Assembly: GCF_900258475.1 (NCBI RefSeq)
Contig: NZ_LT984887.1
Coordinates: 800,200-864,199 of the forward strand
Length of the DNA: 64,000 nt
Origin: Anaerococcus sp. Marseille-P3915
GTDB lineage: Bacteria > Bacillota > Clostridia > Tissierellales > Peptoniphilaceae
Direction: 5' to 3'
This document shows, one piece after another, positions 1-64,000 of the stretch. How positions within the stretch are numbered: position 1 is the first letter of the stretch; every line of letters begins with the position of its first letter. Below the pieces are notes generated by a model. The model did no database searches and had not been told where the DNA came from. It saw nothing but the letters and a program-made list of their open reading frames with translations. Position numbers and translations under genes: made by a program.

Positions 1-308
1 CCCAATGGCATCTTGAAAAGTTTCTTAGAAATATCATTTCTGATTTCTCCTAATGAGTTAAAAGTTGCGGTATGGGAAATACTTGTTGATATTCCTGCTG
101 CCACTTCTTTAATAACAAATGTTATTAAAATATTTATGCATAGTGGAGTATATAAGCTAATATCCCTTATGCCATTAATCAAATTCACAATTATTTTTGC
201 CATATAAATATAAGAAAAAAGCCCAGCCACTACTCCCACTATCGCAAGTAGGACGGATGCAAAATATGATCCTTTTCTTTTACTTACATATTGTTTTATT
301 AAATCCAT
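1..308 (-). CDS. ABC exporter-type half-transporter, N-terminal part (runs off the window)
   Basis: The frame opens with ATG at 308 behind an AGGAGGGG ribosome binding site and stays open to base 1, giving about 102 residues. These include a hydrophobic helix near residues 17-40 and a second near 55-75, followed by a polar stretch ending in LGEIRNDISKKLFKMP. That pattern is typical of the first two helices and first cytoplasmic loop of ABC exporter-fold half-transporters (ABC_membrane family, including YbtP/YbtQ and IrtA/IrtB). The start lies 11 bases beyond the stop of the ECF ATPase remnant, so the two were co-transcribed. The substrate cannot be read from this fragment. It probably belongs to the DNA flanking the integrated element. 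Confidence 0.7.
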   Translation of the reverse strand, partial: MDLIKQYVSKRKGSYFASVLLAIVGVVAGLFSYIYMAKIIVNLINGIRDISLYTPLCINILITFVIKEVAAGISTSISHTATFNSLGEIRNDISKKLFKMPL

Positions 309-319
309 CAAATCCCCTC

Positions 320-1651
320 CTAAATATTAAATTTTTTTCCCATTAATATAGCTAATATTTTTTCTTTATCCTCATTTGTAGAAAATTCCTCAAAAGAGTA
401 TCCGTCTAAATAAAGAATTTTATTGCAGGAATTACACAAAAATTCATAATCATGAGAAATTATAAGTATAATTTTTTCTTTTTCTTGTAATTTCTTCATT
501 CTTTCTGAAATAATTTGCATATTATGTCCATCTAAACCACTTGTTGGCTCATCAAATAAATAAACATCTCTTTCTAAAAGTTCTGCTGAAGCGATAGTTA
601 ATCTTTGTTTTTGTCCGCCTGACATGATTTGTGGATGGATGTCTTTTATATTTTCTAAGTTAAAATCAGCTAATATTTTATCTGTATATGCATCTTTATT
701 ATTTAGTTTTAACTCGTCTTCTGCTGAAACTTCAAAAAGATTACTATCAGGATTATTTGACAGGTAGTATATTCTTTTTTGCCTATTTCTTTTGTTTAAT
801 TTTTCTCCGTTTATAGATATAAAACCACTATCTTTTTTCATAAGTCCACTTAAAATTTTAAACAGAGTAGATTTGCCTATGCCATTATCCCCAATAATTC
901 CATAAATATTTCCACTTTTAAATTCGTATGTCAAATCTTTTATAAGGACATTCTTATTATAGGAAAAAGAAATTTTTTCTAAGTTCATAGAATTTATCTC
1001 TTTTAACTTATTTATTTGAGGAGATATTTTATTTAAAGAAAAGAATCTTAATCCTAACTTATTGAAAAAATCTTCACTTTTTGATAATAGTTCTTCCTCT
1101 GTAAAAACATTGCTAATCTCCCCATTTTCAAGATAATAATATTTATCCACTACTCCTCTAAGATAGTAGAGCCTATGCTCTGAAATGATTATTGTCTTTT
1201 TATTTTTCTTTAATAAAAGCATAAGTTTTCTTAAAGCTTCTACACTTTTCATATCTAGGTTGGCAGACGGTTCATCAAAAACATAAATAGGTGGATTAAG
1301 TGCATTTATTGAAGCAATTGCTATTTTTTGTCTTTCTCCACTTGAAAGATGAAATAAGTTTTTATCTTTTAAATCTTCTCCATTAATAGATTTTAAGGAA
1401 TTATTGATTATTTCATCTATTTTTTCTCTTTCTATCCCATAATTTTCAAGCCCGAAGGCAATTTCATCTTCTACATTTTCTGCAAAAAATTGACTCTTGG
1501 GATTTTGAAAAATAGATCCTACTTTCCTCCCTATTTCATATAATTCTTTTTCCAGGGGATTTATTCCATCTATGGAAATTTCCCCCTTTAATTTCCCTCC
1601 ATAGAATTTATAAGCAAGACCATTTATAAGTCTTGTAAGGGTAGTTTTACC
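320..1651 (-). pseudogene. ECF-type double ATPase (EcfA1-EcfA2 fusion), 5' end removed by element insertion
   Basis: The open frame covers 443 residues. It begins in the middle of the first Walker A motif (GKTTLTRLIN), and the codon just before is a stop (TAG). The first ATPase domain keeps its Q-loop (FQNPKSQFF), signature (HLSSGERQK) and Walker B (VFDEPSANLD). The second domain is complete: GDNGIGKST, MSGGQKQR, LFDEPTSGLD and a late His in ISHDYEF. The intact cargo ATPase at 17015-18409 has 464 residues and about 39 residues ahead of the same GKT, so roughly 40 residues are missing here. An ATG at 1252 could give a shorter product that lacks the first nucleotide-binding site. The gene was most likely split by integration, its 5' part now being at the far end of the element. 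Confidence 0.75.
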
Positions 1652-1655
1652 CTAC
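1649..1655. other. Probable left end of the integrated element (att junction)
   Basis: Homology to ECF ATPases stops abruptly here: the codons GGT AAA ACT (Gly-Lys-Thr of Walker A) are preceded by an in-frame TAG, and the sequence beyond it is unrelated. A KilA-N gene and three serine recombinase genes follow immediately, as expected at the integrase end of an element. Only one junction is in the window, so the crossover dinucleotide and any direct repeat cannot be defined. Confidence 0.55.
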
Positions 1656-1677
1656 AATGTCAAGCAATTGTTACATA

Positions 1678-1707
1678 AAATTAGACGATATTTCTATCGC
1701 CTAATTT
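1678..1707 (-). terminator. Hairpin after the KilA-N gene
   Basis: An inverted repeat pairs AAATTAGGCGATA with TATCGTCTAATTT around a short loop, with one G-U pair. It begins 13 bases past the stop of the KilA-N gene on the same strand. The following U run is weak, so it may be an imperfect terminator or may simply mark the element end. Confidence 0.5.
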
Positions 1708-1720
1708 ATATACAAAACTT

Positions 1721-2524
1721 TTATTTTAACTTTTTTATACGTTCACTTTCTGTTAGAATCCTCATTTGTTCAATAGCAATTGCATTTAATTTTTCTATCC
1801 TTTCAGTTGCATCCATTCCCTCATTTATAAAAACAGCATTTAAGTTCTCAAGATTTGATAAACACACTAATTGTGATATATCAGCATAGTCTCTCATATT
1901 TCCTTTTAACTCCGGATTACTTTCACGCCATTCTTTTGCTGTCATTCCAAACAAAGCTACATTTAATATATCTGCTTCACTTGCATAGATATAGTTTATT
2001 CTTTCCTTTGATAATTTTTCAGGGACAAGATTATTCTTAATTGCATCTGTATGAATTTTGTAATTTATCTTAGCTAAATTCCTCTTGATATCCCAACCTA
2101 ATTGTTTTTGTTCTTCTTCTTTTAAGCGCTCAAACTCTTTAATAAGATAGAGCTTAAAATAAGGTGATACCCACGACGCAAATTCAAAAGCTATGTCTTT
2201 ATGTGCATATGTTCCACCATATCTTCCTGCTTTGGCAATAATTCCGATAGAATTCGTCTTATTGACCCATTGTTTAACCGATAAAATAAAACGATTAAAA
2301 CCTGCTTCATTTTTAATTCCCTCGAATTCGGTGGAATTAAAATTCGCATTATACATTTCTTCCCATATTCCTAAAAATTCAATTGTATTTTTATTCCTTA
2401 GCCATTTTTCTATCAGTGCCACACCATTTTCAACATTTCTAACCATGTCGGTTAAAGAAATATAATCTCTATTATCTATGGCAATAATGCTAATTTCTGA
2501 TCCTTCCACATTTATTTTAGACAC
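1721..2524 (-). CDS. KilA-N domain protein
   Basis: The product is about 267 residues from a GTG start at 2524, chosen because GTGAGGTG lies at the right distance upstream; a longer reading from 2548 has no such site. The N-terminal third has the KilA-N/APSES-like pattern: YISLTDMVRN, an LIEKWLRNKNT stretch, then GRYGGTYAHKDIAFEFASWVSP. KilA-N is a nucleic-acid-binding domain common in phage antirepressors and in accessory genes of mobile elements. The C-terminal part is helical and charged (IAIEQMRIL, ERIKKLK), without an obvious catalytic motif. It is the first gene inside the element, between the junction and the recombinases, and reads towards the junction. Its function is not known; a role in element control is only a guess. 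Confidence 0.75.
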   Translation of the reverse strand: MSKINVEGSEISIIAIDNRDYISLTDMVRNVENGVALIEKWLRNKNTIEFLGIWEEMYNANFNSTEFEGIKNEAGFNRFILSVKQWVNKTNSIGIIAKAGRYGGTYAHKDIAFEFASWVSPYFKLYLIKEFERLKEEEQKQLGWDIKRNLAKINYKIHTDAIKNNLVPEKLSKERINYIYASEADILNVALFGMTAKEWRESNPELKGNMRDYADISQLVCLSNLENLNAVFINEGMDATERIEKLNAIAIEQMRILTESERIKKLK

Positions 2525-2600
2525 AAAAATCACCTCACAATATCTCATTTTAACTATAATTATATCATTTTTTTGTTTGTTCCTAAATATTTACCCTATC

Positions 2601-2695
2601 AACTCATAGTAAACAGTACTATTTATTTCCGCAAATTTTCTCGTCATTATTTACATTTTGGCGTATTAAAATTAAAGTTGGCGAGATTATGAGTT
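2601..2695. repeat. Nested inverted repeats between KilA-N and recombinase genes
   Basis: An outer pair, AACTCATA (2601-2608) and TATGAGTT (2688-2695), encloses an inner pair, TCTCGTCA (2639-2646) and TGGCGAGA (2679-2686, one mismatch). TTGGCG occurs twice, about 21 bases apart, within the right half. The spacing is too wide and the arms too short for a good terminator. Binding sites for recombinase or KilA-N protein are possible. Confidence 0.4.
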
Positions 2696-2713
2696 ACTTT
2701 TAATACTATCCAT

Positions 2714-4234
2714 CTATATTTCTACAATTTCTATTTCTCCACTTCTTGATACAATTATCTTATCAATTTTATTGTCTAAATAAGCCTTCAATAAACTTTC
2801 TTCGTCTAAGACTGTAATATCCATTTCTTTCCTTGAATCAATCTTCTCTGACTTCAATTCTTCCAACTTACTCTCCAATAATATCTTTTTATCTTTGATA
2901 AAAGTTTTTTCCTTTAGATACTCCTCTTTCGAAATATTTTTCTTTTTATAGTTTTCATAGATGATTTGTAAATTGCTGTTTAATATGGATATTTCCTTTA
3001 AAATCTCTTCTTTTACATTCTTGTGTTCTATAACTTTCTCTTTATTTAATGTGTTTTGAATCTTAAAACCTTTTAATTTAGGTTTTATAAGTTCAATAAT
3101 ATCTTTCTCTTTGATATTGTTTGGTGTTTTCTCAGCTTTACATAAATTACAATAATAAATCTTATACTTGTATATTTTATCAGAATTCTTCTTTTGTCTA
3201 CTGTCACATCGTAAACTCATATGTCTACCACATTCTTTACAAAAAATCTTATCAGAAAAAATAGAACGATTTTTGTTTCCTGTATATCCCCCAAAACTTC
3301 GTTTTTCTTTTATTTTCTTAACCTTATCAAACACTTCTCTGGAAATAATAGATTCATGGGTATTTGGAAGTATTTTCCACTCATCTTCAGGAAGTAAAAT
3401 TCTTTTTCTTCCACCTATTTTTGTTTCTTTGAATTTATTATATACATAATCTCCTGTATATAGTTCGTTCCTTGTAATCTGTGAGATAGCTGCATTTGTC
3501 CAAACTCTTTTCTTTACTTCACTTCCGGTAATTAAATTTCCAGTATAATCAGAAAGTTTCAGTTCTTCTTTTCGTTCAGAGCGTGTAATATAACCTTTTT
3601 CATTAAATATATTAGCCACTTGAATACACGAATATCCTTTTAGCAATAAATCAAAAGCTTCTTTAACTATAAAAGCTGTTTTTTCATCAATGATGATACT
3701 ATGTTTATCTTTTGGATCTTTAATATATCCAAAAGGTGCTGCCCAATTTATATTTTTCCCCTGCGATTTAATTTGCCTAATAGAACCTCTTACCTTTTCA
3801 GATAATTCCTTACTGAATAAATCATAATACAATGTCTTAAACTGTGTATCTGTATCTAAGCCATTACCTTGTTCTTTTAAAGAATCATAGTTGTCATTAA
3901 TAGCAATAAATCGTATTTTTAGAAATGGTAATATATTGCTTAAGTAATCCCCAAGCAAAATATAATCTCTTGAAAACCTAGACATATCTTTTACAATTAT
4001 AGTTCCCACTTTACCACTCTTTATATCCTCAATAAGCCTTAAAAAGGAAGGTCTATTTGTATTAGTAGCAGAATATCCATCATCTACATATTCTTCTATT
4101 TCACAACTTTTTAAAGATGTTTCATTTTCAATGTAGCTTTTTATATAATCTCTTTGATTTGCTATACTTTCACTTTCATCCACTTTGTGATAATCTTCTT
4201 CAGAAAGTCTTAAATATATAGCTATCTTATTCAT
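2714..4234 (-). CDS. Large serine recombinase, third of three
   Basis: The product has 506 residues. The N-terminal resolvase domain carries the nucleophile in IYLRLSEED (Ser at about residue 11), with VDDGYSATNTNRPSF and IIVKDMSRFSRDY matching the active-site arginine region. A recombinase domain (PF07508-type: APFGYIKDPKD, TNAAISQITRNELYTGDYVYNK) follows, then a zinc ribbon (FCKECGRHM with a later YYCNLC) and a coiled coil around 405-470. A GGAGG site precedes the ATG, and the gene overlaps the upstream recombinase by 8 bases, so the three are translationally coupled. It is likely part of the excision and integration machinery. Which of the three catalyses which strand exchange cannot be told. 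Confidence 0.93.
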   Translation of the reverse strand: MNKIAIYLRLSEEDYHKVDESESIANQRDYIKSYIENETSLKSCEIEEYVDDGYSATNTNRPSFLRLIEDIKSGKVGTIIVKDMSRFSRDYILLGDYLSNILPFLKIRFIAINDNYDSLKEQGNGLDTDTQFKTLYYDLFSKELSEKVRGSIRQIKSQGKNINWAAPFGYIKDPKDKHSIIIDEKTAFIVKEAFDLLLKGYSCIQVANIFNEKGYITRSERKEELKLSDYTGNLITGSEVKKRVWTNAAISQITRNELYTGDYVYNKFKETKIGGRKRILLPEDEWKILPNTHESIISREVFDKVKKIKEKRSFGGYTGNKNRSIFSDKIFCKECGRHMSLRCDSRQKKNSDKIYKYKIYYCNLCKAEKTPNNIKEKDIIELIKPKLKGFKIQNTLNKEKVIEHKNVKEEILKEISILNSNLQIIYENYKKKNISKEEYLKEKTFIKDKKILLESKLEELKSEKIDSRKEMDITVLDEESLLKAYLDNKIDKIIVSRSGEIEIVEI

Positions 4235-5981
4235 GCTCTACCTCCAACTGCTTTCCCACATCTTTATCAAGTTTAAACTTAAAATATATGGTAACCTGCT
4301 TATACTCTGATATTTCTATATGACTAATTAATGTATCGACCAATTCTTTATCAACTTCTATGCTTTTAGCATCCAAGCAGCAAAATAGTACATCTATAAA
4401 TTCTATAATTTCTCTTTTTTTCTTTTTTATATTTCTTATTCTTTCAGCAAAAACTTTTAATTCATTTTTTAAGGTTTTTATTTGATTATTTATTTTTTTA
4501 CTTTCTATTTTAAAATCACTTAAAAGAACCTCTCCTTTAACATAGTTTTCATATTGTTCTTGTAGATTGATCCTAAGAGAAGCAATCTTTTTATTATTTA
4601 CATCTGTTTTTAGAGAAACTTGATTTATCTTTTCAGTACTTATATTTTCTAAATATATTTTTAGTCGTAATCTTTTATCCTTTTTATAAAAGCTTGAAAC
4701 CAGTCTTTTTAAGGTATCTACTAAAATTTTATCTAGGTCTGTTTCGTATATTCTTACATGAGATTTTTCTAAGTTTAATCTATCTCCACCTTTACAATAA
4801 TAACAATAGCAAATCTCATCATGATATTTCAGTCCTCGTGGTCCATATTGTTTTTTCAAATATCTGCCACAAACACTGCACTGTATGAGGTCGTCATACT
4901 TTCCTTCTTTTTTATGATCTCTTTGAATTTTTACTCCAACATTTTCTTTTCCGTCTTTTATTATGTTTTTCAGTGAATGGTAAGGTAGATAGTTTTGTTT
5001 TTTCTCCTTTATCTCTCTGATATTTTCAAATGTAGTTTTGTCTATTAAACCTTCGTGGGTGTTCTCTGTTATAATCCACTCTTCTTTATCACGAAACTTA
5101 CTTTTCCTACTTGGATCATGTCTATTTGAGTATACTCTTTGAATCAAATTCCCAATATATACTTCATCAGAAAGCATTTTTGATATATAAGAAATATCCC
5201 ATTGTTTTGTATCTTCTTTATCCTTAAAAATTTTACCTGTTCTTTTATATTCATCAGGTGTCGTATATGTTTTAGTCAATTCTCTTGCTATTTGCATATT
5301 GGATTTACCTTGACTTGCCATATAAAAGATAAGTCTTACTACATCTGCTGCCTTTTCGTCCATCACCAGAACTCTTTTTCCATCAATTTTATCAACCTTA
5401 TAGCCATACGGAGCCATCGCTCCTATAAAAGACCCTTGTTTCATTTTTATTTCTTTAGAGGCTTTTATTTTCTTTGAAATATCTTTTGCGTATAAATCAT
5501 TGAAGATATTTTTTATTGCTATTTCATAACTCTGATTTGATTTTATACCGTCTTTAGTATCCAGATTATCATTTACGGAAATAAATCGAACTCCCAAAAA
5601 TGGAAATACTTTTTCGATATAGTTTGAGATTTCTAAATACTCTCTACCAAACCTTGACATATCTTTTACGATTATACAATTTATCCTACCTGTTCGGATA
5701 TCTTCCATCATTTCAATAAATGCAGGTCTTTTAAAATTTGTTCCAGAATACTCATAGTCCTTGTACACTCTTAAAATCTTTATATCTTTTTCGTTTGCAG
5801 CATTTATACAAAGTTCTTCCTGCATTTCAAGTGAATTACTTTTATCCCTATAAGCTTCCTTTCTTTCCTGTGATAATCTAGCATAAATACCGGCAATGTA
5901 TATTTTTTCAATCACTTTTACAACTTCTGTTTCTGATTGTGATATATGCCTATTTTTTGTTCTAGCCACAGCATACCTCAC
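4227..5981 (-). CDS. Large serine recombinase, second of three
   Basis: The product is up to 584 residues. After an extra leader of about 30 residues comes the resolvase domain with nucleophile motif GIYARLSQER, then YSGTNFKRPAF and IIVKDMSRFGREY. The recombinase domain contains APYGYKVDK and WDISYISKMLSDEVYIGNLIQ. The zinc ribbon (CSVCGRYLKK then CYCYYCKGGD) is followed by a coiled coil. The start is GTG at 5981, overlapping the end of the upstream recombinase by 20 bases; a later start before the resolvase domain is possible. It is more divergent in the zinc region than its neighbours. It belongs to the three-gene recombinase operon and probably acts with the others on the element ends. Confidence 0.92.
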   Translation of the reverse strand: MRYAVARTKNRHISQSETEVVKVIEKIYIAGIYARLSQERKEAYRDKSNSLEMQEELCINAANEKDIKILRVYKDYEYSGTNFKRPAFIEMMEDIRTGRINCIIVKDMSRFGREYLEISNYIEKVFPFLGVRFISVNDNLDTKDGIKSNQSYEIAIKNIFNDLYAKDISKKIKASKEIKMKQGSFIGAMAPYGYKVDKIDGKRVLVMDEKAADVVRLIFYMASQGKSNMQIARELTKTYTTPDEYKRTGKIFKDKEDTKQWDISYISKMLSDEVYIGNLIQRVYSNRHDPSRKSKFRDKEEWIITENTHEGLIDKTTFENIREIKEKKQNYLPYHSLKNIIKDGKENVGVKIQRDHKKEGKYDDLIQCSVCGRYLKKQYGPRGLKYHDEICYCYYCKGGDRLNLEKSHVRIYETDLDKILVDTLKRLVSSFYKKDKRLRLKIYLENISTEKINQVSLKTDVNNKKIASLRINLQEQYENYVKGEVLLSDFKIESKKINNQIKTLKNELKVFAERIRNIKKKKREIIEFIDVLFCCLDAKSIEVDKELVDTLISHIEISEYKQVTIYFKFKLDKDVGKQLEVEHE

Positions 5982-7680
5982 TTTCAGCCCTTACAAGACT
6001 TTTATTCATAACAGTGGGTATAGTATTTGACTTCCTGCTTATATCGATACTTTTCTTTTTTATAGTGTTAGCTTTAATGTCAGACTTATCCATTTTTGTC
6101 ATTTCTTCAAGTAAAGACAATTCTTCGGTATGATTAAACCTAACATCTATCGTCTTATCTTCAGAAATAAAAATTTTATCAATAAGCATCACAACAGACA
6201 ATCTATCTATTTCAGATAAATTTTTATACTTGTTAATGTCGATGATCCAACTCTTATTTTTATCAATCTTCTCCTTAGTATCTTCCTGTTTTTTCAATCT
6301 ATACTCGATACTTTCATCTAATTTAGTCAATTTCTCTGTATAGTTTTTTCTAAAAAGTTGATATTCTTCTTTACTAATAACATCTTCTTTTAGGTCAAGG
6401 TATAGAGAAGATAAGAGTTCTTCTGTCATCGCTTTTTCTCGTTTTAGTATAGGAATTTGATTGTCTTTCAAATTTTTATTTATATCTATACGCTGAACTT
6501 TAGAATATAGATTTTCATTAAATTCAATGTAGGACTTCATTATTTTAGATACTGCTTTTATCAAGGTTTCTTCTTTTATGCTGTGTCTTGTGCAAGATTT
6601 TTCCTTGTTGTACTTTGAACAGATATAGAATATCTCTTCTCTTTTTTTATACTTTACAGTCCTTCTAATCAAAGAACTTCCACATTCTTTACAAAAAAGC
6701 ATTCCTGTAAAAATATCAATTTTGTCCTTTCCACGAGAATTATTCAAATCTCTTTTTAACATAGTATTTGCAATAGTAAAAACTTCTTTACTTATAATTG
6801 CTTCATGGGTATTTTCTACTCTTATCCATTCTTCTTTCTCTTTTTCTATCTGCTTTTTATTTTTGTAACTTAAAGTAACACTCTTTCCTTGTAAGGTATT
6901 TCCAATATATACTTCATTTTCTATAATTCTATTTACTGTCTTTGCTGACCAGGTTCCACCTTTTGTGTTTTGAAATCCATTACACTTAAATCCTTGACTT
7001 TCTTTATATTTTCTTGGAGTTAAAACTCCTAAATGATTTAGTTCATCTGCAATTGCCTTTGAGGAATATCCCAAGAGTTTCATATCAAATATATTTTTGA
7101 TAATATCTGATATCTCTTTATCAATCACTAACTTGTTTTTATTCTCCTCAGACTTTTTATATCCATAAGGTGCAAAAGCACTGATAAAGTCTCCTTTTTC
7201 TCTTTTTATCTTTTGAGAGCTTTTTACCTTATTGGAAATATCTCGGCAATAACTGTCATTGATGAAGTTTTTTATAGGAAGTATAAGGTGTGTATCGTTT
7301 ATATCTGCACTTTTACTATCGTAATTGTCATTTACTGATATAAATCTTATACCGTTTTCCGGAAATATTCTTTGAATATATTTTCCAGCTTCTATATAAT
7401 CTCTTCCGAATCTTGATAAGTCCTTTACAATAATTGTATTGAACTTTCTATCATAGGCAGCCTTTATCATTTCTTTAAAATTGGGACGATCAAAATTTGC
7501 ACCTGAATACCCATCATCCACATACTCTTTGACAATTGTAATTTGATTTTTTCTTGCATAAGAGTTTATAATTTCTCTTTGATTAGATATAGAGTTACTT
7601 TCTGTTTTTTCGCCATCTTCTTTTGATAATCTTAAATACATAACTGCCAAATTTTCTTTTGCTAAATTGTTTTTAAACAT
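5962..7680 (-). CDS. Large serine recombinase, first of three
   Basis: The product has 572 residues. The resolvase domain has VMYLRLSKED with the nucleophilic Ser near residue 19, DDGYSGANFDRPNF, and IIVKDLSRFGRDYIEAG. The recombinase domain includes APYGYKKSEE and WSAKTVNRIIENEVYIGNTLQG. The zinc ribbon is canonical (FCKECGSSLIRR, then FYICSKYNKEKSC). A coiled coil and a C-terminal tail complete the usual TndX/TnpX-like layout. It is the promoter-proximal recombinase of the trio. Such enzymes cut both strands with a 2-base stagger and cause excision and insertion of ICEs. The length is normal for the family. Confidence 0.94.
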   Translation of the reverse strand: MFKNNLAKENLAVMYLRLSKEDGEKTESNSISNQREIINSYARKNQITIVKEYVDDGYSGANFDRPNFKEMIKAAYDRKFNTIIVKDLSRFGRDYIEAGKYIQRIFPENGIRFISVNDNYDSKSADINDTHLILPIKNFINDSYCRDISNKVKSSQKIKREKGDFISAFAPYGYKKSEENKNKLVIDKEISDIIKNIFDMKLLGYSSKAIADELNHLGVLTPRKYKESQGFKCNGFQNTKGGTWSAKTVNRIIENEVYIGNTLQGKSVTLSYKNKKQIEKEKEEWIRVENTHEAIISKEVFTIANTMLKRDLNNSRGKDKIDIFTGMLFCKECGSSLIRRTVKYKKREEIFYICSKYNKEKSCTRHSIKEETLIKAVSKIMKSYIEFNENLYSKVQRIDINKNLKDNQIPILKREKAMTEELLSSLYLDLKEDVISKEEYQLFRKNYTEKLTKLDESIEYRLKKQEDTKEKIDKNKSWIIDINKYKNLSEIDRLSVVMLIDKIFISEDKTIDVRFNHTEELSLLEEMTKMDKSDIKANTIKKKSIDISRKSNTIPTVMNKSLVRAESEVCCG

Positions 7681-7778
7681 AAAAAAGCCTCCTTTAATTC
7701 AATTTACATACAATAAATCGAACCAAGGCTAGGCTTCCACAAAAATATTATAACGCTCCTTATATTTTCTGTCAGCCC

Positions 7779-7946
7779 CTAATAGACAGAAAATTTTTCT
7801 TTGATGTATTCCTCTACTAAATTTTCTAAGCTAAATCCATTTTCATTAAATTTAACTTCTATATTCCAACCATCAATTTGATTTATCATCTGTTTATCTT
7901 TTTTATCTGTTTTCATTTCTGTATTTATATTATGTTCATCACACAT
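7779..7946 (-). CDS. Small protein (55 residues) ahead of the recombinase trio
   Basis: ATG at 7946 lies behind AAGGAGAAGAT, a good ribosome binding site. The product is acidic to neutral, begins MCDEHNINTEMK, and has a C-terminal half with WNIEVKFNENGFSLENLVEEYI. It is not a family I recognise. Its place between the leader region and three recombinase genes, on the same strand, suggests a co-transcribed accessory factor, such as a recombination directionality helper, but nothing in the sequence proves that. Confidence 0.55.
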   Translation of the reverse strand: MCDEHNINTEMKTDKKDKQMINQIDGWNIEVKFNENGFSLENLVEEYIKEKFSVY

Positions 7947-7988
7947 AATATCTTCTCCTTATCTTCAATATTTTTAAGTTTTTTGACA

Positions 7989-8080
7989 TTAACAGGCGTG
8001 TAGGCCACGACATTGGAATTTCACCACCGCCCCTTTTCAAGATGAGCCGGCAACAACTGTAGAAGTATCATTATCCCCAT
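7989..8080 (-). promoter_or_regulatory. G+C-rich leader with two overlapping tiny reading frames
   Basis: This island is much richer in G+C than its surroundings. A 19-codon frame runs from ATG 8080 to TGA 8021 (MGIMILLQLLPAHLEKGRW). A second frame begins GTGGTGAAA at 8027, overlaps the first by 7 bases, and reads VVKFQCRGLHAC to a TAA at 7989. The overlap would allow coupled translation. The arms GGCG-TG and CA-CGCC could also form a hairpin. The layout suggests a leader-peptide or structured-RNA control region for the downstream 55-residue protein and recombinases. No known RNA family is claimed. Confidence 0.45.
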
Positions 8081-8260
8081 TTGCTTCAATGCATCAGTTT
8101 CCTAGGCTGAATATATAATTTCTTTTTGTCGCTCGTTTTCTTTTATCCTTCTTTTAACTAGAGTATTTATTTAAGCCGAAATCCTTATCAGCAGAAAAGT
8201 CTTGGCGAAGAAATTATAAAGCTCCACAAATGGTTAATGTCCTGTCTTGGTCTATTCAGT

Positions 8261-8313
8261 TGTCAAGGTTCAAATCTATATATAACGAGGTATAAAAGTC
8301 CCTCTATATATAA
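8261..8313 (-). promoter_or_regulatory. Candidate promoter and repeat region for the recombinase operon
   Basis: A perfect -35 hexamer TTGACA is read on the minus strand at 8266-8261, but no strong -10 follows at 17 bases, so an activator may be needed. Just upstream, the 10-mer CTATATATAA occurs twice on the plus strand (8276-8285 and 8304-8313) as a direct repeat. The sigma-like protein encoded immediately upstream is a natural candidate regulator. Between this site and the leader frames (about 8081-8260) I see no gene. Confidence 0.35.
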
Positions 8314-8378
8314 ACCTTACTTTCAGGACAATTTTTAACACTTTTTTGAATATTTTTTTGAAAAATTTTTAAAAAATA

Positions 8379-8406
8379 GAGGACAGAGATATTTTTCTCT
8401 GTCCCC
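8379..8406 (-). terminator. Rho-independent terminator after the sigma-like gene
   Basis: A strong stem pairs GGGGACAGAGA with TCTCTGTCCTC around a 6-base loop and is followed by a TATTTTTT run on the minus strand. It begins 9 bases after the stop codon of the sigma-like gene. Confidence 0.85.
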
Positions 8407-8414
8407 TACTTGAT

Positions 8415-8822
8415 TTACCTATCCAAAAGTTTTCTCAGTTTCTCTAAAATCTTATTTCTTAATCTACTAATTTTCATTGGATTTGTGTTTCTTTGTTTTG
8501 CAACTTCTATGAGAGTTTTATCATCAAAATATAGTAATTTGATTAGGTTTCTTTCTTCCTCATTTAAATTGTTTAATGCACAATGCAGATCTTCTATTAG
8601 CATTTTAGTTTCAATAATCTTTTCAACATCAATACTCTTATCCGCAATATCTACAACACTTGTATTAAAATCTCCAAAATGAAATACACCGTGCTTTATA
8701 TCCAGTCGCTTCAAATGAGCTTCATGATTAATCTCTTTTTTATATGCTCTATACACTTCATCAGGTACATATATTTTTTTACCCTTAACATAAATGTATT
8801 TTTCTTTATAATTATCTGACAT
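8415..8822 (-). CDS. Sigma-70 region 4-like regulator of the mobile element
   Basis: The product has 135 residues with a good AAAGGAGGACC site. The C-terminal 70 residues match a sigma region 4 helix-turn-helix: LNNLNEEERNLIKLLYFDDKTLIEVAKQ, then a recognition-like segment PMKISRLRNKILEKLRKLL. The N-terminal part (YVKGKKIYVPDEVYRAYKKE) is the short lysine-rich segment seen in ICE-borne sigma-like proteins of Firmicutes. There is no region 2, so it is not a full sigma factor; it more likely acts as a DNA-binding activator or co-regulator of element genes. It lies just upstream of the recombinase leader and has its own terminator. Confidence 0.75.
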   Translation of the reverse strand: MSDNYKEKYIYVKGKKIYVPDEVYRAYKKEINHEAHLKRLDIKHGVFHFGDFNTSVVDIADKSIDVEKIIETKMLIEDLHCALNNLNEEERNLIKLLYFDDKTLIEVAKQRNTNPMKISRLRNKILEKLRKLLDR

Positions 8823-8865
8823 CCTTTGGTCCTCCTTTTTTTACTCGTTTTTCGATTTTTGAGCA

Positions 8866-8907
8866 TAAAAAAGGAGGACTACGGCATTTAGGCATGTCGA
8901 GTCCTCT
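8866..8907 (-). terminator. Terminator downstream of the decayed TetR gene
   Basis: AGAGGACT (8907-8900) pairs with AGTCCTCC, followed by a TTTTTT run on the minus strand. The stem and part of the loop resemble the terminator after the AraC gene at 15562-15602. The interval 8908-9081 shows no gene. Confidence 0.75.
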
Positions 8908-9081
8908 GAAAAATAGGAGTTTTAAAACTAAAAACTGTTTTCTGTTAAACCTAAAAAGTTAACATAAACATGATATTAAAATAGATAGGTATTCTTATCG
9001 TGGTTTTATTTATAGTTTTATTCATTGATATATCTACCTCCATCACATTTATATATATCACTAAAAGTAGATATATTTGCA

Positions 9082-9597
9082 TTAATTCTGCTTCATATCT
9101 AAAAATTCTGTAGAAAGTGTTAATAGCTCTAGATTCTCATAAAATTTATTTCCTTCCAAGCATATGAACTTATCCAAGTTTTTCTTGTTAAAATAATCTA
9201 TAAACCTTAGTTTTATTTGTTTATTCAATTTTGATTAGCTTTGGATTCAACTAAAAATATGGCATATATAAACCTAAATTCATGACATTTGAACATCTTA
9301 TCTATAATTTTTTTCTAATGTTTGTATTAAAAACTCTATCTACCTCATTCAATGTCAATTCTAGAAAATTTATAAGACTAAATCTTTCAAAAATCAATTC
9401 AGATAAAATATAATTCTTATTTTTCAATAGTTATACAAACATCCTGCGCTTATTCCTGCTTGTTTATATGTCTGTCTTTGTTGTCTATGCAAAACCTTTA
9501 GAAATAAATACTTCTACACTAGTTTCTTGTATTTGTAATTTTCTTTTATTAGCAGGTAATCTTTCAATTTTCTTTACTGATATATTATTTTTCCCAT
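9082..9597 (-). pseudogene. TetR-family regulator, decayed
   Basis: Starting at ATG 9597, the frame reads a TetR N-terminus: KRKLQIQETSVEVFISKGFA, a stop codon, TTKTDI, another stop, and then, after a one-base shift, KQAGISAGCLYNY followed by a further stop and KNKNYILSELIFERF. This is the helix-turn-helix of TetR repressors with at least one frameshift and several nonsense codons; the C-terminal part is also broken. The remnant lies 25 bases downstream of the MATE pump gene on the same strand, so it probably once controlled that pump. It cannot make a functional repressor. Confidence 0.7.
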
Positions 9598-9621
9598 AAA
9601 AATATTATAAAAATCAAATCT

Positions 9622-10965
9622 TTAATTATTTACATTCATATTTGAAAGAGCCTTGGCTTGCATTACTAAACCTACCATTATCATAGTAAAATCTACAACT
9701 GGTTCTGCCCACCAAACAGCACCTGCTCCAAATACTCTTGGTAATATAAGTAAGGCTGGAACAAGTAGTATTAGCTGTCTTAACATTACAATCATTCCAG
9801 CTTTTTTTCCATCTCCTATCGCTTGGAAAAAAGTTATCGTCATAATCATAATTCCATAGAGGATGAATACAGAATAGAATATCCTAAAATTATTAACTCC
9901 ACTTGAAATTATATCCTGACTTACTTTAAATAAACCAAGTAACTGTTTTGAAAATACTTGTGCTGGTAACCAAAAAATTGCTGCAAGTACTGTTCCTCCT
10001 ATAGAAAATATCTTCATAGTTTCCTTTACTCTATCGTATTGTTTTGCTCCGTAGTTTGTACCAATAATCGGCTGTAGACCTTGACTCATTCCCCAAATTG
10101 GTATAAATGAAAATCCATAAAATCTCAAAGTTGCTGACATTAATATTGCATTTGGATCTCCTCCATATCTAAAAGCTTGTCTATAAAGCAATGTTTGCTG
10201 AACCATGAAAAATACTTGCATGATCATAGCTGATACTCCTACTCCAAACATTTCCTTTGATATATCTTTTTCTTTTTTTATTTTCCCTATTTTTACATTT
10301 TCACTTTTATTCTTAAAATAATAAAGAGTAATAACTGCTTGAATTATTTGTGCTGTTACAGTTGCTATAGCTGCTCCCTCAATAGCATAATCACCCATTG
10401 CTTTCATTAGTATTGGATCAAGAACTATATTGATAAAGGCACCGAGTCCCATGATACTCATTGCTCTTTTCATAAGCCCTTCACCACGCATAACCATATT
10501 GGCTGACTGGGTAAAGTTTACAAAAATTGAGCCTAGAAATATTATTCTTAAATACCTTATGCCTAATACCTTTATTTCTCCTGTTGCTCCAATTAAATCT
10601 AAAAAATATGGTCCTAGAAGTATTCCTCCTATTGTTATAATCGTTGAAAAAAAGATAACCCAATAGATAAGATTTCCCATAAGTTTGTCTATAGTATTAT
10701 TATCACCCTTTCCCATGGCTCTTGATAAAATTGATGCCGAACCTATCCCTATAAGCGTTGCAATCCCATTATTAAAAAAGGTAAGTGGCATAGCTATTGA
10801 GCAAGCCGCCATAGCATTCTCACCAATTATTTGTCCAGCAAATATTCCATCCATAAGTGGGTATAGACCTATAACCACCATGCCAATTACTGCTGGTATA
10901 GATAATTGAAACATTAAAGACAATGGCTTCTTGGTCAATAACTGTTCTTTCATGTTTTGCTTCAT
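9622..10965 (-). CDS. MATE-family multidrug/solute efflux pump (MepA-like)
   Basis: The product has 447 residues from ATG 10965, preceded by GAGAGGATT; an in-frame TTG 15 bases upstream is less likely. It has twelve predicted membrane segments in two MatE repeats, with LSLMFQLSIPAVIGMVVIGLYPLMDGIFAG at the first helix and WGMSQGLQPIIGTNYGAKQYDR in the second half. MATE proteins export cationic or amphipathic compounds using Na+ or H+ gradients. The gene starts 11 bases after the ABC half-transporter and is in the same operon, so it may export the apo-siderophore or shunt products of the NRPS. A general drug efflux role is equally compatible. Confidence 0.88.
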   Translation of the reverse strand: MKQNMKEQLLTKKPLSLMFQLSIPAVIGMVVIGLYPLMDGIFAGQIIGENAMAACSIAMPLTFFNNGIATLIGIGSASILSRAMGKGDNNTIDKLMGNLIYWVIFFSTIITIGGILLGPYFLDLIGATGEIKVLGIRYLRIIFLGSIFVNFTQSANMVMRGEGLMKRAMSIMGLGAFINIVLDPILMKAMGDYAIEGAAIATVTAQIIQAVITLYYFKNKSENVKIGKIKKEKDISKEMFGVGVSAMIMQVFFMVQQTLLYRQAFRYGGDPNAILMSATLRFYGFSFIPIWGMSQGLQPIIGTNYGAKQYDRVKETMKIFSIGGTVLAAIFWLPAQVFSKQLLGLFKVSQDIISSGVNNFRIFYSVFILYGIMIMTITFFQAIGDGKKAGMIVMLRQLILLVPALLILPRVFGAGAVWWAEPVVDFTMIMVGLVMQAKALSNMNVNN

Positions 10966-10976
10966 TTTTAATCCTC

Positions 10977-12695
10977 TCAATATATAAATTCTTCTGCTAA
11001 TTTCGTTTTTTCTAATAAATTGTTATACAATTTTGATTCTTCTATCAGTTCTTTGTGATTGCCTTGACTTTCCACATATCCATTTTCTATGACTATGATT
11101 TTGTCTACATTTTCAATAGATTTTAATCTGTGAGAAATAATAATAACTGTTTTATCCTTTATTAATTTATTCAAACTTTCTTGAATTTTCTTTTCATTGT
11201 CCACATCAAGGCTTGCTGATATTTCATCTAATATAAGAATTGGTGCATCCTTTAAAAAAGCTCTTGCAATAGAAAGCCTTTGTCTTTCACCACCAGAAAG
11301 CTCTGACCCATTTTCCCCTATAACTGTATCTAATCCATTAGGAAGTTTATTAATAAAATCCATACAATTTGCAAGGGTAGCTGCCTTGATAACTTCTTCA
11401 TCGCTGGCATCTTTTTTACCTATACGAATATTTTCTAATATAGATGAGTTAAATAAAGTAACATCTTGAAAAACAATAGATATTTTCTTAAATAAAGAAT
11501 CTGTGGAAATGTTTTTTATATCCTTTCCATCTATTAAAATTTGACCTTTATCATAATCATATAATCTTGATATTAATCTTAATATACTTGTCTTTCCAGA
11601 GCCAGAAGCTCCAACTAGAGCCGTTACATCTCCCTGTTTCGCAGTAAAGCTAATGTCCTTTAAAACCTGATTATCATCATAAGAAAAAGCTACATTTTTA
11701 AAGACTATATCAAACATATTCAGTTCTACATCTTTACCCTCTTGAATTTTTGTTTCCTTAATCTCCCTAATCCTTTCAACACTTGGATCTATAGAGAACA
11801 CTTCTAATAATCCTTCTTTTGATAAATCGAAAATATCTTTTATCTTTATGGCAGACATTAAATACCCTAAGAGATATAAAATGTCAATCTCCCCAGATAG
11901 AATAAGGCTAATACCAACATAACTAACTACTGCTATACTTACGAAAGAAAACATAGTAGATAAACCTAATGTTATAATAGAACTCTCTTCCACTTTTAAA
12001 TGTATTTTTTCACTTTCATCCATCTGTTTATAAAGTGATGTCTTCACTTCATCAGATAAGTTGAAACTATTTATTTCTTGTTGAAGTTCAATAGTTTCTT
12101 GGAATTTTTCTGAGTTTTCTCTAAGTACCTTGTGATATTTCTTGTTTCCTTTTACCTGCGACTTTTTAGCAATAGGTATTAGTATAAAACTTAAAATAGT
12201 TGGGATCATTACTGCTAGCCCCATCTTAAAATTGCCTATCATTAACATAATTCCAATTAGTGGAAAAAATAAAACCATTCCTCCTACTTTAGGTATTGAA
12301 TGACTCATAGCGTGTTCTACTTTTTCCACATCTGCCATAATCGTTTGAGATATATCTGATAAATTATGTTTTGAAAAGTAGGATAGGGGAAGTTTTGATA
12401 GAGTTTCAGCAATATCTATTCTTAAATTAGCACTCTCTTCATAAGTTGTAGTATAAAGATCATCATATTCTTTGGATAACAAAACATACATTATTACTAA
12501 TGTAACAACAGAAACTCCAAAATATAAATAAGGGCTTTTAACATTTTTCAAAAGAAGCTCATCTGTTAACATCATTAAAATAAAGGCAGGAACCATATTA
12601 ATACAGTAAACCAAGAAACTCGATATAGTAGATTTAGTAAGATCTTTAGCCCCTTTATCAGTCAGACAAAAGCGTTTTTTATAAAATTTCCTCAT
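10977..12695 (-). CDS. ABC half-transporter with exporter fold (YbtQ-like)
   Basis: The product has 572 residues from ATG 12695, which has GGAGGG upstream; the longer frame to 12725 has no such site. An N-terminal six-helix ABC_membrane domain (about 20-300) is followed by an ATPase with Walker A GASGSGKTS, signature LSGGERQR, Walker B ILILDEISASLD and the H-loop His in IISHRL. It overlaps the preceding half-transporter by 17 bases, so the two should form a heterodimer. In yersiniabactin systems the homologous pair YbtP/YbtQ, despite the exporter fold, serves ferric-siderophore uptake. In this locus, controlled by a divergent AraC protein as in ybtA-ybtPQ, a siderophore-related role is the best inference. 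Confidence 0.88.
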   Translation of the reverse strand: MRKFYKKRFCLTDKGAKDLTKSTISSFLVYCINMVPAFILMMLTDELLLKNVKSPYLYFGVSVVTLVIMYVLLSKEYDDLYTTTYEESANLRIDIAETLSKLPLSYFSKHNLSDISQTIMADVEKVEHAMSHSIPKVGGMVLFFPLIGIMLMIGNFKMGLAVMIPTILSFILIPIAKKSQVKGNKKYHKVLRENSEKFQETIELQQEINSFNLSDEVKTSLYKQMDESEKIHLKVEESSIITLGLSTMFSFVSIAVVSYVGISLILSGEIDILYLLGYLMSAIKIKDIFDLSKEGLLEVFSIDPSVERIREIKETKIQEGKDVELNMFDIVFKNVAFSYDDNQVLKDISFTAKQGDVTALVGASGSGKTSILRLISRLYDYDKGQILIDGKDIKNISTDSLFKKISIVFQDVTLFNSSILENIRIGKKDASDEEVIKAATLANCMDFINKLPNGLDTVIGENGSELSGGERQRLSIARAFLKDAPILILDEISASLDVDNEKKIQESLNKLIKDKTVIIISHRLKSIENVDKIIVIENGYVESQGNHKELIEESKLYNNLLEKTKLAEEFIY

Positions 12696-14433
12696 CTTTA
12701 ACCCTCCATTGATTTGCACTGTCATAAAGTTCTAATAATTCCTTATATTTTCCACCTTTTGAAATAAGTTCTTGATCACTGCCTCTTTCAATTATTTCTC
12801 CATTCTCTAAAACTAAAATTTCATCAACAGAACGAATACTACTCATCCTATGGGCAATCATAATAACTGTTTTATCTTTCATAAGGTTTTTAAAGGCCTT
12901 TTGAAGCTCATACTCATTGTCTGGATCAATAGAAGCACTAGCTTCATCCATAATTACAATTTTAGATTTCTTGAGCATGGCTCTTGCAATAGCAATTCTC
13001 TGTTTTTCTCCTCCTGATAAATAGACTCCTTTTGAGCCAATCATGGTATTCTCCCTTTCAGGAAACTTATTTAAAATAACATTACAACCTGCAAGTTCCA
13101 TAGCCTTCATAACTTCTTCCCTACTTGCCTTTCTATTAGCAAGAGCAACATTTTCGTAAATAGATGTCTTAAAAAGTTTGCTATCCTGAAAAACAAAAGA
13201 AATTGTGTTTATTAGAGCATCCTTACTATAAGATTCTAGGGGTCTCTCTCCAATCTTTATACTACCACTATCTACTTTGTAAAATCCAGATAATAGCTTT
13301 ACAATAGTCGATTTACCTGAACCTGAATGTCCAACTAATGCATATTTTTTTCCCTCTTGTAATTTAAATGATAAGTTTTCTAATACCTTATTTCCATTGT
13401 AGCCGAATGTTACATTATCAAACTCTATATTATAGTTTTTGAAATCACTAATCTCTCCATAATTTAATTTATCTTCATTCATTTTTTTATATAAGTCTTC
13501 TAAAGTATCTACAGCATACCTAGCGTTAAAGATGTTCATACTAGCCCACATAATTTTCATAAATGAAACCATCATTACTCCACTTAAAAACAAAATCATG
13601 AATAGTTCAACAATAAGCAAATTAGCATTATTAACTTTATTTATGGTAAAAACTAAAGGGATAGACAAAATTGCAATAATTCCAAAAAATATCCATTGAT
13701 ATAGTACATAAGGTTTTTTAGAACTAATTGAGTAATCAAGAGCATACTTAGAATAATCCTTAATCGCCTTATAAAGAGTTTTAAAAGACTCTACAGTAGC
13801 TCCGAATATTTTAACAACTTGCATGCCTCTGACATATTCAACTGTTTCACCACTTAAAATTTCTAAGGATTTTTGGTAGTATTCCATGAACTCTCCTCCA
13901 CCCATCATGTTCTTTAAAATAAGAGCCCCTACTATTGTTAGTATAAGAATAACTATTCCCACTCTACTACTAATAGAAAAGGCAAGTATTAAAGATAAGA
14001 CTGGAATTAAAAAAGCTTGTGAATTATCTGGTATCATATGTGCTACTGCCGTATGAGTTTTAGCTGCATTATCATCAATAGTTTTTCTTATAATTCCAGA
14101 TGGATTTAAGTCATAAAAACGAAAACTTGCTCCTGTAAGTCCATCTATCCCTTTCTTTCTCAAATTAGTTTCTAAACGAAATCCGAGCTTATGGGAAAAT
14201 AAACCTGATAGTAAATATACCAAAGCTCCCAACGTCAAACTCAAAACAGTTTGAATAGACATTGCTCTAGCAACTAATAAATCCTCCTCAACAATTGAAC
14301 TTCTTAAAAAATTATACAACAATGAATATCCGTACACCATCAGAAACGCAGATAGTGCTGATAAGAAAACTGCTATATATCCATTATGTTTTCCCTCAGG
14401 CACATAGGAAAAAAGCCTTTTGTAAATTTTCAT
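12679..14433 (-). CDS. ABC half-transporter with exporter fold (YbtP-like)
   Basis: The product has 584 residues and starts at ATG 14433 behind AAGGGGG. The membrane domain (about 15-300) includes the typical GIIRKTIDDNAAKTHTAVAHMIPD cytoplasmic region. The ATPase has Walker A GHSGSGKST, signature LSGGEKQR, Walker B IVIMDEASASID and H-loop IAHRM. It is first in a three-gene operon with the second half-transporter and the MATE pump. The transporter probably works as a heterodimer in the membrane. Uptake of the ferric siderophore (by analogy with YbtPQ or IrtAB) or export of the apo form are the two readings; the sequence does not decide between them. Confidence 0.88.
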   Translation of the reverse strand: MKIYKRLFSYVPEGKHNGYIAVFLSALSAFLMVYGYSLLYNFLRSSIVEEDLLVARAMSIQTVLSLTLGALVYLLSGLFSHKLGFRLETNLRKKGIDGLTGASFRFYDLNPSGIIRKTIDDNAAKTHTAVAHMIPDNSQAFLIPVLSLILAFSISSRVGIVILILTIVGALILKNMMGGGEFMEYYQKSLEILSGETVEYVRGMQVVKIFGATVESFKTLYKAIKDYSKYALDYSISSKKPYVLYQWIFFGIIAILSIPLVFTINKVNNANLLIVELFMILFLSGVMMVSFMKIMWASMNIFNARYAVDTLEDLYKKMNEDKLNYGEISDFKNYNIEFDNVTFGYNGNKVLENLSFKLQEGKKYALVGHSGSGKSTIVKLLSGFYKVDSGSIKIGERPLESYSKDALINTISFVFQDSKLFKTSIYENVALANRKASREEVMKAMELAGCNVILNKFPERENTMIGSKGVYLSGGEKQRIAIARAMLKKSKIVIMDEASASIDPDNEYELQKAFKNLMKDKTVIMIAHRMSSIRSVDEILVLENGEIIERGSDQELISKGGKYKELLELYDSANQWRVKDEEIL

Positions 14434-14506
14434 ATTTACCCCCTTAATAATATTTTGATAAATTTCAAATAAAAAATACGACTTACTTGATAACTTTTAT
14501 CATAAG

Positions 14507-14542
14507 TATATTGTAAAATATTTTCGTTTGTTTTACAATATA
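14507..14542. promoter_or_regulatory. Symmetric divergent promoter/operator between AraC and ABC genes
   Basis: A perfect 12-base inverted repeat, TATATTGTAAAA (14507-14518) and TTTTACAATATA (14531-14542), is separated by 12 bases. Read on either strand it gives the same hexamers, TTGTAA and TACAAT, 17 bases apart, so it can act as overlapping face-to-face promoters for araC (plus) and the transporter operon (minus). A second imperfect palindrome (TTGATAA / TTATCATAA, 14488-14505) lies on the transporter side and may bind the AraC protein. Confidence 0.6.
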
Positions 14543-14581
14543 TATAGGTTTATATGTCTAAACGTGTTATTGGAGGTTTGT

Positions 14582-15541
14582 ATGGAAAATTTTGAAAGTT
14601 TAATAAATGCTTATGTTTCATCGGAATTAAAAGACGAGAATTATTTTCATCCTCTAGGGAGGTATTATATAGCTAATACGAAATTATATAATGGTTATTA
14701 CTGGTATTACGAAAGTAGCGACTTTATAATAGACATTCATAATCTTTTCATAAAAGAAGATTTTGTAGAAGATGGCGTTGAATCAATGCAAAATTATGTT
14801 ACATTAATTTCCAATTTTGTAATGTCTGGAAACGGAGAATGGTTTAATCCCTATCAGTCAATTGAACCTTTTTCTATGTTTGTTATGGATCCAAGCGACA
14901 AAAAGAATAGATATCTTATACATAAAAATTCTAGATTGTGTCTTGTAGGTGTAAAATTTAAAAAAAGTTTTTTAGAAAAATACTATCCACCATATTCTTA
15001 CTCAAATAATGTAGATGATTTAAAAGATATGTTTTTTCAATCTAAAAATTCAATTATTAATCCAATAAGTAAGATTGCTAAAGATATTTTGACTTGTAAA
15101 CTTGAAAATGCTGAAGCTAAACTTTTCTTTGAGGAAAAGGTAAAAGAGTGGTTTTATATAACTGTTGAGGCTAGTGAAGATTCGAAAAATTTTAAGACTC
15201 TTTCAACCGAAGATGAAAAACTTATTGAGAATGTAGAAAGATATATTAGCGATCATTATTCTAACAACATACCTCAATCACTTCTAGAAAAAATCGCTTG
15301 TATGAGTGGAACAAAGTTAAAGGAAAGTTTTAAGAAAAAAAACAATTTGAGTATTACAGAATTTACCCAAAGAAAAAGAATGAATATAGCAGAACAATTA
15401 TTAGTAACCACTGATCTTGAAATAAGACATATAGCTAAAACTGTTGGATATACTTCAGCTAGCCGATTTAGCAAACTTTACAAAAGATATAAGGGAGTTT
15501 ATCCTAATGAGGTTAAAATTATGATTAATTTAAATAAATAA
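14582..15541 (+). CDS. AraC-family transcription regulator (YbtA-like position)
   Basis: The start is ATG 14582, placed 7 bases after TTGGAGG; an upstream in-frame ATG at 14528 lacks a ribosome site. The product is 319 residues. The C-terminal region (about 215-315) carries two helix-turn-helix motifs of AraC/XylS type: PQSLLEKIACMSGTKLKESFKKK, and then IRHIAKTVGYTSASRFSKLYKRYKG with the usual YPNEV ending. The N-terminal two thirds should be the ligand-sensing part. It is transcribed away from the YbtP/Q-like operon, just as ybtA is from ybtPQ in Yersinia, where YbtA responds to yersiniabactin. I infer that it senses the siderophore made here and activates the transporters. Confidence 0.85.
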   Translation: MENFESLINAYVSSELKDENYFHPLGRYYIANTKLYNGYYWYYESSDFIIDIHNLFIKEDFVEDGVESMQNYVTLISNFVMSGNGEWFNPYQSIEPFSMFVMDPSDKKNRYLIHKNSRLCLVGVKFKKSFLEKYYPPYSYSNNVDDLKDMFFQSKNSIINPISKIAKDILTCKLENAEAKLFFEEKVKEWFYITVEASEDSKNFKTLSTEDEKLIENVERYISDHYSNNIPQSLLEKIACMSGTKLKESFKKKNNLSITEFTQRKRMNIAEQLLVTTDLEIRHIAKTVGYTSASRFSKLYKRYKGVYPNEVKIMINLNK

Positions 15542-15561
15542 ATCTAAACCATATTCCTAAA

Positions 15562-15602
15562 AAGAGGACTAAGACGCCTCAATATGTCTAGTCCTCTTTT
15601 TA
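15562..15602 (+). terminator. Terminator of the AraC gene
   Basis: AAGAGGACT and AGTCCTCTT form a 9-base stem followed by a T run, 20 bases beyond the stop codon. Confidence 0.85.
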
Positions 15603-15653
15603 GAATTTTTAATACTATTAATTAACAATATAAATTTATATCTCATTGAAAAT

Positions 15654-16887
15654 CATAGTGTAAAATATCTTGTGTAAACGTAAAGTTGTTCCTTGGATAG
15701 AAAAAGAGGATCCAATCTTGTAAGATTAAGTTAACACAACTAAATCACATGAATATTGGAGAACCTCATAACAAATTTTAACAAAGAATTGATTGAAGTG
15801 CTAGCCCAAGGAGTAGATGTTACAGAAATATTTCGCTGTCAACCGGAAGATGCGATGAATCTTCTTCTAGAAACAGAAAAAAACGTTTTTTAGGATTTGA
15901 GCCCTGTGATACCAGTGAATACAACTCTGGGAATTCTAGAAATAGCTACTACACTAGAACCCTTAAAGGCAAATATGGTATATTACATCTTAAGATGCCT
16001 ATGGATAGGAAGGGGCTCTTTTCTCAAAAACCCCTATCTTTTTTTAACGAGTCAAATTCTACTCTTGAAGATAACATTAAATTGTTCCACCAAAATGGTC
16101 TAACAACCAGAGACCTATTAGAAATGATTGAGAAAATATACGGTCAGCAAACCGTATCAAATAGTTCGAAGTCCACCCTAGAGGAACTATAGCTTTTTAA
16201 AAAGAACTCCAGACAGGCCGTTGTCTACTGCTATGTTACCTTTCTCTCCATAAGACGAGATTCGGTTAGCAAAGAAGCTGTTCATGATATTATAGGAATC
16301 ACAAAAGAAGGCCACAAAGAGGGTCTAAGCTTTGCTATTTATCCCATAGAATCTGCTTCTAACTACAGAGAAATATTCCAAGATCTTAAATCCAGAGGAC
16401 TAGAAGATATCGTTCTCTTTGTTAGCGATGAATTAACAAAACTAAAGCATACTCTTAACGATGAATGTCCCTTATCAAAACATCGATCCTACTGGATACA
16501 TATCATAAGAAATATAGCCAATAAAGTAAGAGTCAATAATAAGTCACCCCTACTGGAAGACTTAAACTTCCCTTAGAAAATTTGTTTGATAAATGGGCAG
16601 ACAAATATCCTAAAGTAAAAGAACAATTTCCCCATGAAACATCTCTGGAAAAGTATGTGTATACCGATGTTTCAAAATACAACACGGCGTTTTCTTCTAT
16701 GATCCATAAGGAATTTGGGATGGCACTATATGAACTAAGTAAACTGCTAAATAAAACATAAGGAAAGCGCCAAAGCAAAAATTTTTCATCCAATATATGG
16801 GATTAAGGTACAAAGCATGTAGCATTATCTAGTTAGGTACAATTTACTTAGTTTCACAAGAGGTTACACAATTTATTTAACACTACC
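15654..16887. mobile_element. Degenerate IS256-family insertion sequence
   Basis: Imperfect terminal inverted repeats are visible. The left end (15654-15680) reads TAGTGTAAAATATCTTGTGT, and the right end, on the opposite strand (16886-16862), reads TAGTGTTAAATAAATTGTGT. Between them lies a broken Mutator-type transposase. The remnant is about 1.23 kb, slightly short for IS256 relatives, which fits internal deletions. It separates the AraC/transporter block from the ECF genes. No clear target duplication is seen. Beyond the right end, 16888-17014 contains no gene. Confidence 0.7.
15770..16761 (+). pseudogene. IS256-family (Mutator) transposase remnant
   Basis: Fragments in several frames read as a Mutator transposase. 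These are NKELIEVLAQGVDVTEIFR; an N-terminal part with KMPMDRKGLFSQKP; RRDSVSKEAVHDIIGITKEG; LEDIVLFVSDELTKL; HIIRNIANKVR; and a C-terminus EFGMALYELSKLLNKT ending at TAA 16761. Stops and frameshifts separate the pieces, a central part is missing, and the DGTY-like motif carrying the first catalytic Asp is replaced by CYVT. The enzyme is inactive. Confidence 0.75.
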
Positions 16888-17014
16888 TTGAAAACTCTAT
16901 GCCTTAATAATTTTAAAGTGTAATACTGAACAATTATTAGTTAACTATAATAAAACAATTAAATTATCTTCTTATTAATGTGAATATTTTTTATAATTTC
17001 ATTAAGATATCAAG

Positions 17015-18409
17015 TTAGACATATCTTATTTTTTCTAAATCCAATACACGATTGCAAATTAAACTTGCAAATTCAAAATCATGGGTAGCTATAAAAATAA
17101 TTTTATCTTTTGAATGTGACTTTAATAATTCTACAGTTTTAATCATATTTTTATAATCAAGCCCACTTGTAGGCTCGTCTAAAATAAAAATTTCTTTGTT
17201 ACACAATAGTCCACAAACTATGGCAAGTCTTTGCTTTTGTCCCCCAGACAAAGTGTTAGGGTGGCTATTTTTATAATTATATAAGTCAAAATCATTTAGC
17301 AGTTCATTAATTAAATCATCTTTTACGTTCTTTATTCCTAATTTACATTCAGCAAAGACACTATCGGCAAATAATTGATAATTTACGTCTTGCATAACCA
17401 TATAAGATATTTGCTTTCTTGCTTTTTCATCAATTTCTTTAGATTTTAAAATAAACTCACCCTTATAATCAGTATAAAGTCCACAAAGAGTTCTTAAAAA
17501 AGTAGTTTTCCCTATGCCGTTAGATCCTAAAACAGCAATAATATCACCCTTGTTTGCAGAAAAACTAAATCTATCTGTAAGGCATTTATCTTTCCTATAA
17601 ATTGAAACATTATTTACCTGTAAATAAGACTTACCTATAATTGGTGATTTTTCTTTTATATTTAAACTAGGTTTGTTTCTTGTTCTTAAACCCATAGTCT
17701 TAATTTCATCTTCAGATAAACTTAAAAAATCTTTATTGGAAAAAATTTTATCAATTTTCCCATTCTTCATATAAATAATTCTATCAACTAAATCCATTAT
17801 ATAATAGATTCTGTGTTCAGATATAATAACTGTTTTACCACTCTCTTTCAACATGGATAAGTGTTTTTTTAATATATCTATTGTCGGTATGTCCAAATTA
17901 GAAGAAGGCTCATCAAGTAAATAAATATCTGGATTTGTTGCATAAACTGATGCAAAAGCAATTTTTTGTTTCTCTCCTCCAGATAAATGAAAAATATTTC
18001 TATTTTTTAGTTTATTTATTTCTAATTTCTTGCAGGTTTCATCTAATTTCTCTTCTAAAATTTTTGTTTCTACTCCTTGGTTTTCTAGTCCGAATACAAT
18101 TTCACTATTTGTATCCACATTAAAGAATTGGGTTCTAGGATTTTGAAAAACACTGCCGACATTTTTTGAAAGTTCAAACATTTGATAGTCAGATAATGAT
18201 TTATCATTTATTTTTACATCACCATTTAAATCTCCTTCATAATAATATGGTATCAACTTATTTATAAGCCTTGTAATAGAGGTTTTTCCAGAGCCAGAAG
18301 AACCACATATTAAAATAAACTCTCCTTTTTTTATTTCTATATTTATATTATCTAGGCTAATATCCTTAGAGTTTCTATATTTGAAACAAACTTCATTTAA
18401 CTTAATCAT
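17015..18409 (-). CDS. ECF transporter double ATPase (EcfA1-EcfA2 fusion)
   Basis: The product has 464 residues and two complete ABC ATPase domains in one chain. The first (about 1-225) has GSSGSGKTS, FQNPRTQFF, HLSGGEKQK and LLDEPSSNLD. The second (about 255-462) has GSNGIGKTT, LSGGQKQR and ILDEPTSGLD. This is the energising subunit of an energy-coupling-factor importer. Its start overlaps the end of the EcfT gene by 8 bases and it is the last gene of the siderophore operon. It is clearly related to the truncated ATPase at 320-1651. I infer that it powers uptake of the siderophore complex, or of a component needed by the pathway; ECF systems are better known for vitamins and for nickel or cobalt. 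Confidence 0.88.
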   Translation of the reverse strand: MIKLNEVCFKYRNSKDISLDNINIEIKKGEFILICGSSGSGKTSITRLINKLIPYYYEGDLNGDVKINDKSLSDYQMFELSKNVGSVFQNPRTQFFNVDTNSEIVFGLENQGVETKILEEKLDETCKKLEINKLKNRNIFHLSGGEKQKIAFASVYATNPDIYLLDEPSSNLDIPTIDILKKHLSMLKESGKTVIISEHRIYYIMDLVDRIIYMKNGKIDKIFSNKDFLSLSEDEIKTMGLRTRNKPSLNIKEKSPIIGKSYLQVNNVSIYRKDKCLTDRFSFSANKGDIIAVLGSNGIGKTTFLRTLCGLYTDYKGEFILKSKEIDEKARKQISYMVMQDVNYQLFADSVFAECKLGIKNVKDDLINELLNDFDLYNYKNSHPNTLSGGQKQRLAIVCGLLCNKEIFILDEPTSGLDYKNMIKTVELLKSHSKDKIIFIATHDFEFASLICNRVLDLEKIRYV

Positions 18410-19118
18410 AAAAATACCTCAAATATATTGTAAATGCAGTAATTACTACTCCAATTATTAGAGATAAATAATCTAAAATTCCAAAATTAATCCTTATAAT
18501 TGAAGTTCGTTTATTTGGTGATTCAATTCCCCTCGTGATAGAAGCTATAGTTAATTCATCTGCGGCTTTTGACGCCATAATTATCATAGGAGAATAAATG
18601 CATTCTACGGTTAAAGAAGGGTTTTTTATAAACCCCAAAAAAGATGGAGAAATTCCTCTAAACCTCATTGAATCTTTTATATATAGCCAATCTTCTTTTA
18701 TAGTTGGTATATACCTAAGCATTACTGCTAGGGGGATAGAAATTTTTTTAGAAACACCAACATAATCCATAGCAGATAAAAACTCCCCTACTTTCGTTGT
18801 GCTAAGTATTATCATAGAGAGCATACATACCGGATAAATTTTATTAACTAAACCCAAAAATGGCATAAATATGCTTCTAAAAGTATTACTTCCATATCTT
18901 ACAATTAAAATACTAAGAAAATATACTAATAGATATATTAATATCCCAGTAAAAGCAATTTTGATTTTTCTATTTATAAGACTAAAAATAGCAATTAATG
19001 CTACAAAAGCTAATTCATATTCTATTGAGGGCAATATACTAGATATAATTATGCACAAAAATAGTAAAACTATTTTTGTGCATGGATTAATATGTGTATT
19101 CAATTCTCCTGAAATCAT
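18402..19118 (-). CDS. ECF transporter transmembrane coupling subunit (EcfT/CbiQ family)
   Basis: The product has 238 residues, with hydrophobic segments near 12-30, 33-50, 55-75 and 90-110 and at the C-terminus. It includes the EcfT coupling region: MAMDYVGVSKKISIPL-like residues and the Ala-Arg-Gly type signatures as SMRFRGI and ITRGIES. These helices bind the two ATPase domains. Its start overlaps the S component by 4 bases and its end overlaps the ATPase by 8, which shows a tightly coupled S-T-A set. It functions in the cytoplasmic membrane as the scaffold between the substrate-binding S subunit and the ATPases. Confidence 0.85.
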   Translation of the reverse strand: MISGELNTHINPCTKIVLLFLCIIISSILPSIEYELAFVALIAIFSLINRKIKIAFTGILIYLLVYFLSILIVRYGSNTFRSIFMPFLGLVNKIYPVCMLSMIILSTTKVGEFLSAMDYVGVSKKISIPLAVMLRYIPTIKEDWLYIKDSMRFRGISPSFLGFIKNPSLTVECIYSPMIIMASKAADELTIASITRGIESPNKRTSIIRINFGILDYLSLIIGVVITAFTIYLRYFYD

Positions 19119-19714
19119 ATAATACCCGCCTTTTCAAATTGCTTTTTCAAAAGTTTAGAACCTATAAAAGCACTAAATAAAGCAACTAAAAAAGTTCCAA
19201 TCACAATAACATAAATCATCCAATCAGCAGCTGCTGCATTCATAGACTCTATATATGTTATATCTGTCCCCTTCTCTATCATTGCATTTGACCAAGACTT
19301 AGGATCCATAAAATATACGACAAAAGTCCCTATATCTCCAAGTGCAAATACTCCAAAAGAAAGGATGTTTGTTTTTTTACTTTTATATGACTTGCTTCCT
19401 GCTATAAACTCAGCAATTATCCCCATAACTAAAGTTCCAAGACCCATAGCCCAATGCATGCCAGTTGCAAATCTCAAAATACAAATTATTATTGCCAAAA
19501 TAGCAATAGTTCCTCTTTTAGCCACTTTCGAGATCAGAAACATAAATATTATTCCTGATAAAAGAGCACTACCCATTGGCTGATAAAAGGTTAATACAGG
19601 ATTCATTCCAAAAGGCATTCCCCCAATCATATTAAATATAAAATAGAGAGCTGTAAAAACCCCTATAGTAATCAAATCCTTTGTTTTTAGACCATTCATA
19701 TTATTTTTATTCAT
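19115..19714 (-). CDS. ECF transporter substrate-binding (S) component, MptD/Trep_Strep type
   Basis: The product has 199 residues and about six membrane helices, starting LKTKDLITIGVFTALYFIFN, with FGMNPVLTFYQPMGSALLSG and RFATGMHWAMGLGTLVMG. This fits the MptD/Trep_Strep family of putative ECF S components, whose substrates are poorly known. It overlaps the thiazolinyl imide reductase gene by 8 bases, which physically links transport to siderophore synthesis. The substrate is not shown by the sequence. The ferric siderophore is the attractive candidate because no lipoprotein or FecCD-type permease is present anywhere in the window. Confidence 0.78.
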   Translation of the reverse strand: MNKNNMNGLKTKDLITIGVFTALYFIFNMIGGMPFGMNPVLTFYQPMGSALLSGIIFMFLISKVAKRGTIAILAIIICILRFATGMHWAMGLGTLVMGIIAEFIAGSKSYKSKKTNILSFGVFALGDIGTFVVYFMDPKSWSNAMIEKGTDITYIESMNAAAADWMIYVIVIGTFLVALFSAFIGSKLLKKQFEKAGII

Positions 19715-20786
19715 TTTTTCCTCCTTTTAAATCATTAATTTTAATTGCATTTTTTTTATACGGTTGAATTATTTTACTTTGTCCAAGCTCTCTAGATAAT
19801 TCACCCCATGTCTCTATCGCTGAAATCAAGTATTGTTGCTCCACTATATTAGCCTTTTTACTATCTATACAATTTATAAATTCTATAATGGACTTTGAAA
19901 TAGAATTAACCCAACTTAATTTCATCATACTACTATAAGTTTCTTCGTTATCTTCAGCTATTTCAAATGTTTTTAATTTCGAAAACTCATTGCTTTCTTC
20001 TAAATTAAATTTTCCATTTTTATCATGTGGCTTATCCAAACAACTCTCCCATATTATAGGTCCATTTGTACCTGATAATGTCAAATTCCCTGAGTTCGTT
20101 ATAAACATTATTTTATGCATTAATAACATGTAATTATCTGGATTTTTCGCAGTCATTTGATTTTGCACACTTATACATATAGGAATATCGTTTATATACC
20201 CTTCTATAATCTCAAAAGGTGATTCTATATTCTGCGTAGATATATTTCTAAATTCATAAGGTTTTAGTCCTCCCAAAGCTCTTCCCAAAATATCTATAAG
20301 AGGAAACAATACATGTACACTGCATTGTGCAGAAATAAATCTAATTTTCGACAACTTATTTAGCTTTTTAGATAAACTCAAAAATGTATCTACACTTTTT
20401 AAATTTGGATAAAATGTGTTAAGTTTATAAAAACAAGAATTTTCTCTTGATAATTTCAAAAACTCTATATATTCTTTTAAATGAACTGGTTGTTCCTGAA
20501 TTACATTTACTCCATTCTTTAACAGTTGCTTAACCAAATCACTGCCTGCCCCACCTATCAATGTTGACCCTATAACAACACAAGCCAAATCTATTTCATT
20601 AAGATTCACATCATTTAAGGTTGTATATATTGGTATTTTATACTTTTTAGCATAACTTTGAGACAATTCACTACCTTTTGACAAAATGCCTACTATCTGA
20701 AATTTTTCATTCATATTTTCGATAGCTTTTATATAAAACTGTCCAAATCCTACACCACAAACCAATACTCTATATTTGTTTTGCAT
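19707..20786 (-). CDS. Thiazolinyl imide reductase (Irp3/YbtU/PchG type)
   Basis: The product has 359 residues. It has an N-terminal Rossmann fold (VLVCGVGFGQFYIKAIE, the Gly-rich NADPH loop), VVIGSTLIGGAGSDLVKQLL, and the Gfo/Idh-like QEQPVHLKEYIEF motif near residue 95. Family members (YbtU 366, PchG 349 residues) reduce a thiazoline ring to thiazolidine, using NADPH, while the intermediate is bound to the NRPS. The gene follows the saccharopine-dehydrogenase-like gene by 3 bases in the NRPS operon. It probably reduces the middle ring, as in yersiniabactin, or the last ring, as in pyochelin. Confidence 0.87.
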   Translation of the reverse strand: MQNKYRVLVCGVGFGQFYIKAIENMNEKFQIVGILSKGSELSQSYAKKYKIPIYTTLNDVNLNEIDLACVVIGSTLIGGAGSDLVKQLLKNGVNVIQEQPVHLKEYIEFLKLSRENSCFYKLNTFYPNLKSVDTFLSLSKKLNKLSKIRFISAQCSVHVLFPLIDILGRALGGLKPYEFRNISTQNIESPFEIIEGYINDIPICISVQNQMTAKNPDNYMLLMHKIMFITNSGNLTLSGTNGPIIWESCLDKPHDKNGKFNLEESNEFSKLKTFEIAEDNEETYSSMMKLSWVNSISKSIIEFINCIDSKKANIVEQQYLISAIETWGELSRELGQSKIIQPYKKNAIKINDLKGGKNE

Positions 20787-20789
20787 AAC

Positions 20790-21911
20790 TTATATTTCCC
20801 CCCTTTCTTGGCTAACACAAATTTCATCTCTTATTGATTTGCCATTTAATTTAATATCTAAAATAGCTTTTCTGTATAGCAACTCTTCTAAAACATCTTT
20901 ACTATCCAAAATCTCAAACGCCCACATTGTTTTATTTATGTCATCTCTATCCAACAACTCTTTTACACACATTGCTGTTAAATAACCGTTTATAAGATAA
21001 GTATCTCCACATATAACTTCTAAAAACTCCTCATATTCCCCAAACCCATAGTCTAGAATTATAGAACATTGATACTTGTATTGAAGTAAATTATCCTTAG
21101 CTTTTCTTTTACTTGATATTTGCTCATTAATGTAATCGGCAACTTGATATACTTTCTCCAAGGAATATTCTTTCTGGATTTCTGAAACACCCTGTCTTAG
21201 AATCTTATCATGCTCTGGGTTGAGATACACATTATTCCAATAAACTTCATTATTAGGAAATTTTTCAGAAACATTTAATAACTCTTTAGAAATATATTTT
21301 ATACATACAGAATTCAAAGGTAAAAAATCAACATTATTTTGTTCTTTTAAATCAACTTCTCTGCTTATTTTTTTCTTTTCTCCTTTATAGATAAAACAAT
21401 TGGTCTCAATATATCCATCTAATGAACTCATTAAAACATCAATTAATGCATTTAATGTCACTTTCTCATTTCCTCCAGCATACATGTAAATACGTTTTAA
21501 GTTTTTTGAATATTTTTCATTGAGCCACTTCAAAACAATTCCAGATAATCCTGGGAAATTTCCAGTACCTATTACAGATTTTGTATTTAAAATTATTTCA
21601 TCATCCAATAAATTAACGCCAAATAAATCAACATATTTTAAATCAAGTTTTTTTATTGCATAAGCAATTTTAGGGCTTGTAACATATGAAGGTCCTGTCG
21701 CATTAACTATCAAGTCGCAATCCTTACAAAAAAGGTACAACTCTTTATCATTCAAAACATCAACGGATACGTGCTCAATATATTTATCTACGAGATCTTT
21801 TTTTATATATCTATGTCCACATCTTAACCTATACCCACTTTGCTTCAACTCCTCAAATACTATATTCCCGCAAAAGCCACTAGATCCCAATATACCTATC
21901 TTTTTTTTCAT
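20790..21911 (-). CDS. Saccharopine dehydrogenase-like NAD(P)-dependent oxidoreductase
   Basis: The product has 373 residues. The N-terminus is a Rossmann fold (KIGILGSSGFCGNIVFEEL), followed by CDLIVNATGPSYVTSP and VIGTGNFPGLSGIVLKWL, a pattern found in saccharopine dehydrogenase-like proteins. Its start overlaps the NRPS stop by 4 bases, so it is part of the assembly line operon. Proteins of this general type accompany some pyochelin-like clusters; from memory, PchK of enantio-pyochelin producers is a reductase distinct from PchG and may be of this kind. Whether this one reduces a second ring, releases an aldehyde or does something else is open. Confidence 0.75.
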   Translation of the reverse strand: MKKKIGILGSSGFCGNIVFEELKQSGYRLRCGHRYIKKDLVDKYIEHVSVDVLNDKELYLFCKDCDLIVNATGPSYVTSPKIAYAIKKLDLKYVDLFGVNLLDDEIILNTKSVIGTGNFPGLSGIVLKWLNEKYSKNLKRIYMYAGGNEKVTLNALIDVLMSSLDGYIETNCFIYKGEKKKISREVDLKEQNNVDFLPLNSVCIKYISKELLNVSEKFPNNEVYWNNVYLNPEHDKILRQGVSEIQKEYSLEKVYQVADYINEQISSKRKAKDNLLQYKYQCSIILDYGFGEYEEFLEVICGDTYLINGYLTAMCVKELLDRDDINKTMWAFEILDSKDVLEELLYRKAILDIKLNGKSIRDEICVSQERGEI

Positions 21912-24900
21912 TGTTTTTTATCTCCAAAAATATTTTTAAATACTTCACTTGCCATTTTCCCATTTAAACATGTTAAGTGATTCCCTTTTATTTTTTGTAG
22001 CTTTATATCCCCTAAAGTTGCATTCTTCCAAAATTTTTCATTATCAATATTATCGAGCGGTAAAAAAGTAAATTTTTCATTATCACAATATAAAACTTTT
22101 ACATCTCCTACATAATTTTCAGGCTCATATAGCATAGCAGCCTCAAAACTTTGAGAGAATATGTTAAATCTTTGCTTAATATTACTTAAAGTATTTATTT
22201 CATTAAGCTTTTCGTTTTCAATGCTATTTAACATCCTATTAAAACGCTCATTTTCATCTAATGTACTAAATTCTACATAACATTCTTTCACATTCTTAAA
22301 TTTATCAATAGACTCTAAAAATAAATCATCCCTTTGCATTAATTTAAGATTATAATTCTTCGATAAGTATAGTAAGCTCTTTCTCACTTCTTCGTCTGAA
22401 ACTGAATGACCAGCTTTATTAATATTCGCTCCTATGAGTTGTGCAAATGCCCTTTCTAATAGAAAATTATTTAGTATCATCTTTTTGCATATCATAGTAT
22501 CTATTGTGGTCACCATATTTACCTTCAAACCTTTTTCTAATAGAACTTTACCAGTTTCAATAGCTATCAACCCACCCGTACAAAATCCTATTAATTCGAA
22601 TTCTTTTTCTCCCGTCTGCTCTAATAGATTTGCATACTCGTATCCTAATGTTGATATCAAGTTATCTGGAGATATTGATAAAAAACTTTTTTCATCAATA
22701 TTTCCTAATCCGTATAAATTATACTTATCACAATTTTCATTTATTAATGGTATCAAGCTCGAATATGGTCCCAAGCTTCCTAAACCATCATGAAATAAAA
22801 CACATGCTGAATTCGTAGTCTTTTTCTCACTCAGTAAAATTATTTTTCCTATACTCTCATTATCTTCTTTTAGTTCTTCTTGCGAGTTAAATATAAAATT
22901 ACTACACATTTCTCTTAAGGAATCTGATTGAATTAAGCCCAACATTATCTGATCCCAAGGAACTTCTTTAAACTCTGCTAAGTTTTGTTTCATTTTAGAG
23001 GCAATCTGTGCAGCTATTAAAGAATCACCTCCTAATTCGAAAAAGTTGTCATTAATGCTCAAACTTTCAACTTTCAATGTTTCTTTCCATATTTGAACTA
23101 AATTTTTTTCTAAATTAGTTGCAGGTCCAACTTCCTTCTTATTTATTTCTTTTATTTTTACTCTTTTATTAATTCTTTCCTTTAAATCATCTCTTAGTTT
23201 TCTTCTATTAATACAAGCTTCCCTTGTAAGAGGGATTGAATTAATAACATTAAATGTATTAACTCTAATAGGATAAGGCAAGAGTCTTAATATATTATTT
23301 AAAATTCTTTTTTTATCTAAATCAATAATACTTTCTCTAAATTTTACAATATATAAACATTGTCCCAAAATATCTCGTTCTCTGCTATTGTCTGGAAAAC
23401 ACTTCACCAAATCACCATTGCAATAATTTATGATTTTATTCATGTCATTCATTGATAAAAACACTTGATCCGTATCTTCTCTAAATCCTTTTATATGGTC
23501 TAAGCCTGCATGAAACTCCATTGAAGTTAATAACGCATAACTTCCGGGTAAACCTTCAAGAATTACTAGATGTCCATTTCTAGTAAGCATTCCCTTAAAT
23601 TGTTCTAATACTTCAGATTCATCATTTGCATTATGAAATACATTATTGCAAATGATTAAATCAAACTCTGAATTATTCATTCCCTGTTCAAAATAATCTT
23701 TATTTATATCGTAAATTCCAAAATCTATATTATTATACTTTATAAAATTTTTTTCTGCTTCATTAATAAATGACTGAGAAATATCAGTAAATAAATACTT
23801 TATATTATAATTTTTAATTTGCTTCATTAAATCAATAGTGGTTCCTCCAACTCCTCCCCCTACTTCTAAAATCCTGAAATCCTTGTTAGGAAAGCGTTGA
23901 TTGAAATCATCTATAATATCATTAATATATTTTATCGTTGCTTTATTCATTATGTTACTTATAGGATTGTTTTTATATGCTGCTAAAGCTACATCAAAAG
24001 AACCATTTGGGAAAAATAACTCAACTGGATTTATCTTTCCTTGTAGCAATTTAATTAGATTCACTCGTGATTCATAAAAATAATTCATCATTATATCGCT
24101 GTATTTAACGTGCAAATCTATCTCTTTCCATTTTTCCCATGCCTTTCCTATATTATCTACTCTACAACTATTTAATTTGTATCCTCTGTTTGCGTTGTAT
24201 TTAATAATTCCCTCGGAAATAAGTGCATTAAGCCATCTTTTCAATAATCTTTTGTATATATCAACAACCTTTGTTTCATAATATATTTCTTTAATAGAAT
24301 ACCACTTGTTTTTATTAACAAATACTCCTAATTTTAAAAATGTTTGAAAAATATCCTCTATAGCCGTTTCGTTTGATGCCTGCATCCACCTTAAAAAATT
24401 ATCCAAGTTAAAGTCATCCACATCTTTTATGTTGAACTCCGAAAATTTAATATTTCTGGTATCTTTGGTTGCTTCAGAAAAATTTGGTTGGACAAACACA
24501 TCTACGCTACAATCATTTTTATTGAGGACAATTGCAGACTTATGAATATCTTTTAAAGAATTAATTTTACTTTCAATTTCATAAACATTAATATCGTTAC
24601 CCTCTAATTTTACATCACCAGTACTATCATGGGTTACTATTATACTATCTGATGTATACATTCCTCTAAATTTTGTTTTCGCAAGAACATTTTTTTGATC
24701 AGTACTGTTATATATGTCACTACTTGACTCATCGTTCGATTTTTTGTTGACGAATATATCACCTACAACCCATTCTGGGCACATAGACAAATGCTGATCC
24801 AAAATAGAAACTTCACCGCTCGATAGATTCTTGTTAAATGAAAGCAAATTATCTTCATGATCCATCTTTACATACTCTTTACATAAAATCATATACTGCT

Positions 24901-27343
24901 CATTATCTTGAATTGTAAAATCATCAATCATAAATATAATTCTAAAACTTTCTAATAACTCTGGAAATTGATTTATTAAGCTCATAGAGTCAATAGCAGT
25001 TATAACAATTAAAGTTTTAGAAATTATTGATTTTATTTTTGATTTACGAATATGATTTTTACATAACACTTCAAGTTGATGCATATTGACCTGTATGAAT
25101 TCTGAGTCCATTATCATTTTATTATATTTTTGTTGTGAAATATTTTTGCACAGGTTTAATGTTGATTGAGATAATAAGCATATTAATAAATTCGTAATTA
25201 AAACACGGCTATTGTTATTTTCACAAACTAGTAATTCATCAGCTTTTCTTACTTTCAATAAATCAATTTGTTTTCTGACAAAAGAAAATATGTTTTTAAC
25301 CTTGATAGGATAAAATCTCATTTCACCTAATTGATCCATCTCCTTTGAAATGAGTGTAGCCTTTGCTATATCAGTTATTTCAAATTTATCTGGTTTTCCA
25401 TCATCAAAATCTTCTATCTGTTCCAAAGAAATAATTTTTAAATTTTTATAAATCTCTCCATCTAAGCAAAAATCGTTAATATCATTAATTAGAGCAAATT
25501 TAATATCATACTTCTTGTTTAGCGACTCTATTTCTTCTAAATCTTCCGTTTCATCAATAGGTAATGCTCCCCCTCCTATTGATAATATTGCTAAGATAGC
25601 TCCGACTTTTAAAAAAGCATCCGGTAAATTAATTAAAACAGTATCTCCAGCTTTGCATTTATTTATAATTAATAAATCTCTAATATTTCTTACTAGCAAA
25701 CCTAATTTTTTATACGTATATTTTTGATCATAATTATTCAATATTATTTTAGAAGCCATTTCTTCTAGATATAGATTTCCAATAAAAGATTCAAAATTCA
25801 TATTGTCATTAAACTCCGATGACAATATATGACTCTGGCCAAATGTTCTTAACACTTCTTTATCTTTGCTAGAGTTTTCTTTACGTCTATTTAGTATAAT
25901 ATCAGAGAATCTTGTAAAAGCTGATTCAATCATACCTTTAGGGAATATATTATCTCTTACATCCCATGTAATCAATATTCCACCCTTGTCTCTCATTACC
26001 TGACAATCAAGTATTACTTGTGGGGTCTGTGTTATTTTATAAACCAATTCCCCAAAATTACTTATACTGTTACTTTTAATGTTCTCTTGAATGCCTAAAG
26101 CACTTGTAAAAACATATGGATATATTATATTCTGTTTTCTTGATTTTGATACTTCTCTAAGAACTTCAATACCTGAAAAACTTCTATTATCAATATCCTT
26201 CCAAAGTTGAAGCTGGATATTTTGTGCATTTTCCACAAATTCATTTTCGTTTAAATTGCTTATTTCTAGTAAATTGATATCAGTAAAATCCCCTACAATA
26301 GAACTAATATTAGGATGAATATCATCTCTCTCCGAAATTGTGACATTTATACAAAATCTTTTTTCGCTAGACCAACGGCTTAATACTTCTGCATATGCTG
26401 TTAATATAAACGCTGTTAGGGTTATTTTGTTTCTGCTACAAATATCTTGTATTTCTAATTCTCTCTTTTCAGTTATACGAAGATTAAATTGTTTTATTGA
26501 TACATTTCCTTCACTTGATTTGGTTGTTAATGTTGGTCCTTCAGGTAAATCTTCAATTTTTTTCAACCAATAATCTTTCGCTTTATTATAGTTGATTCGA
26601 TATTCACTTGTTTTTTTGAAGTTTTCATCGAATACTATAATATCTCTAAATGTTATTCCTTTGTTTTCTAACTTAATATCTTCAAAATATGAGTCCTCAA
26701 GATCTCTAATTATAACTCCAATGCTTGTAAAGTCTGCAATCAACATATCCAAAGACAAATGAATTATACTGTAATCATCAAATGATGTTATTTCTATGTC
26801 ATATAGTGGCCATTTCCCTAACTCATAAGTCTTTGAAGATAATCTCTTTCTAACATTTTCCAAATGTTCGTCATTAAAATGGTATTTTGAACACCTTTTA
26901 GTATATCTTATATCTGGAATATTATAATCCTTTAAGATTTTTTGTTTTCCATCATTGTAAATTACAGCATGTAACATTTCATTTGCTATTATTACATCAG
27001 TCCAGGATTTCTTAAATTTAGCTATATCAATTACAGGATATTTTATTTCACAATAAATTTTACAGTTTGTTTGTCCATATTTATATAGCTCCCCTTTACC
27101 TACTGTATAAGCTAATTGCATATTTGTTAAATCAAATTCTTCATTTAAATTTTCCTTGTCAATTATTACAGGAGAGCAACTTTTTGCAAGAAAATCTATT
27201 AACTCATCTCTTATCTTAGAAAGTTCCTCTTGAATTGCTTTATTCATAACACCTTTTGGGGAATTATAGCATAGTTTTCCATTTTCTAAAAATAACCTTA
27301 TGCCTTGCTTCTGATATTTTAGAATAGTTTTTTCTATCGACAT
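21908..27343 (-). CDS. NRPS 2: docking-Cy-A*(decayed)-MT-PCP-TE (PchF/HMWP1-end like)
   Basis: The product has 1811 residues, almost the length of PchF. Residues 1-55 resemble a TubC-type docking domain (QGIRLFLENGKLCYNSPKG). The cyclisation domain has the DxxxxDxxS motif as DMLIADFTS near 200. An adenylation-like region follows (about 510-1000) with only GGGALPID recognisable: the phosphate loop, YRTGD and the GHRIEIGEIE motif are lost or altered (GNDINVYEIE). A methyltransferase domain is intact (LEVGGGVGGTT near 1158, FTDIS, CNNVFHNA). The PCP has FFELGGDSL near 1436. The C-terminal thioesterase has GFCTGG near 1588 and His in GNHLTC near 1788. It should add, cyclise and methylate the last cysteine and release the product, with its PCP probably loaded in trans by NRPS 1. 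Confidence 0.9.
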   Translation of the reverse strand: MSIEKTILKYQKQGIRLFLENGKLCYNSPKGVMNKAIQEELSKIRDELIDFLAKSCSPVIIDKENLNEEFDLTNMQLAYTVGKGELYKYGQTNCKIYCEIKYPVIDIAKFKKSWTDVIIANEMLHAVIYNDGKQKILKDYNIPDIRYTKRCSKYHFNDEHLENVRKRLSSKTYELGKWPLYDIEITSFDDYSIIHLSLDMLIADFTSIGVIIRDLEDSYFEDIKLENKGITFRDIIVFDENFKKTSEYRINYNKAKDYWLKKIEDLPEGPTLTTKSSEGNVSIKQFNLRITEKRELEIQDICSRNKITLTAFILTAYAEVLSRWSSEKRFCINVTISERDDIHPNISSIVGDFTDINLLEISNLNENEFVENAQNIQLQLWKDIDNRSFSGIEVLREVSKSRKQNIIYPYVFTSALGIQENIKSNSISNFGELVYKITQTPQVILDCQVMRDKGGILITWDVRDNIFPKGMIESAFTRFSDIILNRRKENSSKDKEVLRTFGQSHILSSEFNDNMNFESFIGNLYLEEMASKIILNNYDQKYTYKKLGLLVRNIRDLLIINKCKAGDTVLINLPDAFLKVGAILAILSIGGGALPIDETEDLEEIESLNKKYDIKFALINDINDFCLDGEIYKNLKIISLEQIEDFDDGKPDKFEITDIAKATLISKEMDQLGEMRFYPIKVKNIFSFVRKQIDLLKVRKADELLVCENNNSRVLITNLLICLLSQSTLNLCKNISQQKYNKMIMDSEFIQVNMHQLEVLCKNHIRKSKIKSIISKTLIVITAIDSMSLINQFPELLESFRIIFMIDDFTIQDNEQYMILCKEYVKMDHEDNLLSFNKNLSSGEVSILDQHLSMCPEWVVGDIFVNKKSNDESSSDIYNSTDQKNVLAKTKFRGMYTSDSIIVTHDSTGDVKLEGNDINVYEIESKINSLKDIHKSAIVLNKNDCSVDVFVQPNFSEATKDTRNIKFSEFNIKDVDDFNLDNFLRWMQASNETAIEDIFQTFLKLGVFVNKNKWYSIKEIYYETKVVDIYKRLLKRWLNALISEGIIKYNANRGYKLNSCRVDNIGKAWEKWKEIDLHVKYSDIMMNYFYESRVNLIKLLQGKINPVELFFPNGSFDVALAAYKNNPISNIMNKATIKYINDIIDDFNQRFPNKDFRILEVGGGVGGTTIDLMKQIKNYNIKYLFTDISQSFINEAEKNFIKYNNIDFGIYDINKDYFEQGMNNSEFDLIICNNVFHNANDESEVLEQFKGMLTRNGHLVILEGLPGSYALLTSMEFHAGLDHIKGFREDTDQVFLSMNDMNKIINYCNGDLVKCFPDNSRERDILGQCLYIVKFRESIIDLDKKRILNNILRLLPYPIRVNTFNVINSIPLTREACINRRKLRDDLKERINKRVKIKEINKKEVGPATNLEKNLVQIWKETLKVESLSINDNFFELGGDSLIAAQIASKMKQNLAEFKEVPWDQIMLGLIQSDSLREMCSNFIFNSQEELKEDNESIGKIILLSEKKTTNSACVLFHDGLGSLGPYSSLIPLINENCDKYNLYGLGNIDEKSFLSISPDNLISTLGYEYANLLEQTGEKEFELIGFCTGGLIAIETGKVLLEKGLKVNMVTTIDTMICKKMILNNFLLERAFAQLIGANINKAGHSVSDEEVRKSLLYLSKNYNLKLMQRDDLFLESIDKFKNVKECYVEFSTLDENERFNRMLNSIENEKLNEINTLSNIKQRFNIFSQSFEAAMLYEPENYVGDVKVLYCDNEKFTFLPLDNIDNEKFWKNATLGDIKLQKIKGNHLTCLNGKMASEVFKNIFGDKKQ

Positions 27344-27351
27344 ATGCCCTC

Positions 27352-30300
27352 CTATATAAAACCTATTTCATTATCATTGTTATTGTTTTTATTCCTGTTA
27401 TTTATTTCCTTAAAGACAGCATTAGAAAAATCTTGGAGCATAGGATTTTCTAATATTACAACCATAGATAAATTAATATTAAATGTTTCGTTTACTAAGT
27501 TTGTTAATTGCACAGCATTAAGCGAGTTGCCACCAGATTTGAAAAAATCATCTACCAACTCTAGTTTCTCTACTTTTAATACATTTTCTACAATCCTGAC
27601 TATCTCATTTTCAAATGTTTGTATACTCTCTTCTGACTCACTATTGAGGTTTTTATCATTCCTGTTGTTTGAAATTGATTTTTTAATAAGGTCTTTTTTC
27701 TCAATATGGTTTATTGTCAAATCCATTTCTGTGTCATCATTTGAAATTCTTATTAATTCATCCACTTTTTTGTTGCTTGATTCTAAAAAATCATTTATTA
27801 ATTCTACATATGCGTTGAAACATATATCTATCTCCTCATTTATGAATAAATTAGTTACATAATCCCATGTCAATATAAGGTCTTCATCTAATTCTATTAC
27901 TTGATGATCTAACCATACTTGAGGCGTTTGGCTTATAGAGTAATTTAACTCACCGAGAAAATCTACATTTCTATTTCCTTTCATTCCTAAGCCACTTGTA
28001 AATATAATTGGAGCAATCATATCTGTATGTTTCTTCTCTCTTAAATCTCTTAAAAACTCTATTGAACTATATGATGAATGCATCATATCAGAAAGGAGTT
28101 GTTCCTGAATTTCCTTTGCATTTTCCAAAATAGTTTTGCTTTTATCAAGTTTTATTTCCAATAAACATAACTGAGTAAAGTCTCCCATAACTTTATGAAT
28201 TTCAGGATGAATATCTTCCTTTATAAATTGTGTCACATTAACTACAAAATTATTGCTGTTACTATATTTGCATAACATTGTAGAAAATAATGATAAAAGT
28301 ATAGTTGTTGGTGTTACCTCTACTTCAGTCGCTAATCTTTTAATTTCTATCCAATCGTCTCTCTTTATTCTAGCTTCTTTTCTTTTAAATCTTTGTTCAG
28401 AGTTATTTCCATCATTTTTCATAATGGATAATCTTGGCATGATAGGAAATGAGTCCAACCTGTTTATCCAATAATCTTTATCTCGTTCATAATGAAATCT
28501 GTCTTCTTGTTTTTTATATAAAACATAGTCTCGAAATGTTGGTTCAATAGTTTCCGAACTAAAATCTCCATCATATTTAAGCTTTATTTCTTTTAAAAAC
28601 TCAAACATGCTCCAACCATCAAGTATTGCATTATCAATTCCTATAAATATTCGAAATAGAGTTTTAGTAATTTTAGTTACTTTAAAATCAAATGTAGGAA
28701 AATTACTCAAATCTATAATTCTATGCGAAAGTGATTCTCTCATTTGCAATAAAATATTTTCTTTAGCATCATCATCCAAAGTGCTTAAATCATTTATATT
28801 TAATAAATAGTATGGAACTTCTTTCAGAATTACTTGTTCTCCTGAATTTAATATTATTGTTCTTAAAGCAGGATTATATTCAATGATATCATTTAACGCT
28901 TTCTGTAGTTTATTGACATTTATATCCATACTATCGAATTCAAAATAACAATGTGTTGATACATTCCCTAAGTTATACGCCCCCTGTCTACCTATCCAAT
29001 AAGCCATTTGTACATCAGTAAGTGGAAATGGCTCATATATGTTTTCTTTATCTGGCACTAAAGTTCGTATTTTGCTTCTATTGATAAACATTTTGTTTTT
29101 ATCTATAAAATCCGACAAAGAAGCTACAGAGGCACTCTGAAAAATGTCTTTTATCGAAATTTCTATCCCCATTTTATTTTTGACTTTCCCGATAATGGAT
29201 GCTGCTGTTAATGAGTCCCCTCCAACGATAAAATAATTATCATTAACTCCAATATTTTCATTGCATAAACATTCTTTCCAGATATTCAATAATATTTTTT
29301 CTGTATCTGATATGTCATTTGTTATTTCTTCTGAAATAACTCTAGAATGCTTGACATCCTTCAGTAAATCTTTTTTAAGCTTCTTTCTATCTGCTTTTCC
29401 ATTCTTATTAAGTGGGATTTCATCCACATGATAAAAATAAGTTGGAATCATATAATTTGGAACTATTCCCAACAAATAGTCTTTTAGATCTTCAAATGAG
29501 ATTTTATTACTTTTTAGTTTTTCGATAAAAAAAGTATTGAAATTAGCCTTGGATGACTCATTGACATTGCTTTCATAAAGAATTCTACTAATATCTGTTT
29601 TTAAATTAATGTCGTTATTAATACCTATGTTTTCTGGATTCAATATATCAGCTGTAATCAGAGAAAGTAAATTTAATTTATTAATTTCATTTCCTACAAG
29701 TAACCCATTTGGTTTCAATTTCTTTATTAGCTTCTTTAATGTCTCTCTTGAATCTCCACTCCTGTGAATTGAATTTAATGCTATTACCACATCAAAATAA
29801 TCCTCTTCCAATCCATCATTTATTTCTTGATTAATAATAGAATATCTAAATTTACTATTTTCATTAATATCAGATAAGTCTTCTTTTAAAAACACAGAAT
29901 TGTCTGCATAAACATATTCCTCAACATAATCTTTGTATTTATTAAATAATCTATTTGTCATTTGACTGTTTCTAGTTGAATATTCTATGATTCTTAATTT
30001 TCTGTCTGTATTCTTATCTATATAATTATTTAGAGAGTTTACTATACTATCTATAGATTCTTTATAATCTTCTATGGCTTCAGCAAGTCTTACTAAATTA
30101 AATTTTTTATCTTCTCTGTAGAAAACTTCTAAAGGATCTCTCCCTGTTTTTAAAATATCTATAAGCTCTGGTGTAATTTCTTTTGTGAATCTTTCAATTT
30201 CCTGTACTGATTCCACGTCTATTTTTATTTTAGAAATAGAGCTATCTTCTTTAAATCTTCCATCAACCTTTTTTAAAAGCTTAAAGTTTACTAGTGTATC

Positions 30301-33300
30301 AATCCATTTGTCCACTATTATTCTATTTGAACTTGACAAGTTTATATCTTTATATATTTCATTTAAAGAGTAACTTTTACTAGTAAAGTCAATCTTTAAC
30401 CCATTAAATACATTTAAAATGGTTTTCAAAACTAGTTTGTCAATTTCTTTGTTTTGGTATATAGTTTCATCATTTGATGAAGGTATTTTAGGTTTTACCA
30501 AAAAAGAAGTATTAAAACCTTGATTTTTTGGCATGTTGTTAACTTCATATGAATTAACATCACTTTTAATAAAGGCTACTAACTTCTTGCTTCCTCCTCT
30601 TTCCATTAAATCAACAATTACATTTTCTACCCCAGCATACTTTGCTATAGCTTTCTCAATTTCACCAATTTCAATTCGATGTCCCTTAACTTTAACTTGA
30701 GTATCTTTTCTACCAAGAAATTCTATGGTACCATCGTTCCATATTCTTCCGTTATCCCCTGTTCTGTACCACCTTATATCATCTTCTACAATGAATTTAT
30801 TATCGGTTAATTCAGTATCTCCTCTGTACCCTTCAGCAACACCTACTCCTCCGATTAATAACTCGCCTTTAACATAATTAGGACAAGTTCTGCCAAAGTC
30901 ATCTACCACCTTATATACTTGATTCTCTAGAGGCTTTCCATACGGTATCGAAACCCAATTGTTCGGAATTTCTTTAGGTACATTTAGATAGTTTGACCAT
31001 ATAGATGCTTCCGTAGCCCCACCCATGGCTACAACAACAGAGTCATTGCTCATATTATAAAATCTTCCGGGTAGATTTAAAGCAATCCAATCTCCTGATA
31101 ACATAACAACTCTAAAAGGTAATTTTCTCTTTTTTCCTTCAGCCATTGTAACTAACATGTCAAATAATATTGGAACTGAATCCCAAATAGTAACATTATA
31201 TCTATCAATTAATTCAAGCCATTCATCTGGATTCCTATAATTGTCTTCACTTGTGGTAATAAATGTACCACCAGCATGTAAAAGTCCAAATATATCAAAC
31301 ACAGAAAGGTCAAAATCTATAGAAGACACCATTAAGACAGTATCATTAGTGTTAATGTTATATTTCTTATTCAGGTCTATACAGGTGTTGATAGCACTAG
31401 TGTGCATTATTTCAACGCCCTTTGGCACTCCTGTTGTCCCTGATGTCATAATAATGTACGCACTGTCATATGGACTAACTTGAACAGGACTTTCTAATTT
31501 CTTATCGCTATTCATACCTTTATCTAAATCAATAATCTTAACTTCTTCGTTATTCAAAGAACAACTAATTATTGTTTCTTCATCACTTATTATGTGATTT
31601 ATACCAATTTGATCATATATTTTACTTCTTCTTTCATTAGGCTGTGTAATTCCTATAGGTACATATGCTGCGCCGCTAAATAAAATTCCAAAAATAGCAA
31701 AAATTTGTCTGCATCCTCTTGGAAGTGTTATTCCTATATAATCACCCTTTTTTATGCCTTCTGATTGTAAATAAAAAGCAATTTTTAAAGCATTATCATA
31801 AAGTTCTCCATAACTTATCTCTTCACCTGTAGAAGAGTCTATAATTGCCACTTTACTTGGATTTAATATAACATTTTTAATAAATCCATCATAAATTCTT
31901 TCATCTGGATATTTTAGTGGAATAATAGCTTCAATTTCTTGCCTTCTAATTTCCTTTTGCCTTTGAGATAAAACATCTGTTTTCTTTTCCCAATTTTCTT
32001 TTTTAGTTAAGGAAATAAGGAGTTCATAAAAAGCATCAAACATATCATTTAATAATTCTTCTGGGTAAAGTTCTTCCACAGCATCCCAACATAAAATTAA
32101 CTTTTCATCTGTTACATAAGTCTGAAAATCCAACCAAACACCTGGTGTTTGAGAAATCATATATGAAATTCCCCCAAGCGCTTCTCTTGACTTTTCCGTT
32201 TCTAAAGGATAATCAATATTACAAGCAAACACAATAGGAGCCACGTTATTATTGTTACCTATTTCTTTATACATGTCTCTTTGAACTTGGACACCAGAAT
32301 ATGAGCTATGCGAAACATTTTCTAAAAATACTTCACTAACCCTCTCTATAGTTTGTATCAATGTTTCCCCTAGTCTTCTCTCATAATCTACCAATAATAA
32401 GTTAGTAAAATCTGCAATCATATTACTTAAATTACTGTTTTCAGTATCCCTATTAAATAAAGGCATATTTATTAAAAACTTTTCTTGATTAGTCCATCGT
32501 TCTATTACAAGACCATAGCAGGCCAATAAAACCATTGATGGTGTTACTTTATGCAAAGAGGCTAGTCTTTTTATTTCACTCCAACTTTCTTCATCTACCA
32601 CTTTCTTTCTTCTAATAAACTTAGTTTCTTTAACCATTTCAGGCCTAATTTTTAGTGGTAAATTAGGTGCTTCCATAGGAAAGTCATTTTCAATTTTTGT
32701 CTTCCAAAAGTCCTTATCCTCTTCTAATTGTAATTGATTGTCTTTATTATCTCCAATATAATCTTTGAAGGTATAGTCTATAGAATGTTTTTCACCTTCT
32801 CCTACATAATTTCTTGTTAATTCTTTAATCATAATGCTTAGACTCATAACATCCGCAACCAACAAATCAATATCTAAAAAGATTTTTGTCTTTCCCTCAG
32901 GTAATAAAGCAATTCCAAGACCTGCTACTTCACCTTTTTCGACCTTTAATTTCCTATGAGATATTTTTTCTCTAATTTCATTTAAAGAATCCTTAATTTC
33001 TTTATTATCTAGATTCTCTAAGTTGTATACACTGATTTCGTCTGTGTAAGGAGACTCCATGATTTCCTGAGTGCCATCACTGTTAAATTTTGCTCTCAAC
33101 ATTGGATGATCTTTTTGTAATTTTATCCACGCTTCATTTAATTTTTTAACATTTATATCTTTACCATCAATTTCTAGATAGGCATGACACCCTACGCCTC
33201 CCAAAACCTGATCATCTTCTCTACCAACCCAGTAAGCATATTGCACATCTGTTAACGGAAATTTAATACCAACATATTCTTTGTTCTTAACTATTTCTGC

Positions 33301-33561
33301 TTCTTTTGATATAAATTTATCGTTAATTTTTGCACTCTTAATTAACATTTCCCATTCATTAAAAGTTGGTTTTTCCATTAATTTAGAGAATGATATCCTA
33401 ATACCTGATTTTCTTAACTTATTAGATATTTTCATTATCATAATAGAACTTAATCCTCTTTCTATAAGATTATCGCCCTTCTCAAAATCATCGTTAATTT
33501 CCATGCGAATATGTTCTTTAATGGACTGTATCACTTTGTTTTTTATATCATTTATCTCCAT
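27352..33561 (-). CDS. NRPS 1: ArCP-Cy-A(E*)-PCP-Cy-PCP (HMWP2-like)
   Basis: The product has 2069 residues (HMWP2 of yersiniabactin has about 2035). An aryl carrier domain (phosphopantetheine Ser in RGLSSIMI near 38) is followed by cyclisation domain 1 (DLLVADVMS near 235). The complete adenylation domain has MTSGTTGVPKG near 707, FDLSVFDIFG near 752, YRTGD and GHRIEIGEIE. An inserted methyltransferase-like domain, with a ruined SAM motif (RIIEYSTRN near 1190), matches the pseudo-methyltransferase epimerase of PchE and HMWP2. PCP1 (GGDSL near 1449), cyclisation domain 2 (DNAILDGWS near 1645) and PCP2 (GGNSL near 2012) follow. It accepts salicylate and builds two thiazoline rings from cysteine. 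The start has AGGAGGAAT upstream, and the stop lies 8 bases before NRPS 2. Confidence 0.93.
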   Translation of the reverse strand: MEINDIKNKVIQSIKEHIRMEINDDFEKGDNLIERGLSSIMIMKISNKLRKSGIRISFSKLMEKPTFNEWEMLIKSAKINDKFISKEAEIVKNKEYVGIKFPLTDVQYAYWVGREDDQVLGGVGCHAYLEIDGKDINVKKLNEAWIKLQKDHPMLRAKFNSDGTQEIMESPYTDEISVYNLENLDNKEIKDSLNEIREKISHRKLKVEKGEVAGLGIALLPEGKTKIFLDIDLLVADVMSLSIMIKELTRNYVGEGEKHSIDYTFKDYIGDNKDNQLQLEEDKDFWKTKIENDFPMEAPNLPLKIRPEMVKETKFIRRKKVVDEESWSEIKRLASLHKVTPSMVLLACYGLVIERWTNQEKFLINMPLFNRDTENSNLSNMIADFTNLLLVDYERRLGETLIQTIERVSEVFLENVSHSSYSGVQVQRDMYKEIGNNNNVAPIVFACNIDYPLETEKSREALGGISYMISQTPGVWLDFQTYVTDEKLILCWDAVEELYPEELLNDMFDAFYELLISLTKKENWEKKTDVLSQRQKEIRRQEIEAIIPLKYPDERIYDGFIKNVILNPSKVAIIDSSTGEEISYGELYDNALKIAFYLQSEGIKKGDYIGITLPRGCRQIFAIFGILFSGAAYVPIGITQPNERRSKIYDQIGINHIISDEETIISCSLNNEEVKIIDLDKGMNSDKKLESPVQVSPYDSAYIIMTSGTTGVPKGVEIMHTSAINTCIDLNKKYNINTNDTVLMVSSIDFDLSVFDIFGLLHAGGTFITTSEDNYRNPDEWLELIDRYNVTIWDSVPILFDMLVTMAEGKKRKLPFRVVMLSGDWIALNLPGRFYNMSNDSVVVAMGGATEASIWSNYLNVPKEIPNNWVSIPYGKPLENQVYKVVDDFGRTCPNYVKGELLIGGVGVAEGYRGDTELTDNKFIVEDDIRWYRTGDNGRIWNDGTIEFLGRKDTQVKVKGHRIEIGEIEKAIAKYAGVENVIVDLMERGGSKKLVAFIKSDVNSYEVNNMPKNQGFNTSFLVKPKIPSSNDETIYQNKEIDKLVLKTILNVFNGLKIDFTSKSYSLNEIYKDINLSSSNRIIVDKWIDTLVNFKLLKKVDGRFKEDSSISKIKIDVESVQEIERFTKEITPELIDILKTGRDPLEVFYREDKKFNLVRLAEAIEDYKESIDSIVNSLNNYIDKNTDRKLRIIEYSTRNSQMTNRLFNKYKDYVEEYVYADNSVFLKEDLSDINENSKFRYSIINQEINDGLEEDYFDVVIALNSIHRSGDSRETLKKLIKKLKPNGLLVGNEINKLNLLSLITADILNPENIGINNDINLKTDISRILYESNVNESSKANFNTFFIEKLKSNKISFEDLKDYLLGIVPNYMIPTYFYHVDEIPLNKNGKADRKKLKKDLLKDVKHSRVISEEITNDISDTEKILLNIWKECLCNENIGVNDNYFIVGGDSLTAASIIGKVKNKMGIEISIKDIFQSASVASLSDFIDKNKMFINRSKIRTLVPDKENIYEPFPLTDVQMAYWIGRQGAYNLGNVSTHCYFEFDSMDINVNKLQKALNDIIEYNPALRTIILNSGEQVILKEVPYYLLNINDLSTLDDDAKENILLQMRESLSHRIIDLSNFPTFDFKVTKITKTLFRIFIGIDNAILDGWSMFEFLKEIKLKYDGDFSSETIEPTFRDYVLYKKQEDRFHYERDKDYWINRLDSFPIMPRLSIMKNDGNNSEQRFKRKEARIKRDDWIEIKRLATEVEVTPTTILLSLFSTMLCKYSNSNNFVVNVTQFIKEDIHPEIHKVMGDFTQLCLLEIKLDKSKTILENAKEIQEQLLSDMMHSSYSSIEFLRDLREKKHTDMIAPIIFTSGLGMKGNRNVDFLGELNYSISQTPQVWLDHQVIELDEDLILTWDYVTNLFINEEIDICFNAYVELINDFLESSNKKVDELIRISNDDTEMDLTINHIEKKDLIKKSISNNRNDKNLNSESEESIQTFENEIVRIVENVLKVEKLELVDDFFKSGGNSLNAVQLTNLVNETFNINLSMVVILENPMLQDFSNAVFKEINNRNKNNNNDNEIGFI

Positions 33562-33573
33562 TGCTAATTCCTC

Positions 33574-35160
33574 CTATAAGGCAGATTTTCTAAGTGTTTC
33601 TTTACTTATCTTACCAACGCTTGTCAATGGCCAAGCATCAACCTTTTTAACTAAATCTGGTAATTTGAAATGGGCTACTCCATGCTCTTTTAGAAATGTT
33701 CTGATTTCATTTAGAGTAATCTCGTTATCTCCTGAAAGGACAAAAACTCCTATTTTTTCTCCTAAAATTTGATCTGGAATTCCTACAACTTGTACTTCTA
33801 CAATTTTATCGTGAGTTAATAGAATTTCTTCTAGCTCTGTAGGGGTTATTTTTTCTCCAGCTCTATTGATCATTTCTTTTAGCCTTCCTACAATTTGAAA
33901 ATTACCATCTTTAAGCTTTCTAGCTTTATCACCTGTTTTGAAGTAACAATCTTCAGTTATACAGTTCTTATTAATTTCATCCAAATTATAATAACCATAA
34001 ATTGTATATGGGCCTCTAACTATAAGTTCTCCATACTCCTCTACAGGTAATTCTTTCCCTTCTTCATCAACAATCAATACCTCATCATATTCACTTATTG
34101 GTTTACCTTGTGTATTGTATATAGTTTCACTATTATCATCTAAACTTGTAGTTGATATTAAACCTTCAGCAATTCCAAAAATTTGCTGAAGCTTACAAGA
34201 AAAACCTCTCTCGATTTTCTTGGCTGTAATTTGGTCTAAAACAGAACCACCAATCTGAATCAATTTTAAAGAGGATATATCATATTCATCCATTTCTAAA
34301 AACTCTATACACATATTAGCCATGGCAGGAACTAATCCAGTAATTGTAACTCTCTCTTCTTCAATTAACGGTATTATCTCATCAGGGCTTGTAGTAGGGC
34401 AAATCACTATTTTCCCTCCATAAAACAATGTTCCCATTATTCCAGGGCATCCTAAAGGAAAGTTATGAGACATCGGTAAAGCAGCTAAATATACACTTTC
34501 TTCAGTTAACCCACACCTTCGTCCCGAATACTCTGCTACATATAAGTAATCACAGTGTCTCCTTGGGATTAATTTCGGTATTCCTGTTGTTCCTCCAGAT
34601 AACAATAGTAAACCTATGTCTTTATAATCAACATTCACATTTTCTTCAATAGGCGTATTTGCTTTGATTTCTGTTAGAGATCTGAACTCTTCATTATCTC
34701 CCTGAATAAAAACTTTTATATCTGTTCTATTTTCTTTAATAACTTCTCTAATCATTTCCGTATAAGAAAATCCTAAATACCTATCTTGTGCGATATATGC
34801 CTTTGCTTCTGATAATTGAATTATTCCACTAATCTCCGTCTTTCTATGAGCTGGTAAAGACATAATTGGAATTACTCCTATTTTAAAAAGAGCAAAAGCC
34901 ACAAAAATCAATTCAGCACTGTTTGGTAGTTGTAATACAACTTTATCACCCTTTTTAAAGCCTTCTTTTAAAAATCCCTTTGCATATCTATTAGAGATAC
35001 TTTCAATCTCTTTATAAGAATACTCGTTTCCATTTTCATTGATGGCTATTTTTTCACTATATTTATTGGAAACTTTAGTTAAAAAATCACCTAGAGATAA
35101 ATGATTCCAAACCTCTTTGTCATAGAAGTCTTCTAATTTTTCTTTAATTTTTATATTCAT
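33574..35160 (-). CDS. Salicyl-AMP ligase (YbtE/PchD/DhbE family)
   Basis: The product has 528 residues from ATG 35160, chosen for the GGAGG upstream; the longer frame overlaps the PPTase gene further without need. Motifs include LLLSGGTTGIPKLIPR (phosphate loop), ALPMSHNFPLGCPG (aryl-acid binding region, with the Asn of DHBA/salicylate ligases), QIFGIAEGL, KTGDKARK and GRLKEMINRAGEKI with a C-terminal Lys in SVGKISKETL. The enzyme activates salicylate as the adenylate and transfers it to the N-terminal ArCP of NRPS 1. It sits between the PPTase and the NRPS genes in the same operon. Confidence 0.93.
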   Translation of the reverse strand: MNIKIKEKLEDFYDKEVWNHLSLGDFLTKVSNKYSEKIAINENGNEYSYKEIESISNRYAKGFLKEGFKKGDKVVLQLPNSAELIFVAFALFKIGVIPIMSLPAHRKTEISGIIQLSEAKAYIAQDRYLGFSYTEMIREVIKENRTDIKVFIQGDNEEFRSLTEIKANTPIEENVNVDYKDIGLLLLSGGTTGIPKLIPRRHCDYLYVAEYSGRRCGLTEESVYLAALPMSHNFPLGCPGIMGTLFYGGKIVICPTTSPDEIIPLIEEERVTITGLVPAMANMCIEFLEMDEYDISSLKLIQIGGSVLDQITAKKIERGFSCKLQQIFGIAEGLISTTSLDDNSETIYNTQGKPISEYDEVLIVDEEGKELPVEEYGELIVRGPYTIYGYYNLDEINKNCITEDCYFKTGDKARKLKDGNFQIVGRLKEMINRAGEKITPTELEEILLTHDKIVEVQVVGIPDQILGEKIGVFVLSGDNEITLNEIRTFLKEHGVAHFKLPDLVKKVDAWPLTSVGKISKETLRKSAL

Positions 35161-35843
35161 TTTTCCTCCGTTGTGCAAATTGCCCCTATATACCCTGAAT
35201 TATCTCTAATCATTCTAAGTTGTTTATTGTAGCCTTTACTATCTCTTAACTCAGCCCAATTCTTGCTAATATTTATAACTTCTATCTCCTTAGTATCTCT
35301 GATTAGACCAATACCATCACATTTTAAGTAAGCTTCCTTAATCGTCCATAATTCATAAAATTTGCAGAAATCCTTATCTATATATTCAATTTCTGAATCT
35401 GTAAAACAATTATTTACTATATCTTTGTACTCAAATCTCTTATTTATCCATTCTATATCTACGCCTATTTCTTCTTGAGAGAATCCAACTATTACAAGAC
35501 CATCTGTATGGGAAATGTTGAACTTTATTCCTTTATTGTTTTTAACAAATGGTTTTTTGTACTTTCCATTTAATACCTCTATTTTTTCAACATCTTTTCT
35601 TAATATAAAGGAAAAAACTTTATTTACTACGCTTCGAGATACAATATAATTTATCCTTGCTACCTCTGATTTAAATCCTTGAGCATGTTTAATTTCTTCC
35701 TTTTTTAAAAATTTTTCTGTATAATATTTATCCTTAAATTCAGATGTGTTAATTGTTAATAAAGCTACTTCATTATCAAAAAACCTATCAACAATACAGT
35801 CGATTTCATCAAATTTAAACACTTGTAAAATTTTTGTATCCAT
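35157..35843 (-). CDS. 4'-phosphopantetheinyl transferase (Sfp type)
   Basis: The product has 228 residues. Family signatures are visible: FNISHTDGLVIVGFS, then GVDIEWI (Mg-binding Asp and Glu) near 122, and the WTIKEAYLKCDGIGL motif near 165. Sfp-type enzymes transfer phosphopantetheine from CoA to the carrier-domain serines, here the ArCP and three PCPs of the two NRPSs. It begins one base after the thioesterase stop and overlaps the ligase start by 4 bases. A dedicated copy makes the cluster independent of a host enzyme able to accept these carriers. Confidence 0.92.
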   Translation of the reverse strand: MDTKILQVFKFDEIDCIVDRFFDNEVALLTINTSEFKDKYYTEKFLKKEEIKHAQGFKSEVARINYIVSRSVVNKVFSFILRKDVEKIEVLNGKYKKPFVKNNKGIKFNISHTDGLVIVGFSQEEIGVDIEWINKRFEYKDIVNNCFTDSEIEYIDKDFCKFYELWTIKEAYLKCDGIGLIRDTKEIEVINISKNWAELRDSKGYNKQLRMIRDNSGYIGAICTTEEK

Positions 35844-35844
35844 T

Positions 35845-36585
35845 CTAATCGTTGATATATTTTCTCAATTCTTTAATTACATCTTCTTCAGAAGTGTTTA
35901 TAAACATATGTTCTCCTTCGATGTACTCATATGTGAAATTCTTTGTCGTATATTCACTCCACTTAGTCATTTCTTCTAAACTCATTTCCTTATCAATTTT
36001 TCCCATCAAGCCTAGTATATCACTATCAACTTTTTTATATTCTTCATCTTGATAGTCCTCATCTATGATAAAATCTGCTCTTAAAGTAGGTAAAAAGATA
36101 CTAATTAAATCCTTGTTATCTAATATTTCATCAGGAGTTCCACCGTATCTTCTCAATCCTTCTATAAATCCATCATCATCTAAATGGTAGATAGGATTTG
36201 GCTCTTTATAGCATGGCGCCCTCCCCGCTGAAATAATTAAGCCTTCAGGGTTTGGAAGCCCACTCTCTTTTATTTTCAATGCTAATTCATAAACTATCTT
36301 AGTCCCCATGCTGTGTCCAAATAAATAATATGGTGATGTAAAGTCAAAAACTGTTTTCATAGCTTTAAATAGTTCTTCAACTAATTCTCTGATATCCTTA
36401 ATAGCTTTTTCAGAAAACCTATTTTCTCTACCTGGATATTGAGCAAAATACACACCGCTATTTTTAAAATGTCTTCCCCAATTTTTAAAAGAAGAAGCTC
36501 CTCCTCCAGCATAGGGAAATATAAAAATGGTATTCCTACTCTCTTGTATTCCTATTTCATTGCCATGTACAAACCACTTACTCAA
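35845..36585 (-). CDS. Type II thioesterase (YbtT/PchC family)
   Basis: The product has 246 residues. It starts with a TTG codon behind a perfect AGGAGGT, the first gene of the second siderophore operon. The alpha/beta-hydrolase features are IFIFPYAGGGASSF at the oxyanion loop, AQYPGRENRF, the nucleophile in FGHSMGTKIVYELA near 90, and the catalytic His in EGEHMFI near the C-terminus. Stand-alone thioesterases of this kind remove wrong or stalled acyl groups from carrier domains. Unlike the TE fused to NRPS 2, this one keeps the usual Ser nucleophile. Confidence 0.92.
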   Translation of the reverse strand: MSKWFVHGNEIGIQESRNTIFIFPYAGGGASSFKNWGRHFKNSGVYFAQYPGRENRFSEKAIKDIRELVEELFKAMKTVFDFTSPYYLFGHSMGTKIVYELALKIKESGLPNPEGLIISAGRAPCYKEPNPIYHLDDDGFIEGLRRYGGTPDEILDNKDLISIFLPTLRADFIIDEDYQDEEYKKVDSDILGLMGKIDKEMSLEEMTKWSEYTTKNFTYEYIEGEHMFINTSEEDVIKELRKYIND

Positions 36586-36620
36586 ATTATTACCTCCTGA
36601 AAAATATTAAATATTAGCAT

Positions 36621-36671
36621 TTGTTAGTTTAAGCTAACTTAATAATAGCATATATTGATAGCTTTTTTCAA
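36621..36671 (-). promoter_or_regulatory. Promoter with DtxR-like operator for the NRPS operon
   Basis: On the minus strand TTGAAA (36671-36666) and TATTAT (36647-36642) are 18 bases apart. Directly downstream is TTAAGTTAG-N5-AACTAAC, which matches the left arm and much of the right arm of the operator before salicylate synthase. A metal-loaded DtxR-type repressor bound here would block transcription start. No strong terminator separates it from the end of the chorismate operon (36706), so some read-through is possible. Confidence 0.7.
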
Positions 36672-36705
36672 TATCTATTGATATTTTTTATAAAAATATA
36701 TTTTA

Positions 36706-37674
36706 CTATTTACAAAATCTAATTATAGTTTTCAAACTAGATATATCTATTGTTTGTTTTCCATCGCTCCAAGCATTTTCTGGATTTAAGTGAGATTCTA
36801 TTATGATTCCGTCAGCACCTGCTGAAATTGAAGCTTTAGATAAGGGGCCTATTAGTTCCCTCTTTCCTGTTGCATGACTTGGATCTGCGATTATTGGTAA
36901 ATGTGTAATATTTTTCAAGAAAGATATGGCAGCTATATCCATTGTGTTTCTTGTATAATTTTCGTAAGTCCTAATTCCTCTCTCACATAAAATAACTTTT
37001 CCATTGCCACCAAGCATAATATACTCAGCACTTAATAAAAATTCTTTTATCGTTGCACTTAATCCTCTTTTAAGTAAAATAGGCTTATCTAGCTTCCCTA
37101 ATTCTTTTAATAGAGAGTAATTGTACATATTCCTAGCACCTACTTGTAAAATATCAACCTTATCTATCATATAGTCCAGTTCTCTGATATCCATTATTTC
37201 CGTTACTACAGGTATCTCAAGCTCTTTACCAATCTTATTAAGAATGTCTATTCCCTTTCTACCTAAGCCCTGAAATTCATAAGGAGATGTTCTTGGTTTA
37301 AACGCTCCTCCTCTTAATATATCTGCTCCTGCTTTTTTTATACCTATTGCTATATTTCTTACAATTTCTTCTGACTCAACAGAACAAGGTCCTGAAATAA
37401 CAACAGGTTCTTCTCCTCCAATTTCGATCCCTTTTACATCAATTATGGTTTTCTCTTTATATCTTTTTGTTACTAAATATCCATTCTCAATAGAAATATC
37501 TTTTGTATTTAGAAAAGCTTCTTCCTCATTTTCTATCTTTGAACATAAAGTATTATCAAAAACATTGATGATATAATAATCTTTAATATCATAATCTTGA
37601 AATAGAATATCTTCTTTTTTTAAGTATTCCACACATGCTTTAAAGTCTTTTTTTCCCTTCAGAATGTATTGCAT
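36706..37674 (-). CDS. aroF: 3-deoxy-7-phosphoheptulonate (DAHP) synthase, type I-beta
   Basis: The product has 322 residues. Residues 1-75 look like the small ferredoxin-like regulatory domain (YILKGKKDFKACVEYLKKED). The barrel then shows VISGPCSVES, GGAFKPRTSPYEFQG, PVVTEIMD, LLKRGLSATIKEF and IADPSHATGKRE, all typical of the KDO8P-synthase-like DAHP synthases. It joins PEP and erythrose-4-phosphate in the first step of the shikimate pathway. It is the last gene of the salicylate/chorismate operon, 15 bases after aroQ. The presence of the committed step in a siderophore locus shows that the element brings its own precursor flow. Confidence 0.94.
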   Translation of the reverse strand: MQYILKGKKDFKACVEYLKKEDILFQDYDIKDYYIINVFDNTLCSKIENEEEAFLNTKDISIENGYLVTKRYKEKTIIDVKGIEIGGEEPVVISGPCSVESEEIVRNIAIGIKKAGADILRGGAFKPRTSPYEFQGLGRKGIDILNKIGKELEIPVVTEIMDIRELDYMIDKVDILQVGARNMYNYSLLKELGKLDKPILLKRGLSATIKEFLLSAEYIMLGGNGKVILCERGIRTYENYTRNTMDIAAISFLKNITHLPIIADPSHATGKRELIGPLSKASISAGADGIIIESHLNPENAWSDGKQTIDISSLKTIIRFCK

Positions 37675-37689
37675 TTTATCACCCCTTTT

Positions 37690-38118
37690 CTACTTTTTAA
37701 TTAGGGATTCAATGGCTTGTAAATAACCTTCAAACCCCTTACCGTAGATTGTCATCTCAGCATGTTCTGAAATAAATGACTTTTTCCTATAATCCTCTCT
37801 ATCCATTATGTCTGTTAAATGAACTTCTACCGTTCTTATTCCTACAGCTTTTAAGGCATCTAAAATAGCTATGCTGGTATGAGTATAGGCGCCTGGATTA
37901 ATCACTATCCCATAATATCTACCATAAGATTTTTGAATTATGTCTATTATCTCTCCTTCATGATTAGATTGGAAAGTATCCACTTCAATATTTATCTTAT
38001 TTGCATATTCTTTGATCTCCCTACACAAATCCTCATATGTTTTTACTCCATAGATTTCCGGCTCTCTAATTCCCAACATATTAAGGTTTGGACCATTAAT
38101 AACTAAAATTTTTTTCAT
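37690..38118 (-). CDS. aroQ: 3-dehydroquinate dehydratase, type II
   Basis: The product has 142 residues, the normal length. It begins ILVINGPNLNMLGIREPEIYG, the type II active-site region with the catalytic Tyr, and contains FQSNHEGEIID, INPGAYTHTSIAI and VEVHLTDIMDRE. It converts dehydroquinate to dehydroshikimate. Its first 23 bases overlap the end of the aroE-aroK fusion. The nearest AG-rich sequence is weak, so its translation may depend on coupling. Confidence 0.95.
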   Translation of the reverse strand: MKKILVINGPNLNMLGIREPEIYGVKTYEDLCREIKEYANKINIEVDTFQSNHEGEIIDIIQKSYGRYYGIVINPGAYTHTSIAILDALKAVGIRTVEVHLTDIMDREDYRKKSFISEHAEMTIYGKGFEGYLQAIESLIKK

Positions 38119-39337
38119 AAACTTTTACTATCTCCTCTACTGTTTCTAGAAGACTTTTATTATTTTTAACCCTATAATCTGAAAGTTTTTTATAAATAGG
38201 ATTTCTTTTCTCATAGATATTATTCAATCTATCTATTCCTCCTTGCGAAAGAGGACGTCCCTTGGTGTCAAGTTGATCTAAATCTCTCTCTATATAAATA
38301 ACTTGTGAATTGTATTTTAGATATCTCCAGTTTTCTCTATCCTCAATGACCCCTCCACCAGTAGAAAACACTTTTGAAAAAGATAATAGCTCTTCCCTTA
38401 CTACTTCCTTTTCAAGTTCTCGAAAAAAACGTATCCCATTTTTTTCAATTATTTTTTGAATAGTCATTTTATGAAGATTTTCAATACAATTGTCAATATC
38501 AACGAATTCCCTGTTGATTCTATGTGCTAACTCTCTTCCTATTACAGTTTTTCCACTACCTGGCATGCCAATCAATACGATATTTAATAATCTTTTTCTT
38601 ATCTTTCTTTCTACCTCATCTATTAAGCTATCATCTATTTTCTTACTCAAGAATATTTCCGCAGCTTTTTTCCCTTGAGCAACTAGCATTGAAAGACCTG
38701 AGTTTGCCTTACACCCTAGTTCATTTGCTTCTATCATCAGCCTCGTGTTTAAAGGATTATAATTTAAATCAATGACATGCTTTAATTTAATCAGTTTTTT
38801 TATTTCTACAGGAAAGCTTTCATCAACAAGTGGATAAACTCCTATTGGTGTACAATTTATAAGTATCTCTGTGTCTTTAATAAGTTCTTCAATATTATGG
38901 TTTTTTATATCTTCTCTAGAAATTATTTTTATTGATTGACATTCTAAATCTTCTAGGACTACCTTACTCATCCTTGCTGTAGCTCCTGATCCAATGATAG
39001 AAAACGGACTTTCTTTCTTTATGGATTTTATCTTCTTAATCATGTGTAAAAAACCATAATAATCTGTATTATATCCATACAAACTGCCATTTTTATTTAC
39101 TATCGTATTTACACAACCTGTCTTTCTTGCACTTTCATCTAGCTTATCACAATATTCTTTTGCCATTATCTTATATGGATTTGTAATGTTTAAGCCTTTA
39201 AATTTCTTTCCACTTAAAATTAATCTTATATCTTCTTCACTACATTCTACTAATTCATATTCACAGTCCCCAAAATACTTGTGTATCATTGGAGAAAAAC
39301 TATAAATTAGTTTTTTCCCTAGTAATCCATATTCCAT
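38096..39337 (-). CDS. aroE-aroK: Shikimate dehydrogenase-shikimate kinase fusion
   Basis: The product has 413 residues and two enzymes. Residues 1-245 are AroE: GLLGKKLIYSFSPMIHKYF, GLNITNPYK with the catalytic Lys, NTDYYGF, the Rossmann loop SIIGSGATARMS and INCTPIGVYP. Residues 248-413 are AroK: IGMPGSGKTVIGRELA (Walker A), FVDIDNCIE, FFRELEKEV and FSTGGGVIED. Together they convert dehydroshikimate to shikimate 3-phosphate. The start has GAGGAG upstream, 22 bases after aroC. Fusions of this pair are uncommon, but the order matches two successive pathway steps. Both active sites look complete. Confidence 0.93.
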   Translation of the reverse strand: MEYGLLGKKLIYSFSPMIHKYFGDCEYELVECSEEDIRLILSGKKFKGLNITNPYKIMAKEYCDKLDESARKTGCVNTIVNKNGSLYGYNTDYYGFLHMIKKIKSIKKESPFSIIGSGATARMSKVVLEDLECQSIKIISREDIKNHNIEELIKDTEILINCTPIGVYPLVDESFPVEIKKLIKLKHVIDLNYNPLNTRLMIEANELGCKANSGLSMLVAQGKKAAEIFLSKKIDDSLIDEVERKIRKRLLNIVLIGMPGSGKTVIGRELAHRINREFVDIDNCIENLHKMTIQKIIEKNGIRFFRELEKEVVREELLSFSKVFSTGGGVIEDRENWRYLKYNSQVIYIERDLDQLDTKGRPLSQGGIDRLNNIYEKRNPIYKKLSDYRVKNNKSLLETVEEIVKVYEKNFSY

Positions 39338-39359
39338 ACTTGCTCCTCTAACTTGCTAT

Positions 39360-40439
39360 CTATAATAAATAGTCTAATACTACTAAAGACACTATCGCCT
39401 CAACTACTACAACACCTCTTATTGCTATACAAGGATCATGCCTTCCTTTTATTTTTATCCTAGTATTGCTCATTGTTTGTATATTCACTGTTTCTTGTTC
39501 CTTCCCAATAGATGGAGTTGGTTTAAAGGCTACCTTTAAATTTATAGGCATTCCACTGCTTATTCCACCAATTATTCCACCAGCATGGTTAGTCTTGGTC
39601 TTTATTTCTTTTCTTTCATCAATATAGAAGTTATCATTGTTCTCTGAACCTAATTTCAAAGCACCCTCAAATCCAGATCCGAATTCTATTCCTTTAACTC
39701 CCGGTATGGCAAAAGACATCTTAGCAATATTATTTTCTAAACCATCAAATACAGGGTTTCCTACCCCAGGTGGCAAGCCAAATACAGAACACTCTACTAT
39801 ACCTCCTGTAGAATCCTTTTCTTTTACTAACTCCTGTAGGACCTTATCAATTTTTTCCATATTTTCCTCATTAATTATGGAATATCTATTATTCTCAGAC
39901 TTCTCTACAGCCTTCTGTATGTTTTCTATATCATTATGTCTTGTGTCTTGAATTTCTCTAATTCTATCTAGGTGAGCAGATACGAGAATATTCTTGCTTT
40001 CAAGGATTTGCTTAGCGATACCTCCAAAAGCAGTTAAAATTGCTGTTAGCCTTGCCGAGAAATGCCCACCACCAATTAAATCTATATGCTCTCCAAATTT
40101 TTTCTTAGCTGAAAAATCAATATGTGAAGGTCTTGGAGTATAGGCTAAGGTTTTATAATCCTCCGGTCTAATATTATTATTCTCAATAATAACTGCCAGT
40201 GGATCTCCCATAATAATAAAATCCTTTATCCCTGATAAAAATTTTATTTCATCTCTTTCTTTTCTTTGAGTTACATATTTCCCAGAACCTGGTTTTCTTC
40301 TTGCCATAAATTTGTCTAGTTTTTCCATATCAACTTTTTGTCCATGGGGTAATCCATCTATTACTCCCCCAATAGCCAAACCGTGAGATTCTCCAAAAAG
40401 GCTTATTTTTATGTTTTCTCCTATACTAACTGATGACAT
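39360..40439 (-). CDS. aroC: Chorismate synthase
   Basis: The product has 359 residues from ATG 40439, behind GGAGGGATCTTTG. Signatures are LFGESHGLAIGGVIDG at the start, RRKPGSGKYVTQRKE, PRPSHIDFSAKKKFG, GGGHFSARLTA, GIEFGSGF and KIKGRHDPCIAIRGVVVVEA near the end. It removes phosphate from EPSP to form chorismate using reduced FMN. It lies between aroA and aroE-aroK; its start overlaps the aroA stop by 14 bases. Confidence 0.95.
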   Translation of the reverse strand: MSSVSIGENIKISLFGESHGLAIGGVIDGLPHGQKVDMEKLDKFMARRKPGSGKYVTQRKERDEIKFLSGIKDFIIMGDPLAVIIENNNIRPEDYKTLAYTPRPSHIDFSAKKKFGEHIDLIGGGHFSARLTAILTAFGGIAKQILESKNILVSAHLDRIREIQDTRHNDIENIQKAVEKSENNRYSIINEENMEKIDKVLQELVKEKDSTGGIVECSVFGLPPGVGNPVFDGLENNIAKMSFAIPGVKGIEFGSGFEGALKLGSENNDNFYIDERKEIKTKTNHAGGIIGGISSGMPINLKVAFKPTPSIGKEQETVNIQTMSNTRIKIKGRHDPCIAIRGVVVVEAIVSLVVLDYLL

Positions 40440-41700
40440 CAAAGATCCCTCCTACTTTTTTAAAGTCCTCAAAAAAATTAGGATATGATTTATTTACCGC
40501 TCCTGCATTTACTATCGAAACAGGTTCTTTACATCTAATAGATGCCATGGTTACTGACATAACAATTCTATGGTCATTAAAAGAATTCACAATTCCACCA
40601 TCTAAAATTTCCTTCCCTTGAATAATCAGTCCATCCTCTCTTTTTTTTACGTCTGCCCCTAAACTTTTTAACATCTGAAATGTACTTTCTATTCGATTGC
40701 TTTCTTTAAGTTTTAGTCTTTCTCCACCTTTTAAAATACTTTGTCCTTTTGATAATGCAGCCACTACTGATAAAATTGGAAATAAATCAGGTGTTTCGGA
40801 AAAATCTACTTCAAAGGAGTTTAAATGGCTTCTATTAGAACTTATAAAATCATCAGAACAGGTGAGAATTGCTCCAGCCTTTTTAAGAATTTGAACTATC
40901 TTTTTATCCCCTTGACTAGATTCTAAATTTAAACCAGACATCTTTATTGAGTCTCCTAAACAACCTCCTACAAGAAAGAATGCTGCATTAGACCAATCCC
41001 CTTCGATTTGATATTCTTTAGGTGGGAGTATCTTGTCTCTCCCCCCATATATTTCAAATACACCCTCTTCTAACTCATTAACTATTATTCCAAAATCTCT
41101 TAATACTTTTATTGTTATATTTACATAAGCCCTAGATTCTAATTTAGTAGTAAGATATATTGAACTTCTTTGATCTAGTAGTGAAGAAAGCAAAAGCAAG
41201 CCACTGACATATTGAGAACTAATATCACCACTAATTTTAAAAAAATCAGTGGTCACATTTCCTGAGATGTTAATTGGAAATCCCTTTTCCTTGAAATATA
41301 ACCCTGATTCTTCTAACGTTTCGATTAATTCTCTAATCGGTCTTTTTCTAAGACCCTCAGAACAATCTACTGTTGCCTCTTTTGAAAATGTACTTACAAG
41401 TGGTAAAAGTAATCTAAGTGTTGTTCCACTCTCTTTACAGTGTAATTCAACTTTAGATTTCTTTATGTTTCCAAGGCTTGTAATTCTAATTGAATCTCCT
41501 TCCACCTTAGTTTTAGCTCCTAATTTTTCAATACAAGTAAGTGTAGCTTCTATATCTTCTGATATTGTATTTACCTGTTTTAATATAATTTCTCTGTCTT
41601 TTGCTATTCCACTTAATATAATTGCTCGATGTAACAGCGACTTTGATGGTATCGACTTCATCTTTCCCTTAATTTCATTCGGCTTAATTTTTACATTCAT
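40426..41700 (-). CDS. aroA: 3-phosphoshikimate 1-carboxyvinyltransferase (EPSP synthase)
   Basis: The product has 424 residues from ATG 41700, with AAAGGTGG upstream; the longer frame to 41724 starts inside the aroB end without a ribosome site. Motifs are IPSKSLLHRAIILSG (Lys, Ser and Arg of the phosphate/S3P site), the PEP loop in ESGTTLRLLLPL, GLRKRPIRELIE, and DWSNAAFFLVGG followed by KESNRIEST and FNDHRIVMS. The PEP loop has Thr where many bacterial enzymes have NAGT, suggesting the less usual glyphosate-tolerant-like class, but this is only a reading of the motif. Confidence 0.93.
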   Translation of the reverse strand: MNVKIKPNEIKGKMKSIPSKSLLHRAIILSGIAKDREIILKQVNTISEDIEATLTCIEKLGAKTKVEGDSIRITSLGNIKKSKVELHCKESGTTLRLLLPLVSTFSKEATVDCSEGLRKRPIRELIETLEESGLYFKEKGFPINISGNVTTDFFKISGDISSQYVSGLLLLSSLLDQRSSIYLTTKLESRAYVNITIKVLRDFGIIVNELEEGVFEIYGGRDKILPPKEYQIEGDWSNAAFFLVGGCLGDSIKMSGLNLESSQGDKKIVQILKKAGAILTCSDDFISSNRSHLNSFEVDFSETPDLFPILSVVAALSKGQSILKGGERLKLKESNRIESTFQMLKSLGADVKKREDGLIIQGKEILDGGIVNSFNDHRIVMSVTMASIRCKEPVSIVNAGAVNKSYPNFFEDFKKVGGIFDVIS

Positions 41701-41714
41701 TCGACAACCACCTT

Positions 41715-42761
41715 TCATAAGCAATGTTTTAACACTTCTAATAGGTTAGACTTATCTACAATATCAATTCTGCAATCACCTATTAATTTTGGATATATAA
41801 TATTTATCTTGTCTCCATTGCTTTTCTTGTCTTTTAAAATTTCGCTGTAAAGTTCCTCTGCACTATAACTACAATGTGTTGGTAGATGATATTTTCTAAG
41901 TATTTCTTCTACTCTTTTATAGGTTCTCTCATCTGTTTTTCCCATATTGTAATATCCTCTAGTTATCATTGCCATTCCAATTGCAACACCATAGCCATGT
42001 GGTAAGGTATAGTCGCTTAGTTTTTCTAAGGCATGACCTATTGTATGACCAAAATTTAAAAGTTGTCTTTCTTTTGTTTCTTTTAAATCCCTCTCGACAA
42101 TTTCCTTTTTAATTTCAACGCTTCTTTTTACAATCTTCTTTATTATTTCTTCATTGTTTAAATCGCTTTCTATAATTAATTCGAATAGTTTTCTATCTTT
42201 TATAATCGAAGCTTTAATTGTTTCAGACAGTCCATTTAGAAATTCTTTTTGAGGAAGGTTTTTTAAGTAAGTAAAATCTATAAACACAGCTCTAGGATTA
42301 TAAAAACTTCCGATTAAATTTTTCCCGTCTTCTGTATTGATTGCCGTTTTTGATCCAATGGATGAATCAACCATAGCTAAAAGACTAGTAGGTATTTGAA
42401 TATAATCTATGCCCCTCATATAAGTAGAGGCCACAAATCCAGCTAAATCACCAACTACCCCACCACCTAATGCAATAATTAAATCATGCCTATCCGCTTT
42501 TATTGAGGTCAAATATCTTATTATTTTATAGTATGTTTCTATATTTTTGGACTTTTCTCCTGCTTCTATAACATACTTATAAAGCTTATAATTTTTTAAA
42601 TTAAAACTGTTGCCTATAAAATGGTCCACATTGCTATCTGTTATTACTATAATGTTCTTGTACTGTTTTTTGCTTGAAATAAATTCATTTAAGTTTTTTA
42701 AAGCTACGCAATCTAAATATATTTTGTATTTAGATTGCGTAGTGTTAATAAATATATCCAT
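41715..42761 (-). CDS. aroB: 3-dehydroquinate synthase
   Basis: The product has 348 residues. It shows the family NAD-binding and metal sites: LIALGGGVVGDLAGFVASTYMRG, IPTSLLAMVDSSIGSKTAIN, GKNLIGSFYNP, LPQKEFLNGLSE, LLNFGHTIGHALE and LPHGYGVAIGM. It converts DAHP to dehydroquinate using NAD+ and a divalent metal. The start lies 3 bases after the salicylate synthase stop and the gene is the second in the operon. Confidence 0.95.
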   Translation of the reverse strand: MDIFINTTQSKYKIYLDCVALKNLNEFISSKKQYKNIIVITDSNVDHFIGNSFNLKNYKLYKYVIEAGEKSKNIETYYKIIRYLTSIKADRHDLIIALGGGVVGDLAGFVASTYMRGIDYIQIPTSLLAMVDSSIGSKTAINTEDGKNLIGSFYNPRAVFIDFTYLKNLPQKEFLNGLSETIKASIIKDRKLFELIIESDLNNEEIIKKIVKRSVEIKKEIVERDLKETKERQLLNFGHTIGHALEKLSDYTLPHGYGVAIGMAMITRGYYNMGKTDERTYKRVEEILRKYHLPTHCSYSAEELYSEILKDKKSNGDKINIIYPKLIGDCRIDIVDKSNLLEVLKHCL

Positions 42762-42764
42762 CTC

Positions 42765-44126
42765 TTAATCTTCTATATAAACTAACTTGTCTAAAATGCT
42801 TCCTGCTTTTTCTTTAGTTTCTTCTAATTCTCTTTCTGCTTTTGATAATTTTACAATTCCAGCACCTACTCGAATCCATGTTTCTTTGTCTGTTTGAAAT
42901 GCAGTTCTTAAAGCTAATGCCACATCCATTGTTCCATTTTGATCATAAGTTAGTACGCCTCCGCTATATAATCCTCTTTCGTCTTTTTCTAACCTATCTA
43001 TAGCATCTATACACTCTGCTTTGGGTATTCCAGATGCGGTAACTGCCGGGAAAAGAGCAGTAAATGCATGCCATTCATTGAATTCTTCTTTAAGCGTCCC
43101 TTTCAACCTTGATGCTAGATGCTGAACTGAACCCCTCTCCAAAACCTCCATGAATTTAACTACCGATATACTATCCTTTATACAAACTTTTTCTAATTCT
43201 TCAAAAGCTAACTTAACAGAAACAGCATGTTCAGCAATCTCTTTAGGATCTTTTAATAATTCACACTTTAATTCCTTATTCTTTATAGGATCATCTGTTA
43301 ATGCTCTGGTTCCAGCTAGAGGAAATGTGTATACTTTTTTTTCTTCATCCACCTCGACAACTGTTTCTGGACTAAAACCTATAACTTCAACATCACCAAT
43401 TTTCAGACAATATGAACGTGCAGGGGTATTGTATTTTCTCCCTAATAAAAAACTATCTTTTAGTAAGATTTTTTTCTCTAACTTAATTTTTCTGGACAAA
43501 ATAACCTTATCATACTTATCATTATTAATTTCTTCTATTCCTTTAGAAACAATCTCTTTGTAGTATTCACTATCTATTGATTTTAGCTTTTCTAAATCAA
43601 CTTGCGAAGTATTTTTTTTCAACTCTTCTTTAGTAGAATTTATTGTACATTTCTCCACTGCTGAAATTATTTCGTCAATATTATCAACAGATTTTACTTC
43701 TATCGAACCTTCTAAAATTCTAATGTCGGTTCTTGGAATAAACATCTTTAACAAAACTTCCTTATCACTCACATTTTTCAAAAATGTATGCTTTGCATAA
43801 TTAAAATCAGCGATTCCATACATTCTCCAGTCAGTAAAGTTTATATTTTCGAAAACCTTCTTCATGTCTTCACTTAGATCGCTTACCTTATGTTCTACAG
43901 TATCACCATTTTCAGTTATTAGGATTTTTTCTGTATACACTTCAATTCCAATATATTCTCCTATAGCAACTGATATTTCATTGAAATTTTCATACACCAT
44001 ATAAGGTTGAATTTCATTAGCTACATCTTCTATTATTTTTATCGCTAATACAAATGAATTCAGATTGTCATTATCTGAAATATCTATAGTGGCCTTATCA
44101 TAAGTTTCTCTGTTTATTTTAGGCAT
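42765..44126 (-). CDS. Salicylate synthase (Irp9/MbtI family)
   Basis: The product has 453 residues from ATG 44126, placed 7 bases after AAAGGAGG; the frame continues upstream to 44192 but would read through the operator and promoter. The C-terminal chorismate-binding domain shows VIGFSPETVVEV, TFPLAGTRAL, LLKDPKEIAEHAVSVKLA, GSVQHLASRLKG and LFPAVTASGIPKAECIDAID. Irp9-type enzymes convert chorismate through isochorismate to salicylate plus pyruvate in one active site. No separate isochorismate pyruvate lyase (PchB) is found, which favours this class over plain isochorismate synthase. It is the first gene of the iron-controlled operon and feeds the salicyl-AMP ligase. Confidence 0.92.
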   Translation of the reverse strand: MPKINRETYDKATIDISDNDNLNSFVLAIKIIEDVANEIQPYMVYENFNEISVAIGEYIGIEVYTEKILITENGDTVEHKVSDLSEDMKKVFENINFTDWRMYGIADFNYAKHTFLKNVSDKEVLLKMFIPRTDIRILEGSIEVKSVDNIDEIISAVEKCTINSTKEELKKNTSQVDLEKLKSIDSEYYKEIVSKGIEEINNDKYDKVILSRKIKLEKKILLKDSFLLGRKYNTPARSYCLKIGDVEVIGFSPETVVEVDEEKKVYTFPLAGTRALTDDPIKNKELKCELLKDPKEIAEHAVSVKLAFEELEKVCIKDSISVVKFMEVLERGSVQHLASRLKGTLKEEFNEWHAFTALFPAVTASGIPKAECIDAIDRLEKDERGLYSGGVLTYDQNGTMDVALALRTAFQTDKETWIRVGAGIVKLSKAERELEETKEKAGSILDKLVYIED

Positions 44127-44140
44127 ATTATCCTCCTTTA

Positions 44141-44192
44141 TTAAGTTAGTCTTGACTAACTTAATTTTAACATATATATTTATGAAAATCAA
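44141..44192 (-). promoter_or_regulatory. Promoter with DtxR-like operator for the salicylate/chorismate operon
   Basis: On the minus strand TTGATT (44192-44187) and TAAAAT (44169-44164) are exactly 17 bases apart. From 44164 to 44141 lies a perfect palindrome with 11-base arms TTAAGTTAGTC and GACTAACTTAA and a 2-base centre. It covers the start point and ends 15 bases before the salicylate synthase ATG. The TTA-G-TTAG pattern resembles DtxR/IdeR-type boxes. The nearby DtxR-family gene is the obvious candidate regulator. Confidence 0.78.
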
Positions 44193-44245
44193 TATGTCAC
44201 TTCAAATAATTTTAAAATTTGTAAAAAAGTATAAATTTCTACATA

Positions 44246-44300
44246 AAAAAAAACAATTCTAATTAAATCAACTTAGGTTTACCTAATAATTTAATTAAAA
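44246..44300 (-). terminator. Terminator after the DtxR-family gene
   Basis: A long imperfect stem (TTTTAATTAAATTATTAGGT with ACCTAAGTTGATTTAATT) ends in a run of nine Ts on the minus strand. Its tip, TTAGGT-TT-ACCTAA at 44273-44286, looks like a DtxR half-box pair, but the stem and T run fit a terminator better. It separates the regulator from the salicylate operon. Confidence 0.65.
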
Positions 44301-44322
44301 CTGCCTACCTGAAAATATTTGC

Positions 44323-44715
44323 TTATTTTTTACTGCTTTCTTCTATAAATGCTCTAATCTTTTTAAATGTTTCATTTGATATTACATGTTCAACACTACA
44401 CGCTTCTTCATTTGCTTGTTTAGGTTCAACGCCTAATTCTAAAAATAGATTATAAAAATAAATATGTTTATTATATAATTCTTTACCTATTTTTTCTCCT
44501 TTTTCCGTTAGCTTTATTGACATAGATTCCCTGTACACATACCCCTCATCTATTAAATTATTTATAGCCACACTAACTGATGGTTTGCTTAACTTCGTAT
44601 AGTTAACAATATCTTTATTATAAACATTCTCTTTTTCTCTCAATAAAACATAAATTACTTCAATATAGTGTTCCTTAGAAAAAACTTTTCTGTGAAGCTT
44701 ACCTCCCAAAATCAT
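44323..44715 (-). CDS. DtxR/MntR-family metal-dependent repressor
   Basis: The product has 130 residues. The N-terminal winged helix shows EHYIEVIYVLL, DIVNYTKLSKPSVSVAINNLIDEGYV and IKLTEKGEKIGKELY. The metal-binding and dimerisation part shows EEACSVEHVISNETFKKI, which is the Cys/Glu-x-x-Glu-His arrangement of the family (the Cys favours iron over manganese). There is no SH3-like third domain, as in MntR. It is transcribed separately, just upstream of the iron-controlled operon, and probably represses both siderophore operons when iron is plentiful. Confidence 0.88.
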   Translation of the reverse strand: MILGGKLHRKVFSKEHYIEVIYVLLREKENVYNKDIVNYTKLSKPSVSVAINNLIDEGYVYRESMSIKLTEKGEKIGKELYNKHIYFYNLFLELGVEPKQANEEACSVEHVISNETFKKIRAFIEESSKK

Positions 44716-44825
44716 ACCCCTTTTCTTTTTTATATTTTAATGTATACCCCATTAAGATAATTATAAAATATATTCTCTAACATTACAAATATATTAAAAC
44801 CACTTAACACTTGTTCAGCAAGCAC

Positions 44826-44847
44826 AGTAAGTGCATATGCACTTACT
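44826..44847. repeat. Perfect 22-base palindrome
   Basis: The arms AGTAAGTGCAT and ATGCACTTACT are perfect and have no spacer. It lies in the 548-base gap between the regulator and the mobilisation genes, upstream of a possible oriT. It may bind a mobilisation or control protein. Confidence 0.6.
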
Positions 44848-44900
44848 AAAAATGGAATAAAAATACTACGAATATATCGCTTATTTTTTCCATTTTACTT

Positions 44901-44920
44901 GTTGGGGAATATCCCCAAAC
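44901..44920. other. Possible origin of transfer (oriT)
   Basis: GTTGGGG-AATAT-CCCCAAAC is an inverted repeat with a G/C-rich stem in A+T-rich DNA, followed by CCCTAA. It lies about 340 bases upstream of mobC and the relaxase gene, where oriT is expected. No nick site can be assigned by eye. Confidence 0.4.
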
Positions 44921-44979
44921 CCCTAAATTTATAATAATTAAATTCAGCAACAAACGCTTATAATAGCTTCAACGTAAAC

Positions 44980-45112
44980 TTGAATATTATCTCAAAAAGT
45001 GATAAAATATCAATAATAAAAATTTAAATCAGGAGATTCCCAAACGAAATATATAGAATAAATTAAACCTGTAAGTCAAGTTATCCTACTTGAATTTACA
45101 GGTTTTTCTTTT
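44980..45112 (+). ncRNA. Candidate short transcript upstream of mobC
   Basis: A promoter TTGAAT (44980-44985) and TAAAAT (45003-45008), 17 bases apart, is followed about 55 bases later by a strong terminator: AAACCTGTAAGTCAAGT (45065-45081) pairing with ACTTGAATTTACAGGTTT (45088-45105) and TTCTTTTTT. There is no open frame of note in between, although AGGAG is present. It could be a small RNA of about 100 bases or an attenuator controlling mobC and the relaxase. Confidence 0.45.
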
Positions 45113-45263
45113 TTATTTCGATTAATAAATTTATTAGGAATAGGAACTTCAAGGAAGTTTACTACGAGCTCTATCTATATAATTATTATCACATAAGAAA
45201 GAGGTATTGAGAACAAAATGTAGTATTTATTATTACAACTACAATATACGAGGAGGTTAAATT

Positions 45264-45632
45264 ATGACAAGTAGATTTAGAAATAACGGAATCTATTTAA
45301 TGTTATCTGATGAGGAGTTAGAATTGCTAAATGAAAAATATAAAGCATCTAAGTGTAAAACTCTTAGGCAATTTATTATGAAATGTATTTTAGAAAAAGA
45401 TATTTATGTATTAGATATGGATGTCTTTCGTGAAATGTCAACAAATATAAGTCGTACTTCAAATAATATAAATCAAATTGCTAAAAGGGTAAATACTACA
45501 TCAATTATATATAAAGATGATGTAGAAGATTTAAAAAGCTTATTAGAAAATCAGGCAAAAGATATTTTCTCTATACGTAAAAAAATATACTCTCTTACTA
45601 ATTCTAATAGCATAAATACTGAGAAAGAATAA
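45264..45632 (+). CDS. MobC-like mobilisation accessory protein
   Basis: The product has 122 residues and a GAGGAGG site. It begins SRFRNNGIYLMLSDEELELLNEK, a ribbon-helix-helix type start, and has the MobC-family segment MSTNISRTSNNINQIAKRVN. MobC proteins help melt DNA at oriT and recruit the relaxase. Its stop codon overlaps the relaxase start by one base. Confidence 0.85.
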   Translation: MTSRFRNNGIYLMLSDEELELLNEKYKASKCKTLRQFIMKCILEKDIYVLDMDVFREMSTNISRTSNNINQIAKRVNTTSIIYKDDVEDLKSLLENQAKDIFSIRKKIYSLTNSNSINTEKE

Positions 45633-47002
45633 TGGCAATTACTAAAATTCATCCTATAAAATCCACTTTAAAAGCAGCACTTGATTATATTATGAATAGT
45701 GATAAAACAGATGGAAAAATTCTAATTTCCTCCCTAAACTGTAACCCTATAACTGCTCATTTAGAATTCGAACAAACAAAAATAGAATGTAATTCTAAAG
45801 CAAAAGTTTTGGCAAGACATTTAATTCAATCTTTTTTCCCCGGAGAAACTACTGCTGAAGAGGCTCATCAAATAGGTATAGAACTATGCGATAAAATCTT
45901 AAAAGGAAAGTATGAATATGTTCTTACTACCCATATAGATAAGGGTCATATTCACAACCATATACTATTTAATAATGTTTCTTTTGAAACTGGTAAAGCA
46001 TATCAAAGTAACAAAAAAACTTACCACCAAATTAGAAATCATAGTGATGATTTATGTAGAAAGTATCAGCTATCAGTTATAGATGAAGATTATGTAAAAT
46101 TTAAAGAAAAGTATAAAACCAATGGTAAATCCTACAAAGAATATATTGAATTTAATAAAGGAAAATCTTGGAAACATAAACTTCAAATTTCTATTGATCA
46201 TGCTATTAATAAAGCAAATAGCTATGAGAATTTCTTAAAGCTTATGGAAGAATATGGCTATGAAATTAAACTTGGAAAATATCTTTCTTTCAGACATAAA
46301 AAACAAGGAAAAAAAGGGAGGTTCATTCGTGCGAGAGAAACTACTCTTGGAAAAGATTATACAAAAGAGAAAATAAAAGAAAGAATTGAAAATAAGGTAA
46401 ATGAAAATTACAAAAATAGTGAAGTACATTATGCTAAAAAATCTTACAAGAAATTTGATAATATAATAGACATAGAAAGCAATGAAAAGGTTAAATCTTC
46501 TAAAGGTTATGAAATATGGGCTAGAAAACATAATATGAATACTATGGCGAATACCTTAAATCAGCTTAGAAAATATGGTCTATCATCTAGTATGGATTTG
46601 GAAAATAAACTCCAAGAAGAGGCTGTTAATAGGCAAGAAATCCTAAATAAAATTAAGGATATAGAAAAAGTTATGAGCGAAATTTACGCAGCTATTGAAG
46701 ACATTAACACTATAAAAATAAATAAGGTTATCTATAAAACCTATAAAGAAAATCCAAATGATAAAAATTTTTATAGTGAATATAAGCCTCAAATTATCGC
46801 ATATGAAAAAGCAATAAATACTTTAGAAAAGTGTCAATATAAAAATCCAAGTATAAAAGAGTTGTCAAAATTATATGATGAATACAAAAATAAAAAAGAT
46901 ATTCTTATGGATGACTACGCCAAAGAGAATATATTGATAAATGAATTGACTCAATTAAGAAAGAATACTGATAAGTATATTTATAATGAATTATATAAGT
47001 AA
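45632..47002 (+). CDS. Relaxase/mobilisation nuclease (MOBP type)
   Basis: The product has 456 residues. The relaxase domain (about 1-250) has catalytic Tyr candidates in LKAALDYIMN, the metal-binding triad THIDKGHIHNHILFNN, and the family YQSNKKTYHQIRNHSDDLCRKY. A helical, charged C-terminal half (about 300-456) follows. It nicks oriT and leads the strand into the recipient. It is the only transfer gene on the plus strand here, with mobC; the rest of the transfer region is encoded on the other strand. Confidence 0.93.
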   Translation: MAITKIHPIKSTLKAALDYIMNSDKTDGKILISSLNCNPITAHLEFEQTKIECNSKAKVLARHLIQSFFPGETTAEEAHQIGIELCDKILKGKYEYVLTTHIDKGHIHNHILFNNVSFETGKAYQSNKKTYHQIRNHSDDLCRKYQLSVIDEDYVKFKEKYKTNGKSYKEYIEFNKGKSWKHKLQISIDHAINKANSYENFLKLMEEYGYEIKLGKYLSFRHKKQGKKGRFIRARETTLGKDYTKEKIKERIENKVNENYKNSEVHYAKKSYKKFDNIIDIESNEKVKSSKGYEIWARKHNMNTMANTLNQLRKYGLSSSMDLENKLQEEAVNRQEILNKIKDIEKVMSEIYAAIEDINTIKINKVIYKTYKENPNDKNFYSEYKPQIIAYEKAINTLEKCQYKNPSIKELSKLYDEYKNKKDILMDDYAKENILINELTQLRKNTDKYIYNELYK

Positions 47003-47047
47003 GGATCTGGTGTATCAACTTCTCCGGTAGTGTGGAAAGTTTTGTGT

Positions 47048-47081
47048 ATCAGCCCTCCTGATAGGATGTGGCTGATATTTT
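47048..47081 (+). terminator. Terminator of the mobC-relaxase operon
   Basis: ATCAGCC and GGCTGAT form a stem with a 15-base loop, followed by ATTTTT, 45 bases after the relaxase stop. Confidence 0.65.
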
Positions 47082-47118
47082 TCAATATGACCCATCATTT
47101 TCCCTTAAAGACAACCAA

Positions 47119-47154
47119 TAAAAAAATATAGGAGGCAGACTAAAACCTGCCCCC
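47119..47154 (-). terminator. Terminator of the SSB-like gene
   Basis: GGGGGCAGG and CTGCCTCC pair around TTTTAGT and are followed by a TATATTTTTTT run on the minus strand, 10 bases after the stop codon. Confidence 0.85.
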
Positions 47155-47163
47155 TATAATCTT

Positions 47164-48306
47164 TTACCTTTCTATGCTATTATCCTTTTTCTTCTTTTCA
47201 TCCACTTTCATATTCCCTTTAGTCTTAAATTCCTTTAATTTCCCTATTGTTGATGCTTTTGCTTTAGTATGCTCTTTAGCTTTTAATAACTTTGCAGAGT
47301 ATACTTTTAGACTTGTGTATTCCTTATTATCCTTTCCCATACTTTTCTTTAATTTTCCAAATAGGTGTACAAAATCTCCTTTTTTCAAATTTTTTACTTG
47401 ATTGATTTTGTCATTATAGGCGTAGCAGCTGATGAATTTTGCATTTCCTTCCTTGTCATTTTCAGCAATAGAAAAGGAGGCTACTTTAAAGTCCCTCCCA
47501 TCTTTTGATTTTAAATCTTTAATTTCTATATCAGTTGCTATATTTCCATCTATATTTAATGTATCCTTTTCTTTATTATCTATATCTTTCATTTCTTTAT
47601 CTCCTTGTTCTTGATTAACTTCTAAATTTTCTTTTAACTCTTCTTCGTCTATATATTCAATAAACTTTTCATCAATAAGCCCCATAACTGAATCGTTCAT
47701 ATAATTATCATAGGCATTATTAAGAACATTTTCATTTTCTACTCCTGTTTCAAGAGATATAATACCTTTTACAAATTCTTTATGATTATATTCTGCTAAA
47801 AAATCTATTGTATTTTTCATGCTTTCAAAATTTGTATTTTCCATATTTGCTATTGTTTTTATATCACTTGCGTATCTAACAGAATCCCATTCATACTTTC
47901 CACTTTCTTTGTTAAACTCTACTCCTGTGGCTAAAATAAATTGCTTCCCGTCAAATAAGGTAGCTTGATTATCTTTCACATCCAATACCATAGTGTCTCC
48001 AAATTCAGTTTCAATTACATTTCCCTTTTTTATATTCATTTTTATTCCTCCATTTCTATTTTTATCTTTCTTATCTGTTAAATCTTTTATTTCTTCTTCC
48101 TTTCCATCACTAATAATAAATTGTTTTATTTCTTCAACTGTTGGATCATCAATTGTAGTCTGAATAAATTCAACTAATTTATCTTCTGAATCGGCAAAAT
48201 TTTTAATTCCATATTCAACTATATTGTTGATTATTCTTTGAGTATTACCATCAAAAGAAAAATTTTCTCGAATAAATTCATTAAATCTATCTCTATCAAA
48301 TTCCAT
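47164..48306 (-). CDS. SSB-like (OB-fold) mobile-element protein with an extra N-terminal part
   Basis: The product has 380 residues. The C-terminal third (about 250-350) looks like a single-stranded-DNA-binding OB fold: DIEIKDLKSKDGRDFKVASFSIAEND, FISCYAYNDKINQVKNLKKGDFVHLFGKL. A middle region (about 90-220) holds a small beta-rich domain (VIETEFGDTMVLDVKDNQATLFDGKQF) and a DUF-like helical segment. Residues 1-80 are helical and acidic. An internal ATG at 48039 has its own GGAGGAAT site, so a product of about 290 residues may also be made. It lies downstream of the giant helicase and probably protects transferred single strands. Confidence 0.7.
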   Translation of the reverse strand: MEFDRDRFNEFIRENFSFDGNTQRIINNIVEYGIKNFADSEDKLVEFIQTTIDDPTVEEIKQFIISDGKEEEIKDLTDKKDKNRNGGIKMNIKKGNVIETEFGDTMVLDVKDNQATLFDGKQFILATGVEFNKESGKYEWDSVRYASDIKTIANMENTNFESMKNTIDFLAEYNHKEFVKGIISLETGVENENVLNNAYDNYMNDSVMGLIDEKFIEYIDEEELKENLEVNQEQGDKEMKDIDNKEKDTLNIDGNIATDIEIKDLKSKDGRDFKVASFSIAENDKEGNAKFISCYAYNDKINQVKNLKKGDFVHLFGKLKKSMGKDNKEYTSLKVYSAKLLKAKEHTKAKASTIGKLKEFKTKGNMKVDEKKKKDNSIER

Positions 48307-48339
48307 ATTCTTTGTCCTCTAATAATCTCATTTAAAGTT

Positions 48340-51300
48340 TTATCTGCCACATGGTTCACTATTATTTATTTCTTTTATATTATTATTTACTACTAAATTT
48401 CCCTTATATTCCTTTAATTTATCCATAATAGATGTTTTTTCTTTCCTTTCAAAATCTCCTATTTCCTGCACTTTACTATCTCTAAAGTCAGCATCATTTC
48501 TATCTATTATTCCATCTAAATCCATATCTTTAGATAATGGATCATAGAAGTTGCCATCATCATCTATTTCAAGTCCCATTACTTCTCTCAGTTTTTCTTC
48601 ATTTACTGATACAAGCTCACTAAAATTCCAAAAGCCAATAGATGTCTTTATCTTTACTAGCTCTTTTAAATCACTTGCATCTAAGGGATCATAGGTGTAT
48701 TGAAAGCTGTCAATTAGGTTCTTATCTACATAGGTGTTCATCTTGTAATTTATTAAATCTAAACTTACTTGTATTTCATGTTTTTCATCTGGTGTAGTTG
48801 TATAAGCTACTCCTATATCTGTTAAGTCAGGAAATATAGTATCAAAGTCCTCTAGCCTGTTTTCTTCATCATATTCTCTGTTAAGGAAGTCTATCAATTC
48901 TTCCTTTACTTCTTCTAGTAATGGATTATCTTGGCTTATATCTTCACTTTTTCCCATATCTAGTAAATTATTTACTTCTGCAAGTCTTAGTGTCTTATCC
49001 TTTAAAAGTTCAGCTTGTGGAAATGTCTTTTGTATTTCAATTTTAGCTGTTTGAAATTGCTCTTCTGTATCTTTTAGTTTTGAAATTGTATTTTCTAATC
49101 TTTCTGGTAATTTATCCAATACATTATCCATTCTTGTTATATTACCTATTTCATCTGTTCCAAACTCTCCTCTATATTCTCCCTTACCTTTTAATATAAA
49201 GTTATATTTATTGAAAAAAGAATCGTATTTTATGGATAAGCCAAAATTTCTATATTCACCTATTTTTTCTCCATCTTTATCCATTTCCCTATATATTTTA
49301 ACTCCCTTAATTTTGTTCAACAAAAACTCTCCAGCTATTTTCTTATCTATATACTTCTTTCCGTCAATAATTAGAGAGGTAAATTTATTATCTTCTTTTA
49401 AATTTTTATCCAATTCTCTATAAGGCTCAACATTTTTAATATCTTCCTTTAAGTTCTCTATCCTTTCTTTTAATCTTTCTATTTCCTTTGGATAAAATTT
49501 AACTACTTTATCTTCCAGCTTGTAAAGATTTGATTTAAAATTGGACTCTAGCATTTTAAGTTTAGAAACTTCAACATCAAGGTCCATCTTCTCCTTTATT
49601 AATGGATTTCCTGTTGCAAGAGCTTTGATTTCGGCATAGTTTAATGTGGCTTCGTCTACATCTTCTGCAACTCTTACAGGAGTCTTTGACGTCATAATTT
49701 GGGAAATATATTTTTGTTTATTCTCTAAGGTTTGGAATAGGTAGGCATCAAAAGTATTTTCTGTTACATATCTAAATATATGGACTTCCTTATTCTCATT
49801 TCCCTGCCTAACAATCCTGCCTGCCCTTTGAGAAAGATCAGCAGGTCTCCATGGTATATCAAGATCGTGAATTGCAATTAGTTTGTCTTGGGCATTAGTA
49901 CCTGCTCCCATTTTCTGTGTTGAACCAAGTAAGACTCTTATTTCTCCTTTTCTTACCTTATCAAAGATAGCGTCTTTTTCCATATTGTTTTTTGCCTTAT
50001 GAATAAATTCTATTTCATTTTCAGGTACTCCCATATCTATAAGTTTTGTTTTAATATCATCATAGATATTAAAATCACTACTTGGTGTAGACATATCACA
50101 AAATATTAATTGAGCAGATTTTTTATCTTTATATTTATCCCAAATGCTAAATACATTGCTTACACAGGCATTCACTTTACTATTCGGATCATCAGAAAGT
50201 AAAGGATTGATTAACCTTTGGTCAAGTGCCATTTTCTTTCCGTCATTTGTAATCAAAAGCATATTATCAACGCTTGCGTCCACTTCCTTATTTCTAACCT
50301 TATCTGCTCTCTCGGAAAAAGTTTCAAGAATTTCTTTTTGTTCTTCGGTAGGCTTTGTTTTTATAGTTTCATAATGGGCAATTGGTGTAGGAAGATTTAA
50401 AACATCAGCTGTTTTAATATCCATAAATCCTTTTACAGTATTCATAAGTTCAGGAAGATTATAAAATTTTGCAAATCTGGTTTTGCTCCTATAACCATTA
50501 CCCTCAGGATTTAATTCTATTGCCGTTATTGTTTCTCCAAAAGTAGACGCCCAAGAATCGAAATGTTGCAATTTCATCTTTTTTAATTCATCATACTGTA
50601 AATATCTCTGCATGGTATAAAGTTCAGCCATACTGTTGCTTACTGGTGTACCTGTGGCAAATACTAATCCTTTATTATTAGTAATTTCATCCATATAGCG
50701 GCATTTCATAAGCATATCTGATGATTTTTGTGAATCTGTAGAAGTAATTCCTGCTACATTCCTCATTTTAGAAAATAGATAGAGGTTTTTGTATGCGTGG
50801 GCTTCATCTACAAATAACTTATCTACTCCCAGTTCCTCAAAGGTTACAACGTCATCTTTCTTATAATCAGCATTTAATTTTTCTAACTTTGTCTCTAATT
50901 TTTTCTTTGTTTTTTCTAATTGCTTTACAGTAAATCTTTGATCTCTTTCTCTTTTATATTCATCTATATAGTCAATGATTTCATCAATTTGACCTTGCAA
51001 TTCATATTCTTGTCTTTCTTTTGATATAGGAATTTTTTCAAATTGACTGTGCCCTATAATAACAGCATCAAAACTTCCTGTAGCAATACGACTACAAAAT
51101 CTTTTTCGTCTATCTGGTGTGAAGTCTTTTTCTGTAGCACATAATACATTAGCTCCTGGATAAAGTTCATTAAATTCTCTTCCAAATTGCTCTACAATGT
51201 GGTTAGGAACAACAAACATTGACTTATTACTCATCCCAAGTCTTTTTGACTCCATGGCTATACCTATCATTTCAAAGGTTTTTCCTGCTCCTACTTCATG

Positions 51301-54300
51301 GGCAAGTAAAGTATTTCCACCAAACAAACCTCTTGCTATGGCATCTTTTTGATGTGCTCTTAATTCTATTTCAGGATTCATTCCTTCAAAAGTAAGATTA
51401 GATCCATCATATTCCCTTTGTCTTATGGAATTGAATCTTTCGTTATAATCTTCTACTAATCTATTTCTTCTTTCCACATCATCAAATATCCAGCTTTTAA
51501 ATTCTTCTTTTATCATCTCTTGCTTACTTCTTGCAAGCATTGTTTCTTTTTGATTAAGCATAGATTTTTTCTTTCCATCACTGTCTTCTACTTGGTCAAA
51601 TACCTTAGTATCTCTTAAATTTAAAGTATCTTCTATCAATTTGTAGGCATTTACCCTATTTGTACCATAGGTAAAAGAAGCAAGGTCATTGTCCTTATCA
51701 GAGCTTTTTCCTTCAACTCTATATTCTCCTGTAAAGTCAGAATACTTAATATCTATATTCCACCTTGATGAAACTGGTGTTTTCAACAAATCAAACATAA
51801 ATTTTTTGTAATCTTGTTCCGGTATCCATGTTGCACCCATTCTAACTGTAATCTCACTTGCATCTAGTGCTTTAGGCATTACTTCCACTAGCTTTGCTTT
51901 TTGAAAATGTAACTCTTCTAATTCTTTTTTTAAGAGTTTACTATCCTCTAGATTTTCTTCCTTTCCTAACTCTTTTTCGATGTTTTTAATATAAGAGTCT
52001 ACAACTTCAATTTTATCTCTTATATTTCCTGACAAGTATTCATCAGCACTTACGTAAGGTCTTGAAAAATCTCCTAGATCCTTAGCAGACTTAAATGGAT
52101 TTATATCATTAGGTTCAAAGGAATCTAAATTTAAAAATATTTCTCCCTTTAATTCTTCTATTAATTTATCTCTTGTTTTTCCTGTCAATTCTTCCATATA
52201 ATCAAAATTTATTTTACCTTTTTGACTAATAGAGAGTACCAGAGCATCTATTGCCCTATCTGTATGATCTATTATTACAGCTTTTTTTATAGTTCTCTTG
52301 TTAAAGATATCAGATTTTCCTATAAAGTTACCTTCTTTATCTAATTTCTCCAAAGTTGAAATTAAAGAAAAATTGGCATCTTCTCTAAATAATTTTTTAT
52401 TGGTTTTTGAATTTAGTCTTCCGTGTTTGCTATTGAAATCATCGTAGAATTTATTTAGATTTTCTTGTTCTTTTTTTATCTCTTCATCTGAATAGTCTTC
52501 TTTTTGATAGGTTATAACTTTCCTAAGACTTTCATTTAATCTTAAATATTCTTTTACCTTATCTTTATCCTTTTGGTTTAAGGATATTCTTTGCATAATT
52601 GAATTTTCTCTAAAATATATTTCATCATCCACTAAAGCAAAAGAATAGTTTTTAACACTATCATCAGCTGGTATTGTTTCTTCTCCTAAATCATCATTTA
52701 TTTGAGCTTCTTCATACATACCTTGGATATTTTTAATGGCTTTTTTTAGTCCTTCTTCTAAAGAAATATCTTTATTTTCAATACATGCAAGGCTTGTCCC
52801 AAATCTTGACGGTATTTCTTCCATAGTCCCTATTACCATCTGAGGATTATCTACAAAGTATTTATTATATATTAGTCCTTTTTGGTCTTTATCTAGCTTT
52901 ATCCAGTCTTCATCTATCTTTAATAGTCTATCTCTCTTTTTTAAAAAGATTATATCTGAAGTTACTTCTGTTCCAGCTACCCCTTTAAATGTAGTATTAG
53001 GTAGTCTTATTGCTCCCAAGAACTCTGCCCTTTCCGATATATATCTTCTAACATCTTCACTTTTTTTATCCATTGTTCCTGAAGATGTTATAAAAGCAAT
53101 TATGCCGCCATCTCTAACCTTATCTAAAGTTTTAGCAAAAAAATAATCGTGAATTAGAAAGTTATTTCTTTCATACTCACGATCTGCTACTTTAAATTCT
53201 CCAAAAGGAATATTTCCTATGGCCACATCAAATAGGTTATTAGAAAAATTGGTTTCTTCAAATCCTTTTATTTGTATATTGGCATTAGGGTAAAGTTCTT
53301 TGGCAATTTGTCCACTAATCCTATCTAATTCAACTCCATAAAAGTTTGACTCTTTCATTTCTTCAGGTAGATTTCCTATAAATCTTCCTGTCCCAGCACT
53401 TGGTTCTAATATATTTCCTTTTTCAAATCCAAGATTAGAAAGACTTTCATAGATAGAGTCTATAACTACTTTCGGCGTATAAAAAGCCGTTAAGGTTGAT
53501 TCTCTTGCCCTATTATATTCTTCCCCAGTTAGATTTTCTTTTAAAAAGTTTCTTGCATCAAGCCATTGACCTTCCTTTTCTTCATCAAATACATCAGAAA
53601 GTCCTCCCCAGCCTATATACTTTGCTAAAATTTCCTGTTCATCTTTTCTTGCACTTCTATTTTCTTTTTCTAAAGCTTTTAAGACATTTATAGCTTCAAT
53701 GTTGTTTTTTAATCTCTGTGAAGGTGGTAGGTTTTCTTCTTCATTAATAATTTTATAGTTTTCTAAAGAAACTTCAGAAACCCCTTCTATATTTTCTCTA
53801 TCAGTCCTTATTAAATCATTATTTTCTTTCCATTCCTTATATTCTTCTAACTTCTTATCAATAGTTTCTTTTCTATGAGTGGTTAATTTTAATGCATTAC
53901 CATCTCCGTCAATTTTGTCAATTCCTTTGAGGTAAGAAAAAGGTAGAGTAAATTCCCTATGATTTTTTGGATTAGATGAACTATATACTAAAAATTCTTC
54001 CTTTTCATTATCAACACTTACTATAAACTGATTAGCAACAAGAGAAGATTTATTATTTATTACATCAAGACTTTTATATAAGAGCCCTGAATTGTCTTTT
54101 TTAACTTTTTCTTCGTTATTATTGTCAATATCTTCAAAGCTGATTTGTTCTACCAGTTCCTCTTTATCAATAGATTGTTTTTCACTAGATTTATATACTT
54201 CTAAATCAAGATCTTTGTAGTCATTAAAAAGAATTGTTTCACTTCCGGTAATAAAGCCATTCATTAGTCCTGTGCTATCTTCTAGTTCTATAGTTTTAGG

Positions 54301-57300
54301 ACTTGTAGTATCGTTAATGGCGGTTATAGTGTATTCTTTCCCTTTGTATTTAACACTCATACCTTCTTTAAATGGATTTTCTTCTTGCCTTGTTCTATCA
54401 TTTTCTATTTGCTGATTTAAATATCCATTTAAAAGCACTTCTCTATGTTTGTCATCAAGTAAATAAGGTAAGTTGCTTAATATGTCCTTATAACTTTTAT
54501 ATTTTATAGCTTGATTAAAATTTAAAATATATCCATTGTATCGTAAATTTTGTCTTAGAGTTTTTTCTTTTATATCTAAGATTAGCTCTACATCAAAGCC
54601 TTCTTTTCCATCGATTGTCTCCTTAATACTATCTGGGATTTTTAATAGTCCTTCTTCTATTTTCTTTGATAGTAGTAAGTATTCTTCATTTTGAGGATCA
54701 AAATAGTATTCTCTTTTTTCTTTGATATCCTTATCTATTAACTTGGAAAGAACTTCTTTTTTATCTCTTATTTCTTCAATTTTTGATTTTTCTTCTTGCG
54801 ATAAATTTATATTAAAAGTAATTTTATTTTCTTCATTTATATGTGCTAAATTTTGATATGCACCACTGATTTCAAGATTTTTATTAAAAACATATATATC
54901 ATTATAATAATCCGGAAATTGCTGATTAAAACTTTGAACATCTATATCATAGCCTTTCTCAAATTTTGTAACTTTATCATCAGCAATTTCAAATAATCCT
55001 TCTCTTTCCAATTCTAATACATCATTTAAATTTGTAAGGTTTACTTCTTTCATTTTGACAGTAATTTCATCAAACAAACTGTCTATTTTTCTGCTATCCT
55101 CAAAAGATTTCCCTTTATATAAATTGTAGATCTTTCCTTGTGAGTTTTCCTTTCTTGGATAAACTCTAATTCCTGTTTCTTCTAGTTCTATATCCTTTGT
55201 TTTCTCTTTATCTACTAAAGCATAATAATATCCTACTTTTACTGCTAATTTATCTTCTACAATCTCTTTTGTTAATTTTTCTTCTACTTCATTTCTTAAT
55301 ACTTCTAAAGCTTTTAAATTGCTTCCTTTAAAGGAATGTGAAAATAGTTTTAAGTCCTTATCAAAATAGGCATCATATGAATAATATGTTATTGGATTAT
55401 GGTTATTATCATATCCACTGGAAATATTTTTTATTTTTAAATATTTATTATCCTCTGTTTTAACTATATCTCCCACTTTTATAGAGAGTATCTCCTTATC
55501 ATCTTCTATATTATTTTCAAGTGAATTATTTAAATATTCTCTATATCTATGTTCTATCCTAATGCCTAATTCTTTAACCTTATCTATTGACTTCATATCA
55601 TCTGGAAGATTTTCCTGCTTATCGGCAACTTCTCTCATGATTTTTGCATATTCTCTTTGGAATACAGAGTTAAAACTTGCTAAGGTATTATTTCCTAAGT
55701 TTTCTCTTGCCTTTATAATTTCATTTTCTAAAACTTTATCCTTAACTAATACATCAAAAATTCTATCTTCAATTTGATTTATTGAAATTATTTTTTCATC
55801 TATCTTATTTCCTTCTATAGTTTGATTAAGTTCTATCTGACTTTTTCCTATTTGTTCATAAAGAAATTCAAAGTCTCTTTGGTTGATCTCATTTCCATCA
55901 CCTATGTCTATCTTATAGTGATCAACTATTTTCCCATCTACTATATGGTTAAAATAGAATTTGGAATACCCCTCCCACTTATCAGTCATCTGCCCATATT
56001 CATCTTCTCCTAAGGTCTTATTATGAAGTCTTATCTTTTCATCTATTTCCCTTATTTCATCTAATAGTTCTTTAGTCAGCCTTTGTCCTGCATAATCTTT
56101 TTCTATTAGACTTGAACCCTCATTAAACTCAATTATCCAATAATCATCTTTTCTATGGCTATCTAAATCAAAACCTATATTCTCTTTATTTTTATTAGGA
56201 TAAAATTCCTTAAATTCTTCAAAACCATTTACTATATCATAATCTATAACTTCTTTGTTAGAATTAACTACAATATTTGGAATATCATCATATCGACTTT
56301 GACTTTCTAAAAGGTAATATTCTCTTCCTTCTATTTCTTCCTTTTCTTTAATATAAAAAGTGTCATGTATTCCCTCAAGAATAATTCCATCGTCTAACTG
56401 GTCTAATGGTATATCTAATTGTTTTTCAAAGGCTATGGAATATATTTCTTCTTTTAAAAAGTTTGGCATAAATTCATCATAAATGATAAGTTTTCCATCA
56501 TCACCTATACTTGCTACAGACTGTCCTTGATAATAATATATAGAACTATTATTTGTTCTTTCTATATATACATCATTATCAGTTGGAGGCAAATCATCTT
56601 GATAATTTATATACTCCTGGCTTTCTTTTTCTGTTTTATTTATTTCCTGATCTGTTTTTTTCTTCCTATTTTCTTCAAAACTTTCTTCATCTATATATCT
56701 ATTCTTTTTAATAAGGTCATTAATTCTTCTTGCAACATTAGACCAAGATAGTAGTATTTCTTTTGCATTACCTTTATTATATTTTATTCCCTTCGCATCG
56801 TGCCACTCACCACTTTCTCTTGCAGCAGATAGTGCATGAGAACTTCCACCTACGCCATATTCATTTTTCAAGAAATCTGCTTGTTCTTTTAAATCATGCT
56901 TTTCAGTAAAAAATTCATATATTCTTTTCTTTCCATCAGAAAACCCGCTTCCTCTTTTTAGGCTTTCATCTATTTCATCTTGTGTTATAAAACTCTGAAT
57001 AGGTGCAATATCCTTTAAATTTGACCTATATAATTTTCTTTCTATTTCTAAATCATTGATATCATTATAGATTTTAGATAATTTATAATGATGAAATCTT
57101 AAAATATCAGGATTAATCTTATATTCTTCTAAAAATACCTCGTATTCTTTTCTGAGTTTATTTATAAAATTTTTATCTTCAAGTTTTTTCCCGAGATTTT
57201 CTTTTTCATCTGGGAAGCCTCTTCCTTTTATATCATTAAGAATCGCTAAATATCTATCCTTAGTTTCATCAGTAAGATCTCTCTTTAAATACAATAATTT

Positions 57301-59025
57301 TTCTGCTATTTTTTCTCTTTCATATGTCGCACTTTCTACAATCTCAACATTGCTAGCAAATTCTCCTCTATCTAATAAATTATTAATATTATTAGCTAAA
57401 TCTTTCCAAGAAACTATTTGCCCTTCTCTATATCTTGCCTCATCTCCATCTTTAAAAATTGCTCCTTCCTTTCCAAACCATGCAGATATCTTTCTTCCTT
57501 CAATTTCAAGACCATTGGCTCCCCTATATATTTCTTTCAAAAAGTTTGCCTGTTCTTCTAAAGATTTACCCTTAGAAAATTCTGCTATTACTGCTAATCT
57601 TCCATCTTCATGATTTCCTCCATGTATTAAAAATGTATCTATTTCTCTTTGACTTATTGGATTTGAGAAGGATATTTGCTCTCCATGATTTTTAGCAGAA
57701 AAAAAGGAAGTAGACTCTACTTCCTCATTTTTTAGATTAGGATTATCTCCCTTTCCCCTATTTCTTGTAGGGTCATATCCATGTTCTTCTTCAATCTCAG
57801 ATATTTCAGATAGTCCTCTTCTTTCAGTTCTTCTGTCAGACCCCAAGTTTCCATCATTTTGACTTCTTCCCTCGTGATAAAGTCCTCTATCTCTTTTTCC
57901 TTTGATAGAAGATGATCCATCAATGTCCCTTGCAAATACATTATCTGATAATCCTCTTCTTTGTTCTCCTTGAGAAAGTTCAATCTCATCCTTCCCCATC
58001 TGTTGAGTTTCTTTAAATCTATTTCCTTGGGAATTGCCATATTGGGTATTAGGACTTCCATGCCTTCCTCCAATTCTTCCATCTTGTATGTCCCTCCCTG
58101 TCTCTCGAAGGAATTCTCCTTGACGATTGGTGTGTAAATCCCCTCCTCCATGAGGTATTCCTTGCCTGCCAATGTTAATTTCTCTTTCATCTTCCAAGCC
58201 TCCTTTAAAATTTATTTCACCGTTTATATCAGAACTTAATTTATTATAACGCTCCTTAAGCTCTTTTGTCTGCTCCAAATCTTTTCTTTCTTGAATTTTC
58301 TCTAAAATTTCTAATCTTTTTATTTCACTTCCCAAATCAAGTAAGATATTTTTACTTATATTAGCACTTATACTTAATACTTTGTCTATGTCCGAACTTG
58401 ATATTTTAGACAGTAAAGATAAGTTTTCTTCTTTTAGCTGATATGAGACCTCCATTCTCTCGCTTATAGAAATTTTTACGGATTCTTTTAACAAATTAAA
58501 AAGGTCTACCTTTTGAATGCTTTTTAAACTTTCATCAGATAGACTTTCTAAAATTTTATTGAATTTTCCTCTAACATTACTTTCTACTAAGGCAGCAATT
58601 TTATCTTCTTGGCTTAATAGAAGCTTACTATCTTTTTCTTTAAACTTATCTATCATTTCATCTAGTAAGTTTAAATGCTTTTTGCTATCATATTTCCATA
58701 ACTTTACCTCAGAAATATTATGATTAATACTTACTGTTTGCCTTATGTCGAAGATATATTTTATCCTTCCACTATCTATATCTAAAAGTGGTATTCCTTT
58801 TTCGCCTCTTTTAACGCTTCTACCTATACTTTTCCAATAATCAAATTCTGCACAGGCTGTTGCTTTTGGATCCATATTGTATATAGATATTTGATGTATA
58901 TATGGATACTTATAGTTATTGCCTGATACCTTTAAATATTCCTCATATTTTTTTATATCTTTCTTAAATTCTTCTTTTGCAAGATAGATTGTTCTACTTA
59001 AATCTACTATATCATATCTTGGCAT
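48340..59025 (-). CDS. Giant mobile-element polyprotein: ArdC-like, LPD repeats, N6-adenine methylase, SNF2 helicase
   Basis: The product has about 3561 residues from ATG 59025, which has AGGAGGGAT; family members are usually 2000-3000. An ArdC-like N-terminus ([22 protein letters not shown]) is followed by a Gly/Arg/Gln-rich linker (about 285-440). Two related 100-residue domains (about 455-560 and 660-770) start [13 protein letters not shown] and [13 protein letters not shown]. Several large-polyvalent-protein modules lead to a methylase domain with [11 protein letters not shown] and catalytic GNIPFG near 1940. The SNF2-type helicase has [11 protein letters not shown] near 2575, VDEAHAYKN near 2745, and [11 protein letters not shown] near 3070. 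Such proteins are hallmarks of Tn1549/CTn-type ICEs and may modify and process incoming element DNA. The exact role is not established. Confidence 0.9.
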
Positions 59026-59170
59026 TTTATCCCTCCTCATTATAGTGATAAAAATGAACTAAATTTTTATATATTTATTTATTAAACTTTATTTCTTTCT
59101 ATTTTTTAAATTTCTGTAAGCAAAAGATAACTTTAAAATGTCATTTACGCTATCTTTTTATTGCAATAAA

Positions 59171-59205
59171 AAAACGATTGGAATTTTTTACTTTTCTAAT
59201 CGCTT
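59171..59205 (-). terminator. Terminator after toxN
   Basis: GCGATTAGAA and TTCCAATCG form a stem with one mismatch, followed by TTTTTTT on the minus strand, 18 bases beyond the toxN stop. The rest of the gap 59041-59170 shows no gene. Confidence 0.65.
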
Positions 59206-59219
59206 TAATTGCCTTTATT

Positions 59220-59780
59220 CTATTGCTTCCAATCCAACATTGCTTTTTCTAACTTTGAAAAATTGCAATTTGCTCTTCTTATAATTCCTGTTTTCTTTTG
59301 CTTTTTGTATATTTTTTCCACCTTTATCAAGACCTTTGTTTTTATTTTTAAACAAAAAGCGTATTCTTTTTGAAATAAGTCTTTATATCTAATATCCTCA
59401 AGTTCGTTAAAATCAATTCTTTCATAACAATCAGTCGGTACAGGAATCATTTTCTTAATATCCAATATAGATAATATGTGCATTTTTTCTCTATCAGAAT
59501 AATATTTGTAGATATCTCCATCTATAGTAATACTATTATCGATCACTTCATAAATCAAAAAATGCTCATCAGAAACATTCTTCCATTTTTTATGTTTTTC
59601 CTTTGCAGAAGAAATTGGAATAAAATAATTATAATTTTCTATACCAACAATAATTCCAACAAATGGTTTTATACTGTTTCTATACGATGGGTTGTAATAA
59701 ACTTCTGAATCTACTTTATTTAGATGTTCAAGGTAATCAGAGTTTACAGTATAAAATCCATATTTTATAACTTCTACCAT
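59220..59780 (-). CDS. toxN: Type III toxin-antitoxin endoribonuclease toxin (ToxN/AbiQ family)
   Basis: The product has 186 residues (ToxN is about 170). The family pattern is clear: YGFYTVNSDYLEHLNKVDSE at the start, RNSIKPFVGIIVGIENYNYFIPISSAKEKHKKWKN with the conserved Ser/Lys active-site region, ILDIKKMIPVPTDCY, and a helical RYKDLFQKEYAFCLKIK end. It cuts cellular RNA unless bound by its repeat RNA antitoxin. The RNA gene lies just upstream with its terminator 11 bases before the ATG, as in known toxIN loci. On an ICE it can stabilise the element and may abort phage infection. Confidence 0.88.
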   Translation of the reverse strand: MVEVIKYGFYTVNSDYLEHLNKVDSEVYYNPSYRNSIKPFVGIIVGIENYNYFIPISSAKEKHKKWKNVSDEHFLIYEVIDNSITIDGDIYKYYSDREKMHILSILDIKKMIPVPTDCYERIDFNELEDIRYKDLFQKEYAFCLKIKTKVLIKVEKIYKKQKKTGIIRRANCNFSKLEKAMLDWKQ

Positions 59781-59791
59781 TATTTTCTCCT

Positions 59792-59911
59792 AAAAAAACA
59801 GAGAGGTTTAATCCTCTCTGCTTGCTTTAATGCTTCACCTTTGGGATATAGGTAGTGAGACACCTTCTTTAATGCTCCACCTTTAACGGTAGTGGGACAC
59901 CATCTTTATCT
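59792..59911 (-). ncRNA. toxI: Type III antitoxin RNA (ToxI) with two repeats
   Basis: Read on the minus strand, two direct repeats occur: 59907-59871 (37 bases) and 59870-59829 (42 bases). Each has the plan AAAGA-GGTGTC-CACTACC...AAAGGTG-AGCATT; the second has a 5-6 base insertion. They are followed by a terminator, AGAGAGG-ATTAA-CCTCTCT and seven Ts (59819-59792). ToxI RNAs are made as tandem repeats of about 34-45 bases, each cut by the toxin and bound to it. The repeat number here is low. Confidence 0.8.
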
Positions 59912-59917
59912 GATAAG

Positions 59918-59946
59918 AGTATAACATATATTCATAGTAATATCAA
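59918..59946 (-). promoter_or_regulatory. Promoter of the toxI-toxN operon
   Basis: TTGATA (59946-59941) and TATACT (59923-59918) are 17 bases apart on the minus strand, a near-consensus promoter. The start point would fall just before the first antitoxin repeat, and the leaky terminator would set the RNA-to-toxin ratio. The stretch 59947-60058 shows no gene. Confidence 0.75.
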
Positions 59947-60058
59947 ATAAGTAAATTTCCTAATGCCTACTCATTTATCACTTATATTATACCCTATTTC
60001 TTTCATAAATCACTCCTTTCTTCATTCCTATAACCGTATTCAATTTTTTATAATCAAT

Positions 60059-61765
60059 TTACTTATAATATTTACCTATGGTATTTTTTATTTCTTCTTC
60101 AATTTCTTTTAAAAAAATCACTTTATTTTCCTTACCCTTTGCTATATCACTTAATCTCATTTCCCATTTTGCTGTTGTCTTTGGAGATTTAAACTCATCT
60201 ATAACTATAGTAACTAGGTTTAATCCCTTCCTAGTTGATATTAGGTTTTTCTTTTCTCTTTTTATATAACCTTTGTATATCAAATTTTCTATTATTCCCG
60301 CTCTTGTAGCAGGAGTACCAAGTCCTTTTCTTTCAACTTCGACATCCTTAACTAATTCATCATTTCCAGCTATTTCCATAGCTTTTAAGAGTGTGTTTTC
60401 AGTGAAGTGTTTAGGTGGTTTTGTATATTTCTCTTTTATATCTTTATTTTCAATATATAAAAGATCTCCTATTTTTACATCGGGAAGTTGTATATCTTCT
60501 TTCTTCTTTGATTTATATTCTTCTAAATATTTTGTAAACCCTTCTTCTGCAATTATTTTATAAGTGTTTATAAATTCAAACCCGTCAAATTCAGCCACTA
60601 TCTTTGTTGTATTTTCTACAAGTGGATATCCAAAACTTGCATAGAGTTTATTTGTTATAAGTCTATATACTTTGGCTTCACTTTCCGGAAGATTTGAAAT
60701 ATCCTTATTTAATGAACTTATCGTTGGAATTATTGCATGATGATCTGTAACTTTTTCAGAATTAAAAACTACCTTAATTCTTTCTGTGTCAAAATCATTT
60801 TTTCCTATAATATTATTTACAGTGCTTTCTATCATGTCTACTGTCAGATATCTTGAATCTGTTCGTGGATAGGTAATATACTTCTTTTCATACAGGCTTT
60901 GGGCATAATCTAGTGTTTGTTTTGCACTGTATCCAAAATACTTATTACATTCTCTTTGAAGTGTTGTTAGGTCAAAGGGCAGATTAGGCTTTGTAATCTT
61001 TTCTTTTTTAATTACATCGGTTATTTCAATTTTTTCTCCGATTAAATTTTTAAGCTGCTCTGCCACTATCTTGTCATCAATTCTATCTGTCGACAGTGTA
61101 AATCCATTCATGGAAATCTCCACTGTATAATATTTTTCTTTTTTAAAACTATTTATCTCATCATCTCTATTCACAATCATTGATAAAGTTGGTGTTTGTA
61201 CTCTGCCTACACTATAATTTTCATTATATAGACAGGAGTAAAGTCTACTTATGTTCATTCCAACAAGCCAATCAGCTATGGCACGAGCCTTAGCTGAATC
61301 AAAAAGATTATCATAATTACTTCCATCTTTTAAGTTGCTAAATCCTTCTTTTATGGAAGAGTCTTCCATTGAGGAAATCCAAAGACGTTTCATTTTCTTC
61401 TTACAATTTGCCATCATATATACAAGTCTAAAGATAGCTTCTCCTTCTCTACCAGCATCACAAGCATTAATAATGGTGTCAACTTCATTACTATTCATTA
61501 GTCTTTTAAGAATATTAAACTGTTTTTTAGTTGTCTTCGTTACCTCATACTTATATTCTTTTGGGATAATAGGTAAATCTTCAATTCTCCACTTCTTATA
61601 TCTTTCATCATACACATCAGGATTTGCCATTTGTACTAAATGCCCAACACACCATGAAACAATGTATCCATTCCCCTCATAATATCCATTATTTCTATTT
61701 TTTGCTCCTATAACTTTTGCTATTGATGCTGCAACACTTGGTTTTTCTGCGATTACTAATTTCAT
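60059..61765 (-). CDS. topB: DNA topoisomerase III
   Basis: The product has 568 residues, shorter than chromosomal TopB (about 700) because the C-terminal zinc/basic region is missing. It shows the Toprim motif LVIAEKPSVAASIAKVIGA at the start, INACDAGREGEAIFRLVY, SVGRVQTPTLSMIV, LPFDLTTLQRECNKYFGYSAKQTLDYAQSLY, and the catalytic Tyr in KKYITYPRTDSRYL near 296. A C-terminal KGLGTPATRAGIIENLIYKGYI matches family IA enzymes. Element-borne copies probably help separate DNA strands in conjugation or replication. It reads from its own ribosome site, with no tight neighbours. Confidence 0.93.
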   Translation of the reverse strand: MKLVIAEKPSVAASIAKVIGAKNRNNGYYEGNGYIVSWCVGHLVQMANPDVYDERYKKWRIEDLPIIPKEYKYEVTKTTKKQFNILKRLMNSNEVDTIINACDAGREGEAIFRLVYMMANCKKKMKRLWISSMEDSSIKEGFSNLKDGSNYDNLFDSAKARAIADWLVGMNISRLYSCLYNENYSVGRVQTPTLSMIVNRDDEINSFKKEKYYTVEISMNGFTLSTDRIDDKIVAEQLKNLIGEKIEITDVIKKEKITKPNLPFDLTTLQRECNKYFGYSAKQTLDYAQSLYEKKYITYPRTDSRYLTVDMIESTVNNIIGKNDFDTERIKVVFNSEKVTDHHAIIPTISSLNKDISNLPESEAKVYRLITNKLYASFGYPLVENTTKIVAEFDGFEFINTYKIIAEEGFTKYLEEYKSKKKEDIQLPDVKIGDLLYIENKDIKEKYTKPPKHFTENTLLKAMEIAGNDELVKDVEVERKGLGTPATRAGIIENLIYKGYIKREKKNLISTRKGLNLVTIVIDEFKSPKTTAKWEMRLSDIAKGKENKVIFLKEIEEEIKNTIGKYYK

Positions 61766-61788
61766 TTTTCCTCCTTTAATTTTTTAAT

Positions 61789-61822
61789 AAAAAAATGAGA
61801 GATTAAATTTTCAATCCCTCAT
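61789..61822 (-). terminator. Terminator ahead of topB
   Basis: ATGAGGGATT and AATCTCTCAT pair with one G-U and are followed by TTTTTTT on the minus strand. It ends whatever transcript comes from the membrane-protein side. Confidence 0.75.
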
Positions 61823-61834
61823 CTTTTTATAGCT

Positions 61835-61975
61835 CTACTGATTTTTTATTTTTTCTATAATATTTATTCCATTATCTATTACATCTTCAAACTTTATGTC
61901 TCTAGCATAAAGATTTTTCTTCGAATAAGAATTCCATCTGTATAAAAAAGCTTGATCCGTTTTTAGCATTCTCAT
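61835..61975 (-). CDS. Small unknown reading frame (46 residues), possibly a gene remnant
   Basis: It reads MRMLKTDQAFLYRWNSYSKK, continues with YARDIKFEDVIDNGINIIEK, and stops 13 bases before a terminator. The frame stays coding-like (FDIDKIISL) upstream of the ATG until a stop, so this may be the end of a decayed gene. I do not recognise it. The rest of the gap, 61976-62181, shows nothing clear. Confidence 0.35.
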   Translation of the reverse strand: MRMLKTDQAFLYRWNSYSKKNLYARDIKFEDVIDNGINIIEKIKNQ

Positions 61976-62181
61976 TAAACTTATGATTTTATCTATATCA
62001 AATTCTTAATTATACAATCAATCATTTCAACTTAGCTTTACTTATATATTAAGTTTGTGCTGTCGTTTTGTTCATCGTTTTTTATTAAAGTTCCAGAATT
62101 CTAATTGTACTTTTTTTATAAATTTACACGATAATTGAGTTTATTGTTGTCCTTAATCTACTGCTTAAATCATTGAGAAGA

Positions 62182-63060
62182 TTAAAATTCATCTTCATCT
62201 GGAATAATTTCTGTATCTTCCTTATCTTCAAGATCATAATCCTCCCCTTCAGATTCATAATCATCTTCTAATTCATTATAATCTTGCTCCTCTTCAAAAC
62301 TTTCCTCTTCATTTTTTTTATAGATTTTGAAGTAATATCCTGCACCCATTACACCAACAATAATTAAACCCATAAATAAATAAAGTCCTACCCCTGATTT
62401 CTTTTCTTCTTTCTCCTCTTTCTTCGGTTTTTCCTCCACCGGTTCTTCTTTTTTCACTACTTCTTCTTTTGGCTTTACTTCACTTTCTCCTTCAATCATA
62501 TTTAGTAGATCTTGTTCTCCAACTTCTGTTAGTAATTGTACATTTTCTTGATTTTCCGAATGATCTACAATGAGGTGCATAGTTTTTCCACTCTTTGTTT
62601 GAAAGGTTAAAAATTGTCTAACATCTATTGGATTTTCCTTTTTTTCATCTCTTGATGTTTGATCTTCTACTTTCGGTGTAATATCCTGTCCATTTTTATC
62701 TACATTTTCTATAACTGTTCCTCTTGCCTTATTTTCTTTTGTAGCTAATGGATTAATTGCTTTAGTATTGCCACCTTTAACAAGTTTAGATGGCTTTTCT
62801 TTTTTATCTACTTGCTCATTTTTTATGTTATTTTCTTGTATTTTCGGCACTTCCTGATAAGGAATTTTTTGACTCTCATTAGATGGTTCATATATATCTT
62901 CATCAAATAAGCTTTCTAATTCTTTACTTTTTTCTGGCAAATAAATATCATTTGACTGATTTTTTATTTCATTTTCATTGCTCTTAGCTATGGATATGCT
63001 TGGCATACTGAATAGTAAAAGGAGTAGCACTAAGGCTACCCCTAATCTTTTTTTCTTCAT
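62182..63060 (-). CDS. Membrane-anchored mobile-element protein (CD1107/DUF4366-like)
   Basis: The product has 292 residues. Residues 1-25 are a signal peptide (KKKRLGVALVLLLLLFSMPS). A low-complexity Lys/Glu/Asn-rich region follows, then a small domain FLTFQTKSGKTMHLIVDHSE near 150, where the DUF4366 family has its conserved part. After a Glu/Lys/Pro-rich hinge there is a transmembrane helix (LYLFMGLIIVGVMGAGYYF near 230-248) and an acidic C-terminal tail. Proteins of this kind are coded in the transfer regions of Tn1549/CTn-type elements, but their role is unknown. Confidence 0.75.
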   Translation of the reverse strand: MKKKRLGVALVLLLLLFSMPSISIAKSNENEIKNQSNDIYLPEKSKELESLFDEDIYEPSNESQKIPYQEVPKIQENNIKNEQVDKKEKPSKLVKGGNTKAINPLATKENKARGTVIENVDKNGQDITPKVEDQTSRDEKKENPIDVRQFLTFQTKSGKTMHLIVDHSENQENVQLLTEVGEQDLLNMIEGESEVKPKEEVVKKEEPVEEKPKKEEKEEKKSGVGLYLFMGLIIVGVMGAGYYFKIYKKNEEESFEEEQDYNELEDDYESEGEDYDLEDKEDTEIIPDEDEF

Positions 63061-63075
63061 AATTCTCTCCTTTTC

Positions 63076-64000
63076 TTACTTTATATTCTTGAAGACATAA
63101 ACTGCCTTTCTGCTATTATCCCATTCTATACTTTGATCTTTTTCATCTCTTATATCCCCACAGCTTGCATTAAAAGCTTTAGCTATATTGGAAATAGATG
63201 CGTGAATTCTTCCATTTATAATTACAGGTTTAGTGTCAGAATGATAAATGTTTCCTTGACTATCTTTCATAACACCAGTATCTATATTTAATCTTAGAGT
63301 TTTTTTAGGTAAGGCTGTATTTTCTTTATTTGAAAAGATAGCCTCTCTCTTACTATCATCATATTCTACATTAAACCCAAGAGTATAGGCTGCATATCTA
63401 ACAGGTAGCATAATGCGATTATCCTTAATATATGCTTTTACATCCATATACACAGTAGTTTTCTTTCCATCTTTTATAATGTTATAAAAGTTTTTGTCTA
63501 CTTGAAAAACTGCAAATTCTTTTTCATCTTTAACTTGTTTTTTGTCTTGTTGTTGAGCCTTATTTTTCATCTTGTTAAGATCAAATTGATTTAAGATATT
63601 CTTGTCATCAGCTTTCAAAAGTTCATCCCACTTCTTATCTTGAGATTTCTTATCTTCTTTCTTTTCTTTGTTTTCTTTTTGGAGTTTTAGAAGTTCATCT
63701 AATTTCTTAGATAAGTCTTGGTTTAAATTTTTGTCTTTTTCATCTTTAGCTTGTTTTTCAAGTTCTTCTTTCGCTTTTTTATTTGCTTCCTCGATTAACT
63801 TCTTGGCTTCTTCAATTTTCTTATCTAATTCTTCTTTTAGCTTTTTTATTTCTTCTTCAGAAGCTTTTTGTTTTTCTTCTAGTCCTTTAATCTTATCTTC
63901 TAATTCTTTTTTTGTATTTTCAGAAGATTCTTTTAAACTATCAATAGCCTTTTGAAGCTCTTCAATTTTCTTGCAACATTCTGACTTAGAATTTTCTATT
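63076..64000 (-). CDS. Coiled-coil protein with a copper amine oxidase-type (stalk) domain, 5' end outside the window
   Basis: The frame is open from 63999 to the stop at 63076, with no start seen; 63618 is an internal TTG, not a real start. The N-terminal visible half is a Lys/Glu-rich coiled coil. The C-terminal 130 residues read VYMDVKAYIKDNRIMLPVRYAAYTLGFNVEYD and VIINGRIHASISNIAKAFNA, which is the copper amine oxidase N-terminal 'stalk' fold frequent in surface proteins of Firmicutes. It sits next to the membrane-anchored protein in the transfer region. It is likely extracellular or cell-wall linked; a part in mating contact is a guess. Confidence 0.7.
   Translation of the reverse strand, partial: IENSKSECCKKIEELQKAIDSLKESSENTKKELEDKIKGLEEKQKASEEEIKKLKEELDKKIEEAKKLIEEANKKAKEELEKQAKDEKDKNLNQDLSKKLDELLKLQKENKEKKEDKKSQDKKWDELLKADDKNILNQFDLNKMKNKAQQQDKKQVKDEKEFAVFQVDKNFYNIIKDGKKTTVYMDVKAYIKDNRIMLPVRYAAYTLGFNVEYDDSKREAIFSNKENTALPKKTLRLNIDTGVMKDSQGNIYHSDTKPVIINGRIHASISNIAKAFNASCGDIRDEKDQSIEWDNSRKAVYVFKNIK

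Follow-up and report, generated by a model that had tools for sequence, protein, structure and literature searches.

A degenerate adenylation domain in the terminal synthetase of an equibactin-like cluster from Anaerococcus, probably supplied in trans by its partner synthetase

Organization of the gene cluster

The window, by which we mean the whole 64,000-nucleotide stretch of Anaerococcus sp. Marseille-P3915 analysed here (contig NZ_LT984887.1, positions 800,200 to 864,199), carries two nonribosomal peptide synthetases, NRPS1 and NRPS2, and the accessory genes listed in Table 1. NRPS2 is one open reading frame. Its adenylation (A) domain is degenerate and is called Adeg below. Judged by sequence, the cluster holds an ArCP, three heterocyclisation (Cy) domains, one working-looking cysteine A domain, a reductase, a phosphopantetheinyl transferase (PPTase) and an aryl ligase, and belongs with the salicylate-primed thiazoline lines of yersiniabactin and equibactin. 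Five shikimate-pathway genes are found near the two synthetases on the same strand.

A gene of 373 aa (20790-21911) lies between NRPS2 and the reductase gene. It has no confident family and a weak Rossmann/epimerase match (E 0.0015), and it could be the counterpart of EqbM. The nucleophile position of the NRPS2 thioesterase (TE) is occupied by Cys (GxCxG, 22571-22588). The same pattern is present in 12 of 18 scanned NRPS2-type proteins, some of them near copies, while the other six do not match it. The modelled methyltransferase (MT) of NRPS2 resembles C-methyltransferase structures, with a best Z of 40.4.

Table 1. Domains and genes of the cluster, with their positions in the window
Feature	Position	Strand	Evidence
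NRPS2, 1811 aa: TubC-Cy-Adeg-MT-PCP-TE	21908-27343	-	ORF, Pfam
TubC, N-terminal docking domain of NRPS2	27179-27343	-	PF18563, 48.8 bits (cut-off 26)
Cy (heterocyclisation) domain of NRPS2	25859-27148	-	PF00668, 89.2 bits
DMLIADFTS motif of NRPS2 Cy	26723-26749	-	D-x4-D-x2-S present
Adeg, decayed A domain of NRPS2 (A1-A8 part)	about 24494-25831	-	motif columns, family profile, AF2 model
A3-A5 stretch of Adeg, unrecognised by profile	24794-25393	-	branch length, profile gap, pLDDT
MT and linker of NRPS2, inserted between A8 and A9	23339-24376	-	PF08242, 61.1 bits
A9-A10 remnant of NRPS2, after MT; catalytic lysine column Cys	23174-23314	-	alignment
PCP of NRPS2, FELGGDSL	22949-23158	-	PF00550, 33.4 bits
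TE of NRPS2, GFCTGG (Cys for Ser) and GNH	21911-22813	-	PF00975, 29.6 bits
NRPS1, 2069 aa: ArCP-Cy1-A-MT/E-like-PCP1-Cy2-PCP2	27352-33561	-	ORF, Pfam
NRPS1 A domain, intact, code DLFDMSMI	30532-31911	-	TIGR01733, 356.9 bits (cut-off 317.4)
Aryl (salicyl/DHB type) AMP ligase	33574-35178	-	TIGR02275, 527.7 bits; best family, below cut-off 723.55
4'-Phosphopantetheinyl transferase (PPTase)	35157-35843	-	PF01648, 59 bits (cut-off 25)
Type II thioesterase	35845-36585	-	PF00975, 143.7 bits
Thiazolinyl imine reductase	19707-20786	-	TIGR01761, 264.2 bits (cut-off 188.8)
Salicylate synthase	42765-44192	-	TIGR03494, 424.6 bits (cut-off 325.15)

Degeneration of the A domain

The original prediction described a decayed but nearly full-length A domain in NRPS2 that keeps GGGALPID, has lost the phosphate loop (P-loop) and YRTGD, and carries GNDINVYEIE at A8. 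Our analysis bears this out in each respect. GGGALPID occupies residues 590-597 (25553-25576) and GNDINVYEIE residues 915-924 (24572-24601). In the alignment with relatives, Adeg shows ISKEMDQLGEMRFYPI at the P-loop, which is IIMTSGTTGVPKGVEI in NRPS1; the A4 motif FDLSVFD has become SRVLITN with loss of Asp235; A5 (GGATEASIWS) is unrecognisable and A7 (YRTGD) is missing. A10 reads PLTREACINRRKL against N-G-K in most relatives, and C stands in the catalytic lysine column. Thus A2 and part of A8 remain of the core motifs and the rest are lost.

For comparison, A-like rows of at least 30 bits were collected from NRPS-like frames of the window and 37 fetched stretches, with stand-alone ligases filtered out. 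Of the 66 rows, seven were set aside: a piece of the frame-broken L038 gene, two from a partly-N locus, two from a single L103 frame (one a remote ligase-like domain with 7 of 13 columns, the other a domain truncated at the stretch end), and the two that represent Adeg itself. All 13 catalytic columns are complete in 51 of the 59 comparable A domains, many of which are near copies of each other; one of the other eight has a single change and seven have both P-loop glycines replaced by Glu. Adeg keeps 3 of the 13.

The general families hardly recognise the domain. AMP-binding (PF00501) matches Adeg at residues 531-622 only, with 23.6 bits under the cut-off of 29.9, and TIGR01733 matches at residues 543-620 with 20 bits against a cut-off of 317.4. 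A profile built from the 59 A regions, 58 of relatives and one of NRPS1, gives 78.5 bits (E 1.9e-23 in a search space of 1000 sequences). The match is split into two pieces, one covering A1-A2 and one A6-A8, and misses A3-A5. On the same scale L045 reaches 654 bits and the P-loop-damaged L047 697, both being themselves in the profile. Five shuffled versions of Adeg were made, and the better of the two listed scores 2.1 bits. This score against the shuffles, taken with the motif losses, shows a domain whose homology to A domains exceeds chance and which is, by its motifs, non-catalytic. About 446-471 residues are left, approximately full length, aligning to A domains between Cy and MT. In addition to the significant homology, the region is located where an A domain is expected, between Cy and PCP, its MT lies between A8 and A9, and an A9-A10 remnant follows the MT. 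At the level of sequence we regard as confirmed that Adeg is a degenerate A domain decayed past likely use, and we infer that the protein itself is inactive in adenylation.

Predicted structure of the degenerate domain

A structural model had been proposed as a check on the decay, and the AlphaFold2 model of NRPS2 residues 496-1400, built with 13 other rows, indeed loses confidence in Adeg, less so in the control. The model is of middling quality (pLDDT 68.2, pTM 0.48), and pLDDT falls below 50 over most of residues 751-918, which overlap the second half of A3-A5. Ten-residue means reach 77-86 at model residues 31-100, part of A1-A2, and 72-80 at 431-460 in the C-terminal subdomain (Asub). The control, the NRPS2 of L036 with an intact A domain and the same 14 rows, has a pLDDT of 83.7 and drops below 50 only at model residues 172-174 and 912-923; the MT part is highly confident in the Adeg model and about equal in the control. 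To be noted, the pLDDT contrast is partly an effect of distance, since the alignment rows are 17-26% identical to Adeg and 26-53% to the control. Against the solved A domain 9n1v, Adeg superposes over 343 residues at 4.1 Å with Z 25.4, and the control over 412 residues at 2.0 Å with Z 48.3. The Foldseek list for the Adeg model is led by PchE (PDB 7emy) and by C-methyltransferases, the latter because the MT is part of the model.

By its model, Adeg looks like a damaged A fold. The partial fold is the one observation that would suit a domain still activating cysteine through altered motifs, and we give this reading hardly any credence: the P-loop, Asp235, A5, A7 and the A10 lysine are all lost together, and none of our alignments recovers them or the other core motifs in altered form.

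Confinement of the decay to the A domain

In the A core the window's NRPS2 is 18-21% identical to five relatives, against 28-44% in Cy, while these five, one of which (L047) is P-loop-damaged, share 36-54% of the A core among themselves. Branch lengths, estimated on one fixed topology from the Cy tree with 11 lines, agree with this. The window branch measures 0.76 in Cy, 0.99 in MT, 1.04 in PCP and 1.09 in TE, which is 1.2-1.4 times the median, and within Adeg it rises to 2.43 in A1-A2, 10.0 in A3-A5 (presumably the upper limit of the program) and 4.87 in A6-A8. For the sister line L045, which has no MT, the values are 0.55 in Cy, 1.24 in A1-A2, 0.18 in A3-A5, 0.48 in A6-A8, 1.29 in PCP and 1.51 in TE. 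Change in A3-A5 is thus saturated and A1-A2 is far better kept, which indicates that the decay of Adeg is old and uneven.

The loss of one catalytic domain could mean that the whole of NRPS2 is a pseudogene and the line stops at PCP2. We consider this very unlikely. The frame is open and complete in two genomes, the window's and that of G033 from the same genus, and the catalytic motifs DMLIADFTS of Cy, LEVGGGVG of MT, GGDSL of PCP and GFCTGG with GNH of TE are all present. With the decay confined to Adeg, and with ordinary branches and motifs elsewhere, the gene does not resemble a general pseudogene.

A domain that is near full length and in frame, while relatives lack A cleanly, is odd for a mere fossil. 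Adeg may be dead as an enzyme and selected as a scaffold, its N-terminal part forming the Cy-A platform and its C-terminal subdomain holding the MT; loading in trans would be unaffected. We regard this as a real but less favoured possibility. It would account for the length and open frame kept despite saturating change, for the MT sitting in Asub, for an A1-A2 branch just twice that of the sister beside a saturated A3-A5, and for the AlphaFold2 confidence, which is fair on parts of A1-A2 and Asub and poor between them. Other data are against it. The linker to the MT is unevenly kept: residues 1001-1050 are 38-40% identical to L036 and L040, their neighbours 16-24%. A scaffold of this type is not required in general, as L057 has Cy-MT-PCP-TE without any A domain.

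The window was also compared with G033 codon by codon. Over 16 genes (17015-44192) there are 14 amino-acid and 10 silent codon differences, and Adeg, with 471 of 8871 codons, holds four of the former and none of the latter (binomial P 0.005); the contrast of amino-acid to silent changes in Adeg is not significant (Fisher P 0.094). Three of the four (E527K, L573S, G649E) fall in the better-kept A1-A2, against the expectation for a scaffold. The genes at 9622-14433, a more diverged block (86 silent and 28 amino-acid codons), and at 14528-15541 (one and one) were left out. With 9622-15541 added, giving 43 amino-acid changes in 10826 codons, the excess in Adeg is not significant (P 0.116). The test is post hoc and based on four changes, and its outcome varies with the genes counted, so that it gives a hint of weak constraint on Adeg. 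This hint of relaxed change, and the relatives that do without an A domain, would suit a fossil. Persistence of Adeg is probably due in part to the MT inserted in the C-terminal subdomain and to packing of the N-terminal part on Cy.

Distribution among relatives

NRPS2 matches at E 1e-30 or better were found in 24 of 130 genomes of the family, the window's own included, and matches at 1e-60 in 16 of 391 genomes of the class and 3 of 398 of the phylum. The lines differ widely in their A domains. Each of three modules has one in L097 and L099. L036-L039, L098 and L106 have one A per synthetase (NRPS1 of L038 is frame-broken), and so has the L044 line, with frame-broken genes and one changed catalytic column. 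The NRPS2 A domains of L047-L052 and L104 are complete except for the P-loop, SETTENPKG in place of SGTTGxPKG in all seven; five of these, L049-L052 and L104, also miss the A10 lysine. They look like an early stage of A decay. In L053, L062, L056 and L057 the NRPS2 has Cy and no A, and in L054, L055 and L102 neither. The reverse arrangement is found in L040-L043 and L046, where NRPS1 is ArCP-Cy-PCP without A and the NRPS2 A is intact in all five; in these, trans loading is expected in the opposite direction.

In total, 16 lines, counting the window and its G033 copy, have an NRPS2 whose A domain is missing, decayed or damaged in the P-loop, and the NRPS1 A is intact in 15 of them; in the remaining line, L104, NRPS1 is cut by a contig end. 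Among lines with both synthetases read, none lacks A in both. The lines are non-independent samples, and their reading as stages of a single process is inferred rather than observed.

The Cy tree, built from 29 rows of which 28 are distinct, places the window's NRPS2 as sister (support 100/100) to L045, a line with an intact A domain and without MT. A second group (100/100) unites the lines damaged in the P-loop with the A-less L056; a third, joining L053 and L057, is less well supported (94/88). The branch of L060 is very long and its placement unsure, and that of L057 is long as well. The label "A intact" must change at least twice to agree with the branches that have good support. From these positions, A decay or loss seems to have occurred more than once, and separately in the window. 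The original prediction had seen in Adeg a fossil caught between the PchF state, with an active A, and the HMWP1 state, with A lost. The degenerate state holds, but the decay is not a step toward the A-less relatives, because the sister has an intact A and the A-less lines sit elsewhere in the tree.

Adeg was also searched for elsewhere. In the order, 12 of 249 genomes match at 1e-5, the own genome included; only G033 has Adeg (99%), the other ten matching at 21-29%. No match was found in viral contigs. In plasmids 507 records match (15 listed), each with its best place below 60% identity. The same cluster is present on NZ_GG666309.1, a scaffold of Anaerococcus tetradius ATCC 35098. NC_013164.1, a plasmid record of Anaerococcus prevotii DSM 20548, matches NRPS2.

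Several further features were noted among the lines. L053, with its A-less and MT-less NRPS2, lies on G022:C1 (115566 bases). The NRPS genes of L038, L044, L046 and L052 are split into several frames, perhaps as dying clusters or assembly errors. A candidate Asub remnant in L056 was dropped, as the gap scores 3.7 bits (E 0.82) against the A profile. The front half of NRPS1 in L056 (G024) is near the window's, with 998 bits for Cy1 (window itself 1005) and 938 of 1037 for A, and its NRPS2 is a different protein, A-less and MT-less, with 216 of 974 bits for Cy. This combination suggests a partner swap between lines.

Loading of the last carrier

The NRPS1 A domain has 13 of 13 catalytic columns and the pocket code DLFDMSMI. 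For EqbE, cysteine-specific by prediction, the code is DLYDMSMI (PMC3672683, Table 1). A search of the whole genome (2.25 Mb, 99% complete) with TIGR01733 at E 0.001 gave two matches, the NRPS1 A domain (361.3 bits) and the aryl ligase (139.5), and no third, though a gene may have been missed. With Adeg degenerate and the sole NRPS-type A domain found in the genome lying within NRPS1, trans loading is the natural reading, and NRPS1 is our best candidate for loading the NRPS2 PCP. PCP3 and PCP1 are 37% identical in the window, the top of the pairs printed, against 11-26% in five A-less lines, a weak indicator of a shared loading enzyme.

According to PMC8949500, albicidin, ramoplanin and enduracidin synthesis rely on stand-alone A-T modules to make up for dead A domains, and by analogy a different enzyme, such as the aryl ligase or an A protein encoded separately, might load the NRPS2 PCP. 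We consider this highly improbable, as the genome search, made for the TIGR01733 family alone, gave only the two matches above.

We think it likely that NRPS2 is a terminal synthetase with a dead A domain whose cysteine is supplied in trans by the single A domain of NRPS1. NRPS2 would then be a working terminal synthetase of an equibactin/yersiniabactin-like line with salicylate and three cysteines as the predicted substrate. Adeg, without its ATP- and amino-acid-binding residues, would not activate cysteine. The NRPS1 A domain would activate it, load its own PCP1 and PCP2, and also load the PCP of NRPS2, with the TubC docking domain possibly bringing the partners close. The Cy, MT, PCP and TE of NRPS2 would then act as usual.

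A more speculative version, to which we assign a small probability, sees Adeg as a repurposed pseudo-adenylation platform that has given up binding ATP and cysteine and arranges Cy, the inserted MT and whichever visitor, NRPS1 A domain or carrier, comes to it, with trans loading gated by docking. If so, the family, with its P-loop-damaged, A-less and NRPS1-A-less members, would be a natural experiment in which a three-A line came down to one shared A more than once and in either synthetase.

Comparison with known systems

The nearest characterised kin we found is EqbE/EqbG of Streptococcus equi ICESe2, rather than PchF/HMWP1. As described in PMC3672683, EqbE has the same order as NRPS1 (ArCP-Cy-A-E-PCP-Cy-PCP) with a single A, its cysteine code differs at one of eight positions, and EqbG, like NRPS2, is a second synthetase with Cy-MT-PCP-TE. 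The equibactin cluster also shares the aryl ligase, PPTase, type II thioesterase and thiazoline reductase, and it is located on an integrative conjugative element. Its authors propose that the one A domain, in EqbE, loads three PCPs, that of EqbG included (PMC3672683). Two differences are apparent from the same source: EqbG (1272 aa) is listed there without an A domain, whereas NRPS2 retains a near full-length Adeg and so is not of the EqbG type; and equibactin needed added salicylate in defined medium, whereas the window has a salicylate synthase and shikimate genes.

In yersiniabactin, the single A domain of HMWP2, designated A(E), serves PCP1 and PCP2 in cis, and in trans it also loads PCP3 of HMWP1 (PMC9547227). 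HMWP1 ends like NRPS2 in Cy-MT-PCP-TE and has no A domain, and no A remnant is mentioned in the part of PMC9547227 drawn on here. The N-terminal polyketide part of HMWP1 (KS-AT-MT-KR-ACP) is absent from NRPS2, which starts with TubC and Cy. PchE and PchF of pyochelin resemble the window in having MT or E within A, and PchF has the terminal order Cy-A-MT-PCP-TE. Unlike NRPS2, PchF activates cysteine with an A domain of its own. The code of this domain is given in Table 1 of PMC3672683.

Both parts of the arrangement are already known: dead A domains complemented by another protein, and A-less terminal modules that are loaded in trans (HMWP1) or proposed to be so (EqbG). BlmIII/BlmIV of bleomycin synthesis (Du 2003) belong with the former. 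The A domain of BlmIII is reportedly inactive and complemented in trans. In the albicidin type the helper is a stand-alone A-T module (PMC8949500), whereas in the window the upstream synthetase would take this part, and the dead domain has an MT inserted in it. As far as our literature searches go, what is new is the intermediate state of such a line, a decayed A domain that bears an MT, together with the graded series around it. In the literature searched, no paper naming both equibactin and Anaerococcus was found, and a prior mention of the cluster is possible.

The family bears on how a line with one A per module reaches a single shared A. It seems to hold the stages side by side, in either synthetase: three A domains, two, a damaged P-loop, a decayed domain of near full length, and clean absence. 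The order of events, and whether trans loading came before the decay, would be directly testable with purified proteins. For genome mining, one cysteine call per line may mean two or three residues in the product.

Mobile-element setting

Beside the cluster, at 45632-63060, the window encodes a relaxase, a 3566-aa SNF2/LPD18 protein, ToxN, a topoisomerase and a CD1107-like protein. The cluster looks like cargo of an integrative conjugative element, as equibactin is; comparable clusters carried by mobile elements have been published from S. equi and C. difficile RT023 (PMC3672683, PMC6814731). The topoisomerase gene (60059-61765) is 99% identical in G044, which belongs to another genus, 98% in G024 and 68% in G033. 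G044 and G024 carry different NRPS lines on their topoisomerase contigs, 25-65 kb away, and G033 shares the window's 9372-47002 at 98.7%. From the identities of topoisomerase and cluster, the element backbone and the NRPS cargo seem to have recombined.
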